Source of the DNA: Woeseiaceae bacterium
Lineage (GTDB): Bacteria > Pseudomonadota > Gammaproteobacteria > Steroidobacterales > Woeseiaceae
DNA: 52,519 nucleotides
Assembly (NCBI GenBank): GCA_021773135.1
Contig: JAJFKP010000014.1
Coordinates: 1 to 52,519 of the forward strand
Reading direction: 5' to 3'
The stretch's first letter is position 1. Every line of letters begins with the position of its first letter. The position numbers and the translations under genes are program-made. The notes under the pieces are model-generated. The model saw only the letters and a list, made by a program, of their open reading frames with translations. It was not told where the DNA came from and searched no databases. Below, in pieces: positions 1 through 52,519 of the stretch.

Positions 1-110
1 TTGGGGACGCTCGAAGAGCGCCCGCAGGGACAGCGGCAGGATGCCGCTGGTCCATCCCGTCCACTCCGCCACAAAAAATGCCGGGTCCCGGAAGGGGCCT
101 GGTTTTTTTT
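1..110. repeat. Partial first unit of the left-edge repeat array
   Basis: Bases 17-42 (gcgcccgcaggga, then cagcggcaggat) match the internal segment of the two full repeat units that follow, so this is the 3' part of an older unit whose left end lies outside the window. It holds a small hairpin CGCTC-gaa-GAGCG near base 10 and a perfect hairpin AGCGGC-aggat-GCCGCT at 32-48. It ends in the terminator at 81-110. Open frames crossing this stretch have no recognisable protein and are not called. Confidence 0.55.
81..110 (+). terminator. Strong intrinsic terminator
   Basis: Bases 81-89 pair with 94-102 to give a 9-bp stem (two G-T pairs) closed by a GGAA tetraloop, followed by eight T residues (103-110). 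An A-tract at 73-78 lies on the other side, so it may also work leftward. No gene to its left is visible; whatever it terminates starts before base 1. A non-coding RNA is possible because the stretch just before it is hairpin-rich and non-coding. Confidence 0.7.
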
Positions 111-355
111 GTCTCCGAACGTTGATCATTCGAACCCGCGACAAATCGGCAGGATTGCCGATTTGGACGCTGGCGGGAACCGACAGCGCCCGCAGGGCGA
201 GCTGCAGGATTGCTGCGAGTCAACCGGGTCAGGCCCCGATTGGTTGCGGTTGGTGACTACACTGCTTTGCCGTAATTCTTTACTAAAGATCAATCCGCAT
301 GGGGCGTTCGCCTTGCTCCTCGCTCCGCAGGCGGATTGGGGGCCCGGTTTTTTTT
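111..355. repeat. Tandem repeat unit 1 (245 bp)
   Basis: First full copy of a unit that starts gtctccgaacgttgatcatt and ends in a T8 run. It is almost identical to the next copy: between 111-341 and 356-585 only about five single-base differences are seen. Inside are a palindrome AAATCGGCA-ggat-TGCCGATTT (143-164), a degraded AGGAT hairpin near 205, and an inverted repeat CAATCCGC (291-298) / GCGGATTG (331-338). No protein is supported. Near-identity points to recent duplication; function is unknown. Confidence 0.85.
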
Positions 356-585
356 GTCTCCGAACGTTGATCATTCGCACCCGCGACAAATCGGCAGGAT
401 TGCCGATTTGGACGCTGGCGGGAACCGACAGCGCCCGCAGGGCGAGCTGCAGGATTGCTGCGAGTCAACCGGGTCAGGCCCCGATTGGTTGCGTTGGTGA
501 CTACACTGCTTTGCCGTGATTCTTTACTGAAGATCAATCCGCACGGGGCGTTCGCCTTGCTCCTCGCTCCGCAGGCGGATTGGGG
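356..585. repeat. Tandem repeat unit 2
   Basis: Second near-identical copy, offset by 245 bp from unit 1 (one base is missing in a gcggttgg/gcgttgg stretch). It carries the same palindrome (388-409) and the same CAATCCGC (535-542) / GCGGATTG (575-582) inverted repeat. It lacks the gcccgg-T8 tail that ends unit 1 and runs directly into the diverged third unit. Confidence 0.85.
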
Positions 586-730
586 ACGAGCTGCAGGGAT
601 GCAGCGGGTCAAGCGGGTCAGGTGTTGATTTTGATCATGGTAAGTGACTACGTCGCCTTGCCTGGATTCATGACTAAAGATCGATCCGCACCGTGCTTTT
701 ACCGTGCTCTCAGCTCCGCAGGCGGATTGC
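586..730. repeat. Diverged third repeat unit
   Basis: This segment aligns with the second half of units 1 and 2: an AGCTGCAGG start, gtgactac, ctaaagatc-atccgca, then ctccgcaggcggattg. It is clearly older or less conserved. It has a hairpin GCTGC-agggat-GCAGC (590-605), whose paired bases differ from the equivalent stem at 32-48 in a compensating way. The end inverted repeat is kept with one mismatch (682-689 / 722-729). Confidence 0.65.
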
Positions 731-894
731 GGGCGTCCGAAGGGGCCATTCCCGCTTGGCCTGTGCCAGCCACTTGAGTATCATGCACGCCACAATTTCG
801 TTGTTCACAACAACTTACGACCAATTCGGACGAACCTACCGTGGGCCTGGCAGTCCATAGGTTGAGCCCTTAAATTCCATCCAGATGAGCTCTT
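731..894. other. Leader region before ppiD
   Basis: No coding potential is convincing here. The stretch is less GC-rich than the repeats and must hold the ppiD promoter if that gene is not read from upstream. I could not pick out a clear -35/-10 pair or a strong ribosome site before the ATG at 895. Confidence 0.4.
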
Positions 895-2793
895 ATGCTG
901 CAACATATTCGTGAACGATTTACCGGTGTTTTCGCCATCGTCTTACTCGGCATGCTTGGCGTGTCATTCGTGTTTTTTGGTATTGGCAACTTTACTTTCC
1001 TGAGCGGTGACTACGCAGCGAAAGTCGAAGACGTAGAGATATCTCTTTTTCAGCTTGAATCCGCATATCAGAACCAGCTGTTAAATTACTCGGACTACGG
1101 AAATATTCCGCCAGAGCTGCGCCAAACCCTGAAGGTCAACACGCTGGAAAGAATGATTCGCGAGACACTCGTGGACGTGCATGTTGCCGAACAGGGTTAC
1201 CGGGTAAGCGATGAACAGGTCGCACAGATCATTCAAAGTGCACCTCAGTTCCAGGAAAACGGTGAGTTTAATCGCGATCTCTATTACGCATGGCTTGATC
1301 AAACCGTGCAGGATCCGCGAAACTTCGAGGCGCAGCAGCGACGCGCCTATCGCACCAGCCAGCTGCAGCGTGGCATTGGCGCCACGGCGTTTGTGACGCC
1401 AACCGAATATCGCCGTTACCTGAATCTGTTCGCCGAAAAGCGGCAGGCGTCTGTTGCCGTTTTTGATATCGCCGCGCTCGCCGACACGATCGTCGTACGG
1501 GATGAGGATATTCAGGCGTACTACGACGACCGGCCTGACGATTTTCGTGCACCGGAGTCTGCGGATTTCGAATACATCGAGATCAATCGGGTCGAGCTCG
1601 CTGAAAATATTGAAATTGCCGACGACGTACTGCAGCAATATTACGAAGAGAATTCTGGCCGCTTCCTGCAGGATGAGCAGCGGCAGGCACGGCATATATT
1701 GTTAACCGTGGAAGATGGCGAGGCAGAGGCAGAGCAGCAGGCAATTGCCTTAACGGCCCGTGTGCAGGCCGGTGAACCGTTTGAAGATCTCGCGCGCCAG
1801 TATTCGAAAGATGGCGGCACCGCAAATAATGGCGGTGACCTTGGCACAGTTCTGCAGTCGCAGATGCCGGGAGCATTGGGTGATGCCATTTTCTCCATGC
1901 AGCAGGGCGACGTGCTGGGCCCGGTCAGGACTGACTTTGGCTTCCACGTTGTCCGCCTGGATCAAATAATCGCCGGCGGCGCATTGCCATTGGATCAGGT
2001 CCGCAACGAACTGCTAACCGAGTTACGTGCAGACGGCGTTGAGGGCCAGGCGCGCGCGCTCGAGCGGCAATTGTCCGACGCACTATTCGACGCTACTGAG
2101 CTGCAGTCGGTTGCGACAGAAGCCGGACTGGAAGTCAAAAAGGTGACTACTTTTACACGGAGCGGCGGCGAACCGTTCGGTGCCAACCAGGCCGTCATCG
2201 ACGCCGTTTTCGATCAGCAGGTCCTGACCGGTGGACAAATCAGTGATCTGATTGAGGTGGATGCGGATCGATCCATCATGCTACGTGTCGTTGCATACAA
2301 CGAGGCGGCACGCCGCCCGCTGGAAGAAGTGCGCGACAGTATCGTGTTTTCGCTGCAATCGCAGCGCGCCGTCAATATTATTGAAGATCGTTCGCGCCGG
2401 CTACGAGAGGCACTTGAGGAGGGTCGGGATTTCGAAGAAATGGCGAACGAACTCGAAGCCACCTACACGCCGAACCTGGTCCTCGGACGCACCGGCGAAG
2501 ATCTCGATGGTGCCATTCTGGACGAGATTTTCCGTGCCAAGAAACCTTCTCCGGGTCATGCACGGCTGGGTAGTACGGTCACGACGACCGGGGACTACGC
2601 CGTGTTCATGGTGCACGGAGTCATCCCGGGTCGCCCCGAGACCATTCCGCTTGCGGAGCGGGATCAGCGCAAGGAAGAACTACAGAATGCTGCCGGCGCA
2701 TCCGACTACATTGCATTTGTGAACGAATTGACGCGCAAGGCCAGCATTGAGAGAAACGAGGATGCGCTGGCCGAGCCGGATTTCTTGCAATAA
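895..2793 (+). CDS. ppiD: Peptidyl-prolyl isomerase/chaperone PpiD
   Basis: A 632-residue inner-membrane-anchored periplasmic folding factor. The N-terminus starts MLQHIRERFTG and is followed by one membrane segment (about residues 12-33), the usual PpiD topology of a short cytoplasmic tail, one helix and a large periplasmic part. Residues ~40-250 are a SurA/PpiD-like chaperone region. A parvulin-type rotamase domain lies at ~262-358 (starts ARHILL, ends FGFHVVRLD). The C-terminal ~250 residues continue the PpiD fold. Length matches E. coli PpiD (623 residues). In many gammaproteobacteria ppiD follows lon and hupB; these, if present, lie left of the window. Whether the parvulin domain is active cannot be told; many PpiD proteins act as chaperones only. 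Confidence 0.95.
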   Translation: MLQHIRERFTGVFAIVLLGMLGVSFVFFGIGNFTFLSGDYAAKVEDVEISLFQLESAYQNQLLNYSDYGNIPPELRQTLKVNTLERMIRETLVDVHVAEQGYRVSDEQVAQIIQSAPQFQENGEFNRDLYYAWLDQTVQDPRNFEAQQRRAYRTSQLQRGIGATAFVTPTEYRRYLNLFAEKRQASVAVFDIAALADTIVVRDEDIQAYYDDRPDDFRAPESADFEYIEINRVELAENIEIADDVLQQYYEENSGRFLQDEQRQARHILLTVEDGEAEAEQQAIALTARVQAGEPFEDLARQYSKDGGTANNGGDLGTVLQSQMPGALGDAIFSMQQGDVLGPVRTDFGFHVVRLDQIIAGGALPLDQVRNELLTELRADGVEGQARALERQLSDALFDATELQSVATEAGLEVKKVTTFTRSGGEPFGANQAVIDAVFDQQVLTGGQISDLIEVDADRSIMLRVVAYNEAARRPLEEVRDSIVFSLQSQRAVNIIEDRSRRLREALEEGRDFEEMANELEATYTPNLVLGRTGEDLDGAILDEIFRAKKPSPGHARLGSTVTTTGDYAVFMVHGVIPGRPETIPLAERDQRKEELQNAAGASDYIAFVNELTRKASIERNEDALAEPDFLQ

Positions 2794-2889
2794 CAAACGT
2801 ATGATGGAATTCGTCGGCCAGGTCAGGCGGCAGCTATCAGCAGCAGGTTCTGAATACTAAAAACACGACGGCAGCGGCGGGAGTGATCG

Positions 2890-4200
2890 ATGCGAAAACT
2901 GGAGCTTCACTGGCAAATATTGATCGCTATTCTTTTAGCCGCTATTGCAGGTCGTGCGGTTAATTCAGCAATCGCCTCCGGCATTGAAGATCCAGCATTC
3001 CTCGGCATCAGTTTCATTGGGTTTTTTGACTACATTGGCTCGATGTTTCTGAACGCATTGAAAATGATCATCGTGCCGTTGATCTTTTCTTCGATTGTCA
3101 TCGGTGTTGCCGGAATAGGATCAGGCGGAAACCTTGGTGCGCTGGGCGGCAGGACACTTCTGTTTTACGTCGTTACGACCCTTGCGGCAACATGCATCGG
3201 TTTGCTACTCATCAATTTGATCGGGCCCGGGTATGTGGACGGCGTGCCGGCCGGAGACATGCTGGCACTGGATTCGAGCGGCGCCGAAATCGCAGCCGTG
3301 GCTGAAGGGCGTGGTCCTGGCGATGTGGCAAAAGTATTCCATAGCATGGTTCCGCCAAACATCATCGAGGCTGCAGCGAACGGCCAGATGCTGGGCATCA
3401 TCTTCTTCGCAATCCTCTTCGGCTATTTCATGACGCACCTTACTCATGAGCTTGCCGAACCATTATTCAAATTCTGGGACGGCGTTTTCCACGTCATGAT
3501 GCGCATGACCGAGTGGATCATGATGTTTGCTCCGATCGGCGTCTTCGGTCTCGTTGCAAAAGTGGTTGCGGAAGCGGGATTTTCTGCGGTAGGGCCGCTG
3601 GCGGTCTTTGCAGCGACGGTCATCCTCGCGCTGCTGATTCACATCGCCGTCGTCATGCCGTTGTTTCTCCGTTTCGTCGGCAAGGTTCACCCATACAAGA
3701 TGTTCCCGGCAATGGCACCCGCAATGTTGACTGCATTTTCAACTGCGTCGTCTTCGGCGACCCTGCCGATAACCATGGAGCGTGTCGAAGAGCATGTTGG
3801 CGTCTCGAACAAGATTTCGAGTTTTGTCTTGCCGCTGGGCGCCACGGTCAATATGAACGGCACTGCGCTTTACGAATGCGCCGCCGCGATGTTCCTCGCG
3901 CAGGCTTATGGATTGGACCTGACGCTCGGAGTGCAGTTCTCCATCGTCTTCATTGCACTTCTGACGTCTGTCGGCGTTGCCGGAGTGCCGTCAGCGTCGC
4001 TGGTTGCTATCGCCATTATCCTGGGCGCAGTAGGGCTGCCGGTAGAGGCGATCGGTGTGCTGCTCGTATTTGACCGGCTGCTGGATATGGCGCGCACTGC
4101 CGTCAATATTTTCGGCGATGCGTGCGCCGCAGTCATCGTCGCACGGCTGGACGGTGAAAAGACAAATATCGACATCGACGACGGTCGTCGTCGCGAATAA
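2890..4200 (+). CDS. Dicarboxylate/amino acid:cation symporter (DAACS/GltP-DctA family)
   Basis: A 436-residue membrane transporter that couples uptake of an acidic amino acid or C4-dicarboxylate to Na+ or H+. Family hallmarks are clear: the serine-rich re-entrant loop motif STASSSATLP (284-293) and the substrate/cation motif NMNGT (321-325), followed by the last hydrophobic segments. About eight hydrophobic helices are visible. The ATG at 2890 follows a purine-rich GGGAGTG ribosome site. It starts 96 bases after ppiD and could be transcribed with it. Substrate cannot be assigned: the sequence distinguishes the family, not glutamate from succinate. Confidence 0.92.
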   Translation: MRKLELHWQILIAILLAAIAGRAVNSAIASGIEDPAFLGISFIGFFDYIGSMFLNALKMIIVPLIFSSIVIGVAGIGSGGNLGALGGRTLLFYVVTTLAATCIGLLLINLIGPGYVDGVPAGDMLALDSSGAEIAAVAEGRGPGDVAKVFHSMVPPNIIEAAANGQMLGIIFFAILFGYFMTHLTHELAEPLFKFWDGVFHVMMRMTEWIMMFAPIGVFGLVAKVVAEAGFSAVGPLAVFAATVILALLIHIAVVMPLFLRFVGKVHPYKMFPAMAPAMLTAFSTASSSATLPITMERVEEHVGVSNKISSFVLPLGATVNMNGTALYECAAAMFLAQAYGLDLTLGVQFSIVFIALLTSVGVAGVPSASLVAIAIILGAVGLPVEAIGVLLVFDRLLDMARTAVNIFGDACAAVIVARLDGEKTNIDIDDGRRRE

Positions 4201-4252
4201 GGTAGGCTTTGATCGCAGCTAGAGCCGCGACATAAACAAATCTTAATTTGCG

Positions 4253-4270
4253 CTATAGATCAATTTGCAC
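4253..4270. repeat. Divergent copy of the CTAAAGATCAATCCGCA element
   Basis: The stretch gcgctatagatcaatttgcacc matches gcgctaaagatcaatccgcacc at 10486-10507 with three differences. It is in the 3' region after the symporter gene. The partner arm GCGGATTG found in the other copies is absent here. Confidence 0.4.
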
Positions 4271-4293
4271 CGACCTGAATCTTGATACTTGCT

Positions 4294-4310
4294 CCCCAGG
4301 CAACCTGGGG
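4294..4310. terminator. Hairpin between convergent genes
   Basis: A perfect 7-bp palindrome CCCCAGG-caa-CCTGGGG lies between the end of the symporter gene and the end of fabI, which converge. There is no T-run on either side, so it is at best a weak terminator or an mRNA-end stabiliser. Confidence 0.35.
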
Positions 4311-4317
4311 ATGCGAT

Positions 4318-5112
4318 CTAGTCCTCGTCGAATACCATGCCCATAATATTGGAACCCGCATCTACAAAGGTCGTTTCCCCGGTGATGCCGCTGGCAAGAT
4401 CAGAGCAAAGGAACGCCGCCGTATTGCCGATTTCCTCGATGGTCACCGTGCGCCTAAGTGGCGACGACTTCTCTGCATAGCTAAGCATCTTGCGGAATCC
4501 ACCAATTCCCGCAGCGGCAAGCGTTTTGACGGCACCCGCTGAAATAGCGTTGACCCGTATCCCCTGTGGTCCCAGATCGGCTGCAAGAAACCGTACGCAA
4601 GACTCAAGGCTTGCCTTGGCAAGTCCCATGACGTTGTAGTTCGGTACGACCCGCGTCGCCGCGTTGTAGGTGAGCGCAAGGATCGCACCTTTGTTGCCCT
4701 GCATCATTGGCAGTGCCGCTTTGGCCAGAGCAGCCAGGCTATAGCTCGAAATGTCGTGCGAAATACGGAACCCTTCCCTTGTAACCGCCTCCGTGAAACC
4801 GCCTTCAAGCTGTTCGCGTGGCGCAAAGCCAACTGAGTGCACAAGCACGTCCAGACCGTCCCACCTTTTTGCTAAGCCGGAAAAAACAGCATCAATTTCC
4901 TCGTCGCTTGCAACATCGCAGGGGAACAGCAGGTCGGTGTCCTGACCCAGGCGCGTGGCGAGCTTCTCGACCCGTCCTCTGAGTTTGTCATTTTGATAGG
5001 TGAAAGCTAAATCTGCGCCTTCGCGCGCGAATGCTTCCGCGATCCCAGTTGCAATCGATCGATCACTTGCAACGCCAACGATCAGCGCGCGCTTTCCGGC
5101 CATGAAGCCCAT
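4318..5112 (-). CDS. fabI: Enoyl-[acyl-carrier-protein] reductase (NADH), FabI
   Basis: A 264-residue enzyme for the last reduction in each round of type II fatty-acid elongation. It is a divergent short-chain dehydrogenase. The cofactor loop reads [13 protein letters not shown] (13-25), the FabI-type replacement for the glycine-rich motif. Active-site residues are Tyr149 and the Tyr159-x6-Lys166 pair, within [12 protein letters not shown]. The later block [13 protein letters not shown] is also FabI-specific. An AAGGGG ribosome site precedes the start; Met4 is a second possible start. It lies 75 bases downstream of mltD on the same strand. Confidence 0.96.
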
Positions 5113-5187
5113 GGATGTTTCCCCTTCATTTTAATAGTCATGTTGCAGGAACGGCCTTGGCCGCGATCGGGTCTTTGCCCGACTATT

Positions 5188-6831
5188 TCAACTGGACTGC
5201 GCCGTGACGTCGACGTACATGGTCAACTTTTGTCCTGGGCGCAGTATTTTATTTTTATCGATATTGTTCCATCGTACAAGATCATTCACCTTGATTCGAA
5301 ACCGATTCGCAATCAGGTAAAGTGAATCGCCATTGCGTACCGTGTAATTTAGTTTGCGGGTCAAGCCGTTGCCGTCGGTAGCGCTCGTCGGAACGAAATC
5401 ATTCGTCCAGACGACCAGTTTCTGGCCAATTGCGAGCGTGTCGCGGGGCGCTGTGCCATTCCATGCGGCGAGACTATTGATGTTGACGTGGTAGCGCCGA
5501 CTGATGGTCCAGAAACTTTCACCGGATGCCACGATGTGTTCGATGCGATTGCCTTTCCTGACCGTATTCTGCTTCTTTTCTCGCCTCCCCTCAGCGCTTA
5601 AATTGTATTGATCTAGTGGCCTGGTTGATACAGGAATCATCAGGTGGGCTCCGGCGCGGATTGAGTTTCCTTTCAGGTTGTTGGCGGTCCGGATAGTGGC
5701 AATCGTCGTATTGTAGCGTTCTGCAATCTGCGAGATTGCCTCTCCGTTTTTGATTTTGTGCCGTTTCCAGCGTATGCGTTCCTGCACCGGCACGGCGGCG
5801 AGCGCATTCTCGAATTCATCCGCGACATCGATGGGCAAGATCAGGCGATGCGGGCCGGCCGGGTCGGTCGACCAGCGATTATTGCCCGCGTTATAGGCAT
5901 ACAGCGTGTCGAGTTCAATGCCGGCAAGTTCTGCAGCCAGCGCAAGGTCAACCTGGCTGCCAATATCTGCGACCACAAACTGCGGTTCGTCGATAAGATC
6001 TGGTAGTTCCAGATCGTACTTTTCGGGATGCCTGACAAGTTCAACCAGTGCCATGAGTCGCGGCACGTAGGCACTGGTCTCCCGCGATAGCGAGAGGCTC
6101 CAGAAATCAGTTGGTTTCGACCGGGCCCGGTTGCGTTTTACTGCCTTGAGCACGTTGCCTTCGCCGGAGTTATAAGAGGCGATAGCCAGCGGCCAGTCGC
6201 CATCCATCAGGTCGTGCAAATAGGCCAGATATTCGAGCGCACCTTTGGTTGAATCCACCGCATCGCGTCGGCCGTCGTACCACCAATTCTGGCGAATGCC
6301 GAACCGTCGCCCGGTTCCGGGAATGATTTGCCACAGCCCCGCGGCGCGGCCGTGTGAATAGGCGAACGGATCAAATGCACTTTCTACGACGGGCAAAAGC
6401 GCGAGTTCGAACGGCAGCTTGCGTGCTTCCAGCTCATCAATGATGAACGGCAGATAGCGCTGAGCCCGGTTGAAAACGCGATTGAGATAAGCGGGGTTTT
6501 TGGTGAACCAGTTCAGTTCAGCCTGCACACGATCATTCAAGACCGGGTCAAGGGAGAAATTGCGCCGCAGGATGGCGAACAAATCGTTGCTCGGCTCAGG
6601 CGCGACGGAAACCTCCGCCGCCAGTTCATCCAGCTCCAGCCAGACATGATCCCGCTGCTCGGCGTACGCGTCGTTAGTGACGCCGGTGCCTGTGGGCAGC
6701 GTCTGATGTTGATCGTGGATTTGCAGCTGCGCGATGGCCTGCGAATGCAAGGCGAACAACGATGAAAGGCCAAGAATTGCTACCCTTCGGCGCCAAATTC
6801 TCGACAATATTCTCGGTTTTTGAGCGGACAT
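5188..6831 (-). CDS. mltD: Membrane-bound lytic murein transglycosylase D-like protein with three LysM domains
   Basis: A 547-residue periplasmic enzyme that cleaves peptidoglycan glycan strands to 1,6-anhydro ends. An N-terminal hydrophobic segment (~16-35) acts as a signal; no lipobox cysteine is visible, so it may not be a lipoprotein. The SLT domain spans ~125-265, with catalytic Glu150 in the LLPVVESAF motif, then GLWQIIPGTGRRFG and IASYNSGEGNV. Three LysM peptidoglycan-binding repeats follow at ~357-400, 431-475 and 495-540; E. coli MltD has two. Its start overlaps the antisense leader of the divergent methyltransferase gene. Confidence 0.94.
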   Translation of the reverse strand: MSAQKPRILSRIWRRRVAILGLSSLFALHSQAIAQLQIHDQHQTLPTGTGVTNDAYAEQRDHVWLELDELAAEVSVAPEPSNDLFAILRRNFSLDPVLNDRVQAELNWFTKNPAYLNRVFNRAQRYLPFIIDELEARKLPFELALLPVVESAFDPFAYSHGRAAGLWQIIPGTGRRFGIRQNWWYDGRRDAVDSTKGALEYLAYLHDLMDGDWPLAIASYNSGEGNVLKAVKRNRARSKPTDFWSLSLSRETSAYVPRLMALVELVRHPEKYDLELPDLIDEPQFVVADIGSQVDLALAAELAGIELDTLYAYNAGNNRWSTDPAGPHRLILPIDVADEFENALAAVPVQERIRWKRHKIKNGEAISQIAERYNTTIATIRTANNLKGNSIRAGAHLMIPVSTRPLDQYNLSAEGRREKKQNTVRKGNRIEHIVASGESFWTISRRYHVNINSLAAWNGTAPRDTLAIGQKLVVWTNDFVPTSATDGNGLTRKLNYTVRNGDSLYLIANRFRIKVNDLVRWNNIDKNKILRPGQKLTMYVDVTAQSS

Positions 6832-6924
6832 CCAGCTATCCTACGGACGAGGCAGCAGCATGCAAGTACGAGCATCACAGCAATTAATTTCGCCTCAGAA
6901 GTGCGTTCCACCAGGACCTCGACT

Positions 6925-7704
6925 ATGGCTGGCAAAGACCGGGAAATCGACGAATTACAGCAGCTGACAGGCAGTTGGCTGCAGACGCCGCTGGGACAGG
7001 CCCTGATGCAGCAGGAGGCGCGCCTGATTGAAGGGGTCCTCGATGGGATTTTTGGTGAGCAATGTCTGCAGCTGGGTATGTGGGGTGAGGCGGGGACGTT
7101 CACCCGTTTCGCCAGGACCCAGCGCGCAACGTGTATTGCCGATCAGCACGGGCCGGCGGACGGATTGCCAGGCGCTGTCGGTCACATGCATCGCCTGCCC
7201 GTCGCCAGTGATTCAGTGGACGTCGTGCTGCTGCCGCACACGCTGGATTACTCGGATGACCGCTCCCACGCGATTCTGCGAGAGGCCGATCGCGTATTGA
7301 CGCCGCATGGGCACGTCGTAATCCTGGGTTTCAAGCCCGGCGGGCTATGGGGCCTGCGACGTCTTGTGCCGGGTGCCGGCATGCCGCCGGGCGAAATGCA
7401 TCCCATATCCGATAGGCGACTCTCCGACTGGCTGCAGCTACTCGACATGCGAATCCTGAGCGTTACACGCTACTTCTTTCGCTGGCCGTTGCCTGGCAAA
7501 AAGCGGCAGAACTCGGTCGTATGGGAGGAGCGCGGGCGACGCTTCTGGCCGGAACTCGCAGCTTGCTATATGCTCACTGCCCAGAAACGGGTTGTCACGT
7601 TGACGCCCATCAGGAAGCCGTGGCTCAGTCGACCAAAGGTGGTCAGCGGCATTGTTGAACCAACGACCCGGGTTTCCCGAATTCGCTTTGACCGAAATAA
7701 TTGA
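6925..7704 (+). CDS. YafS-like class I SAM-dependent methyltransferase
   Basis: A ~259-residue methyltransferase-fold protein. The SAM-binding motif I is degenerate ([11 protein letters not shown] in place of a normal GxGxG). The later motifs [10 protein letters not shown] and [16 protein letters not shown] match the YafS group found beside rnhA in gammaproteobacteria. Substrate is unknown. An upstream in-frame ATG at 6820 would add 35 residues without family similarity and would run inside the divergent mltD start, so the ATG at 6925 after AGGAC is preferred. In E. coli gloB sits between mltD and yafS; it is missing here. The 3' end overlaps rnhA. Confidence 0.85.
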
Positions 7705-8134
7705 GATCTACACCGACGGCGCTTGTCGTGGTAATCCAGGGCCCGGGGGATGGGGCGCGCTGCTCATTTCGGGCAAGCGTCGCAAGACCCTGCATGGCGG
7801 CGCGTCGGAGACCACCAACAACCGCATGGAGCTGACGGCTGCGATCGAGGCGCTCAACGCGCTGCAAGGGCCGCGCCAGGTATTGCTGCATACTGACTCC
7901 AAATACGTCATGGATGGCATCACCAGCTGGATGCTGAACTGGAAGAAACGCGGCTGGAAGACAGCCGCGAGGAAGCCTGTGAAAAACCAGGATCTGTGGC
8001 AGCAACTGGACCAGGCAATTGGCCGCCATGACATTGAATGGCGCTGGGTGCGCGGCCATACGGGCGTGCCTGGAAATGAGGAAGCCGATGCGCTTGCAAA
8101 TCGCGGCATCGACGAACTGAGCCTGGGCCAATAG
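7688..8134 (+). CDS. rnhA: Ribonuclease HI
   Basis: A 148-residue enzyme that cuts the RNA strand of RNA:DNA hybrids, for example at R-loops and Okazaki primers. The catalytic DEDD residues fall at the same numbers as in the E. coli enzyme when translation starts at the TTG at 7688: Asp10, Glu48, Asp70 and Asp134. His124 in the RGHTG motif is also present. An earlier TTG at 7652 has a better ribosome site (AAGGTGG about 10 bases upstream) and would add 12 residues, so the exact start is uncertain. It overlaps the end of the methyltransferase gene and is followed after 15 bases by dnaQ, indicating co-transcription. Confidence 0.95.
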
Positions 8135-8149
8135 CTGGCGACGAACACG

Positions 8150-8854
8150 ATGCGACAAATTGTCCTCGACACCGAAACTACAGGCCTCTCGACAGCGCAA
8201 GGTCATCGCGTCATCGAAATCGGCTGCGTTGAATTGGTCAATCGTCGCCTTACGGGGCGCGAGTACCACCGCTTTCTGAACCCCGATCGTGATATCGATG
8301 AGGGCGCCGAGCGCGTGCATGGCATCAGCCGTGCCGATCTCGAAGGCGAGCCGCGATTTCCCGAGATCGTCGAAGAATTGCTTGAGTTTCTAAAAGGCAG
8401 TGAACTGGTAATCCACAACGCTGAATTTGATGTCGGTTTCCTGGAGCACGAATTGCAGCTGATGCAGCACCCGCAACCGGCATTGACTGACCACGCTATG
8501 GTGCTGGACACGCTGTCGCTCGCGCGTGAAATGCACCCGGGACAGCGCAACAGCCTCGACGCGCTCTGCAAGCGCTACCAGGTGGATGCATCCAAACGCG
8601 ATGTCCACGGCGCCTTGATCGACGCTGACTTGCTGGCACGCGTCTACCTGGCCATGACGGGCGGGCAGGCGGCGTTGTTGTTGGATGATGATGAGGGAAT
8701 TGATGTCGGGGTTGGTGAGGAGGTCATGGTTCGGCCGCGTCGCAAAGATCTGAAGCTGGTCATCGTCAAGGCCACCGACGCCGAAGCGGCAGCTCACGAG
8801 GCGTTACTCGACCGGATGCACAAAGACGGCCCATGCTTGTTTCGTGGTCAGTGA
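8150..8854 (+). CDS. dnaQ: DNA polymerase III epsilon subunit (3'-5' proofreading exonuclease)
   Basis: A 234-residue proofreading subunit. The DEDDh exonuclease residues are visible: Asp7 and Glu9 in LDTETTGL, Asp94 in HNAEFDVGFL, His153 and Asp158 in DVHGALIDADLLA. Residues 1-~170 form the nuclease; the remaining ~60 residues include an acidic linker and the part expected to contact the polymerase alpha subunit. Length is close to the E. coli protein (243). The rnhA-dnaQ order is conserved in gammaproteobacteria, though here they are in tandem rather than divergent as in E. coli. Confidence 0.96.
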   Translation: MRQIVLDTETTGLSTAQGHRVIEIGCVELVNRRLTGREYHRFLNPDRDIDEGAERVHGISRADLEGEPRFPEIVEELLEFLKGSELVIHNAEFDVGFLEHELQLMQHPQPALTDHAMVLDTLSLAREMHPGQRNSLDALCKRYQVDASKRDVHGALIDADLLARVYLAMTGGQAALLLDDDEGIDVGVGEEVMVRPRRKDLKLVIVKATDAEAAAHEALLDRMHKDGPCLFRGQ

Positions 8855-9008
8855 GGCGGGCCGATAAGCAGGTGGCAATGGATGGCAAGTGCGCCAGCCG
8901 ATGATATATTGCCTGCAAAACAATGGGGGGATAGGCGACAGCTGCGAGTTTTGCGCCTAATTTTTTCCTGAAATTCATGGCCTTATATATAAAAGCGAGA
9001 ATTGAGCT

Positions 9009-10388
9009 ATGGAAGAAATAGTTGCACCGATAACCTGGAACACCGGCATGATGGTGTCGGGAATAATCCTGACCTTAACGTTCATCGGCATCTTCACCGA
9101 GGCCGTGCACGGCTTTCACCGAACCAAGTTTGCAATGGGCGGTGCCGGATTGATGATCCTGGCCGGGCAGTATTTCGGTTTTTATGACACTGAGCTGGCG
9201 GTTGAGGCGGTCGACTGGAACGTCGTATTCCTGCTGGGTGGCATGATGACGATTGTCGGCATCATGATCCCCACGGGCGGATTCCAATACCTGGCCTACA
9301 AGATCGCCGACATTACGAAAGGGCGTCTGTTCTTCATGATGGCGCTGATGGGCACGCTTGTGACGGTATTGTCACTGTTGCTCGATAACGTAACGACGGT
9401 GGTTATCTTCGGTCCATTGATCATCCTGATCTGCCGAGCCATGAAAATTACGCCGATCCCTTATTTGCTGGCGGCAGCGCTTCTGTCGGATACCGGCGGT
9501 GTGGCGACCCTGGTGGGCGATCCGCCCAACCTGATGATCGGCTCAGCGGCCGATATCAGCTTTAATACCTTCGTTTATCATATGGGCGGAATTGTATTTG
9601 CCGCGTGGATCGTGATCCTGTACTTCCTGAAATTCCTGTTTCGCGACGAACTCGCTGAAAAACCGCAGTTACCGGATTTCAGCAACCAGGAAAAGATCAA
9701 GGATCCGCAGACCTGGTACACGTCACTTTGGGTTCTGGGCGGCATGACGATTCTGTTTATCCTGCACCACAACCTGCACTGGGAACCGTGGTTCGTTGCG
9801 GCGATTGGTCTGACAGCGATTGTTTTCATCTCGCATCACATCGAGCTCGACGAAGCGTTTTCGAAAACCGAACTTTCGCTGCTCATGTTCTTCATTTCGC
9901 TGTTTATTCTTGTCGGTGGCGTGGAAGAGAGCGCGTTCCTGATGTACATCGGGCAGTACATCCTGCCATTTGTGCAGGCAGACCTGCTGACGGCCTGCAT
10001 TGTGCTGATGTGGGGCTCGGCCGTTTTCTCCGCGGCAATCGACAATATCCCGTTTACGGCAGCAATGATTCCGATCATCCTGGGCATGGAGACGCAGGGC
10101 ATTAACGTAACGCCGCTCTGGTGGGCGCTGGCGATCGGCGTCGGCTTGGGCGGTAATGGCACGCACCTAGGATCGACGGCCAACGTGTTTATAGTGACGA
10201 TTTCTGAGCGCCTCGCCATGGAGACCGGCGAGTCGAAATACCGGATTACACCGGGGCTGTGGTTCAGAAAAGGCACACCAGTCATGATTCTGACGTTGAT
10301 CGTGTCAACGGCGATTTTCTGGACGTTCTTCGAATTTTACGAGACGCCGTTGCCAAATTCGGCTTTCGCAGAGCAGATGGCTCAATAA
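9009..10388 (+). CDS. ArsB/NhaD-family ion transporter (SLC13/IT superfamily)
   Basis: A 459-residue polytopic membrane protein with about eleven hydrophobic segments. Typical motifs include WNVVFLLGGMMTIVGIM, LDNVTTVVIFGP, the loop GGVATLVGDPPNLMIGSA, and a second half-repeat DNIPFTAAMIPIILGM with GGNGTHLGSTANV. The duplicated D-N-x-P/T and GD/GS-x-x-N loops are the ion/substrate signature of the NhaD/ArsB/P-protein branch. Na+/H+ exchange is likely from family knowledge but not proven by sequence. It is a single-gene unit closed by the terminator at 10421-10454. A TATATA-rich stretch at 8984-8994 might contain its -10 element. Confidence 0.85.
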   Translation: MEEIVAPITWNTGMMVSGIILTLTFIGIFTEAVHGFHRTKFAMGGAGLMILAGQYFGFYDTELAVEAVDWNVVFLLGGMMTIVGIMIPTGGFQYLAYKIADITKGRLFFMMALMGTLVTVLSLLLDNVTTVVIFGPLIILICRAMKITPIPYLLAAALLSDTGGVATLVGDPPNLMIGSAADISFNTFVYHMGGIVFAAWIVILYFLKFLFRDELAEKPQLPDFSNQEKIKDPQTWYTSLWVLGGMTILFILHHNLHWEPWFVAAIGLTAIVFISHHIELDEAFSKTELSLLMFFISLFILVGGVEESAFLMYIGQYILPFVQADLLTACIVLMWGSAVFSAAIDNIPFTAAMIPIILGMETQGINVTPLWWALAIGVGLGGNGTHLGSTANVFIVTISERLAMETGESKYRITPGLWFRKGTPVMILTLIVSTAIFWTFFEFYETPLPNSAFAEQMAQ

Positions 10389-10420
10389 GGGTTGCTTGAG
10401 CTGATTTCTGGCTTCAATGC

Positions 10421-10454
10421 ACAAAAAAGGCCGGTAAAAACCGGCCTTTTTTGT
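10421..10454. terminator. Bidirectional intrinsic terminator
   Basis: A perfect 14-bp inverted repeat: ACAAAAAAGGCCGG (10421-10434), loop TAAAAA, then CCGGCCTTTTTTGT (10441-10454). The GC-rich core with T6 on the plus side and A6 on the minus side makes it active in both directions. It separates the housekeeping genes from the polysaccharide locus. Confidence 0.92.
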
Positions 10455-10731
10455 GGTTAGGTTTGCAGCACGCCGTTTGGCGACGGCGCTAAAGATCAAT
10501 CCGCACCTGACGTGCTCGTAATTTTTGGTATTGGGGGCGGATTGGGGGGGTGGCTTTTCCGTGTCGGCGCCACGCATTGCGCTGCGACTCGCGTCACCAA
10601 ATTTCGCGAAACCCTGTGTTTTAATGCCGCTTCGCAATAGAATCAGCGGCTTACGAAGAAAACGGGCAATACTGGAAATTCATGAAATTCGATATCAATA
10701 ATGTGCGCTGCGGCGTTAAAGGGTTTCGCCG
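10455..10731 (+). other. Intergenic leader of the polysaccharide locus
   Basis: A 277-base non-coding stretch between the terminator and the first sugar-nucleotide gene. It contains the dispersed inverted-repeat element (10489-10544). The last ~60 bases are AT-richer (aattcatgaaattcgatatcaataatg) and are the likely promoter area, but no good -35/-10 pair could be fixed. No ops (GGCGGTAG) antitermination site was seen. Confidence 0.4.
10489..10544. repeat. Dispersed CTAAAGATCAATCCGCA element with inverted-repeat ends
   Basis: CTAAAGATCAATCCGCA starts at 10489. Arms CAATCCGC (10497-10504) and GCGGATTG (10537-10544) match exactly the arms in repeat units 1 and 2 at the left edge, but the ~32-base interior is unrelated in sequence. 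This means the ends, not the middle, are conserved. Confidence 0.65.
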
Positions 10732-12012
10732 ATGAGCTTTGACATAGCAGGCATACGGATTGGCGTTATTGGTCTTGGCTATGTTGGCCTGCCACTGGCC
10801 GTTGAGTTCGGCCGCAAGTATCCGACAGTCGGTTTCGATGTAAAAAAATCCCGCATAGAAGAGCTGTTGCGTGGCACTGATTCCACGCTCGAGGTGCCAG
10901 ACGACGAGCTCGGCGAGGCGACGCAGCTGACTTACAGCTCAAATGTCGACGATCTCGCCGCGTGTAATTTCTTCATCGTGACCGTGCCGACACCGATCGG
11001 CAGTGGCAATCGACCGTTGTTGACGCCTTTGCGGAACGCAAGTATGGCGATCAGCGGCGTCTTGAAAAAAGACGATATTGTCGTCTATGAGTCCACAGTT
11101 TACCCGGGCGCTACGGAAGAATTCTGCATTCCCTTTTTGGAAAAGGGGTCGGGTCTGACATTTAATCAGGACTTCTTCGTGGGCTACAGCCCCGAGCGCA
11201 TCAATCCCGGCGACCACGAACATCGCTTGCCGAGCATATTGAAGGTCACATCAGGGTCAACCGCGGAGGCAGCAGACTACATTGACAGCGTCTATGGTTC
11301 GATCATCACGGCCGGCACGCATAAGGCGTCGAGCATCAAGGTTGCGGAAGCAGCAAAGGTCATTGAGAACACGCAGCGCGACGTCAATATCGCGTTGATT
11401 AACGAACTCGCGATGATTTTCGAACGTGTCGGCATCGACACTGAAGAGGTCCTGGAGGCTGCAGGGACAAAGTGGAACTTTCTGCCGTTTCGACCGGGCC
11501 TCGTAGGCGGACATTGTATCGGAATCGACCCCTATTACCTGACCTACAAAGCACAGCAACTCGGTTATCATCCGCAGATGATTCTTGCCGGGCGACGAAT
11601 CAATGACAATATGTCGCTTTACGTATCGTCGCGGGTAATAAAAATAATGCTGTCCAAAGGCATACAGCCTAATGGTGCCCGCGTCCTGATTATGGGGCTT
11701 ACCTTTAAGGAAAACTGCCCCGACGTCCGCAACACGAAGGTCGTAGATATTGTTTCAGAGCTGTCGACCTATGGCGCTAACGTCGATGTTCACGATCCCT
11801 GGGTTGATCGCGATGAATGTTTACAGGAATACGAAATTGAACTCACTGAAGCGCCGCAGCCGGGTGCCTACGATGTTGTTATTCTCGCCGTCGCGCACCA
11901 GCAGTTCAAAGACCTGGGCGAGCAGGGTATCAAGGCGTTCGGCAAGCGTGATGCAGTATATTTCGATATCAAATATTTATTGCCGAAGGAGTCGGTTGAT
12001 GGTCGCCTGTAA
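10732..12012 (+). CDS. tviB: UDP-N-acetylhexosamine 6-dehydrogenase (TviB/WbpO type)
   Basis: A 426-residue NAD-dependent enzyme that oxidises C6 of a UDP-HexNAc to the uronic acid. The Rossmann motif [17 protein letters not shown] (11-27) is typical of TviB/WbpO rather than UDP-glucose dehydrogenase. The catalytic Cys262 lies in [15 protein letters not shown], with Lys209 in [13 protein letters not shown]. TviB makes UDP-GlcNAcA and WbpO makes UDP-GalNAcA; sequence alone does not separate them here. Because WbpB, WbpD and WbpE are encoded downstream, UDP-GlcNAcA is the product that fits the locus. It opens the polysaccharide operon, and the next gene follows after 18 bases. Confidence 0.88.
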
Positions 12013-12030
12013 CAACAAGTTTGAAATCTC

Positions 12031-13047
12031 ATGAAAATACTTGTGACAGGTGCTGCCGGTTTCATCGGGTCGTTCACGACGAAACAACTGCTCGAGCGCG
12101 GCGACACCGTGGTTGGAGTTGATAACTTCAATGACTATTACGATGTCAGCCTGAAGGAAGCGCGGGCGGCGACGCTTGACCCGCATGAGCAGTTCAGGAT
12201 GATTCGCGCCGATATCGCCGACCGGGGTGCGATGGAGAAACTTTTTGCCGACGAAAAATTCGATAAAGTGGTGCACTTGGCCGCCCAGGCCGGCGTGCGA
12301 TACTCGATTGAGAATCCACATTCCTACATCGAAAGTAACATTGTTGGCACGATGAACATGCTCGAGGGCTGCCGTCACCAAGGCGTGCAGCATCTTGTCT
12401 ATGCGTCGTCGAGTTCCGTTTACGGCGCTAATACAACGATGCCATTTTCTATCCATCAGAATGTTGATCATCCGTTGGCGCTTTACGGGGCGACCAAGAA
12501 AGCCAACGAATTAATGGCGCACACATACTCCAATCTGTATGACTTGCCGACAACGGGATTGCGTTTCTTTACTGTCTACGGCCCATTTGGCCGACCCGAC
12601 ATGGCGCTTTTCATGTTCACGAAAAACATCATCGAAGGAAAACCGATCGACGTTTTCAACTATGGCCGACATCGCCGCGATTTCACCTACGTTGCGGATA
12701 TCGTGGAAGGTGTTATCCGAACTATGGACCATACCGCGGAACCAAACGTGGACTGGGATGCGGCGAACCCGGATCCGGGTACCAGCCGAGCGCCGTACCG
12801 GATTTACAATATTGGCAACCAGCAGCCGGTCGAGCTGATGCGGTACATCGAGGTTATCGAAGAGTGCGTTGGCCGAACGGCGGAAAAGAACATGCTTCCT
12901 CTGCAACCGGGCGACGTACCGGATACCTTCGCAGATACCGAGGACCTTGCCAAAGACGTTGGCTACCAGCCGAGCACCTCGATCGAGACTGGTGTCAGGA
13001 ATTTTATCGACTGGTATGTCGATTACTATGGAATCGACCTGAAGTAA
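12031..13047 (+). CDS. NAD-dependent epimerase, UDP-glucuronate 4-epimerase type
   Basis: A 338-residue extended short-chain dehydrogenase. GAAGFIG (7-13) binds NAD, the active-site serines are in YASSSSVYG (124-132), and the catalytic pair is Tyr152-x3-Lys156. The blocks [17 protein letters not shown] and [17 protein letters not shown] are characteristic of the GAE/CapI group that converts UDP-GlcA to UDP-GalA. Ugd at 46648 would supply UDP-GlcA. A role on the HexNAcA product of the adjacent dehydrogenase is an alternative, as in the Vi pathway. It ends one base before the GTG of pgi. Confidence 0.85.
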
Positions 13048-13048
13048 C

Positions 13049-14656
13049 GTGGCAGTAGAGGAAATGAGCGACGCCTATCCGACTGACTTGCCGTCCTGGC
13101 AGGCGCTGGAAAACCATTTCGCCGCCGAACTGCGATTTCAAAACATCGCGGAATTGTTCGTCGAGGACGAGCAACGATTTACCGATTTCTCGCTTACTGC
13201 CGGCGACCTGTTCCTCGACTATTCAAAAAACATACTGAGCGCCAGGACGAGGGAACTACTCATTGGGCTTGCGCACGAGGCCCACGTTCCCGCAGCCATC
13301 GAGTCTATGTTTGCCGGTGAGATGCTCAACAACACGGAGGCTCGTAGTGTCCTGCATGTCGCGTTGCGCTCGACGCCGTCAGACGACGTGGCGTCCGATA
13401 TTCCCGGCGTCGCTGAGATCTGGCAGACGCTCGACAAAATCACCGCTTTCGTTGACGGTGTACAGCAGGGTCAAATGCTCGGTTGCAGCGGACGTCGACT
13501 CACAAATATCGTCAATATCGGCATTGGTGGTTCCGACCTGGGTCCCGTGATGGCCAGTCGTGCGCTACGCCCCTACTGGTCGCCCGGCATGAGTTTCCAC
13601 AGCGTTTCGAATATTGATGGCACGCAATTGATAGATCTCATGGAACTGCTGGATCCGGAAGAGACGCTGTTCGTCATATGCTCGAAGACATTTACAACCC
13701 AGGAAACCATGACGAATGCGCGTGCCGCCGCAAACTGGGTGACGGAACGACTCGGCGCTGCGGCAATCAACCAGCATTTTGCGGCGGCATCGACGAACCA
13801 CGAGGCGATGGATGTTTTCGGTATTAATCCTGACTATCGCTTTGGTTTCTGGGATTGGGTGGGCGGCCGCTATTCGATCTGGTCCGCGGTGGGCCTGTCG
13901 CTGGCACTGGTAATCGGCAGCGATCGTTTCCGGGAACTGTTAGCCGGTGGGCGACGCATGGATCAGCATTTGCGCACCGCACCGCTCGAGGAGAATATGC
14001 CGGTAATGCTGGCGTTGCTTGGCGTCTGGTACAACAATTTCTTTGGTGCCGACAGTCAGGCTGTTCTGCCGTACGACAATCGCCTGGATCGATTTCCTGC
14101 CTATCTGCAACAACTGCAAATGGAAAGCAGCGGCAAGGGCGTGCGGCGCGACGGCAGGGCGGTTCAATGCAAAACAGGCGCCATTATCTGGGGCGAACCC
14201 GGATCGAATGCGCAACACTCGTTCTATCAGCTGTTGCATCAGGGTACACGTCTTGCGCCGGCAGACTTTATTTTGCCGGTTGTGTCCTCCGGTGGTTCCC
14301 AGGCGCAGCAGGATCTCGCCATTGCCAACTGTCTCGCACAAAGTGAGGCGTTGATGGATGGCTACCACGACGCGGATTCACCCCACCGCATTCATCCAGG
14401 CAATCGGCCGAGCAACACAATCCTGCTGCAACAGCTGACTCCTGGCATTCTGGGGCAGCTCATCGCCTTATATGAGCACAAGGTGTTCGTCGAAGGTGTC
14501 ATCTGGGGTATCAACTCGTTTGATCAGTACGGCGTTGAATTAGGCAAGCGCCTTGCTGGCGACTGCTTCGAACTGCTGCATGGTGATTCCGGCCGTGACG
14601 CGGAGAACGATTCGACGAAAGGATTGCTGGCCCGTGTAAAACACTGGCGCCCGTAG
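13049..14656 (+). CDS. pgi: Glucose-6-phosphate isomerase
   Basis: A 535-residue enzyme interconverting glucose-6-P and fructose-6-P, slightly shorter than E. coli Pgi (549). Signature blocks are present: NIGIGGSDLGPVMA, FWDWVGGRYSIWSAVGLS, MESSGKG with the catalytic Glu, the His in AQHSFYQLLHQG, and the Lys in GVELGKRLA. The start may be GTG at 13049 or ATG at 13064; the latter has AGAGG only two bases away, so GTG is kept. Placement inside the polysaccharide operon suggests a role in balancing hexose-phosphate precursors. Confidence 0.95.
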   Translation: MAVEEMSDAYPTDLPSWQALENHFAAELRFQNIAELFVEDEQRFTDFSLTAGDLFLDYSKNILSARTRELLIGLAHEAHVPAAIESMFAGEMLNNTEARSVLHVALRSTPSDDVASDIPGVAEIWQTLDKITAFVDGVQQGQMLGCSGRRLTNIVNIGIGGSDLGPVMASRALRPYWSPGMSFHSVSNIDGTQLIDLMELLDPEETLFVICSKTFTTQETMTNARAAANWVTERLGAAAINQHFAAASTNHEAMDVFGINPDYRFGFWDWVGGRYSIWSAVGLSLALVIGSDRFRELLAGGRRMDQHLRTAPLEENMPVMLALLGVWYNNFFGADSQAVLPYDNRLDRFPAYLQQLQMESSGKGVRRDGRAVQCKTGAIIWGEPGSNAQHSFYQLLHQGTRLAPADFILPVVSSGGSQAQQDLAIANCLAQSEALMDGYHDADSPHRIHPGNRPSNTILLQQLTPGILGQLIALYEHKVFVEGVIWGINSFDQYGVELGKRLAGDCFELLHGDSGRDAENDSTKGLLARVKHWRP

Positions 14657-14683
14657 CCTCGGTGCCGTTAGGCTAGGCGCTCT

Positions 14684-16168
14684 ATGCGCGGACTCCTCTG
14701 CACAATCTCGTTCCTGCTGATCATCCTGCCTCTGCATGGCGTCGCCGACCCAACGCTTCAGCCCGGTGATTTCGGGCTCAGAGCCGATATTCAAACGCTC
14801 GCTGACAAAGGCATCATTAGCGGCCCCGTTACGACCTGGCCACTATCCTGGGGGCCCATTGCGGTTGAGATACTGGCCGCCGATCCTGACATGGATCCAG
14901 GTTCCGGCGTATATCAGGCGTATCTGCGCGTGCGTGCGCGCGCGCAGACTGAAACGCGGACGGAGCAACTGCTCTATCGCGCCAACCTGTCGGTCGCCGA
15001 AAAGCCGGTCAGGATTCGCGGCTTTGCACATACGCCGCGCGAGCCCGCTGAAATCGGCGCCGGCGTGAGCTGGACCGGCGATTGGCTGGCGCTATCTCTG
15101 AATGGCCAGGTGGTTGAGGACGCGAGCGATGGTGAGCACTATCGCGCAGACGGCAGCGCTATCGCCGTACTTCTGGGCAATTATTCCATCAGCGCGAATA
15201 CACTTGATCGATGGTGGGGGCCGGGCTGGGACGGCAGTTTGATTCTCTCTAACAATGCCCGTCCCATTCCAGCGCTATCGATTGATCGCAACTTCACGAA
15301 TCCCTTCGAGTCCCGCTGGCTTAGCTGGCTGGGCCCCTGGGACATTGCGGTGCACTATGGACAATTCGAAACCGCCAGGCACGTCAGCAACGCACGATTT
15401 TTCGGCATGCGTTTTAATTTCAAACCGCTACCAACCCTGGAAATCGGTTTTTCCCGATCGGCACAGTGGTGCGGCAACGGTCGACCCTGCGAGTTCGAAA
15501 CATTCACTGACCTTCTGTTTGGCAATGACAATCAGGGGGAGCAGGGCATCGACGCAGACAACGAACCCGGCAATCAACTGGCCGGTGTGGATTTTCGCTG
15601 GGCACATGAATTCTTCGGCTTGCCTTTAGCGCTCTATGGCCAGGTCGTCGGCGAAGACGAGGCTGGCGGATTACCCAGCCGTTTCCTGGGTCAGTTTGGT
15701 ATCGAGGGTCACGGAAACGGCGGTATTCCCTGGCAAAGTCGCTGGTTCGCCGAACTGGCCGCGACCAGCTGTCGGTTTTATCAGACTTCCGAAATATTCA
15801 ATTGTGCTTATAATCACGGCGTCTACCAAACCGGCTACCGATATCGCAATCGATCGGTCGGACACGCAGCCGACAACGATGCGCGGATCGCATCTGCAGG
15901 GATACTGTTAATGCATGAAAACGGAACCCAATGGCAGGCTTTGCTCCGCTATGGCGCATTGAACAGGGGCGGCAATCCGGACCGCCGCAACAGTCTTACG
16001 CCGACTCGCAAGGATTTTTACAGTATCGATTTATCCTATGTGCGAAGCATGCGTTTCGGTCGCGTGGAAATCGGTGCGGGACTGCTCAGAGAAGACGATC
16101 CACTGAGCGCCGGGCAGGAAAATCTCGCTCGTGCTTACCTGCAATGGAACAGCGGCTACCAGTATTGA
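14684..16168 (+). CDS. Capsule assembly Wzi-like outer-membrane protein, copy 1
   Basis: A 494-residue secreted protein with a signal peptide (hydrophobic residues 4-18, cleavage likely after HGVA). It has the Wzi family pattern: an N-terminal FGLRADIQTLADKG block, then a long beta-rich barrel with alternating aromatic residues. Family-typical motifs are DRWWGPGWDGSLILSNNARP and EIGFSRSAQWCG. Wzi in E. coli is an outer-membrane beta-barrel lectin that helps hold capsule to the surface. The last base of its stop codon is the first base of the next gene's ATG, so the two copies are translationally linked. Confidence 0.85.
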   Translation: MRGLLCTISFLLIILPLHGVADPTLQPGDFGLRADIQTLADKGIISGPVTTWPLSWGPIAVEILAADPDMDPGSGVYQAYLRVRARAQTETRTEQLLYRANLSVAEKPVRIRGFAHTPREPAEIGAGVSWTGDWLALSLNGQVVEDASDGEHYRADGSAIAVLLGNYSISANTLDRWWGPGWDGSLILSNNARPIPALSIDRNFTNPFESRWLSWLGPWDIAVHYGQFETARHVSNARFFGMRFNFKPLPTLEIGFSRSAQWCGNGRPCEFETFTDLLFGNDNQGEQGIDADNEPGNQLAGVDFRWAHEFFGLPLALYGQVVGEDEAGGLPSRFLGQFGIEGHGNGGIPWQSRWFAELAATSCRFYQTSEIFNCAYNHGVYQTGYRYRNRSVGHAADNDARIASAGILLMHENGTQWQALLRYGALNRGGNPDRRNSLTPTRKDFYSIDLSYVRSMRFGRVEIGAGLLREDDPLSAGQENLARAYLQWNSGYQY

Positions 16169-17658
16169 TGACGCCATCTGCAAGATATAAACGCTTCTTG
16201 CTGGTCTGCATCGCGATTCTCGCGTCAGGGTCGGCAGCAGCCGAGCCCTGGGCCGGGTCTGGCGATACGCAGTTGCGCAATGATGTCCAGCTGCTGATTG
16301 ATGCCGGCGTAATGAACATACCGATGACCTCCTGGCCGATGGCCTGGGGTGACATCGACAACGGGCTGTTCGAGGCATCGTCGGCGACGCTTGATGACGA
16401 TGTTCGCGTTGCCCTGGAACGCGTCCGCAGACGCTCGCAGGCCGAGATGGATATCGATTCGCCGCTGATAACGCTGTCGATCAGCGGCGCAGGCAATCCA
16501 CGGTATGTCCGCACTTTCGAAGACACACCGCGAACCGAGGGTGAGGCGCGGGCGTCACTCTCCTGGCTAGGTGAACGGTTTGCGGTCAATCTCAGCGCGA
16601 CCTACGTTGACGATCCGTTTGATGGCGATAAGGTGCGGCCAGATGGCACCTATGTCGGCGCGGCGGTAGGCAACTGGATGCTTTCCGCTGGATGGATGGA
16701 GCGCTGGTGGGGGCCGGGTCGGGATGGCAGCATGATTCTGTCCAACAATGCGCGCCCGTTTCCAAGCATCGGCATCCAGAGAAACGTGAGCCTGGCGCCA
16801 AACTCCAAATGGTTCCGGTGGATGGGCCCGTGGACATTAACGAGTTTCATGGGGCTTCTCGACGATGAAAGGGTCGTCGATAACGGTCTCATCTGGGGTT
16901 TTCGTACCAGTTTCAGGCCGGTTCGTGGCCTCGAAATCGGTATTTCAAGAGCGGCGCAGTGGTGCGGCGCGGGTCGCGACTGCAGTTTGCAGGCATTCCT
17001 GCGCGTATTGAACGGCAACGACAACGGTGGCGCCAATGTTGATATCGCGGACGAGCCGGGCAACCAGGTTGGCGGCTTCGATGTAAGGTGGTCACTGCCA
17101 AACCAGATTCCGGTAGCACTCTATATGCAGTGGATTGCCGAAGACACGCGGCGAACCGGCGCGCAACTGCATCAATGGATGGAACAGGTTGGCGTCGAAT
17201 TCTGGGGCAGCTTTGGGGCTGCGACCCACCGAACGCATTTCGAAATCGTGAATTCAGCCGGTCGGCTAGGCGCGCTCGGCGAGGGCTCGCAGGTCCCGAA
17301 CAGCGCGTACAACAATGCCATATTCCAGACCGGCTATCGCTACAAAGGCAGAGTCATTGGACACGGCATGGATGGTGATGGGCTCTCGTACTCGCTTGGC
17401 ACGACGCTTGTGCAACCACAGGGTCACACCTGGAATTTTTCCCTGCGGCACATCGACATCAACCGATTGGGCGATCCGGATCCAAGGCACTCACTGTCGC
17501 CAACGCCCCAGAATCTCATCGATGCCCAGGTAAGCTATAACCGGATCACCAGGTATGGCCGAATATACCTTGGCGTCGGATATGCCAAACTCGAGGACGA
17601 GCTGACTCAGACAGGCGATTCTGATGTATCCGGATTCATCCGCTGGAGCTCGCAGTAG
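16168..17658 (+). CDS. Capsule assembly Wzi-like outer-membrane protein, copy 2
   Basis: A 496-residue paralogue of the preceding gene. It shares the same order of motifs: LRNDVQLLIDAGV near the N-terminus, ERWWGPGRDGSMILSNNARP, EIGISRAAQWCGAGRDC, and the end pattern with alternating aromatic residues. A signal peptide is visible (FLLVCIAILASGSAAA, residues 10-25). The frame is open further upstream, but the ATG at 16168 is preferred because it gives a clean signal peptide and a one-base stop/start overlap. The two proteins are clearly similar but well diverged, so the duplication is old. Confidence 0.85.
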   Translation: MTPSARYKRFLLVCIAILASGSAAAEPWAGSGDTQLRNDVQLLIDAGVMNIPMTSWPMAWGDIDNGLFEASSATLDDDVRVALERVRRRSQAEMDIDSPLITLSISGAGNPRYVRTFEDTPRTEGEARASLSWLGERFAVNLSATYVDDPFDGDKVRPDGTYVGAAVGNWMLSAGWMERWWGPGRDGSMILSNNARPFPSIGIQRNVSLAPNSKWFRWMGPWTLTSFMGLLDDERVVDNGLIWGFRTSFRPVRGLEIGISRAAQWCGAGRDCSLQAFLRVLNGNDNGGANVDIADEPGNQVGGFDVRWSLPNQIPVALYMQWIAEDTRRTGAQLHQWMEQVGVEFWGSFGAATHRTHFEIVNSAGRLGALGEGSQVPNSAYNNAIFQTGYRYKGRVIGHGMDGDGLSYSLGTTLVQPQGHTWNFSLRHIDINRLGDPDPRHSLSPTPQNLIDAQVSYNRITRYGRIYLGVGYAKLEDELTQTGDSDVSGFIRWSSQ

Positions 17659-17679
17659 GACTTTTCGACTGCGGCGATC

Positions 17680-18228
17680 CTACTCGTAGACCTCCGCGTC
17701 CTTCAGAAATGGGGCCGTCGCATCCCTGGTCGATAGATTAGGCGTTTCGCCATCCTCCAGCGGCCAATTGATGCCGATGTCCGGATCGTTCCAGCGCACC
17801 GAACGATCGCCCCCCGGCGAGTAGATATCAGTGCAGCTGTACTCGAATCCCGCCGTTTCCGTGAGGGTCAAAAAGCCGTGCGCAAATCTCGGAGGGACCC
17901 AAAGTTGTAGTCGGTTATCCGCTGACAGGAGTTCGCTGGTCGATTGTCCGAATTGTGGAGACGAACGCCGCAAATCCACGGTGACGTCCAGAATCTCGCC
18001 ATAGACGACGCGCACCAGCCTGCCCTGGGGTTTGTCAATCTGGTAGTGAAGGCCCCGCAGTGTGCCTTTGGTCGAGTGGCTGAAATTGCCTTGCACGAAA
18101 TTTGCATCGATTCCGGCGGCGGCAAGTTTGGGCGAGTGCCACGTCTCCATGAAGAATCCACGCGAATCCTCGTATACGGTCGGCGTAATTCTGAGCACAC
18201 CGGGAAGAGACGTAGGTTTAACTATCAC
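17680..18228 (-). CDS. rfbC: dTDP-4-dehydrorhamnose 3,5-epimerase
   Basis: A 182-residue cupin enzyme for the third step of dTDP-L-rhamnose synthesis. Motifs: DSRGFFMETW, FVQGNFSHSTKGTLRGLHYQ with the catalytic His, LVRVVYGEILDVTVDLR, LWVPPRFAHGFL and SVRWNDPDIGINW. The frame is open upstream to 18351, but homology starts at the GTG at 18228, which gives the normal family length. It is on the minus strand and converges with the Wzi genes. No rmlA, rmlB or rmlD is in the window, so they must be elsewhere or this enzyme acts on another 4-keto sugar. Confidence 0.85.
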   Translation of the reverse strand: MIVKPTSLPGVLRITPTVYEDSRGFFMETWHSPKLAAAGIDANFVQGNFSHSTKGTLRGLHYQIDKPQGRLVRVVYGEILDVTVDLRRSSPQFGQSTSELLSADNRLQLWVPPRFAHGFLTLTETAGFEYSCTDIYSPGGDRSVRWNDPDIGINWPLEDGETPNLSTRDATAPFLKDAEVYE

Positions 18229-18597
18229 TGCTGCCAGCTTTTCCTGTACATGGGTTCGCAGAAAGGGGGTTTTAAGAACTGTGCAGCAGTCGTTGGGTCG
18301 CGATTTTGGTCTGGCTGCAGCCGAGCCAGCACTATATTTGTGTTTGGCCACCTATTCAACAGACTGGCACCCGCGACAACGGCGTGGCGCGTATTGACGT
18401 GGCAGTCGATATCCGGTGCGCGCGACGAGGCATTGACGTCGGCACCGCGATGCCGGGCCCCACGCAGCAAAAAAGATTCCGCGATGCGGTCGAGTTGACT
18501 GTCTGTACCCGCATTTCCGTGGAATCGTGAGGCAAAGCGCAGCGGTGTACTTGGTCTGTCGCTTTCGCTCAACGCTGGTACAATCCGCCGGTCTCAT
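18229..18597. other. Divergent intergenic region between rfbC and the export operon
   Basis: 369 bases between rfbC (leftward) and the export gene (rightward). Short open frames exist on both strands but none has a recognisable fold, ribosome site or conserved pattern. The right end contains an extended -10 promoter candidate. I saw no JUMPstart or ops element. Confidence 0.5.
18576..18584 (+). promoter_or_regulatory. Extended -10 promoter candidate for the export operon
   Basis: TGGTACAAT gives an extended -10 (TG-n-TACAAT). The best -35 at 17-bp spacing (CTGTCG) is weak. A start of transcription near 18591 would leave almost no leader for the first in-frame ATG at 18598, which favours a later translation start. 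Confidence 0.4.
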
Positions 18598-21507
18598 ATG
18601 GAAAACAGTGCGCACTTCATGAATATCCTTCGAGCAAGCGTAGATGCAATGGTCCGAAAGGATTCAACCAATCGTCAGATATTCACGGCATCGGCCCAGA
18701 AGAACACCGCGGTGACAGCAATGATCGCAGTCGGCATTTGGGGGCGCTTCTGCCAGCATTGGGTGCGCAGCGCCGCGATGACCGTCCTGATAGCGCTGCT
18801 AATGGTCATGCCAGTGCAGGCTCAGGATGTTCAGCTTACGCCCGCTCAGCAGCAGATGCTGAATTCGCTGCCCACCGCACAACGGCAGGAAGCGCTGGCC
18901 GCCATCAGGCAGCTGCAGGGCAACCAGTCAGATGCCGATCCCAACTCCATCAATGAGTCACTTCTCCCGGGATCCGTTGACGATGCCGAAGGTCGGGGCC
19001 GTGAAACAGGGCTGGAGACGGCAGCGAAAGCAGACTCGCGAAGTCGCCTGGTCATTAACTTTTCGCTGCCCGAATCACTGCTGCCTGAGGATATAGAGGA
19101 GATCGAAACCGATCCGCTCCTGCAGCGACTGGTCGGCAGTCACCTGTTTGTCCTTGATGATGCAGGCGTACTGTCCATGCAGGGCCTGGAAATCATTCCG
19201 CTGCTCGGGCTGGGCGAAGCGGATATTCAGCGTCGCCTCGAAGCTGAGCCTGACCTTGCTTTATTCGATATCGAGGTCAGAATCCTGGCCCAGGAACCTA
19301 TCGGTATCGAGGCACTGCAGCCGTTTGGCTACAACGTATTTGGCCCGGAAGAACCCGGCGAAGAGACGCTTGACAGCAGTTTCGACCCGCCCCAGACCGG
19401 ACCAGTGCCGCCCGATTATGTGCTCGGCCCGGGTGACAATCTGCGCGTGCAGCTGTTTGGCAACGTGAATGGCATCTACGAGTACGAAGTTTCGCGAGAC
19501 GGCATACTGAACTTGCCCGAAATCGGGCCCGTGACCGTTGCCGGGATTCCGTTTTCGGAATTCCGGACCGACCTGAACAATCGTGTCCAGGAAATGCTCA
19601 TCGGGACGCAGGTCAGCGTTACGATGGGACAGCTGCGGACCATTCGGGTCTTTGTGCTTGGCGACGTCAACAAACCGGGCTCCTATGTCGTTGGCGGATT
19701 GTCAACAATGAGTGGCGCCCTGTATCGCAGCGGCGGGATAAGTCCTGTGGGCAGCATGCGAGACCTGCAGTTGAAGCGCAATGGCACGACGATTGCGCGA
19801 CTCGACCTGTACGACCTGCTGATTAGCGGCGACAATTCGGGCGATCAACGCCTGCAGCCGGGCGACGTTATTTTCGTGCCGCCCATTGGCGACACGATAT
19901 CCATCGCCGGCGCGGTCAAGCGTCCGGCGATCTATGAAACGCGTGGCCGTACCTCGGTGGCAGATGCCGTCGCGTTAGCCGGGGGATTGTCAAACAAGGC
20001 CTTCGAAGAAGGCGCGCGACTGGAGCGAGCCGCTGCAGACAGCGATGGCGGAGTGATTGCCGTCAATTTAAACGTTCCTGAACTGGCTGCAATCGAAGTC
20101 CGCACCGGTGATACGTTACTGGTGCCTGAAATACTGCCCGGCATCGAAAATGCCGTCGTATTGAACGGTCATGTCTACCGCCCCGGAACGTATCCATGGC
20201 GGCCCGGGTTGCGGCTGACGGATTTGCTTCCTTCGGCCAACGAATTAAAGCCCGGTGTTGACATGAACTATGTGCTGGTGCGCCGCGAACGCGAACGTGG
20301 TGCCCCGATAGAGGTCGTGTCCGCTGACCTCGGCCGGGCACTGGCGAATCCGGCTGGCGCCGACAATATTACCTTGCATGCTCGCGACCAGGTGCACGTG
20401 TTCGACGTCGAATTCGGTCGTCAACGCATCATCGCACCGATCGTGGAAGAGCTCGAAATGCAGGCAACCTACGAATTGCCCGCGATGCATGTCGAAATCA
20501 ACGGCACGGTCCGGGCACCAGGCGTTTACCCACTGGAATCGGGCATGCGCGTTAGCGATCTGATACGTGCCGGCGGCAGTTTATCGGAAGAAGCCTACGC
20601 CCTCGAGGCAGAGCTGACCCGCTACTCGGTCAGTGGCGGCAGCATTCGCGTAGTGGACGTGACGGAAATCGATCTGGCAGCGCTGCTGCGCGGCGAGCAG
20701 GAGAGCGACCTGGTGCTGTCCTCCTACGATTTTCTGAGTATCAGGAGAATTCCGGAATGGGATGCTCGCTGGTCCGTTTACCTCGAAGGAGAAGTCAGAT
20801 TCCCCGGTGAATACCGCGTCAAACGTGGTGAATCATTGTCCGAAGTTTTGCAACGAGCAGGCGGACTGACAGATGCTGCCTTCGCACAGGGCGCGGTGTT
20901 TCTTCGCGAAAGCCTGAAAGAAAGGGAGCAGGAGCAGCTCGAATTACTCGCGCGGCGGCTGGAGTCAGACCTGACGTCGCTGTCCCTTCAACAGGCGGAC
21001 AGCGGTGGCTCCGATACGCTTGCCACCGGCAAAGCACTGCTGGACCAATTGAGGACGACACAGGCGGTCGGTCGGCTGGTCATCGATTCGAGTCACCTGG
21101 CTGCCACCGGTGACGATTCGGACAGAATGCGGCTTGAACTCAGGGATGGTGATCGCCTGCTGGTGCCGCCCCGTTCGCAGGTTGTGACGGTTATTGGAGA
21201 GACGCAGCAAAATACGTCCCACCTGTATGTGCCGAATACATCGCGAAACGACTACATTGATCTGAGCGGTGGTCTGACGCGGCGGGCGGACAAGAAACGT
21301 ATCTATGTTGTGCGGGCAAATGGGGCCGTCGTAGCACGTCGATCAAGCTGGTTTCGCAAAGGAGATACGGTGAACATTCAGCCTGGCGACACGATTGTGG
21401 TCCCGCTCGATGCTGACAGGATACGTCCGATGACATTCTGGACAAACGTTGCGACCATCGTTTACCAGGGCGCGATAGCAATTGCTGCCGTCAACTCCTT
21501 TAACTGA
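18598..21507 (+). CDS. Long Wza-like polysaccharide export protein with six SLBB repeats
   Basis: A secreted protein of up to 969 residues. After a signal-like segment (TVLIALLMVMPVQA, ~62-75) come a Pro/Gln-rich N-terminal region, a polysaccharide export (PES) domain at ~269-345 (starts PDYVLGPGDNLRV), and six beta-grasp SLBB repeats starting near residues 351, 435, 519, 631, 728 and 862, each with a G-x-V-x-x-P-G-x-Y-like core (degenerate in the last). A hydrophobic C-terminal stretch (~941-965) follows. Canonical E. coli Wza is 379 residues with two or three such domains. No lipobox cysteine is evident. The true start may be one of the later ATGs (18619, 18721 or 18778). It likely forms the outer-membrane conduit with the two co-polymerases encoded next. 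Confidence 0.85.
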   Translation: MENSAHFMNILRASVDAMVRKDSTNRQIFTASAQKNTAVTAMIAVGIWGRFCQHWVRSAAMTVLIALLMVMPVQAQDVQLTPAQQQMLNSLPTAQRQEALAAIRQLQGNQSDADPNSINESLLPGSVDDAEGRGRETGLETAAKADSRSRLVINFSLPESLLPEDIEEIETDPLLQRLVGSHLFVLDDAGVLSMQGLEIIPLLGLGEADIQRRLEAEPDLALFDIEVRILAQEPIGIEALQPFGYNVFGPEEPGEETLDSSFDPPQTGPVPPDYVLGPGDNLRVQLFGNVNGIYEYEVSRDGILNLPEIGPVTVAGIPFSEFRTDLNNRVQEMLIGTQVSVTMGQLRTIRVFVLGDVNKPGSYVVGGLSTMSGALYRSGGISPVGSMRDLQLKRNGTTIARLDLYDLLISGDNSGDQRLQPGDVIFVPPIGDTISIAGAVKRPAIYETRGRTSVADAVALAGGLSNKAFEEGARLERAAADSDGGVIAVNLNVPELAAIEVRTGDTLLVPEILPGIENAVVLNGHVYRPGTYPWRPGLRLTDLLPSANELKPGVDMNYVLVRRERERGAPIEVVSADLGRALANPAGADNITLHARDQVHVFDVEFGRQRIIAPIVEELEMQATYELPAMHVEINGTVRAPGVYPLESGMRVSDLIRAGGSLSEEAYALEAELTRYSVSGGSIRVVDVTEIDLAALLRGEQESDLVLSSYDFLSIRRIPEWDARWSVYLEGEVRFPGEYRVKRGESLSEVLQRAGGLTDAAFAQGAVFLRESLKEREQEQLELLARRLESDLTSLSLQQADSGGSDTLATGKALLDQLRTTQAVGRLVIDSSHLAATGDDSDRMRLELRDGDRLLVPPRSQVVTVIGETQQNTSHLYVPNTSRNDYIDLSGGLTRRADKKRIYVVRANGAVVARRSSWFRKGDTVNIQPGDTIVVPLDADRIRPMTFWTNVATIVYQGAIAIAAVNSFN

Positions 21508-21549
21508 GCAAAGATCGTTGATTAGTCAAAACGCTGTCCTGAATAAATC

Positions 21550-22458
21550 GTGAACGCAGAATCGAGCGTAAAGGAAGCTGGTGCGCTTGCTGTACTGCGT
21601 TTCTTTTTGAGAAACGCACGCATCATTTTCGGGCTCAGCTTCATTGTTGGCATCTCGGTGTATTTACTGAGCGCATTGTTGCAGCCCGTCTATCAGTCGG
21701 ACGTGCTCGTGGTTCCCGCTGAAGAATCCGGTGGTGGCGCGTTATCGTCGCTCTTGTCCGGATTTGGCGGCCTGGGGCGATTGGCGGGCATTGGCATCTC
21801 GGGAACCAGTCGCACGGATGAAGCAAAGGCAATGTTGCGATCACGCACGTTTGTGTCGCGGTTTATCGATGAAAATAACGGCTACGCGCAGCTGTATCCC
21901 AAGCAATGGGATGCCGATAAAAATACCTGGAATTCAACCGTCAAAGTAGCTCCCTCGTTCCAGCGCGCACACCTGCTCTTTACAACTTCGGTGTTGTCGA
22001 TCCAGGAAGATAAGGAGACCGGCACTATCCGCATCTCCATAAAACTTAAGGACAGGCTCGCGGCCGCCGAATGGGCGAACGCTATCGTACGCCAGCTCAA
22101 TGAAACGTTCAGAGCACAGGTTGCGTCAGAATCGCAAAAGAGTATCGACTATCTGAACGGCGAGCTGGATAACGCGAGTTCCGTCGAGCTGCGGCAGGTA
22201 ATTCACCGCATGATCGAAGCACAAATTCAGTCGATCATGCTGGCCAACGTGCGCAAGGATTTCGTGTTCCGGGTCATCGATCCTGCGGTGGTTGCAGATG
22301 CGGACAACAACGTCAGCCCGCGGCGAGTCCTGCTGGCTTTTATCGGGCTGATAATCGGCGGCTTGCTCGGTCTCGGATTCGTAGTTGTCCGCGACGCAAT
22401 GCGAGCTGGCGCTACGGCTGAGTCTGTTTCGTCAGAGTCTGTTAGCGACGGAGAGTGA
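21550..22458 (+). CDS. Wzz-like polysaccharide co-polymerase (chain-length regulator), copy 1
   Basis: A 302-residue inner-membrane protein, GTG start. It has two membrane segments: ~26-45 after a short cytoplasmic tail, and ~258-282 near the C-terminus. The periplasmic region between starts YQSDVLVVPAEESG and has glycine-rich and helical parts typical of Wzz. No tyrosine-kinase domain follows, unlike Wzc. It sits 42 bases after the export protein and 25 bases before a second, similar gene. Expected role: setting polymer length together with Wzy. Confidence 0.78.
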   Translation: MNAESSVKEAGALAVLRFFLRNARIIFGLSFIVGISVYLLSALLQPVYQSDVLVVPAEESGGGALSSLLSGFGGLGRLAGIGISGTSRTDEAKAMLRSRTFVSRFIDENNGYAQLYPKQWDADKNTWNSTVKVAPSFQRAHLLFTTSVLSIQEDKETGTIRISIKLKDRLAAAEWANAIVRQLNETFRAQVASESQKSIDYLNGELDNASSVELRQVIHRMIEAQIQSIMLANVRKDFVFRVIDPAVVADADNNVSPRRVLLAFIGLIIGGLLGLGFVVVRDAMRAGATAESVSSESVSDGE

Positions 22459-22483
22459 CTTGTGTCGAATGCGAAGGGCATAG

Positions 22484-23362
22484 ATGACGAATTCACCGAC
22501 AGATGTTGAGCCCGTCAAACTGGTTGATGCGATACACGCCATACGGCGGAGAATTCGCTATGTAATTGGCCTGTCAATCGTCATCGTTGTCGCACTGTCG
22601 CGCCTGATCCTGGCGGAAGATCCCGTTTACCGGGCCTACATCACCCTTGCGTCAGTACCGCGGCTGGTTAACCCGGCTCAGCCTTTGTCTGCTGAGGTCC
22701 TGCTCGGGAATCGAGGCGGTGCCGGTAGCGACGTTTTTCAGGCGCAGATTTCTGAGGACCACGCATTCGAATTGCTGCGATCCGATGAGATGAGCCGACG
22801 TTTTATCGAAACAGAGAATTTGTTGCCGGTGCTGTTCGCCAGCGAATGGGATGAAGCCAACCAAGCGTGGCGCGATCCGGATGTTGGTCAGCACCCGACG
22901 CTTGAGGATGGCCTGGAATTGTTCGAAAGTGAAGTGCGCTTCATCTCCAAGAATCGTTCAACCGGTGTTATCCGGATCAATATTGAATGGTCCGATCCCG
23001 AATTGGCAGCACTGTGGGCCAACAGACTCGTGGATATGGCGGACGAGGTCATCAGAAAGCGCGATATCGACGAGTCACGCCGAAGCATCGAGTATCTTGA
23101 GGCACGGGCTGCGGCTGTCGCTCTCGATTCGGAAAAGACGCTTATTTACCAGCTGATTGAGTCACATGCGAAAACCATCATGCTTGCGAGTATTCGCGAT
23201 AATTACGCGTTCAATATCCTCGACCCGGCAGTGCCACCGCGGCCGGACGATGCCATCAACATGCCCAGAAGTTTCAAATTTTCAATGGCAATTGTGTTTG
23301 CGATCGGATTCAGTTTTTTCCTGGTTGTTGGATCCTCGATTACTTTTGGCAGGATCAGGTGA
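22484..23362 (+). CDS. Wzz-like polysaccharide co-polymerase, copy 2
   Basis: A 292-residue protein with the same plan: membrane segments at ~26-42 and ~268-287, a periplasmic core with VYRAYITLASVPRL after the first helix, and the helical block RRSIEYLEARAAAVALDSEK that parallels KSIDYLNGELDNASSVELRQ in copy 1. Both also share IMLAs/n-R-x-N/D-x-x-F and a xxDPAVxxxxD segment before the last helix. An AAGGG ribosome site lies six bases before the ATG. No kinase domain. Two small co-polymerases in tandem may assemble together. Confidence 0.78.
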   Translation: MTNSPTDVEPVKLVDAIHAIRRRIRYVIGLSIVIVVALSRLILAEDPVYRAYITLASVPRLVNPAQPLSAEVLLGNRGGAGSDVFQAQISEDHAFELLRSDEMSRRFIETENLLPVLFASEWDEANQAWRDPDVGQHPTLEDGLELFESEVRFISKNRSTGVIRINIEWSDPELAALWANRLVDMADEVIRKRDIDESRRSIEYLEARAAAVALDSEKTLIYQLIESHAKTIMLASIRDNYAFNILDPAVPPRPDDAINMPRSFKFSMAIVFAIGFSFFLVVGSSITFGRIR

Positions 23363-23412
23363 ACCGGTCTGCATACAGAGCTATGAAAATTGAATCACTG
23401 CGGGCTTAGGCG

Positions 23413-24720
23413 GTGATTGGCGCATGGCACAAAGGTCTTTTTGTCCTTGTCATTATTTTGCCGTTCCTCGGTCAGGCATACCCGATTCCCGGCGCCATTC
23501 CGCTTTTTCTTCCGATCAGCCTGATGCTGGCGCCAATTACGTTACTCATTCGCGTGGCGGACAGAGGCGTGCCTGGCGTCGTCGTTGGGGACATTCGCTT
23601 TCTTACTGTTCTGGTGGTTACGGTATTGACCTACCTCTACGGCATCGTGCTGTCGACCGAAATGTACTACGAGTTTTTATTGCGCGAAATTGGCAATGGC
23701 ATTATCGCCGTCATGATTGTGTTCTCAATCGCCAACTCGGGGTGGTCGGCAGCGGAAATGGCCCGACTGGTAAGAACGGCGGCTATCGTGATGCTCCTGA
23801 TTGGCATTTTCGTGAGTGTCGTCGGCGCTTACAAATTCTGGCTTTTCGTGTCGGCCGGCGAGCAGCTGGCGTTTATCGTTTCCGCGAGCGGCTCAGAGTA
23901 CCCGTGGGGGACGTCGCTCGTTACCGACTACAACTTCTATGCGTTAACCATTATTGCGGCAATCTTGTCCGGCCTTTTTCTCGCCGCGGATGCTCGTCCC
24001 GGCGTTCAGTCGCTGCTGGCGTTCTGCATCGTCTTCATGTTCGTCGTCGGGATACTCGCGGGTTCCAGGCGATTCTGGCTCGTCGCGCCGGTTTTCGTTC
24101 TTGCGCAGTGCTCCTGGATGGTTTATCGACGCGGCATCGTCAGGAATGGTGCTCTGCTGGGCACTCTGTTGCTGTGTCTCGTCGGCTTGCCAGTTGTGCT
24201 GTACGTGCTCGCCAGCGATGTTTTCGAGATCGTAATTGCCATCGCCTGGGATTTTCAATACAGGCTGTCGACGATGTTCGATTCGGACACCGGGTTCGGC
24301 ATGGGTTCGCGATTCGGCATCTGGAGTTTTGCGATCGATCGGCTGGAAGGGAGTGTGCCGTGGTTTGGCGACGGATTTGACTACATAGGCCGGTTTAGCT
24401 GCGAGTTTGCGCAATGTGGCGGCGCGGGATATCCGCATATGCCCATCTTGTCGGGGTATCTATACGGTGGTGTCCTGGCGGCGATTGCTAACTTCGCCCT
24501 ATATGTTTACATTACCGTCGCCGGATTGAAGGCGCTGTCCTACAGATACGAATTTGCCTGGCTGTTTTTCCCGCTGTTTTCGACCTTGTTGTTCGCAGCC
24601 ATTTCAGGAAATGGTTCGTTGTCAATCCGCTCGTTTGTCGTTCTGGGCGCAGTCTGTGCCGGAATGATCTGGGCTATTGGGGCCAGTGCTGGTGCCGATA
24701 GAGAAAGGGTTGCGACATAG
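23413..24720 (+). CDS. wzy: Wzy-like O-antigen/capsule polymerase (or ligase)
   Basis: A 435-residue integral membrane protein with about ten to eleven hydrophobic helices and a larger loop near residues 290-345 that contains MGSRFGIWSFAIDRL and FDYIGRFSCEFAQCGG. This helix-loop-helix plan is that of Wzy polymerases and WaaL ligases; sequence alone does not decide between them. Position between co-polymerases and sugar enzymes favours polymerase. The start is GTG at 23413; the product is inner-membrane, with the long loop expected on the periplasmic side. Confidence 0.7.
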   Translation: MIGAWHKGLFVLVIILPFLGQAYPIPGAIPLFLPISLMLAPITLLIRVADRGVPGVVVGDIRFLTVLVVTVLTYLYGIVLSTEMYYEFLLREIGNGIIAVMIVFSIANSGWSAAEMARLVRTAAIVMLLIGIFVSVVGAYKFWLFVSAGEQLAFIVSASGSEYPWGTSLVTDYNFYALTIIAAILSGLFLAADARPGVQSLLAFCIVFMFVVGILAGSRRFWLVAPVFVLAQCSWMVYRRGIVRNGALLGTLLLCLVGLPVVLYVLASDVFEIVIAIAWDFQYRLSTMFDSDTGFGMGSRFGIWSFAIDRLEGSVPWFGDGFDYIGRFSCEFAQCGGAGYPHMPILSGYLYGGVLAAIANFALYVYITVAGLKALSYRYEFAWLFFPLFSTLLFAAISGNGSLSIRSFVVLGAVCAGMIWAIGASAGADRERVAT

Positions 24721-24804
24721 CGGGCGGTCCGGATTTTTTGGTCGGGGCCGGCGATATTGATCCACCGCAACCGTTTTTTTGACTAAGAGAGAAATGTAAC
24801 GACG

Positions 24805-25755
24805 ATGAAAGATTTTGTGTTGATTGGCGCCGCGGGATATATAGCTCCACGCCACATGAAAGCGATCAAGGATACGGATAACAATCTCGTCGCAGCAATG
24901 GATATCAGTGACTCGGTCGGCGTGATTGACAGCTATTTTCCGCAGGCCGATTTCTTCACGGAATTTGAGCGCTTCGATCGCCACGTCGATTTACTTCGGC
25001 GCCGCGGCGATGAAATCGATTTCGTGTCGATCTGTTCACCGAACTATTTGCATGATGCGCATATAAGATTTGCTTTACGTTCTCATGCGAATGCTATCTG
25101 CGAAAAACCGCTGGTGCTCAATCCATGGAACCTGGACGCGCTGCTCGACGTCGAAAAAGATACCGGCAAACACGTCAATACAATACTGCAGCTGCGTTTG
25201 CATCCCAGCATCATCGAGTTGAAGAAGAAAGTCGCCGCAATGCCGGATGGCTCACGTCAGGATGTGGATCTGACCTACATTACGTCGCGTGGACACTGGT
25301 ATGGAATTTCATGGAAAGGAGATGAAAAGAAGTCCGGTGGCATCGCTACCAATATCGGCGTACATTTTTTTGACATGCTGAGTTTTGTTTTCGGTTCGCT
25401 GCGTGAAAGCCAGTTGAATTACGTCTCGGACACAATGTCTGCAGGTTATCTCGAGTATGACAAAGCGCGGGTGCGATGGTTTCTGTCGGTCGATGCAGAG
25501 CATCTGCCGCAGTCGGCCGTAGCTGCGGGGCTGCGAACTTATCGCAGCATCACCGTCGGCGGCCAGGAAGTCGAGTTCTCAGGTGGCTTTACCGACCTGC
25601 ACACTGTGTCGTACCAACACATTCTTGATGGTCAGGGGTACGGCCTCGAGGATAGTCGTGTGGCGGTTGAGACGGTATCGAACCTGCGCAATATGCAGCC
25701 AAAGGGTCTGACTGGCGAATATCATCCGTTTTTAAAGCGGCTGCCCAAGCAATAA
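24805..25755 (+). CDS. wbpB: UDP-GlcNAc uronate 3-dehydrogenase WbpB/WlbA
   Basis: A 316-residue Gfo/Idh/MocA oxidoreductase. It starts [20 protein letters not shown], an almost diagnostic WbpB beginning. Other blocks are [23 protein letters not shown] (with catalytic Lys), [24 protein letters not shown] and [13 protein letters not shown]. The enzyme oxidises C3 of UDP-GlcNAcA, recycling NADH with 2-oxoglutarate in the characterised enzymes. WbpD and WbpE follow directly (gaps of 14 and 24 bases), giving the complete set from UDP-GlcNAcA to UDP-GlcNAc3NAcA. Confidence 0.93.
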
Positions 25756-25769
25756 ACGGATATCAAACC

Positions 25770-26369
25770 ATGCAAACCGGCTCGTCGAATTCACCAAATA
25801 TCAGCGTACACGACTCAGCAATTGTTGACGAAGGGGCGCAAATAGGGGACGGGTCGCGTATCTGGCACTGGACGCACGTTTGCAGCGGCGCGCGGGTTGG
25901 CCAGAATTGCTCGCTGGGTCAAAACGTGTTCGTGGCCAACGAGGTGGTCATTGGCAATAACGTCAAAATTCAAAATAACGTTTCGGTTTATGACAACGTA
26001 ACGCTTGAAGACGACGTATTTTGCGGGCCGAGCATGGTTTTTACCAATGTCTACAATCCGCGGTCAGCAATCAATCGAAAAGACGAATATCAAACTACGC
26101 TTGTATGCCGGGGAGCGACCATAGGCGCTAACGCGACTGTCGTTTGCGGCATCACGATCGGGGAGTATGCATTCATTGGCGCCGGGGCTGTGGTCAACCG
26201 TGATGTGCCTGACTTCGCCTTGTGCGTTGGTGTCCCCGCTCGCCAGATCGGTTGGATGAGTGAATTTGGCGAGCAGCTCGACCTGCCTGTCCAGGGTGAT
26301 GGTCAGGCCGAGTGCCCGAACTCAGGCATTCGGTATGTACTGCAGGCTGGTCAATTGTCCCGCGGGTAA
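25770..26369 (+). CDS. wbpD: UDP-GlcNAc3N uronate N-acetyltransferase WbpD/WlbB
   Basis: A 199-residue left-handed beta-helix acetyltransferase. Hexapeptide turns are visible from ~20 to ~165: [69 protein letters not shown]. It would acetylate the 3-amino group made by WbpE, using acetyl-CoA. Order here is wbpB-wbpD-wbpE, as in the Pseudomonas and Bordetella clusters. The C-terminal ~35 residues are outside the helix. Confidence 0.92.
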
Positions 26370-26393
26370 CGGCCGAAACACGCAGGGTCGCAG

Positions 26394-27515
26394 ATGGAAA
26401 TTATGCAATTTATTGATTTGAAACGGCAGTACGAGCACTTGCAACCCGCCATTGAGCGTCGCATTAACAATGTCCTCGAACACGGCAAATTCATTCTGGG
26501 CCCCGAGGTCCGCGAGTTAGAGACGGCCCTGGCTGAATTTTGCGGCGCGCGACATGCGATCGGTGTCGGCAATGGTACCGATGCGCTGCAGCTTGCGCTT
26601 ATGGCTGAGGGCGTCGGGCCGGGTGACGCCGTGTTTACCTCGGCATTTTCGTTTTTTGCCTCAGCGGAAGTCATCAGCCTGGTCGGAGCGACGCCGGTTT
26701 TCGTCGATATTGAAGAAGATACCTACAATATCTGCCCCAAGGCGCTGGGGGAGGCGATCGAGTCTGTTTCCCGGGCCGGTGAATTAAGGCCGCGCGGTAT
26801 TATCGCCGTCGACCTGTTCGGCTTGCCGGCAAATTACACCGCGATTGAAGCGGTCGCAGACCGGTTCGACCTGGTTCTTATCGAAGATGCTGCGCAGAGT
26901 TTCGGTGCACTTTGTGGCGATCGAAAAGCAGGGCAGTTTGGCAAGATTGCGGCGACGAGTTTTTTCCCGGCCAAACCGCTCGGGTGCTACGGTGACGGCG
27001 GCGCCGTTTTCACCGACGACGATGAGTTGGCCGAGCGAATCAGGTCACTGCGTGTTCACGGAAAGGGTGCCGACAAGTACGACAATGTTCGCATCGGCAC
27101 AAACAGTCGACTTGATACTCTGCAGGCGGCGATCTTGCTGGAAAAAATGGCAGTGTTCGCTGGTGAGCTTGACGCGCGCGAACGCTTGGCAAATCAGTAT
27201 AGCGCTCTTCTGGGTCAGAATTTTCACGTGCCTGTCGTTCCCGAGGGCTACCGATCTGCGTGGGCCCAATACACCGTGCGGCCGCGCCATGGCACGCGTC
27301 AATCATGGCAGGAGAAGCTGGCCAGTGACGGCATCCCTTCAGCGATCTATTACGGCAAGCCGCTGCATTTACAGCCGGCGTTTGCTGATCTGGGAGGCAA
27401 GACCGGCCAGTATCCGGTCGCTGAAAGCTGTTCAGAATCTGTTTTTAGTTTGCCAATGCATCCCTACATGGCGCCTGAAGAGTTTGATCGAGTTGTAAAA
27501 GCGTTGCAGGCATAG
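26394..27515 (+). CDS. wbpE: DegT-family 3-aminotransferase WbpE/WlbC
   Basis: A 373-residue PLP enzyme. It starts MEIMQFIDLKRQYEHLQ. PLP-binding blocks are GNGTDALQLAL, VLIEDAAQSFGA and FFPAKPLGCYGDGGAVFT, the last with the Schiff-base lysine. NSRLDTLQAAIL and SLPMHPYM are WbpE-typical. It transfers an amino group from glutamate to C3 of the keto-uronic acid made by WbpB. The alternative Met at 26403 is three residues later and equally possible. Confidence 0.92.
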   Translation: MEIMQFIDLKRQYEHLQPAIERRINNVLEHGKFILGPEVRELETALAEFCGARHAIGVGNGTDALQLALMAEGVGPGDAVFTSAFSFFASAEVISLVGATPVFVDIEEDTYNICPKALGEAIESVSRAGELRPRGIIAVDLFGLPANYTAIEAVADRFDLVLIEDAAQSFGALCGDRKAGQFGKIAATSFFPAKPLGCYGDGGAVFTDDDELAERIRSLRVHGKGADKYDNVRIGTNSRLDTLQAAILLEKMAVFAGELDARERLANQYSALLGQNFHVPVVPEGYRSAWAQYTVRPRHGTRQSWQEKLASDGIPSAIYYGKPLHLQPAFADLGGKTGQYPVAESCSESVFSLPMHPYMAPEEFDRVVKALQA

Positions 27516-27531
27516 CCAGCCATTGGGCAGC

Positions 27532-28833
27532 ATGATGTCCAAGGTGTTGTCAATATTCCGGCGATCACCGTTTGCCAGGAATGTTCTGTTGATGTCATCT
27601 GCTACGAGCTTGGGCCAGCTGCTCGTCGTCGCCGCGGCACCAATCCTGACTCGCCTGTTTACTCCGGAGGATTTCGGTGTCCTCGGCGTGTATGCGTCTA
27701 TCCTCGGAATCTTGTCGGTGGTGGCGAGTTTGCGTTACGAGCAGGCTATTCCACTGCCAAAAAGCGACGCGGTTGCCGCAAACGTGCTCGTTGCGGCGCT
27801 CTTCTTTGCCGTGGTTATCAGCCTGGCAACGGGTATTGCGATCTACGTTTTCGAGACGAGCATTGCTGAACTCGTCGCATTGCCAGGCCATGAGTACACG
27901 CTATACCTGATTCCGGTCGGCGTGCTGCTCGTTGGCGCCTTTCAGTGTCTGAGCAATTGGGCAATTCGAAAAGAGGCTTTTTCGGCCATAGCCCATACAA
28001 CACTGCTGCAGGGTGGTGGCTCGGTTGTAACCCAATTGGCTGCGGGGTTCGTCGGTGCCGGTGCGACAGGACTGATCATTGGCCAGATCGTGGGGCAGGT
28101 AGCCGGGCTCGGCCGCCTGGCCAAGCTGCTTGTCAATGATTCCGGCAGGCCAATGCAATCTGTGTCGCCGCACAAACTTAAGCGTGTGATTGGTCGATAT
28201 CGGAGTTTTCCGCTGGTCTTCTCGTGGTCGGCCCTCCTGAACAGTGTTGGATTGATGGGTCCAACCATTCTTCTAGCAGCGTTTTATGGTGCCGCTGTCG
28301 TGGGCTGGTACGCCCTCGTGCAAAGAATACTCGGCGTACCGACGTCATTGCTCGGGCGCGCGGTTACCAATGCGTTTTTTAGTGAATCCGCCCGTCTCGC
28401 CCGTGAAGACCCGCCAGAACTTGGCCGCCTTTTCCTGCGCGTGCTCAAAAACCTGACTCTGATGGGTGTTGTTACTATTGTGCCCCTTGGGATTATTTCA
28501 CCCTGGCTCTTTCCGTTCGTATTCGGCGACAACTGGGTTACCGCCGGCCGCTACGCACTAATTCTGACACCAATGATCCTGCTGCAATTCTTGACATCGC
28601 CGTTCGGTGTCATACTCGCAGTCCTTGAGCGTAAAGATCTTGCGATGGTCAGAGAGACAGGCAGGGTATTGCTGGTGGGTGCTGCGTTGTTTTACGCAAA
28701 CGCGAGGAATTTCGAGCCCGAGCCGGCCGTCATGCTGTTGAGTTTTGCGGGCATTCTGAGCTACCTGCTGCACCTGTTCGTGTCGTGGCGAGCAATCCAG
28801 CAACGTATCGCTACGGCAGCATTGCGGCAGTGA
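27532..28833 (+). CDS. wzx: Wzx-type oligosaccharide flippase
   Basis: A 433-residue polytopic membrane protein of the MOP exporter superfamily with about twelve hydrophobic helices. It starts MMSKVLSIFRRSPFARNVLLMSSATSLGQ; the block APILTRLFTPEDFGVLGVYASI is a Wzx/RfbX hallmark. It should move the lipid-linked repeat unit across the inner membrane for Wzy. A TTG three codons earlier is possible. The last four bases overlap the GTG of the next gene (GTGA). Confidence 0.9.
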   Translation: MMSKVLSIFRRSPFARNVLLMSSATSLGQLLVVAAAPILTRLFTPEDFGVLGVYASILGILSVVASLRYEQAIPLPKSDAVAANVLVAALFFAVVISLATGIAIYVFETSIAELVALPGHEYTLYLIPVGVLLVGAFQCLSNWAIRKEAFSAIAHTTLLQGGGSVVTQLAAGFVGAGATGLIIGQIVGQVAGLGRLAKLLVNDSGRPMQSVSPHKLKRVIGRYRSFPLVFSWSALLNSVGLMGPTILLAAFYGAAVVGWYALVQRILGVPTSLLGRAVTNAFFSESARLAREDPPELGRLFLRVLKNLTLMGVVTIVPLGIISPWLFPFVFGDNWVTAGRYALILTPMILLQFLTSPFGVILAVLERKDLAMVRETGRVLLVGAALFYANARNFEPEPAVMLLSFAGILSYLLHLFVSWRAIQQRIATAALRQ

Positions 28834-30239
28834 ATATTATCGTCAGGCACCCCGCCAATCGAGTGGCCGAACGAAACTACATTTATGACGTCGTATTCGG
28901 CGAGTTCCTTGGGCTGTCGTATTCCATGATTCCGGAACAGCGAGCGGACGTAAGCATTACCTGTGGGGAAATGGCGGGCACGCTGACGATAGCCGACGTG
29001 CTGCTGCAAATTCCCCACGAAGACTGGTTGCGGCCAAATTCGTTGCCAGCGCTGCCGCTGTTGAATTTTGATCTACCCCGGGAGCTCATCGAAACCAACG
29101 AATCTGCATCACCTGCCGTGCCTGTGCTGTTTGGTAAGCCGCTCGACACCGGCAACCTCATGGACGTCCGACGTCACTCCATCGATGCCGGCATCGACTT
29201 TTTCGGTGCGGTTTTCTTCATGTTGACGCGCTACGAGGAGGCCTGTCCGACAGCACTGGATCAGCATGATCGATTTCCCTCCAGCGCATCTATGGCGGTT
29301 CAGGCGGATATCATCGAACGGCCAATTGTTAACGAATATGTTGAGATTATCTGGGCAAGCCTTAAATACCTGTTTCCGATGCTGGTACGCAAACCACGGA
29401 GCTACAGCGTCTCGCTGACGCATGACGTCGATCGGATCTATGACACCCGCGGCCAATCATGGCTGCAAGTCGCGAGGAATACGCTGGGGGATTTGACCAG
29501 GCGCAAAGATCTCGCGCTCGCGGCCACCCGGGTTCGCTCGAAATTTGCATCCAGCCGCAACGATTTTCAGCATGAGCCGTCCAACACATTCGAATTCATT
29601 ATGGATTGCAGTGAAGCCCACAACACGCACAGTTCGTTTTTCTTCATTGCGCATCGCGGAGCCGACGGCCTCGATGGTGATTACGATATCGATACGCCAT
29701 GGGTTCGTAGTTTGCTCCGCGACATAGGGGCGCGCGGACACCAATTGGGCCTGCACGGGAGTTACCACTCATACAGGGATGGGAAGCAGCTGGCCGCTGA
29801 GTTCTCGAAGCTAAAGAGGCTCGCGGGGGAAGAGGGTGTCAGCCAGGACAAATGGGGTGGCAGGCAGCACTATCTGCGCTGGGCACTGCCTGCGACCTGG
29901 CAGGGCTGGGCGGATGCCGGCCTGGACTTCGATAGTACGCTGTCCTTTCCGGAGGTCTGCGGGTTTCGAACTGGTACGTGTTGGGAGTACCCGGTTTTTA
30001 ACCTGAAATCCAGCACAGCGTTACCACTACGCGAGCGACCGCTTATCGTTATGGAGACGTCTTTGTTCAGCGAGTGCTATATGAATTTGACGCCTCGGGC
30101 TGCGTTCGAGGCAATCGAAAAACTGTCATCAGTTTGCCGTGCGTTTGATGGTCAATTTACGCTACTTTGGCATAACGACAACCTGGCACAGGCAAACTGG
30201 AGGCAGCTGTACCGAGAGGTACTGGAGGCGATAACCTAG
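28830..30239 (+). CDS. Polysaccharide deacetylase (NodB-like) with an extra N-terminal domain
   Basis: A 469-residue protein starting MNIIVRHPANRVAERNY at a GTG that overlaps the wzx stop. Residues ~1-180 form an N-terminal domain of a type often attached to bacterial deacetylases of surface-sugar loci. Residues ~190-465 are the NodB-type catalytic part: the metal/base motif THDVD at ~196-200, and GLHGSYHSYRDG near ~307 for the second histidine motif. No signal peptide is visible, so it probably acts on a cytoplasmic or lipid-linked sugar. Substrate is unknown; an N-acetyl or O-acetyl group on the repeat unit is likely. Confidence 0.82.
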   Translation: MNIIVRHPANRVAERNYIYDVVFGEFLGLSYSMIPEQRADVSITCGEMAGTLTIADVLLQIPHEDWLRPNSLPALPLLNFDLPRELIETNESASPAVPVLFGKPLDTGNLMDVRRHSIDAGIDFFGAVFFMLTRYEEACPTALDQHDRFPSSASMAVQADIIERPIVNEYVEIIWASLKYLFPMLVRKPRSYSVSLTHDVDRIYDTRGQSWLQVARNTLGDLTRRKDLALAATRVRSKFASSRNDFQHEPSNTFEFIMDCSEAHNTHSSFFFIAHRGADGLDGDYDIDTPWVRSLLRDIGARGHQLGLHGSYHSYRDGKQLAAEFSKLKRLAGEEGVSQDKWGGRQHYLRWALPATWQGWADAGLDFDSTLSFPEVCGFRTGTCWEYPVFNLKSSTALPLRERPLIVMETSLFSECYMNLTPRAAFEAIEKLSSVCRAFDGQFTLLWHNDNLAQANWRQLYREVLEAIT

Positions 30240-30276
30240 CTGTCGGTCGAGTCGAACCGGTTTTTCGGTAACTGCA

Positions 30277-31053
30277 TCATGCCGCTGTCAACCGGCGTAT
30301 GAAATCGAAATTCTGATAGCAGTCTTGGCGGAACAGGTCGCGTGGAAACGTGCTGTCGCGTAAACGATTAAGCAGCTCATCTGACTGTTTTTCGATCTTC
30401 CGGGAAATTTTGGTTTTACGCCGATTGGCGTTCCGATCAAGGTCCTTGCTACGGGTATGGTGAATGACATCGGATTCCCGGTGGTACACGTCAAGTTGCG
30501 CAAACATTTCGCAGATATGCGCTGCCGAGTCGATATTTGCAAACTGGAAATCCATTGTTTTCTCGAATCGTGGTCGCAGCGCCATGTAACGAAGTTCATT
30601 CTCCAGCCAGTCACACAGATTTTCCTGGATAGGTGTTAACGGCAGCGGAAATTCGAAAAGTGATTTTTTCAAATTTAGTGGCAGCCGCCACGGCCGATCC
30701 GAATGGCTTGGATACGATTTGCGATTCATGTAGCTGCTGGTAACTTCCATCGGGTCACGCAGCAAATGGATGACCGAAATGGCGGGGAAAACATCCAGGA
30801 AGGTTTCCGCGAGAACCCGGATAAACAGCTGCGTTGATTCGAAATACGCGCCGCGTTCAGCAACGATTGCCTCGATGATGTTTGCTTTTTCAGTAACCTC
30901 TGCATGCGGTAGCCCGTTATTGACATCGATCATGACCTGGTCAAAGCAATGCGGCTCGGCAGCATGAAAAGCGGGCACATCCGTGCAGTGAGTGAACAGA
31001 TTGGAAAGATATCGTGTGCCGGATCGCCCGATGCTGGATGCAAAAATTACCAT
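30277..31053 (-). CDS. Sulfotransferase-fold protein
   Basis: A 258-residue PAPS-dependent sulfotransferase candidate. The 5'-phosphosulfate loop SSIGRSGTRYLS starts at residue 6, and the 3'-phosphate motif HLLRDPMEVTSSYM is at ~82-95 with the conserved Arg and Ser. The C-terminal half is basic (RRKTKISRKIEK). The frame is open to a TTG at 31092, but the ATG at 31053 puts the loop at the usual distance from the N-terminus. It is the only minus-strand gene between 18.6 and 51.0 kb and converges with the deacetylase gene. No PAPS synthesis genes are in the window. Confidence 0.8.
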   Translation of the reverse strand: MVIFASSIGRSGTRYLSNLFTHCTDVPAFHAAEPHCFDQVMIDVNNGLPHAEVTEKANIIEAIVAERGAYFESTQLFIRVLAETFLDVFPAISVIHLLRDPMEVTSSYMNRKSYPSHSDRPWRLPLNLKKSLFEFPLPLTPIQENLCDWLENELRYMALRPRFEKTMDFQFANIDSAAHICEMFAQLDVYHRESDVIHHTRSKDLDRNANRRKTKISRKIEKQSDELLNRLRDSTFPRDLFRQDCYQNFDFIRRLTAA

Positions 31054-31150
31054 GGCTTCGTTAAAGTTCTCTGGCAGGTAAAAAAACGGCAACGCAGAAT
31101 AACCTTATCCATGGTTCTGGCGCCAGTGGTATGGGTTCCGCTGCACTCTC

Positions 31151-31159
31151 TGGCATAAT
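31151..31159 (+). promoter_or_regulatory. Extended -10 promoter candidate for the amidotransferase genes
   Basis: TGGCATAAT is an extended -10 element in the gap between the divergent sulfotransferase and first amidotransferase. The -35 is weak. The distance to the preferred ATG at 31202 is about 43 bases. Confidence 0.4.
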
Positions 31160-31201
31160 CGCTCGATAGCGGAATCCATCGCTGGGAGATTGTACAAACA
31201 C

Positions 31202-32317
31202 ATGGGGCAGGCCGACTACAGGATTTGCGTGCGGTGCATCATGGATAGCACGGATCACGACATTGCTTTTGACGATGAGGGCGTCTGTAATCATTGTCGC
31301 GATTATGAGGCCATTGAACGGGCGCAGCCGCCGTTGGCGGAAAGAGAGCGGCAGCTTGAGTCCCTGGTTGCCAAAATCAGCCAGGCTGGCAAACGTCAGG
31401 ACTATGACTGCATTGTAGGTATGAGCGGTGGTGTCGACAGTTCCTACCTGGCATACCTGGCGAAATCTCGCGGGTTACGGCCATTGGCCGTACACGTCGA
31501 TGCCGGCTGGAATTCGGAGCTGGCCGTCAAGAATATCGAGAGCCTGGTCAAAGCGCTCGATATCGACCTCGTAACATTCGTGGTTGACTGGAAGGAAATG
31601 CAGGACCTGCAGGTAGCGTTTCTACGATCGGGTGTCGCCAATCAGGATATTCCACAGGACCACGCGTTTATCGCGGGCGTGTTCAGAATTGCGAGCAAAC
31701 ACCGAATCAAATATGTTTTGAGCGGCGGAAATAACTCGACGGAAGGTATCTTGCCTGAATCCTGGGGCTACAGTGCGCTTGATCTGAGACACATCAAGGG
31801 AATTCACAAACGTTTTGGTCGGGGGCGGTTGTCGCAATATCCGACCATCAATTTCTTTCAGTATTACATCTACTATCCCATGCTTCGCGGCATTCGCACG
31901 GTCCGCCTGCTAAACTATATTGACTACAACAAGAAAGAGGCGATGGACAAGCTTTCGACTGATTTCGGCTGGCGCTACTACGGCGGCAAGCACTTCGAAT
32001 CCCGCTATACCAAGTTCTTTCAGTCCTACTATCTCCCGCAGCGATTCGGTTACGACAAGCGACGTGCACATTTGTCGAGTCTTGTCGTTTCCGGCCAGCT
32101 GGAGCGATCCGCCGCGCTCGAAGAATTTGCAGAGCCAGGCTATTCCCCGGAGTCACTGCGGGAAGAGCGAGCATTTATTATCAAGAAACTGGGTATATCA
32201 GAAGATGAATTCGACAAAATCCAGCACTCGCCCAAGCGAACCTACAAGGATTATCCCTCGAGTGAGGCATTGTTCGGACTCAAAGACCGCGCAAAAAGTA
32301 TTCTTGCGAGAATCTAG
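31202..32317 (+). CDS. wbpG: N-acetyl-sugar amidotransferase (WbpG/PseA family), copy 1
   Basis: A 371-residue PP-loop ATPase. In the P. aeruginosa O5 system WbpG turns the C3 N-acetyl group of a UDP-diacetamido-uronate into an acetamidino group, using ammonia from HisH2/HisF2. Here an N-terminal cysteine site is complete (Cys9, Cys12, Cys29 and Cys32, in CVRC and CNHC). The ATP loop is MSGGVDSSYLAY. Further blocks: AVHVDAGWNSELAVKNIE, SGGNNSTEGILPESWGY and KHFESRYTKFFQSYYLP. A TTG at 31190 is an alternative start. It precedes a GT4 gene and, after that, hisH-hisF. A paralogue lies at 35154. Confidence 0.9.
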   Translation: MGQADYRICVRCIMDSTDHDIAFDDEGVCNHCRDYEAIERAQPPLAERERQLESLVAKISQAGKRQDYDCIVGMSGGVDSSYLAYLAKSRGLRPLAVHVDAGWNSELAVKNIESLVKALDIDLVTFVVDWKEMQDLQVAFLRSGVANQDIPQDHAFIAGVFRIASKHRIKYVLSGGNNSTEGILPESWGYSALDLRHIKGIHKRFGRGRLSQYPTINFFQYYIYYPMLRGIRTVRLLNYIDYNKKEAMDKLSTDFGWRYYGGKHFESRYTKFFQSYYLPQRFGYDKRRAHLSSLVVSGQLERSAALEEFAEPGYSPESLREERAFIIKKLGISEDEFDKIQHSPKRTYKDYPSSEALFGLKDRAKSILARI

Positions 32318-32376
32318 GCAACAGAGTTGCCAGGCTTCCTGATGCATTTGACGCGGCGCTAGGACGTCTTCTCGCA

Positions 32377-33522
32377 ATGTACCTCCATATCATCGTTACC
32401 CCGTTTGAGCATGAAAGCCGGGTCCTCAAGCAATGTCAGGTGGCCGCTGAATTCGACGGCAACAAACCGCGCATGGTCATAGCGCTCTGGGAACCAGGGC
32501 TGGAGCAGCAAGAAGTACTTGATGATGGTTTGAGCGTGTGGCGCGTGTCCCTCAAAAGCCGTTCCTGGCCAAAGAACCTGGTGGTGCAGGTGATCAAGTA
32601 CTTCGAATTCGCGTACCGCATTCTCGCGCGTATGAGATCGAGTGATATAACGGTGATTACCGCACACAGTGTTGCGGCGTTGCCCGTGGGTGTCGCGCTC
32701 AAATGGCTGACAAACACACCGTTGATCTACGACGCTCACGAACTGGAATCTGAAGCAAATGGCCTCAGCCCGGTGCGCAGGGTGCTTACGCGCAGAATGG
32801 AGGGCCTCTGGATCAGGGCGGTCGATCGCGTTGTCACCGTTTGCGACAGTATCGCAGACTGGTATGTTGCGACGTTTCCGATTGAACGACCCCTCGTCGT
32901 ACGCAATGTGCCCATTCGAGCGGGTACTCCGGAGGCCAAATCAACCGTGCTCCGAGATGAGCATGGTGTTCCAGCGAACGAATTGCTGTTCCTGTACCAG
33001 GGTTCGCTGGCACCCGGACGAGGCATCGGTTCTCTCCTTACCGTTTTTGCCAGGCCCGAAATGCGCAGTCATTTCGTTGTGATGGGCTATGGGGAGCTGG
33101 AGGCACAGGTAAGAGAGGCGGCGGCGGAGTCCCCCAATATTCATTTTCAACCTGCCGTACCGCCGGAAAAAGTGTTGTTTTATACATCGAGCGCTGATAT
33201 CGGTTTGTGCCTTATCGAGAATACCTGCCTCAGCTACTATTACTCATTGCCCAACAAGCTTTTCGAATACCTGTTGAGCGGACTACCCGTGCTGGTCAAC
33301 GATATGCCGGAACAGCGCCGTATCGTTGAGGAATTCAATTGCGGATGGGTGGTACCCGAGGCGCAGGCTGAACAGGAGGCGCTGTTATCATCGATAGAAA
33401 AAGATCAGTTTGAGGTGCGCAGGGCAGGTGCGATAAGGGCCGGAGAAAGCTTCGAATGGGCGGCCGAGGCGACAAAGCTTCAGGCGCTGTATGCGACCCT
33501 CGCATCCGTCAACCGGAATTGA
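32377..33522 (+). CDS. Glycosyltransferase family 4, paralogue A
   Basis: A 381-residue GT-B enzyme. It has the N-terminal fold starting MYLHIIVTPFEHESRVLKQ, the central YDAHELESE acceptor-side motif, the nucleotide-binding half with FLYQGSLAPGRGIGSLL, and the GT4 signature SLPNKLFEYLLSGLPVLV. Its closest visible relative is the GT4 at 36333, which follows the second amidotransferase: the two share YDAHELE, YQG-x5-GRGI and a CLSY-x3-SLPNK-x-FEY block. Cytoplasmic, acting on the lipid-linked repeat unit; donor unknown, possibly the amidino sugar. Confidence 0.88.
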   Translation: MYLHIIVTPFEHESRVLKQCQVAAEFDGNKPRMVIALWEPGLEQQEVLDDGLSVWRVSLKSRSWPKNLVVQVIKYFEFAYRILARMRSSDITVITAHSVAALPVGVALKWLTNTPLIYDAHELESEANGLSPVRRVLTRRMEGLWIRAVDRVVTVCDSIADWYVATFPIERPLVVRNVPIRAGTPEAKSTVLRDEHGVPANELLFLYQGSLAPGRGIGSLLTVFARPEMRSHFVVMGYGELEAQVREAAAESPNIHFQPAVPPEKVLFYTSSADIGLCLIENTCLSYYYSLPNKLFEYLLSGLPVLVNDMPEQRRIVEEFNCGWVVPEAQAEQEALLSSIEKDQFEVRRAGAIRAGESFEWAAEATKLQALYATLASVNRN

Positions 33523-33554
33523 AACAGCCGGAATTTTACGGTTGAATCACCGCA

Positions 33555-33583
33555 TTGAACGTGCGATTGATTGTCGCTATGAT
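33555..33583 (+). promoter_or_regulatory. Sigma-70 promoter upstream of hisH
   Basis: TTGAAC (33555-33560), an exact 17-base spacer, then TATGAT (33578-33583). This is the best-formed promoter seen in the polysaccharide locus. It lies in the only gap over 100 bases between plus-strand genes from 31.2 to 44.0 kb and about 50 bases before the hisH ATG, so the hisH-hisF unit can be expressed on its own. Confidence 0.65.
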
Positions 33584-33634
33584 CCCTGCGCGATTCCGAC
33601 TCACTCACCACAACAGTAACCACGAAAGGTTGTC

Positions 33635-34288
33635 ATGTCCGTAGCCAATGCAGAATTGCGCCCCGATCGGAGAGTGGTAATCGCGGATTGTCAGCTCGGC
33701 AATATGGGTTCTGTCGCAAATATGGTGAAGCATGTCGGCGGGACTCCGATCATCAGCCAGGATGCTGACGTCATCGCTGAATCCACGCACCTGATTCTTC
33801 CCGGTGTCGGCAACTTCCAATATGGAATGAAGCAGCTGCACAAGCTGGGATTCATCGATGTACTCAACGCAGCGCGGGACAAAGGGACGCACATCTTGGG
33901 CATCTGCCTGGGGATGGCGCTGATGACGAAGTGGAGCGACGAGGGCAACTGTGACGGTCTGGGCTGGTTCGACTTCAGAACGGTAAGGTTCCCAAGTCAG
34001 CTCGACTCCGGCGAGCGCCTCCTGGTGCCGCATATGGGTTGGAATCAGATCGATCCAGCGCCAGCAGCAACGGAATTTGTTGCGGTTCCATCGCCGTCGC
34101 GATTCTACTTCGTCCACTCATATTTCGTAGACGGCGCCGATAAAGTCGACTGTCGTGCGACGACCGTTTATGGCGATACAAAGTTCGCCAGCGCAATAGG
34201 CCGTGACAATGTCATCGGCGTGCAGTTTCACCCGGAAAAAAGTCACAAATTCGGAATGGCATTCATGCGCGACTTCCTGGCGCGTTAG
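33635..34288 (+). CDS. hisH: HisH-type glutaminase for sugar amidination (HisH2)
   Basis: A 217-residue class I glutamine amidotransferase that releases ammonia from glutamine. The catalytic triad is complete: Cys91 in GICLGM, His199 and Glu201 in FHPEKSH. It is of the HisH family, but it lies between two sugar amidotransferases with no other histidine genes nearby. The likely role is that of P. aeruginosa HisH2, feeding ammonia via HisF to WbpG. The GAAAGG ribosome site is close to the ATG, and hisF follows after six bases. Confidence 0.9.
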   Translation: MSVANAELRPDRRVVIADCQLGNMGSVANMVKHVGGTPIISQDADVIAESTHLILPGVGNFQYGMKQLHKLGFIDVLNAARDKGTHILGICLGMALMTKWSDEGNCDGLGWFDFRTVRFPSQLDSGERLLVPHMGWNQIDPAPAATEFVAVPSPSRFYFVHSYFVDGADKVDCRATTVYGDTKFASAIGRDNVIGVQFHPEKSHKFGMAFMRDFLAR

Positions 34289-34294
34289 TCGAGT

Positions 34295-35083
34295 ATGTTT
34301 TCGTCACGTGTGATTCCATCCCTGACGCTGATCGACGACGGGCTATACAGAACAAAAAAATTCAAGAAGCCGTCCTACGTCGGTGATCCTCTCAACGCCG
34401 TCAGGATTTTCAATGAGAAGGAGGTGGACGAACTTTTCGTCCTGGACATCACTCCGTCGCATACCTGGGATGAGGGCCGCCTGCAGTTGCTGACCGAGAT
34501 GGCCGAAGAAGCTTTCATGCCCATGGGACTGGGCGGCAATATTTCGAGCGTGACGCATGTTGAGCGTGCGTTCGAGATGGGCTATGACAAAGTTGTTATC
34601 AATTCAGCTGCAATCAGCAATACGCCTCTCATAAAGGAGCTGGCGGGTCGCTTTGGCGGGCAGAGTATCGTGGTTTCAATTGATGTCGGCAAGAAGATGT
34701 TTGGCGGTGCATCAGTCTACGCAGACCTGGGCCGCAAGACGGCCGATATCGATCCGGTTGAGCATGCACAGAAATGCGAGCAGGCAGGCGCTGGAGAAAT
34801 TGTAATTCGTTCAATTGCTCATGACGGTCTGATGGATGGGTTTGATCTTGACCTGATTGCCCGTGTGTCGTCAGCCGTGTCAGTACCGGTGGTGGCCGCA
34901 GGGGGTGCCGGCTCGCTCGAAGACTTAAGCCTTGCGATGGAAGCAGGCGCTCACGCGGTGACCGCCGGCAGTATGTTTGTCTACCACGGGCCGCACCGCG
35001 CCGTGCTTATCAACTATCCTGATACAGAGGAATTAAACAGGATCTTTAGCCGTTCCAAAGCGACTGTCAAGGCCGCGCCCTGA
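34295..35083 (+). CDS. hisF: HisF-like ammonia-channel subunit for sugar amidination (HisF2)
   Basis: A 262-residue TIM-barrel protein of the HisF family. In histidine-pathway HisF the two catalytic residues are Asp11 and Asp130. Here residue 11 is Thr (IPSLTLIDDG), while Asp130 is kept (VVSIDVGKK). Another block typical of the sugar-cluster form is KKPSYVGDPLNAVRIFNEKEVDEL, which suggests a lost cyclase role but a kept ammonia tunnel and HisH contact. It follows hisH after six bases and precedes the second amidotransferase. Family assignment is firm; loss of histidine activity is inferred. Confidence 0.9.
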   Translation: MFSSRVIPSLTLIDDGLYRTKKFKKPSYVGDPLNAVRIFNEKEVDELFVLDITPSHTWDEGRLQLLTEMAEEAFMPMGLGGNISSVTHVERAFEMGYDKVVINSAAISNTPLIKELAGRFGGQSIVVSIDVGKKMFGGASVYADLGRKTADIDPVEHAQKCEQAGAGEIVIRSIAHDGLMDGFDLDLIARVSSAVSVPVVAAGGAGSLEDLSLAMEAGAHAVTAGSMFVYHGPHRAVLINYPDTEELNRIFSRSKATVKAAP

Positions 35084-35153
35084 TTTCTGATGGCACTGAT
35101 GGCGATGAAATCGATCAGTTTCGGCCGTGCAGCTCTCTAGTATCCCCGCCAAT

Positions 35154-36290
35154 ATGACGAATCAGCCTGAAAACTACAGAGTCTGTTCCCGGACAGTAAT
35201 GGATACGTCCGATACGGCAATTGTTTTTGACCAGGATGGTGTGTCGAATCATTGGTGGGGCTGCAAACAGCGCCTGGAAACGGAAGTCATTCCCGGTGCC
35301 GCCGGCCTTGCAAAGGCCAGCGAGATCGCTCAACAGATTCGGGATGAAAACCGTAACAGAGAGTACGATTGCCTGATTGGCGTCAGTGGCGGAATCGACA
35401 GCAGCTATGTTGCCTACTGGGTCCGTAAACTGGGTCTGCGGGCGTTGGCGGTACATGTCGACAATGGCTGGAATTCCGAACTCGCCGTAGCGAATATCAA
35501 GAAAATATTAACCACGCTGGAAATCGACCTGCACACGGTTGTGCTTGACTGGCCGGAGTTCAGGGATCTGCAGAGGAGTTTCTTTTATTCCTCCGTACCC
35601 AACTGCGAAATTCCTACAGACCACGCGATCGTGTCATCGCTTTTTCATCTGGCGCGGAAAATGAATATCCGTTACATAATCAGCGGCAGCAATGTGACAT
35701 CCGAAGGCGTGTCGCAGGAAAATGTCGGGCACGACGCTAAAGACTGGACGCATATTGCCGCGATTCAAAAACGTTTTGGAACACGCAAGCTCAAGAGCTT
35801 TCCGAGGCTGACGGAACTCGGCCTCGCGCGCTCAATCGTAGTTGATCGCGTACGGTTCATCCCGATTCTGAATTATCTCGATTACGATCGTCACGCAGCG
35901 ATCGAGACACTGGCCAGCGAACTGGGGTGGCGCGACTACGGTCGAAAACACGGGGAATCTACATTCACGCGATTTTTCCAGGAGTACTACCTGCCGGAGA
36001 AGTTTGGCTTTGACAAGCGACGCATGCACTTTTCTTCACTGATCTGCGCCGGTCAGATGACCAGGGAAGAAGCGCTGCAAAAGCTTGCAGAACCGATGTA
36101 CGAGCCGGACGAACTGGCTGCCGATATTGAATTTTTCCGCAAGAAGCTACAATTTTCGGAACAAGACCTCGATGGCATCATGTGCGCCAGACCCGAGCTG
36201 CATACGAAATACAAAACGGGCCTGATTTTCAAGGGCGCGCAGTCACCGCTGTTTTCCTGGATGCGCAACCTGGCGACGGGGAGAAAATGA
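35154..36290 (+). CDS. N-acetyl-sugar amidotransferase (WbpG family), copy 2 with degenerate cysteine site
   Basis: A 378-residue paralogue of the gene at 31202. The ATP loop is intact (GVSGGIDSSYVAY), as are VHVDNGWNSELAVANIKK, SGSNVTSEGVSQENVGH and KHGESTFTRFFQEYYLPEKFGFDKRR. The N-terminal cysteine site is not: where copy 1 has CVRC and CNHC, this one has CSRT and SNHW. Only Cys11 remains of the four, with a new Cys37 nearby. A GTG at 35127 is an alternative start. It may act on a second sugar, or only pair with copy 1. It directly follows hisF and precedes a second GT4. Confidence 0.87.
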   Translation: MTNQPENYRVCSRTVMDTSDTAIVFDQDGVSNHWWGCKQRLETEVIPGAAGLAKASEIAQQIRDENRNREYDCLIGVSGGIDSSYVAYWVRKLGLRALAVHVDNGWNSELAVANIKKILTTLEIDLHTVVLDWPEFRDLQRSFFYSSVPNCEIPTDHAIVSSLFHLARKMNIRYIISGSNVTSEGVSQENVGHDAKDWTHIAAIQKRFGTRKLKSFPRLTELGLARSIVVDRVRFIPILNYLDYDRHAAIETLASELGWRDYGRKHGESTFTRFFQEYYLPEKFGFDKRRMHFSSLICAGQMTREEALQKLAEPMYEPDELAADIEFFRKKLQFSEQDLDGIMCARPELHTKYKTGLIFKGAQSPLFSWMRNLATGRK

Positions 36291-36332
36291 CTTGGCAATG
36301 CGGCGGGTTTGGATGACCGGGCGGCACGGCGC

Positions 36333-37466
36333 ATGACACGAAGCAACGTGCACATTTATCCCTCGGTGTTCAAATACGAATCGAGAATGCTGAAGGAGAC
36401 GCAGAGTATTCTTGACGCCAACCTGTGCGACAAAGTGATCATTCTCGCTAGCTACGCAGACGAGTTGCCGGAAGTTGAAGCAATTGACGGCAATCGCACC
36501 GTCGTGCGACTACGGCTTTTTTTCTCACGATTTCCCAAGAACCTGGTGACAGAGTCTTTCAAATTTACGGAACTGATGATCAGGTCGCTCTGGGCGTTGC
36601 GGCGGGTACGGGTGACGCACGTCAATGCGCATTCCCTTTCGGTGCTGCCGACGGCCGTGTTGTTCAGACTCTTCAAGCGAGCTCGTGTAATCTACGATGC
36701 GCATGAGCTTGAGACAGAGCGCTGGGGACTAACCGGTGCCCGCAAGCGAGTTTCGAAACTCATGGAGCGGACGCTGATGCCCTTCGTGTCGACAATTGTC
36801 GTGGTCGGCCCGTCAATCGCCAACTGGTACAGGCAGCACTACCCGGGCAAGCCAGTTTTCGTGGTCAGAAACATCCCTCACATTGCATCTCAGCGTAGCC
36901 AGGATCCAACGGTCTTAAGAAAGCACATTGGCGTATCGGATAGCGTCATTCTTCTGATCTACCAGGGATTGTTCGCAGAGGGTCGCGGCATAGCGATGAT
37001 GCTGGCGGCGCTCCGCAATACGGAAAATGCCAACGTGCATTGTGTTTTCATGGGCAATGGACCGCTGGAACCCGCCATAGCACAGGAAGCCGAACAAGCG
37101 CGCAACGTCCACCTGATCCCCCCGGTGGCGCCAGACGAGGTGCTCGCGTATTCCTGCGGCGCGGACGTGGGGCTGTGCATGATCGAAGATTGTTGCCTGA
37201 GCTATCACCTGAGCCTGCCAAACAAGTTTTTTGAATACATCTCTGCCGGTTTGCCCCTGATTATTTCGCCGTGCCCGGATCAAGAGGAAATAGTCGCTGC
37301 CTGCGGCAATGGCTGGATCGTCAGTGAGTCGGAAAGTGGGCTGACGGAATTTCTCGACCAACTCACGCGGGAAGAATTGCAAGGCAAAAAGATTGCGGCG
37401 AGTAAATCGAGAAGCCGGTTCGACTGGGACAAAGACGCCAGGAAGTACGTAAAGATATTCCAGTGA
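36333..37466 (+). CDS. Glycosyltransferase family 4, paralogue B
   Basis: A 377-residue GT-B enzyme, sister of the GT4 at 32377: VHIYPSVFKYESRMLKE at the N-terminus, YDAHELETERWGL, LLIYQGLFAEGRGIAMML and SLPNKFFEYISAGLPLII. The frame continues upstream to a TTG at 36309, but the ATG at 36333 matches the paralogue's start. It sits after the second amidotransferase just as paralogue A sits after the first, so the pair has been duplicated as a block. Its last four bases overlap the next gene (GTGA). Confidence 0.88.
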   Translation: MTRSNVHIYPSVFKYESRMLKETQSILDANLCDKVIILASYADELPEVEAIDGNRTVVRLRLFFSRFPKNLVTESFKFTELMIRSLWALRRVRVTHVNAHSLSVLPTAVLFRLFKRARVIYDAHELETERWGLTGARKRVSKLMERTLMPFVSTIVVVGPSIANWYRQHYPGKPVFVVRNIPHIASQRSQDPTVLRKHIGVSDSVILLIYQGLFAEGRGIAMMLAALRNTENANVHCVFMGNGPLEPAIAQEAEQARNVHLIPPVAPDEVLAYSCGADVGLCMIEDCCLSYHLSLPNKFFEYISAGLPLIISPCPDQEEIVAACGNGWIVSESESGLTEFLDQLTREELQGKKIAASKSRSRFDWDKDARKYVKIFQ

Positions 37467-38725
37467 GCAAACCATTAAATGTATGGATTGTCACCGTCGG
37501 TGAGCCACTACCGCTCGACGGCCCCAACGTGCGGCTGTATCGCAGCGGCATCCTGAGTTACCTGATGGCCGAGCAGGGTCACAGTGTCACCTGGTGGTCG
37601 TCAACCTTTGATCATGTTGCCAAGGTGCAGCGCGAAAGTCAGGAAAGAGACATTGTATTACAGCACAACCTGACATTAAGCCTGATGCGCGGACTTGGCT
37701 ACCGTCGCAACGTCTCTTTCCGCCGGCTGCTGGATCACGTATTCCTTGCTCGCGAGTTCAGAAAGCTCGCACCGACAAGACGCAAACCTGACGTCATACT
37801 CGTTTCTTATCCCACTATCGAACTTTGCTATGAAGCCATTCGTTTTGGCAAAAAATACGGCGTCCCGGTTGCAGTCGACGTCCGGGATTTGTGGCCGGAT
37901 ATCTTCGAACAGGCATTTCCGCGCGGCATGAGGAAAGCGGTTCACACACTGTTTTTTCCTCTTAACCGGAAGGCGCGACGAGTGTTTCAATCTGCAAACG
38001 CGATTACCGGGATTACCGACGAGATTGTCGACTGGGCAATTCGCAAGGGCGGTTCTGCGCGTCGAGCGCTGGACCGCGCATTTCCTTTCGCCTATGACGC
38101 ATCGGAGTCAGTGGATGAAGACAGGGCGGCAGCTGTCGATTTCTGGCAGCAACATGGCATCAATGAAAACGGGTGGAATATCTGTTTCTTTGGCACGCTT
38201 GGTCGGCAATTCGACCTGGGGACCGTCATCGGTGCGGCGCGCAGACTGTCGCAAACGCATCCGGAAGTCAGGTTCGTGATCTGCGGTGAGGGAGACCTGA
38301 AAAAACAGTTCGAACAACTGGCAGGTGACGTTCCATCGGTGGTGTTTCCCGGTTGGGTAAATCGCGTCCAGATCAGGGTCCTGATGGAAATATCACGCCT
38401 TGGGCTTGCGCCGTATTACCCATCCGCAGATTTCATGATGAGTCTCCCCAACAAGCCGATCGAATATATGTCTGCCGGGCTTCCGGTGCTGTCGACTATC
38501 GGCGGTGTCCTCGGAGATTTGCTTAGGCAAAAAGGTGCCGGAGTCGTATGTGAGGGCGCCAATGCAGAGTCCTTGTCGGCAAATATAGTCGAACTCATCA
38601 ATAGTCCGGACAAAATTGCACAAATGCGCGCGGCTTCCCTCGAGTTGTTTCAGGAGCGCTTCGACGCACAGCATGTGTATGCCGAATTCAGCCAGTATCT
38701 GCAGGAATTAGCTCAATCAGCGTGA
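37463..38725 (+). CDS. Glycosyltransferase family 4 (WbuB-like)
   Basis: A 420-residue GT-B enzyme, GTG start overlapping the previous stop. N-terminal half: VWIVTVGEPLPLDGPNVRLYRSG and DVRDLWPDIFEQAFP, the latter typical of WbuB-like FucNAc/QuiNAc-transferring GT4s. C-terminal half: CFFGTLGRQFDLGTVIGAA, VFPGWVNRVQIRVLM and SLPNKPIEYMSAGLPVL. It is not a close copy of paralogues A and B. A deoxy-amino-sugar donor would fit the WbpM-type dehydratase encoded at 44503, but this is inference. Confidence 0.87.
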   Translation: MSKPLNVWIVTVGEPLPLDGPNVRLYRSGILSYLMAEQGHSVTWWSSTFDHVAKVQRESQERDIVLQHNLTLSLMRGLGYRRNVSFRRLLDHVFLAREFRKLAPTRRKPDVILVSYPTIELCYEAIRFGKKYGVPVAVDVRDLWPDIFEQAFPRGMRKAVHTLFFPLNRKARRVFQSANAITGITDEIVDWAIRKGGSARRALDRAFPFAYDASESVDEDRAAAVDFWQQHGINENGWNICFFGTLGRQFDLGTVIGAARRLSQTHPEVRFVICGEGDLKKQFEQLAGDVPSVVFPGWVNRVQIRVLMEISRLGLAPYYPSADFMMSLPNKPIEYMSAGLPVLSTIGGVLGDLLRQKGAGVVCEGANAESLSANIVELINSPDKIAQMRAASLELFQERFDAQHVYAEFSQYLQELAQSA

Positions 38726-38804
38726 GTGGCTTCGAGCAACACACCGTCGTGCAATTGATCTATACTCCACGCGCGATCGGCTACAGAGCGGTGCCAGGAT
38801 CGGA

Positions 38805-39608
38805 ATGAATTCTGACAGCGGACATTCGAATTTTCAGACGGTAACCGAGATGCCGGGTGATCCGGTTTCGCGCATCCAGATAACGAGACTCCTGAGTCGG
38901 TATGGATGGGCAGCAGGCTATTGTCAGAACAAGGACGTTGTCGAAGCCGGTTGCGGTGCCGGGCCAGGCCTTGGGTTGCTCGAGCAGGCTTCCAAATCAC
39001 TGGAAGCGGGCGACTACTGCGAGCCTATTCTTGAACGGGCAAGGAGTCACTACGGAGAGCGGATTCCACTCAGTTGCTTCGACGCCCTTCAGATGCCGTT
39101 TGCGGACGCATCCAAGGATGTCGTCGTCTTGTTCGAGGCCATCTACTATCTGCCGAGCGCAAGCGATTTCCTGGTTGAATGCAAGCGTGTACTACGGCCC
39201 GGTGGAATCGTGTTGCTGGCTACGGCCAACAAGGATTTATGGGATTTTCACCCCAGTGCATTCAGCGTCAGGTACTACGGGGTGGTGGATCTAAAAGAAC
39301 TGTTCGCCGAGCATGGATTTGCGACACAATTCTTTGGGTTTGAACGAGCGGGACAGCCTTCGATCCGGGCGAAGGCGCTACGACTGATAAAACGAATCGC
39401 CGTTGCCAGTCGACTGATGCCAAAAACAATGGCTGGAAAACGCTGGCTAAAGCGACTGATTTTCGGCGCCCCGGTGCCGATGCCTAACGAATTGGTTCGT
39501 GTCGCAGACATGCCGCCCGATCCGGAGTTGCTAGCGGATTCCCGCCCGGATACAGTGCACCGGATTATTTATTGTGCAGCAACACTCGCTGGTCAGGATT
39601 GCGATTAA
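38805..39608 (+). CDS. Class I SAM-dependent methyltransferase
   Basis: A 267-residue methyltransferase. Motif I is VVEAGCGAGPGLGLLE (~45-60), the adenine-side region is FDALQMPFADASKDVV, and motif III is RVLRPGGIVLLATANKD. It resembles small-molecule methyltransferases of surface-polysaccharide clusters. The target sugar position is unknown. A TATACT box lies at 38761 without a clear -35. No signal peptide; cytoplasmic. Confidence 0.85.
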   Translation: MNSDSGHSNFQTVTEMPGDPVSRIQITRLLSRYGWAAGYCQNKDVVEAGCGAGPGLGLLEQASKSLEAGDYCEPILERARSHYGERIPLSCFDALQMPFADASKDVVVLFEAIYYLPSASDFLVECKRVLRPGGIVLLATANKDLWDFHPSAFSVRYYGVVDLKELFAEHGFATQFFGFERAGQPSIRAKALRLIKRIAVASRLMPKTMAGKRWLKRLIFGAPVPMPNELVRVADMPPDPELLADSRPDTVHRIIYCAATLAGQDCD

Positions 39609-39629
39609 CGGAAACCGGATGGAGACACG

Positions 39630-40745
39630 ATGTTAGCGAAAAGGGAGATCCCATTCTTCAATTATCCTGCGGTTTTCGCAGCCGATAGTGAAGAAATCAT
39701 GGCGTCGATCAGCGCCGTGCTTGCGCGGGGTGCCTATATCATGCAGGCGGAATTGACGGAGTTCGAGACGCAGCTGGCGAAATACGTGGGCATGAAGCAC
39801 GCCATCGGCGTTGGTGATGGCACCATGGCAATTCTGCTGCCGTTGCTGACCTGCGACTTGAGCCCAGGCGATGAGGTAATCGTGCCTTCTCACACATTTG
39901 TGGCATCTGCCGCCGCAATTCATCACGCCGGCGGCACGCCCGTGCCCGTTGACTGCGGCGCCGATCACCTGATCGACGCGAAATCAGTGCGGGCAGCCCT
40001 GAGCGACAGGACGCGCGGCATAATGCCCGTGCAACTCAATGGGCGTACAGCTGCAATGGACCCCATCATTGAGCTGGCACAAGAAAACGACCTGTTCATC
40101 GTTGAAGATTCCTGCCAGGCATTGGGCTCGACTTACAAAGGACGGCCGGCCGGTTCGTTTGGAATAGCGGGCGCCATTAGCTTTTATCCATCCAAGACAC
40201 TGGGGTGTCTTGGTGACGGCGGCGCAGTGCTGACCAATGATGAAACGGTCGCTCACAAGGTACGCTCGTTACGTGATCACGGGCGTGATGCGAGCGGCGA
40301 GGTATCGCGCTGGGGCTTCAATACGCGTCTGGATAACGTGCAGGCGGCCGTGCTGAATATCAAACTGAAAAGCTACGACAAAGCCATCAGTCACCGACGA
40401 CGACTGGCGGCAGTTTATGAGGAGCGCCTGCGGGGCGTATCGCAACTCCTGCTCCCACCGGCGCCGGATGCGTCGCCGGATCATTTCGATATTTATCAGA
40501 ATTACGAAATTGAAGCAGAGTCTCGTGATGCATTGCGTCAGCACCTTGTGGACAATGGCGTGCATACTATTCTGCAATGGGGAGGTATGGCGATACATCA
40601 GTTTTCCAAACTGGGATTCGACCAGACGCTGCCTTATACAGAAAGAATGGTAGACCGCTTCATGCTGCTGCCGATGAATACGTCCCTGAGCGATGCAGAT
40701 ATTCACTATGTGTGTGATCAAATCCTGGCATTTTACGAATCCTGA
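39630..40745 (+). CDS. DegT/DnrJ/EryC1-family sugar aminotransferase
   Basis: A 371-residue PLP enzyme, distinct from WbpE. It has GDGTMAILLPLL, the aspartate in VEDSCQALGSTYKG, the PLP lysine in SFYPSKTLGCLGDGGAVLT, and FNTRLDNVQAAVLNIK. This subgroup transaminates 3- or 4-keto nucleotide sugars. With a WbpM-type dehydratase nearby, a 4-keto-6-deoxy sugar is a plausible substrate; the split transketolase close by suggests a less usual one. Confidence 0.88.
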   Translation: MLAKREIPFFNYPAVFAADSEEIMASISAVLARGAYIMQAELTEFETQLAKYVGMKHAIGVGDGTMAILLPLLTCDLSPGDEVIVPSHTFVASAAAIHHAGGTPVPVDCGADHLIDAKSVRAALSDRTRGIMPVQLNGRTAAMDPIIELAQENDLFIVEDSCQALGSTYKGRPAGSFGIAGAISFYPSKTLGCLGDGGAVLTNDETVAHKVRSLRDHGRDASGEVSRWGFNTRLDNVQAAVLNIKLKSYDKAISHRRRLAAVYEERLRGVSQLLLPPAPDASPDHFDIYQNYEIEAESRDALRQHLVDNGVHTILQWGGMAIHQFSKLGFDQTLPYTERMVDRFMLLPMNTSLSDADIHYVCDQILAFYES

Positions 40746-40779
40746 TGGATCGCTGCCTACCACTGTTTTCGGATGAGCA

Positions 40780-41544
40780 ATGACCAATAAAAAACCGACG
40801 CCGGTATCCGCCGGGTTACGGACCACGGCGGAACAAGAGGAAGCCGGAAAAAATAAATCCTGTTTTGAGAGGAACTCATCTTCGTGGGAACAGAAGATGG
40901 AAACCTTTCCGAAATATGTGCGGCGGCAGAATCTTACCCGCTTCATCGCGCTGTACGAGATATTCAAACGAGTCCTTAACGTCAAGGGCTCGATCGTTGA
41001 ATGTGGCGTCAATCACGGATTTGGCGTGATGACCTGGGCCAAACTGTCTGCAATCCTTGAACCCGTAAACCTGACGCGACGCATTTACGGTTTCGATACG
41101 TTTTCCGGGTTTCCGAAAATTGCCGAGGAAGACCTGTCGGACCACAGCGCGCACGTCCGCGAAGGCGACCTGTTCGCTGATTCCTATGACGAGATCATGG
41201 CGCTGACGGCCATTCACGACAGCACTCGGTTTATCGGCCATGTGCCGAAAGTGGAGCTTGTGCGCGGCGACGCGGTGAAAACCATCCCTGAATTCATTAC
41301 GAGCAATCCACACGTCGTTGTCAGCCTGCTGTTCCTTGACTTCGATTTATACGAACCGACCAAAGTGGCGCTCGAAAACTTTCTCCCGCGGATGCCCAAG
41401 GGAGCAGTCATCGCTTTTGACGAGCTGGACAATCCGCTTTGGCCCGGAGAGACGCAGGCAATGCTGGAATTCCTCAAGGAACATCGTTTCCGGCTGGAGC
41501 GCTGCCCGTTTGACCCCTATATTGGTTTCGCTGTCCTGGATTAG
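40780..41544 (+). CDS. TylF/MycF-like sugar O-methyltransferase
   Basis: A 254-residue SAM- and metal-dependent methyltransferase of the TylF/MycF group, which also contains dTDP-hexose 3-O-methyltransferases. SAM-binding region: GSIVECGVNHGFGVMTWA. Further blocks: IYGFDTFSGFP, RGDAVKTIPEF, and LLFLDFDLYEPTKVALE, whose aspartates would bind the metal. Five bases separate it from the transketolase genes, so it is co-transcribed with them. The methylated sugar and position are not known. Confidence 0.83.
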   Translation: MTNKKPTPVSAGLRTTAEQEEAGKNKSCFERNSSSWEQKMETFPKYVRRQNLTRFIALYEIFKRVLNVKGSIVECGVNHGFGVMTWAKLSAILEPVNLTRRIYGFDTFSGFPKIAEEDLSDHSAHVREGDLFADSYDEIMALTAIHDSTRFIGHVPKVELVRGDAVKTIPEFITSNPHVVVSLLFLDFDLYEPTKVALENFLPRMPKGAVIAFDELDNPLWPGETQAMLEFLKEHRFRLERCPFDPYIGFAVLD

Positions 41545-41549
41545 AACCT

Positions 41550-42380
41550 ATGCGCGAAAATGCGACCAGGTGCAAAGTGACAACGCTCGCAAGCAAGATT
41601 CGACGCAGCGTTGTGGAGATGACGCACCTCGGCAAAAGTTCACATGTCGGATCCGCTTTGTCGATAGCCGATATCCTTGCAGTGTTGTACGGCGAAATCC
41701 TGCAGGTCGATCCGGACGAACCGTCGAAGGCCGATCGGGACCGGTTTCTGCTGAGCAAAGGTCACGCCGGAGCCGCAGTTTATGCTGCACTCGCGCATTC
41801 TGGATTCATGCCTGAGGACGTCCTGGCTCAGCATTATCAGAATGGTTCAAAGCTCAGCGGGCATGTGTCCCACAAAGGCGTGCCGGGCGTTGAGCTGTCA
41901 ACCGGGTCGCTCGGTCACGGACTGGGTGTCGCGACCGGCATGGCGAAGGCAGCAAAACTTCAAAAACGCGACCATCGGGTCTATTGCCTGCTGAGTGATG
42001 GTGAATGTGATGAAGGGTCCAATTGGGAGGCAATCCTGTTCGCTGCCCACCACAAGCTGGACAACCTGACGGCCATCGTCGACTACAACAAGATCCAGAG
42101 TCTCGCGCCCGTAGCGGACACGCTAGGACTGGAACCATTCGCCGACAAGTGGAAAGCGTTTGGCTGGAACGTTGTCGAAGTTGACGGTCATGATCATGCT
42201 GATTTGCGTGCGGCATTCGCCAATGGCCAGCCTGCGAGTGGCCAACAACCGAATTGCGTCATCTGTCATACCACCAAGGGCAAAGGTGTGTCCTTCATGG
42301 AAGACAGCGTTTTGTGGCATTACCGGACACCCCAGGGCGACGAGTACGATGCGGCCGTAAAGGAACTGGATAATGCGTGA
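41550..42380 (+). CDS. Transketolase-like enzyme, N-terminal (ThDP-binding) subunit
   Basis: A 276-residue half-transketolase. ThDP-related features are intact: HLGKSSHVGSALSIADIL, KGHAGAAVYAAL, the STGSLGHGLGVATGMA loop, and the metal motif SDGECDEGSNWEA. In split transketolases this subunit binds the diphosphate and metal. The gene overlaps its C-terminal partner by eight bases. It is placed among sugar-modification genes, not with pentose-phosphate genes. Confidence 0.9.
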   Translation: MRENATRCKVTTLASKIRRSVVEMTHLGKSSHVGSALSIADILAVLYGEILQVDPDEPSKADRDRFLLSKGHAGAAVYAALAHSGFMPEDVLAQHYQNGSKLSGHVSHKGVPGVELSTGSLGHGLGVATGMAKAAKLQKRDHRVYCLLSDGECDEGSNWEAILFAAHHKLDNLTAIVDYNKIQSLAPVADTLGLEPFADKWKAFGWNVVEVDGHDHADLRAAFANGQPASGQQPNCVICHTTKGKGVSFMEDSVLWHYRTPQGDEYDAAVKELDNA

Positions 42381-43293
42381 CAGCGTAGTCGGCAGGTTGA
42401 CTGAGCTTGCCCAAGAGGATCAGCGCATCATTCTGATTACCGGCGACCTGGGCTTCGGAGTATTGAATGAATACCGTGAAAAGTGCGCCGACCAGTTCAT
42501 CAACGCAGGTGTCGCCGAGCAGAACATGACCGGCGTGGCGACCGGAATGGCGCTGGAGGGCATGATTGTCTTTACCTATTCGATCGGGAATTTCCCGACG
42601 CTGCGTTGCCTGGAACAGATTCGCAACGATGCCTGTTACCACAATGCGAACGTAAAAATACTGGCGGTAGGAGGCGGCTTCTCTTATGGCCAGCTGGGCA
42701 TGTCGCATCACGCGACCGAAGACCTGAGCATCATGCGAGCGCTTCCGAACATGCAGGTCATTGCGCCGTCAGACCCCTGGCAGGCGCGCCTTGCTGTGGA
42801 TTTCCTGGTCGAGCATCCCGGGCCGTGCTACCTGCGCATCGACAAGTCGGGCGCGGGTCTTGAGCCTCCGGAGGAGGGCGGATTCACTGCAGGCAAGGCT
42901 CGCGTACTCAGCGAAGGCAGTGACATCGCAATCATCGGCGCTGGCGGTATTCTTGCTGAATGCATAGAGGCCGCTGATGGGCTCAAGGGTGCAGGCGTAT
43001 CCGCCGGCGTGATTGAAATGGCCACGGTGAAACCGGTCGACGTCGACGCTATTCTCGCAGCGGCCCGGCGTGTACCCGTAATCGTGACCGTCGAGGAGCA
43101 CTCAGTAATTGGCGGCCTGGGTGGCGCAGTTGCCGAAGTTCTCGCGGAACATGGCTGTCCTGCTCGTCTCGTTCGTATCGGACTCCCTGACGTCTACTCC
43201 AGTGTCGTTGGTTCGCAGGAGTACCTGCGGAATTACTATGCAATGGACGCGGCTGCAATTGTGCAGAGAACAAAAGCGGCAGTAGCTGCCTGA
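42373..43293 (+). CDS. Transketolase-like enzyme, C-terminal subunit
   Basis: A 306-residue partner of the preceding gene. The pyrimidine-binding domain has the catalytic-type glutamate in INAGVAEQNMTGVATGMA. Also present are TYSIGNFPTLRCLEQIRND, GQLGMSHHATEDLSIMRALP and a C-terminal domain with IGAGGILAECIEAAD. Together the subunits can transfer a two-carbon ketol unit, or form a related ThDP enzyme. The next gene begins five bases later. Confidence 0.9.
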   Translation: MRDSVVGRLTELAQEDQRIILITGDLGFGVLNEYREKCADQFINAGVAEQNMTGVATGMALEGMIVFTYSIGNFPTLRCLEQIRNDACYHNANVKILAVGGGFSYGQLGMSHHATEDLSIMRALPNMQVIAPSDPWQARLAVDFLVEHPGPCYLRIDKSGAGLEPPEEGGFTAGKARVLSEGSDIAIIGAGGILAECIEAADGLKGAGVSAGVIEMATVKPVDVDAILAAARRVPVIVTVEEHSVIGGLGGAVAEVLAEHGCPARLVRIGLPDVYSSVVGSQEYLRNYYAMDAAAIVQRTKAAVAA

Positions 43294-43298
43294 AAACG

Positions 43299-44036
43299 AT
43301 GCAGCGATTGGTTGATATCATTGTCTCCCTGCTGGGCCTGATAGTGGCCGCGCCAATACTGCTCGTATTCATTATTGCTATCTGGCTGCAGGATTTTCAT
43401 TCGCCCTTCTACGTTGCTGATCGCATCGGCCGGCATGGGCGCAAATTCAGAATGGCGAAACTGCGCTCGATGGTGGTCGATGCCGATCGCAGCGGGGTCA
43501 CGTCTACTTCCGAGAACGACCAGCGAGTCACCACGGTTGGACGGTTGATTCGGGCCTTCAAGCTGGATGAAATCACACAGCTTTTCAACGTACTCAAGGG
43601 TGAAATGAGCCTGGTCGGACCGCGGCCCAATGTCATGCGCTGGGGCGTCGAGCTGTATACCGATGTTGAGAAGCAGCTGCTGACGGTACGCCCCGGCATA
43701 ACCGACCTTGCTTCCATCGTCTTCGCCGACGAAGGTGCGATTCTCGCGGATCGGGAGAATCCGGATCTTGCCTATAATCAGCTAATCAGGCCCTGGAAAA
43801 ATCGACTGGCCCTCGTCACCGTCGGAAATTGTTCCATGAGTTGCTACCTGCGCATCATCTGGCTGACGATTGTCGGCATCCTATCGAGGCCGATGGCGCT
43901 TGCCGGGGTCCAGGACATCCTGCGGGGCCTCGGCGCTGACGAAGACCTGCTGCGGGTTGCCAACAGAACAGAACCCCTGGCGCCGGCACCACCGCCCGGA
44001 GCCAGTGAGATAGTCACCTCCAGGGAATTCGCGTAG
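43299..44036 (+). CDS. Initiating phosphoglycosyl transferase (PglC/WcaJ-type bacterial sugar transferase)
   Basis: A 245-residue monotopic PGT. A re-entrant hydrophobic helix at ~5-29 is followed by RIGRHGRKFRMAKLRSM, the catalytic Asp90-Glu91 in RAFKLDEITQLFNVLKGEMSLVGPRP, and a PG-x-T/S block RPGITDLASI. It joins the first sugar-1-phosphate to undecaprenyl phosphate on the cytoplasmic side. It has a C-terminal extension of ~50 residues with a second hydrophobic part. The nucleotide sugar used is unknown; a diNAc- or QuiNAc-type UDP sugar from the WbpM route would fit. Confidence 0.9.
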   Translation: MQRLVDIIVSLLGLIVAAPILLVFIIAIWLQDFHSPFYVADRIGRHGRKFRMAKLRSMVVDADRSGVTSTSENDQRVTTVGRLIRAFKLDEITQLFNVLKGEMSLVGPRPNVMRWGVELYTDVEKQLLTVRPGITDLASIVFADEGAILADRENPDLAYNQLIRPWKNRLALVTVGNCSMSCYLRIIWLTIVGILSRPMALAGVQDILRGLGADEDLLRVANRTEPLAPAPPPGASEIVTSREFA

Positions 44037-44502
44037 ACTCGCGCGCAACCTTTCCGGGAAATCCCCGACTTGGGCTGCGGAGACAAAACCAACCGGCACC
44101 CCGACTTCCGTCGCTTCCAGCTCGTCCGACCTGGCGTTCCAGCCAGCCGGTGCCGATGTGCCAGCGCGCGGCTGCCGGAAGACTGTCTGGACCGAGTCTA
44201 AACATCGACAGAATCGGGCAGCTCGGTCACACGCTGGAATAATTATGTCAAAGCGACCTCATATGTAGTAAATTAATCCCAGTTTTCAGGAACTTGGCAA
44301 ATATATGGAGATTAATGCTTGATCGCGATTATTGGGAGGTGTCGCTTTCAAAATCAGTTTTCCTGTTACGTTTCAACTTTCCGAACCAATAAATATTTCG
44401 GCGCGGTCCACCGCACACGAATTCGCGCGTTAGTGAACCAGTTCTCTGAAAAACCCATCGACATTATGTCTAAATAAAAGCCAGCCACGGAATCAATAAG
44501 AA
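44037..44502. other. 466-base intergenic region before wbpM
   Basis: No gene is supported. The first ~180 bases are GC-rich and contain a long-range inverted repeat CGGCACC (44094-44100) / GGTGCCG (44149-44155) and a small CTGG/CCAG hairpin inside it; there is no T-run. From ~44235 to 44500 the sequence becomes distinctly AT-rich, the largest such stretch in the window, consistent with a promoter or silenced region for the wbpM gene. Confidence 0.45.
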
Positions 44503-46455
44503 ATGGATGAGAAGACCGTAAGAAATGGAATCCTGAGCCTGCCTCGGAGCGCAAAACAGGCGTTGATGCTTGGCGCTGATACCGTTGGCCTGGTCGCATC
44601 GATCCTGTTGGCGACATGGCTTCTGACATCGGCGGCGATCAGTTTTTCTGCACTGGCAATGCTGATTGGCGCAACACTTGTCGTCAGCGTGATGTCTGCG
44701 CGGTTGGAGGGTTTCTATCATTCAATCGTGCGCTATGTGGGCATGGACCTTGCCGTCTCCGGCGTCAAGGTGGCTTTGCTGTCTGCGATCACTATCGGGC
44801 TCGTCGCGAAATTTACGGCCGTCGGCGTTCATCCCGTAAAACTCGCCGTCAGTTTTTCAGGATTCTTCCTGCTCTACCTGCTGGGAAGTCGATACGCGGC
44901 ACAGTACCTGCTAAATCGCCGCAACCCTGAACGTGAGCGTGTCATTATTTATGGCGCAGGTGAGGCAGGTGCTCGCCTGGTGCTGTCATTACAGGACGGC
45001 GATTCGTTTCTGCCAGTGGCCGTTGTTGACGACAAGACCATGTTGCAGGGCAACCGGGTTGGTGGAATCCTGGTTCATTCACGCCAGAACATTGAAAAAC
45101 TGATCGAGAAATTCGACGTTACACGCGTGCTGCTGGCGTTACCTAGCGCATCGCGCCGACGTCGCCTGACCATCATCTCAAGTCTTGAAAAGCTCAACGT
45201 ACATATTCAGACCATTCCGGACCTGAATCACCTGGTAAGCGGAAAAGCGCGGGTCAACGACCTGCGCGACGTAGACGTTGCCGACCTGCTGGGGCGAGAC
45301 CCCGTTCCGCCTGACAGCAAACTGTTGCGCAAATCGGTGACCGGCAAATCTGTCATGGTGACCGGTGCCGGCGGCTCAATCGGTTCCGAGCTGTGCAGGC
45401 ACGTACTGCGGCAAAATCCTAAAACGCTGGTTCTTTTTGAGATCTCGGAAGTGGCGCTGTACACGATTGAAAAAGAAATCCGCAAGCTTGCCAAGAAACA
45501 CGACATCGAGTCGGAAATCGTTGGACTTCTTGGCTCGGCGCATCACCAGGATCGCGTTCAGGAGATCATGGTCTCGTTCGAGATCAAGACCGTCTATCAC
45601 GCGGCGGCGTACAAGCACGTGCCGGTAGTGGAACAGAATATTCTAGAGGGCGTGCACAACAATATTTTCGGCACGCTGCACCTGGCCAGGGCTGCGGTGC
45701 AGGCCGGGGTCGAGACTTTCGTGCTTATCTCGACTGACAAAGCGGTCAGCCCGACCAACGTGATGGGCGCCACCAAACGCTTCTCCGAGCTGGTCTTGCA
45801 GGCAATGCAGGACCAACATGAAAACTGCTGCTTCTGCATGGTGCGGTTCGGCAACGTGCTGGAATCGTCAGGTTCTGTAGTGCCTTTGTTCCGCGAGCAG
45901 ATTCGCGCAGGTGGACCGGTGACCGTCACCCATCGCGATATTATTCGCTTCTTCATGACCATTCCGGAGGCTGCGCAGCTTGTCATCCAGGCCGGCGCGA
46001 TGGCGCGTGGCGGTGATGTGTTCGTGCTGGACATGGGCGAGCCGGTCAAGATCCAGGACCTCGCGCGGCGCATGATTCGTCTGATGGGTCTCACCGTCAG
46101 GGACGATGAAAACCCGGATGGCGATATCGAAATCGAATACACGGGATTGAGGCCTGCAGAGAAGCTCTATGAAGAGCTGATGATCGGGACCGATGTGTCT
46201 GGCACCAGCCATCCGCGCATCATGCGGGCCAATGAAGAATATATTGAAAGTGCGGCGCTTCTGCCGCTCATTGAACAACTGATGCAATGTTCGCGTTCAC
46301 TGGATCGCGATTGCGTCCGCCAGGTGCTGCTGGACTCCGTCAGCGGCTACAAACCGACCAACGGCATTGACGACCTGGTCTGGGTGAGAAATCGCGCGAT
46401 ACGGCAGGTCGAGGAGTCAGAAAAGGTGGTCAGCCTGCCCCAGCGGTCTGCCTAG
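44503..46455 (+). CDS. wbpM: Membrane-bound UDP-GlcNAc 4,6-dehydratase (WbpM/FlaA1-CapD family)
   Basis: A 650-residue long-form dehydratase. Four hydrophobic helices at ~22-43, 48-68, 84-105 and 113-132 precede a CoA-binding-like Rossmann domain (IIYGAGEAGARL, 148-159) and the catalytic short-chain dehydrogenase domain, with TGAGGSIGSEL at 287-297. The active site is of the S-M-K type: Ser410, Met421 and Lys425 in ISTDKAVSPTNVMGATK, as in WbpM, where Met replaces Tyr. It makes UDP-4-keto-6-deoxy-GlcNAc, the start of QuiNAc, FucNAc and bacillosamine-like sugars. It is separated from the upstream operon by 466 bases. Confidence 0.93.
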   Translation: MDEKTVRNGILSLPRSAKQALMLGADTVGLVASILLATWLLTSAAISFSALAMLIGATLVVSVMSARLEGFYHSIVRYVGMDLAVSGVKVALLSAITIGLVAKFTAVGVHPVKLAVSFSGFFLLYLLGSRYAAQYLLNRRNPERERVIIYGAGEAGARLVLSLQDGDSFLPVAVVDDKTMLQGNRVGGILVHSRQNIEKLIEKFDVTRVLLALPSASRRRRLTIISSLEKLNVHIQTIPDLNHLVSGKARVNDLRDVDVADLLGRDPVPPDSKLLRKSVTGKSVMVTGAGGSIGSELCRHVLRQNPKTLVLFEISEVALYTIEKEIRKLAKKHDIESEIVGLLGSAHHQDRVQEIMVSFEIKTVYHAAAYKHVPVVEQNILEGVHNNIFGTLHLARAAVQAGVETFVLISTDKAVSPTNVMGATKRFSELVLQAMQDQHENCCFCMVRFGNVLESSGSVVPLFREQIRAGGPVTVTHRDIIRFFMTIPEAAQLVIQAGAMARGGDVFVLDMGEPVKIQDLARRMIRLMGLTVRDDENPDGDIEIEYTGLRPAEKLYEELMIGTDVSGTSHPRIMRANEEYIESAALLPLIEQLMQCSRSLDRDCVRQVLLDSVSGYKPTNGIDDLVWVRNRAIRQVEESEKVVSLPQRSA

Positions 46456-46605
46456 CCTGGTTTTAGCATCGATCTGCCCGGTCAGGCATCGGCAACAGCC
46501 AACGGTCAGCCAGGTCAAAAGCTGTTCTGATCGTCAGGAGTAAAGGCGAACTCAGGTCACACAGCAAATCGTGCGGCACGTCGTCGGAATTGCGCCTTGC
46601 GACGG

Positions 46606-46611
46606 TATAAT
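46606..46611 (+). promoter_or_regulatory. -10 element upstream of ugd
   Basis: A consensus TATAAT lies about 36 bases before the ugd ATG. A matching -35 at normal spacing is not convincing, so an activator or other promoter form may be involved. Confidence 0.45.
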
Positions 46612-46647
46612 ACGGCCGTAAATTCTAATCTGAACAAAAAGTTACCG

Positions 46648-48054
46648 ATGAATATTACAATATTCGGCTCCGGCTATGTCGGCCTCGTCACCGGGGCATG
46701 CATGGCCGAAATGGGCAATAACGTCGTCTGTGTTGATATCGACGAAGACAAGATTCGGCGCCTCAACGCCGGCGACGTCCCGATATACGAGCCAGGGCTT
46801 GACGACTACCTGCACAGAAACCGCGAGGCCGGCCGCCTCGAATTCACGACCGACGTGGCAAAAGGTGTCGATCATGGCCTTTTTCAGTTCATCGCTGTTG
46901 GCACGCCGCCGGATGAGGACGGCTCTGCCGACCTGAAGCACGTATTGGCCGTGGCCCGTTCAATCGGCCAGAACATGAACGACTATCGTATCGTCGTCGA
47001 CAAGTCGACCGTGCCGGTTGGAACCGCAGACCAGGTCGGTGCCGCAATGCAGGAAGAGCTGAACAAGCGCGATGCGGCGCACGAATTCGACGTCGTATCC
47101 AACCCTGAATTCCTTAAGGAAGGTGCGGCGATCAGCGATTTCATGAAGCCGGATCGTATCGTTGTGGGCACCGACAACCCGCGCACGACGGAGCTGTTGC
47201 GCGCATTGTATGAACCGTTCAACAGGAATCACGACCGCATGATCACGATGGATGTTCGTTCGGCAGAGCTTACCAAGTATGCGGCGAACGCCATGCTGGC
47301 CACCAAGATCAGCTTTATGAACGAGCTGGCAAATATCGCCGAGCTCGTCGGCGCAGATATCGAGCACGTACGCGTCGGTATGGGCTCAGACCCGCGTATC
47401 GGCTATCACTTTATTTATCCAGGCGCGGGCTACGGTGGCTCCTGTTTTCCGAAGGACGTCAGGGCGCTGGCGAAATCGGCCGCCGGCAACGGCTATAGCG
47501 CGTCGTTAATGGAAGCCGTCGAAGAAGTTAATAATCGCCAGAAGAATCGATTGTTCGAAAAAATTTCCACCCACTACGGTTCCAACCTCGAAGGTAAAAC
47601 GGTTGCGCTGTGGGGCCTTTCGTTCAAGCCTAAAACCGACGACATGCGCGAAGCATCCAGCCGGGTTCTAATGGAATCACTGTGGGAAGCAGGGGCAACG
47701 GTCCGCGCCTACGACCCGGAGGCGATGGATGAGACCAGGCGGCTGTACCCGGATGTCGCCGGACTGACACTGTGTGAATCGGCCCAGGACACGCTGGATG
47801 GCGCCGATTTGCTGGCGATTGCCACTGAATGGCAGGAATTCCGCAGCCCCGATTTTAATCTTGTAAAACAAAAACTTACGGATCCGGTTATCTTTGACGG
47901 TCGCAATCTCTACGACCCGGCATTGATGGCTACGTTAGGAATTGCGTACTACGGTATCGGCAGAGGCCGTTCAGTCAAAGACTTTTCGTACCACGGACCG
48001 GACCGTCGAAACGGCAAACGCTCGGCAGATTTGCAAATAACTGACAAAGCATAG
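46648..48054 (+). CDS. ugd: UDP-glucose 6-dehydrogenase
   Basis: A 468-residue NAD-dependent enzyme that converts UDP-glucose to UDP-glucuronate. Starts [23 protein letters not shown]. Typical blocks are [23 protein letters not shown], the Lys in [12 protein letters not shown], and the catalytic Cys in [18 protein letters not shown]. This is the Ugd family, distinct from the TviB-type enzyme at 10732. The frame opens 17 codons earlier, but the ATG at 46648 starts at the Rossmann strand. The last ~35 residues are a polar tail. manC follows after 14 bases. Confidence 0.95.
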
Positions 48055-48068
48055 GTTAGCGACACCGA

Positions 48069-49505
48069 ATGGCAATAATTCAACCAGTCATCCTCTCAGG
48101 CGGGTCAGGAACGCGACTGTGGCCTGCATCGCGTGCGATGTATCCGAAGCAGCTGTTGCCGCTCGTCGGCGAGAAAACGATGTTGCAAGAGACGGCGCTA
48201 CGGCTCGCAGGGAAAGATAACCTGGCGGATGACACCATTGTGGTGTGCAACGAGGCACACCGATTCCTGGTCGCACAACAACTCCAAGAGATTGGCCAGA
48301 ACGCGAAGATCATCCTCGAACCCGACGGGCGCAATACGGCGCCTGCCGTAGCGCTTGCTGCATTAACGGCAATTCGAGATTTGAAGGAGGGTGAGGAACC
48401 GCCATTGTTGCTTGTCATGCCCGCCGATCACGTCATCAATGATGCGCAAACTTTTATGGCTGCGGTAAGCCAGGGCGAGGCGTCAGCGCAGTCTGGCGAG
48501 CTGGTGCTGTTCGGCATAGTGCCGACGTCCGCACACACCGGCTATGGATATATTGAGGCCGAATTACATGCAGAAGGAACTTCATCCATCAGTTCATTTG
48601 TCGAGAAGCCCGACATGAAGAACGCGATACGGATGTTGAAGTCGGCCAATTACTTCTGGAACGCGGGTATTTTTCTTTTCCGCGCGGACTCGTTCCTCGA
48701 CGAGCTTGGCAAGCACGCGCCGGAAATGCTTAGCGCATGCCAGGAAAGCATTGCCGGGGCCACTATAGATGCCGATTTCGTGCGGCCGGATGCCGAGGCA
48801 TTCAGGGCGTGCCCGTCTGATTCGATCGACTACGCGGTCATGGAAAAAACCGAACGGGCGGCGATGGTGCCGCTGGATGCCGGCTGGAGTGATGTCGGCT
48901 CCTGGGAGGAGTTGCACAAGGTCAGCAGCAAAGACAGCGACGGGAATGCACTGTCTGGCGACGTCGTAACTCACGGTTGCAGCAACACCTACATCAGCAG
49001 TTCGAGCCGTCTGGTTACCGCTGTCGGCATGGACAACGTTGTCATTGTCGAGGACAAGGACTCATTGCTCGTGGTGGCGAAAGACAAGTCCCAGGACGTC
49101 AAAGAACTCGTGGATAAACTTAATGAGCATAGCCGCGCAGAAACGAGGCTGCACAGGCAGGTGTTCCGGCCATGGGGTAGCTATGATGGCCTTGATGCCG
49201 AAGATGGTTTCCAGGTCAAACGCCTGATCGTGAACCCGGGGGCGGTCTTGTCGCTGCAGAAACACGCGCAGCGCGCCGAACACTGGACCGTGGTGAAGGG
49301 CAGGGCACGAATTACGCTCGACGACAAAGAATTCGACCTGACTGTGAACGAATCGACCTACATCCCGATCGGCGCGGTCCATAGAATTGCGAACCCGTTT
49401 GATGAGCCGGTGCATATTATTGAAGTGCAGTGTGGTGACTATCTGGGTGAAGACGATATCGTGCGCCTTGAGGACAACTACGGCCGCGAAGGCACGAATA
49501 CCTGA
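48069..49505 (+). CDS. manC: Mannose-1-phosphate guanylyltransferase / mannose-6-phosphate isomerase
   Basis: A 478-residue bifunctional enzyme of the ManC/AlgA type. N-terminal nucleotidyltransferase: LSGGSGTRLWPASRAMYPKQ, VEKP at ~178 and NAGIFLFRA. C-terminal cupin isomerase (~355-470): FRPWGSYDGLDAEDGFQVKR, LSLQKHAQRAEHWTVVKG and HRIANPFDEPVHIIEVQ. It makes GDP-mannose from mannose-6-P. No gmd gene is present, so GDP-mannose itself may be the donor, or it is used elsewhere. Confidence 0.95.
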   Translation: MAIIQPVILSGGSGTRLWPASRAMYPKQLLPLVGEKTMLQETALRLAGKDNLADDTIVVCNEAHRFLVAQQLQEIGQNAKIILEPDGRNTAPAVALAALTAIRDLKEGEEPPLLLVMPADHVINDAQTFMAAVSQGEASAQSGELVLFGIVPTSAHTGYGYIEAELHAEGTSSISSFVEKPDMKNAIRMLKSANYFWNAGIFLFRADSFLDELGKHAPEMLSACQESIAGATIDADFVRPDAEAFRACPSDSIDYAVMEKTERAAMVPLDAGWSDVGSWEELHKVSSKDSDGNALSGDVVTHGCSNTYISSSSRLVTAVGMDNVVIVEDKDSLLVVAKDKSQDVKELVDKLNEHSRAETRLHRQVFRPWGSYDGLDAEDGFQVKRLIVNPGAVLSLQKHAQRAEHWTVVKGRARITLDDKEFDLTVNESTYIPIGAVHRIANPFDEPVHIIEVQCGDYLGEDDIVRLEDNYGREGTNT

Positions 49506-49714
49506 GCGATTTGCCACCATCGTCAAAATTATTGTGGACGTGGCATAAACTGAGAATGGCCGAAATTCGGAACAGAAACCTGTATGAGCGGCTGCAGCCG
49601 CGATTGACGAAAATCATTATTTAACCCGTGGAAGCGGCTTTGACCGCGATTGCCAATAGAAATCTTGACCGAAGGCGCTCTCACGTCAATACCTAAGTTG
49701 CGAGAACAAAAACA

Positions 49715-51067
49715 ATGCCAGCAAAAATCACGTGTTTCAAAGCCTACGACATTCGTGGGCAGATCCCGAACGAACTGAACGCGGACGTCGCCTATCGCGT
49801 TGGCAATGCGACCGCCGAATTTCTCGACGCGAAAACCATGGTGCTCGGCCGCGACATGCGCCTGTCGAGTGCGGAGTTCGCCGATGCGGTCGCCAGGGGA
49901 CTGACAGAAGCCGGTGTGAAGGTTCTCGATATCGGGCTCTGCGGAACCGAAATGGTCTATTTTGCAACGGGGCACCTCAAGGCCGATGGCGGCATCATGG
50001 TAACCGCGAGCCACAATCCGGCGGATTACAATGGACTCAAGCTGGTTCGCGAAGATGCGAAACCGATCAGTGGTGATACGGGCCTCAAGGAAATCCGGAC
50101 GATTGCCGAGAGAGATGACCGAAAAACGGCTTCGAACCCTGGTACTCGTGGCAGCATCGATCTTTTCGACGACTACATTCAACACCTGCTCGGATACATT
50201 GACGTCAGCGAACTGAAACCATTGAAACTCGTTGCGAATGCCGGCAACGGCTGCGCGGGAATCGCCTTGGATGGACTCGAAAAGCACCTGCCGTTCAACA
50301 TCGTCAAGATTCACAACGAGCCGGACGGTACATTTCCCAATGGCATTCCGAATCCGATGCTGCTCGAAAACCAGTCTATGACGGCCGATGCAGTCGTCGA
50401 GCACAAGGCCGATATGGGCATCGCGTGGGACGGCGATTTCGATCGCTGTTTTCTTTTCGACGAGAAGGGTAGCTTCATAGAGGGCTACTACATCGTCGGG
50501 CTGTTGGCTGAGAGTCTTCTGGCCCATAACCCGGGTGGGAAGGTCGTGCATGACCCACGCCTAACCTGGAATACGCTGGACATAGTTGAGGCAGCCGGTG
50601 GCACTGCCGTGCAGAGCAAGTCAGGTCACTCGTTTATCAAGGAAACGATGCGGGCCGAGGACGCAATCTACGGCGGGGAGATGAGTGCACACCACTATTT
50701 TCGTGATTTTTCCTACGCGGACAGTGGCATGATCCCGTGGCTGCTCGTGGCGGAATTAATGTCGGTCACCGGAAAATCGCTCTCGGAACTGGTCGGCGAG
50801 CGGATCGCGAAGTATCCGGCAAGCGGCGAAATCAATCGGCAGGTGGCGGACGCGGCGGCGACCCTACAGAAGCTGCATGATGAGTACGCAGAGGATGCCC
50901 TGCTGGTCGATGATACTGACGGCTACTGCTTCGAGTTTCCCGAATGGCGCTTCAACATTCGTATGTCGAATACAGAGCCGGTGGTCAGGCTGAACGTTGA
51001 GAGTCGGGCTGACGAGGCATTGATGAAGGTGAAAACAGACGAGATCCTGACCCTGATGTCAGAGTAG
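49715..51067 (+). CDS. manB: Phosphomannomutase/phosphoglucomutase
   Basis: A 450-residue alpha-D-phosphohexomutase. It starts with [16 protein letters not shown], then has the active-site serine in [15 protein letters not shown], the Mg loop DGDFDRCF and the sugar loop [13 protein letters not shown], and ends with the phosphate-binding [16 protein letters not shown]. It supplies mannose-1-P for ManC and possibly glucose-1-P for UDP-glucose. A 340-residue reverse frame over the same DNA is a codon-bias shadow. It overlaps the convergent vanZ-like gene by nine bases. Confidence 0.95.
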
Positions 51068-51439
51068 CAGGACAGCGACAATCAACCCCGCGACAGCGCC
51101 GGCGGCATTCAGCAAGATATCCAAAAGCGTCCCGAAGCGCCCTGGAACTCGCGTCTGATACCACTCCAGGGCGGCCCCCAAACCAACTGCCAGCACAAAA
51201 GCAATTGCGAGGCTCGCCCAGCGTGGCACGACGCCCTCAAGGGTCCAGGTCCAGAGCCAGGCCATTGCGGCGTAGATCAGGAAATGCATCAGTTTTTGAA
51301 TGTATGTTGGAGTAACAGCAACCAGCCAGACGAATTTGGAATCTCCGGACTGGGCATGCCCCGGGATCACAGAAAGTACAATGATTGCAAAGACCAATAT
51401 TAGAGTGATGACCCAGCGGATCGGAATGGGAATTGGCAT
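51059..51439 (-). CDS. VanZ-like small membrane protein
   Basis: A 126-residue protein with four hydrophobic helices (~8-24, ~46-64, ~72-88, ~104-125). The loop pattern, with a [12 protein letters not shown] helix and [28 protein letters not shown], is the VanZ-family signature. Function in this family is mostly unknown. It follows wecB by ten bases on the minus strand and is likely co-transcribed. Its end overlaps the end of manB by nine bases. Confidence 0.8.
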
Positions 51440-51449
51440 AGAAATGGAG

Positions 51450-52519
51450 TTAGGCAGCTGCGCCTGAACGTCGCTTCAAACACTCAACCGCACGTTCCGC
51501 GGCCTTACCGTCCCAAAGTGGAGGGCGCTGTCCTTTGCGCCAGTCGCCCGCCAGCACGCGAGTCAGATGCTCATCCAGGTTGTCCGCTCGGATCAGCTTA
51601 TTGGTACCGATGGTCACGGTGACCGGCCGTTCTGTATTCTCGCGCAAGGTCAGGCATGGAATCCCAAGGTAGGTTGTTTCCTCCTGGAGCCCGCCAGAAT
51701 CCGTTATGACTACTCGAGCACCGGTGACAATATTCATGAAGCTCACGTAGGGCAATGGTTCCAGCAGATGGATATTCTCATCCTGATTGATCCTGTCTCT
51801 CAATCCAAACCTTTCAAGGCCGTTTATCGTGCGCGGGTGCGCAACAAACACAACCGGTAATTCAGAAGAGGCCTTAACCAGCGCATCGATGATGGGCTCC
51901 AGGGTTTCAAGCGCATCGACATTCGAAGGACGATGTAGCGTGACGAGCGCGTATTCGCCGGCGCTCAAGCCGAGGTCGGCCTGCGCGCTGGAAGCCTCGA
52001 TCTTGTCACGCAGCATTTCAAATGAGTCGATCATGATATTGCCGATGAGATCGATCTTGTCACTGTTTACGCCTTCCGCCTTCAGGTTTTCGTCGGCGTC
52101 CGGTGATGGCGTCCACAACACGTCGGCAATGGCGTCCGTGACCAATCGATTGATCTCTTCCGGCATGCGCCGGTCGCCACTTCGTAAGCCAGCCTCGAGG
52201 TGCACCACGGGAATCCACAGCTTGGTGCCAACCTGCGCGCAGGCGGCGGTGGAATTTACATCGCCGACAACAATAATCCAGTCTGGCGGATCTTCCAGGC
52301 ACACTTTTTCGTAAGCGATCATGACGCCACCCGTTTGCTCCGCGTGTGAGCCGCTGCCAACGCCAAGGTGGTGATCGGGCGCCGGGAGCTGCAGATCCTC
52401 GAAAAACACGTCAGACATGTTGACGTCGTAGTGCTGACCGGTATGTACCAGGACAGGTTCGGCCCAGCTCGTTCGCTTGAGGGCATGGTAAAGCGGTGCG
52501 ACCTTCATGAAATTGGGTC
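51450..52519 (-). CDS. wecB: UDP-N-acetylglucosamine 2-epimerase (non-hydrolysing), 5' end outside window
   Basis: At least 356 residues are in the window; the reading frame continues to the edge with PNF-MKVAPLYHAL, matching the family start GTRPNFMKVAPL, so the gene begins a few residues to the right. Motifs: VHTGQHYD, GDVNSTAACA, HLEAGLRS, MPEEINRLVTD, TLHRPSNVD, HPRT and DSGGLQEE. It makes UDP-ManNAc. The P-N-F start is WecB-like; WbpI-type enzymes (UDP-GlcNAc3NAcA 2-epimerase) usually have P-Q-F-I-K, so this is less likely to be WbpI. Confidence 0.92.
   Translation of the reverse strand, partial: PNFMKVAPLYHALKRTSWAEPVLVHTGQHYDVNMSDVFFEDLQLPAPDHHLGVGSGSHAEQTGGVMIAYEKVCLEDPPDWIIVVGDVNSTAACAQVGTKLWIPVVHLEAGLRSGDRRMPEEINRLVTDAIADVLWTPSPDADENLKAEGVNSDKIDLIGNIMIDSFEMLRDKIEASSAQADLGLSAGEYALVTLHRPSNVDALETLEPIIDALVKASSELPVVFVAHPRTINGLERFGLRDRINQDENIHLLEPLPYVSFMNIVTGARVVITDSGGLQEETTYLGIPCLTLRENTERPVTVTIGTNKLIRADNLDEHLTRVLAGDWRKGQRPPLWDGKAAERAVECLKRRSGAAA

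Follow-up and report, generated by a model that had tools for sequence, protein, structure and literature searches.

How a single ammonia source is matched to the sugar amidotransferases around it is the question raised by a gene cluster on contig JAJFKP010000014.1 of a Woeseiaceae bacterium, of which we analysed a stretch of 52,519 nucleotides (hereinafter the window). In Pseudomonas aeruginosa O5, there is one WbpG amidotransferase per HisH2/HisF2. The window differs in holding two amidotransferases with one adjoining HisH/HisF, and a sequence-only reading had proposed that the pair feeds both enzymes and that the amidotransferase and its neighboring GT4 glycosyltransferase were duplicated as a block. 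To our knowledge, the route of ammonia from HisH to the sugar amidotransferases, and whether one glutaminase serves several of them, is not settled for this family; our search of the open-licence literature turned up no account of a HisH-HisF pair with two amidotransferases.

Organization of the locus

The proposed gene order (WbpG-like, GT4, hisH, hisF, WbpG-like, GT4) was borne out: six genes, all on one strand, were called between positions 31190 and 37466, with gaps of 59, 112, 6, 43 and 18 bases in order (Table 1). The start at 31202 given in the sequence-only reading is an in-frame ATG, but WbpG-A was called from a TTG at 31190. GT4-C, which overlaps GT4-B by 4 bases, is conserved in the single-copy relative G048. 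The G048 locus is collinear with the window and has one amidotransferase, of the Q type described below. The suggestion that one HisH-HisF pair serves two amidotransferases, each with its own GT4, gains indirect support here, as WbpG-B and GT4-B occupy the place of another glycosyltransferase in G048. Promoter- and terminator-like sites occur about as frequently as in shuffled sequences, and G+C content has no clear step at the six-gene block.

Table 1 Genes of the amidotransferase block and candidate sugar pathway genes in the window.
Feature	Position	Strand	Basis
WbpA/TviB-type UDP-GlcNAc 6-dehydrogenase	10732..12012	+	NF011729, 608.8 bits (cut-off 592)
WbpB, 3-oxidation of UDP-GlcNAcA	24805..25755	+	WbpB 3oa2, E 2.8e-114
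WbpD/WlbB-type N-acetyltransferase	25770..26369	+	3mqg (lipopolysaccharide biosynthesis acetyltransferase), E 4.5e-94
WbpE-type 3-aminotransferase	26394..27515	+	4qgr, E 1.2e-119; WbpE 3nu7, E 1.8e-98
VimE-like deacetylase relative	28785..30239	+	NF053580, 163 bits (below cut-off 440)
WbpG-A, N-acetyl sugar amidotransferase, Q subfamily	31190..32317	+	TIGR03573, 300 bits; Q side of both splits
GT4-A, GT4 glycosyltransferase	32377..33522	+	Pfam Glycos_transf_1 / Glyco_trans_4_4
HisH, glutaminase subunit of presumed shared ammonia source	33635..34288	+	TIGR01855, 185 bits (cut-off 105.4)
HisF, HisF2/AglZ-type, presumed ammonia channel	34295..35083	+	NF038364, 315.7 bits (cut-off 310)
WbpG-B, N-acetyl sugar amidotransferase homologue, E subfamily	35127..36290	+	TIGR03573, 275 bits; E side of split
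GT4-B, same GT4 family as GT4-A	36309..37466	+	35% to GT4-A
GT4-C, further and more distant GT4	37463..38725	+	40% to G048 1102610-1103878
WbpI-type 2-epimerase	51450..52508	-	8sxv, E 2.7e-82

The two amidotransferases belong to separate subfamilies

WbpG-A and WbpG-B both score above the threshold set for NCBIfam TIGR03573 (203.2 bits) and are 43% identical over 352 aligned positions (E 2e-108); GT4-A and GT4-B are 35% identical over 371 positions (E 1e-82). The likeness within each pair is far beyond chance. Of the shared blocks quoted in the sequence-only reading, GWNSELAV and YDAHELE are present in both copies, but the spacer from CLSY to SLPNK is two residues long (YY and HL), not three.

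Paralogy, one half of the "duplicated block" description, thus stands at these identities, but joint duplication of the amidotransferase and GT4, the other half, does not. Among 159 amidotransferase rows, an old split (support 98) separates a Q subfamily, with WbpG-A, from an E subfamily, with WbpG-B. The split is repeated (100/99) in a careful tree of 64 of these rows, which leaves out the other 95 and holds 30 single loci and both enzymes of 17 of the 20 dual loci (all except L062, L084 and L165); the P. aeruginosa O5 WbpG is not among the tree sequences. The subfamilies contrast in one loop, NQD[IV]PQDHAF in Q versus xE[IV]P[TS]DHAI in E. Each WbpG has closer relatives in other bacteria than its partner copy; the position of WbpG-B inside the E subfamily is unstable between trees. 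Trees holding WbpG-A and WbpG-B as sisters are rejected (AU p 0.0037), as are, more weakly, those holding GT4-A and GT4-B as sisters (AU p 0.021). Because of the old Q/E split and the AU rejection of both sister trees, an outcome that the sequence-only reading had itself named as telling against it, joint duplication was rejected as an origin: a tandem doubling of one amidotransferase-GT4 block within this lineage, with later divergence of the copies, would suit two paralogous pairs in the same gene order, but is very hard to credit.

Zinc site of WbpG-B

Both enzymes carry the SGGxDS PP-loop (SGGVDS in WbpG-A, SGGIDS in WbpG-B). The zinc tetracysteine, CxxC...[GN]xCxxC, is intact in WbpG-A (CVRC...GVCNHC), and three of its four cysteines are gone from WbpG-B (CSRT...GVSNHW). 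PMC10607449 describes this motif as conserved in and characteristic of the amidotransferase family, a definition under which WbpG-B counts as a homologue without zinc and falls outside the canonical members. WbpG-A and WbpG-B both keep every one of the 34 columns that are at least 95% conserved across the rows of an alignment from which half of the split L165 gene was dropped. The structure model of WbpG-B (pLDDT 93.1) is confident from residue 13 onward. Its best PDB match is 8WEX (TM 0.59-0.65), LpNASAT of Legionella pneumophila, which resembles the model in fold and PP-loop at 15-17% identity but, according to PMC10607449, has the tetracysteine zinc site.

Two or three zinc cysteines are missing in 28 of 157 amidotransferase rows, WbpG-B included (a count excluding the split L165 half and L080, in which only the last cysteine is lost), and the amidotransferase tree shows at least 12 changes in the state of the zinc site. 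Zinc loss as a mark of a second copy was rejected: it affects 8 of 41 rows in dual loci and 20 of 118 in single loci (p 0.81), being equally common in the latter. In those 20 single loci the zinc-less enzyme is the only amidotransferase, and because HisH and HisF accompany it within the stretch in 19 of them, decay is an unlikely reason for the loss.

HisH, HisF and the ammonia source

A genome-wide search for a second HisH/HisF, made for the window's genome only, found other relatives together on contig C8 alone, apparently the his operon. It revealed no further WbpG-linked HisH/HisF, and no third WbpG-type amidotransferase was found in this genome beyond the two WbpG relatives. The claim of a shared ammonia source is indirectly strengthened by this result and by the conserved columns kept in both WbpGs. 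The window HisF passes the AglZ/HisF2 acetamidino modification protein model and scores below the cut-offs for histidine-pathway HisF (TIGR00735, 182 bits against 294.6) and WbuZ (TIGR03572, 255 bits against 299.7). It has Thr at position 11, the place of the catalytic Asp in imidazole glycerol phosphate synthase; Asp is found there in none of the 114 HisFs, counting the window's, that have a residue at this column.

In the HisF tree, the window sequence is nearest that of G048 (locus L022, Q type), L043 is nearest Q-type loci and L030 is nearest E-type loci. With its long distances and low support, the tree does no more than hint that either amidotransferase type can be the later arrival. HisF is fused to an amidotransferase in five frames of a distant subfamily; the fusions support direct handover of ammonia and would also fit one HisF per amidotransferase.

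Two-enzyme loci in other bacteria

A mixed Q and E pair occurs in 12 of 138 loci: the window, L030, L043, L051, L064, L067, L073, L075, L099, L165, L191 and L194. With 12 mixed and 8 same-type pairs among the 20 dual loci, mixed pairs are not clearly commoner. Two entries bear on such counts: L093 and L202 carry the same amidotransferase sequence and possibly represent one genome entered twice, and G1043, with two E-type enzymes 13 kb apart, contributes two single loci to the tally (L198 and L199). One HisH and one HisF lie in the stretch in 9 of the 12 mixed loci (8 of 11 without the window). GT4s of the window's family are present in 11 of the 12 (10 of the 11 outside the window), so the proposal of one HisH-HisF for two amidotransferases, each with its own GT4, finds indirect support. 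Gene order varies, and only L030 of the 11 has the order amidotransferase-GT4-hisH-hisF-amidotransferase found in the window.

Neither HisH nor HisF was found in the analysed stretch at L051, L062 and L084; at L191 and L194, HisF is present and no HisH was found in the stretch. The latter two loci have an asparagine-synthase-type protein inside the gene set, and a further HisH-HisF-amidotransferase set (L192 and L195, respectively) lies 12-14 kb away, which weakens the reading that an AsnB-type protein replaces HisH there. Among 14 genomes searched whole, those with loci of interest, five have further amidotransferases elsewhere (those of L030, L034, L075, L085 and L107).

Two or three amidotransferases are also found in 15 of 67 survey loci of the distant subfamily. 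Of these 15, 10 have a single HisH and a single HisF, three have two HisH-HisF pairs (L132, L156 and L172), one has HisH only (L118) and one has neither (L115). Such loci (e.g. L014, L128, L142, L144, L162 and L196) resemble the window in having two TIGR03573 proteins, one HisH and one HisF, but their enzymes score below 100 bits to the WbpG profile. Because two amidotransferases round one HisH-HisF are common in this subfamily too, we dropped the notion that the arrangement is rare. Similar sets in unrelated bacteria suggest that a single ammonia source is able to supply two distinct modifications of sugars.

Pairing of amidotransferases and glycosyltransferases

Of the 20 dual loci, 13 carry GT4s of the window's family, against 9 of the 118 single ones (Fisher p 4e-8), an association that is weak in the unbiased survey alone (2 of 5 versus 4 of 52, p 0.08). 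GT4-A is closest to the GT4 following the Q-type amidotransferase in G048 (43% identity; grouped at 88/91), and GT4-B is poorly placed in the GT4 tree. In L051, L067 and L073, the GT4s following the E-type enzyme group at 100/100 (with L164) and those following the Q-type enzyme at 82/78 (with L059). Over 22 amidotransferase/adjacent-GT4 pairs, two of them identical (L093 and L202), the rank correlation is 0.37, a value that 5 out of 5000 shuffles attained. When partners were swapped within loci, giving 32 combinations, the four that ranked highest agreed in leaving L051, L067 and L073 as observed and differed for the window and L191; the observed pairing ranks third of 32, and for the window, as for L191, it is not distinguishable from the swapped one.

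Sugar pathway genes

The WbpA, WbpB, WbpD, WbpE and WbpI set for 2,3-diacetamido-uronate, as in the O5-type acetamidino-mannuronate pathway, is all present in the window. The best match of the WbpI-type enzyme, whose frame may run past the window edge, is UDP-2,3-diacetamido-glucuronate 2-epimerase. The window thus resembles the P. aeruginosa O5 wbp locus in its close matches to WbpB, WbpE and 2-epimerase structures and in combining HisH, a HisF2-type HisF, a WbpG-type enzyme and a GT4, but differs in having two amidotransferases, one from each subfamily, and a pair of GT4s that share a family.

Gene context in single-enzyme loci was counted in stretches of up to about 10 kb each side. WbpD accompanies 10 of 21 Q-type enzymes of the non-fucose type and FnlA none of the 21; in the Q subgroup with Escherichia coli O145 WbuX, FnlA is present in 14 of 21 (13 of 20 without O145, the source of the FnlA query) and WbpD in 0 of 21. 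WbpG-A belongs with the enzymes beside the 2,3-diacetamido-uronate pathway. The O145 WbuX-HisH-HisF system (L-FucNAm) likewise has an amidotransferase beside HisH and an AglZ/HisF2-type HisF, and WbuX lies on the same side of the split as WbpG-A, but in a separate subgroup often beside FnlA/FnlC; O145 has one such enzyme in its O-antigen cluster, and 0 of 21 loci of the WbuX subgroup are dual. For the E type (WbpD 9 of 76, FnlA 4 of 76), gene context gave no clear pointer to a substrate, in stretches that miss distant pathway genes.

A proposed explanation and its alternatives

At slightly better than even odds, we favor the explanation that one HisH-HisF feeds two amidotransferases of old, separate subfamilies, yielding two amidino sugars, each with its own GT4. 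In this surface-polysaccharide cluster, HisH-HisF would free ammonia from glutamine for WbpG-A and WbpG-B alike. WbpG-A would most likely convert one N-acetyl group of 2,3-diacetamido-2,3-dideoxy-hexuronic acid, made by WbpA, WbpB, WbpE and WbpD and possibly WbpI, to an acetamidino group, the step carried out by WbpG of P. aeruginosa O5 (PMC10607449), and GT4-A would transfer the product. WbpG-B, without the zinc site, may amidinate a second N-acetyl sugar or another stereoisomer, such as the WbpI 2-epimer, for transfer by GT4-B, which would give a repeating unit with two amidino residues. The most likely origin would be a cassette of WbpG-B and GT4-B, added or swapped in beside existing HisH-HisF, WbpG-A and GT4-A.

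Three alternatives concern what WbpG-B does. Both amidotransferases might act on one sugar, one on the 2-N-acetyl and the other on the 3-N-acetyl group of 2,3-diacetamido-uronic acid, the product of the only N-acetylated-sugar pathway for which we recognised a complete gene set in the window; there is, too, a loop in which Q and E enzymes differ. We regard this as improbable, for two same-family GT4s, each directly after an amidotransferase, fit two sugars better, G048 with its one Q-type enzyme also has WbpD (72%) and WbpE (46%) relatives, and one literature search found no occurrence of "diacetamidino". It is similarly doubtful that WbpG-B uses the same ammonia for a different amidation, such as turning a uronic acid carboxylate into a uronamide, or for other acceptor chemistry: uronamides are usually assigned to asparagine-synthase-type enzymes, and WbpG-B keeps the conserved columns and exceeds the cut-off of a curated N-acetyl sugar amidotransferase model. 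The mixed gene context of the E type would nevertheless suit such a role, as would the asparagine-synthase-type proteins within the L191 and L194 gene sets. A Vibrio vulnificus polysaccharide described in PMC3210612 has one acetamidino sugar and one uronamide, and PMC10607449 names three amidotransferases from V. vulnificus, two of them under consecutive accessions, which may or may not belong to the cluster for that polysaccharide.

The missing cysteines of a motif called conserved and characteristic raise the further thought that WbpG-B is non-catalytic, decaying or a regulator, leaving one amidino sugar only. Its open frame, its PP-loop and conserved columns, the confident model, the zinc-less sole enzymes beside HisH and HisF and the similar frequency of zinc loss in single and dual loci all speak against this, and we consider it decidedly improbable.

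The preferred explanation, two amidino sugars from one ammonia source, has a broader form that is unlikely though worth stating: HisH-HisF may be an interchangeable ammonia hub, able to feed two enzymes simultaneously, round which amidotransferase-GT4 cassettes of two subfamilies are swapped, the zinc-less E-type enzymes having an undescribed substrate or chemistry. If so, acquiring two genes as a cassette would let bacteria add a second amidated sugar to a polymer. Two-enzyme sets that recur with a common GT4 family would offer a natural system for studying channelling, substrate choice and the role of the zinc site, and polymers with two amidino residues could become predictable from sequence. 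No phage match was found, and relatives are present in 9 plasmid records.

A single HisH-HisF pair between two amidotransferases

The gene order of the sequence-only reading, WbpG, GT4, hisH, hisF, WbpG, GT4, is borne out: all six genes lie on the forward strand at 31190-37466, separated by 59, 112, 6, 43 and 18 bases. The start which that reading placed at 31202 is an in-frame ATG, but it lies inside a longer frame beginning at 31190. Both amidotransferases (WbpG-A and WbpG-B, 43% identical) score above the TIGR03573 cut-off, HisH above that of TIGR01855 and HisF above that of NF038364 (AglZ/HisF2). The two glycosyltransferases, GT4-A and GT4-B, are 35% identical, and the spacer in their shared CLSY-SLPNK motif is two residues long rather than the three originally read. 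WbpG-A and WbpG-B are the only WbpG relatives in a whole-genome search, and the remaining HisH and HisF relatives of the genome are neighbours on contig C8, which we take for a histidine operon.

Features of the window and of the compared amidotransferase loci (L-numbers)
Feature	Location	Strand	Remark
Tandem Wzi capsule-assembly paralogues (two)	window:14684-17658		38% identical to each other; frames overlap as called, the second probably starting further on
Opposite-strand gene inside cluster	window:30277-31092	-	weak, below-cut-off sulfotransferase-family matches
WbpG-A	window:31190-32317	+	
GT4-A	window:32377-33522	+	
HisH	window:33635-34288	+	
HisF	window:34295-35083	+	
WbpG-B	window:35127-36290	+	
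GT4-B	window:36309-37466	+	
DegT aminotransferase, TylF-type methyltransferase, transketolase halves	window:39630-43293		block common to G048, 56-72% identity
Amidotransferase with long N-terminal extension	L062:6297-8510	-	open frame 737 aa; second amidotransferase on opposite strand
Amidotransferase with long N-terminal extension	L084:6317-8527	-	open frame 736 aa; second amidotransferase on opposite strand
E-type amidotransferase split in two frames	L165:7704-8874	-	intact Q-type enzyme adjoins
GATase + Asn_synthase domain protein	L191:7407-9245		within set
GATase + Asn_synthase domain protein	L194:9273-11105		within set
HisF-amidotransferase fusion	L113:988-3054		
HisF-amidotransferase fusion	L124:7892-9949		
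HisF-amidotransferase fusion	L146:604-3021		
HisF-amidotransferase fusion	L152:13407-15644		
HisF-amidotransferase fusion	L171:8583-10646	-	

The paired enzymes belong to two subfamilies

The amidotransferase comparison comprises 159 rows, that is 158 genes (one of them split) from 138 loci: 79 from a genome scan, 57 from surveys, E. coli O145 and the window. The scan loci derive from the best 80 of at least 587 confirmed matches and are biased towards relatives of WbpG-B, the leading sequence of the query. The survey loci are those of this kind among 123 fetched, from partly overlapping sets of 246 genomes of the window's order, 370 of its class, 387 of the class of the Mesorhizobium locus L073 and 296 of the phylum of the Flavobacterium locus L065; L093 and L202 may come from the same genome.

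With the zinc-motif columns excluded, the rows fall into two sides (support 98 with 159 rows, and 100/99 in a more careful 64-row tree), hereinafter Q, with 56 rows including WbpG-A, and E, with 103 rows including WbpG-B. The supported Q group of a first, smaller tree is narrower and leaves L043 and L057 outside. Ten columns contrast the non-fucose Q rows with the E rows (commonest residue above 60% in each group), the strongest contrasts sitting in one loop, NQD[IV]PQDHAF in Q versus xE[IV]P[TS]DHAI in E. The closest relative of WbpG-A in the 64-row tree is that of L022 (99/86), and the position of WbpG-B within the E side shifts from tree to tree. AU tests reject sisterhood both of WbpG-A and WbpG-B (p = 0.0037) and of GT4-A and GT4-B (p = 0.021). 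The subfamily split and these rejections therefore rule out the earlier proposal of a joint duplication of amidotransferase and GT4 within this lineage.

Two-enzyme loci recur

Two amidotransferases are present in 20 of the 138 loci, 12 of them mixed (one Q and one E), seven E+E and one Q+Q. The mixed loci are the window, L030, L043, L051, L064, L067, L073, L075, L099, L165, L191 and L194, and eight of the carriers come from the genome scan: Rhizobium sp., Brevundimonas denitrificans (L067), Mesorhizobium sp., Roseicyclus marinus (L099), a Caulobacteraceae MAG, a Cyclobacteriaceae MAG, a Verrucomicrobia bacterium and an Olavius symbiont. The enzymes are accompanied by a single HisH and a single HisF in 15/20 dual and 9/12 mixed loci; neither was seen in the stretches examined of L051, L062 and L084. 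The stretches of L191 and L194, mixed loci from the Bacteroidota survey, hold HisF and no HisH, a protein with glutamine amidotransferase (GATase) and Asn_synthase domains lies within each set, and a second HisH-HisF-amidotransferase set occurs 12-14 kb off in the same genomes (L192, L195). Further amidotransferases are encoded elsewhere in five of 14 mixed-carrier and other genomes searched whole (those of L030, L034, L075, L085 and L107). Within the surveys alone, 5/57 loci of the WbpG subfamily are dual, and an E enzyme accompanies the Q enzyme in three of 12 Q-type loci.

A distant TIGR03573 subfamily, found in 67 loci of the survey stretches, has two or three amidotransferases per locus in 15 of them. 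Ten of these 15 (L012, L014, L128, L135, L142, L144, L152, L162, L186 and L196) combine two amidotransferases with one HisH and one HisF, and two amidotransferases per HisH-HisF pair are therefore peculiar neither to the window locus nor to the WbpG subfamily.

Glycosyltransferase partners and a single-enzyme relative

The GT4-A/GT4-B family (membership at 110 bits or more) is represented in 13/20 dual loci, 11 of the 12 mixed ones among them, versus 9/118 single loci (p = 4e-8), and in the surveys alone in 2/5 versus 4/52 (p = 0.08), both p-values being rough as related organisms are not independent. In L051, L067 and L073 the GT4s that follow the E enzyme group with L164 (100/100) and those that follow the Q enzyme with L059 (82/78), and the amidotransferase-GT4 pairs of these three loci seem to travel together; in the window, the observed WbpG-GT4 pairing is indistinguishable from the swapped one.

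G048, a relative of the same order as the window, carries a collinear cluster whose one amidotransferase is 59% identical to WbpG-A and 45% to WbpG-B. Its genes run deacetylase, HisH, HisF, WbpG, a GT4-A relative, another glycosyltransferase (28% to GT4-A), GT4-C, methyltransferase, DegT, TylF, transketolase halves and sugar transferase, and apart from that other glycosyltransferase are 40-72% identical to those of the window. G048 also has WbpD, at 72%, and a WbpB relative merely 25% identical to the window's; no counterpart of the opposite-strand gene was seen across the collinear stretch. Since WbpG-B and GT4-B occupy the position of the other glycosyltransferase of G048, and HisH-HisF lies ahead of WbpG in G048 but behind GT4-A in the window, the comparison points to the joint gain or exchange of WbpG-B and GT4-B as one cassette.

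Cluster and substrate context

Its gene content suggests that the window is a surface polysaccharide cluster of the Wzx/Wzy type. It holds WbpB, WbpD/WlbB-type, WbpE and WbpI-type enzymes with solved structures as close matches, a TviB/WbpA-type dehydrogenase, a VimE-like deacetylase scoring under the VimE cut-off, a split transketolase, a TylF-type methyltransferase, a second DegT aminotransferase and an initiating sugar transferase. Given these WbpA/B/D/E/I-type genes, the cluster can probably make a 2,3-diacetamido-2,3-dideoxy-hexuronic acid, a sugar of the type on which WbpG of P. aeruginosa O5 acts according to passages of PMC10607449.

Within Q, 21 rows cluster with WbuX of E. coli O145, which makes L-FucNAm according to the same passages. 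Within the stretches examined, FnlA and FnlC are present in 14 of these 21 loci (O145, source of the Fnl queries, being one of the 14) and WbpD in none; none of these FucNAm-type loci, survey and genome-scan together, is dual. The other Q single loci (n = 21) have WbpD in 10, WbpE in nine and FnlA in none, and the E single loci (n = 76) have them in nine, 10 and four, respectively. From this gene context we take the substrate of WbpG-A to be the diacetamido-uronate.

Proposed ammonia sharing

The single-amidotransferase system has precedents in P. aeruginosa O5 and E. coli O145. No report of two amidotransferases around one HisH-HisF pair was found in the open-licence literature, searched mostly at listing level. 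HisH would cleave glutamine and HisF would hand on ammonia to the amidotransferases; WbpG-A and WbpG-B, with a PP-loop in both, would each add it to an N-acetyl group, and each amidated product would then pass to its own GT4. That the two enzymes share ammonia, and what they make, we infer. Asp at HisF position 11 is catalytic in histidine synthesis, and it occurs in 0/114 of the HisFs having a residue at that column.

Five distant-subfamily frames of 685-805 aa fuse a HisF part to an amidotransferase part, with HisH in the same stretch. These fusions suggest direct contact of the two proteins and support ammonia being handed straight on from HisF, and they would fit a one-to-one partnership of HisF and enzyme as well.

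Loss of the zinc site in WbpG-B

WbpG-B retains only the first of four zinc cysteines, a tetracysteine motif called conserved in passages of PMC10607449; that paper aside, a listing-level search of the open-licence literature showed no report of zinc-less members. Four cysteines are present in 129/157 rows and two or three are missing in 28, WbpG-B included, a count that leaves out L080, where the last cysteine alone is lost, and one half of the split L165 gene, which has no such region. On the tree the site switches between states at least 12 times. All 158 rows that reach the first cysteine have it, zinc-less ones included, a hint of a zinc-independent function. Loss of the site is no sign of decay, because 20 of the 28 zinc-less rows are the sole amidotransferase of their locus (in 19 of the 20, HisH and HisF lie in the same stretch), WbpG-B, like WbpG-A, retains all 34 columns that at least 95% of rows conserve, and the predicted WbpG-B model is confident save for its first 12 residues (pLDDT 93.1). 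The best PDB match of this model is 8WEX (TM 0.59-0.65).
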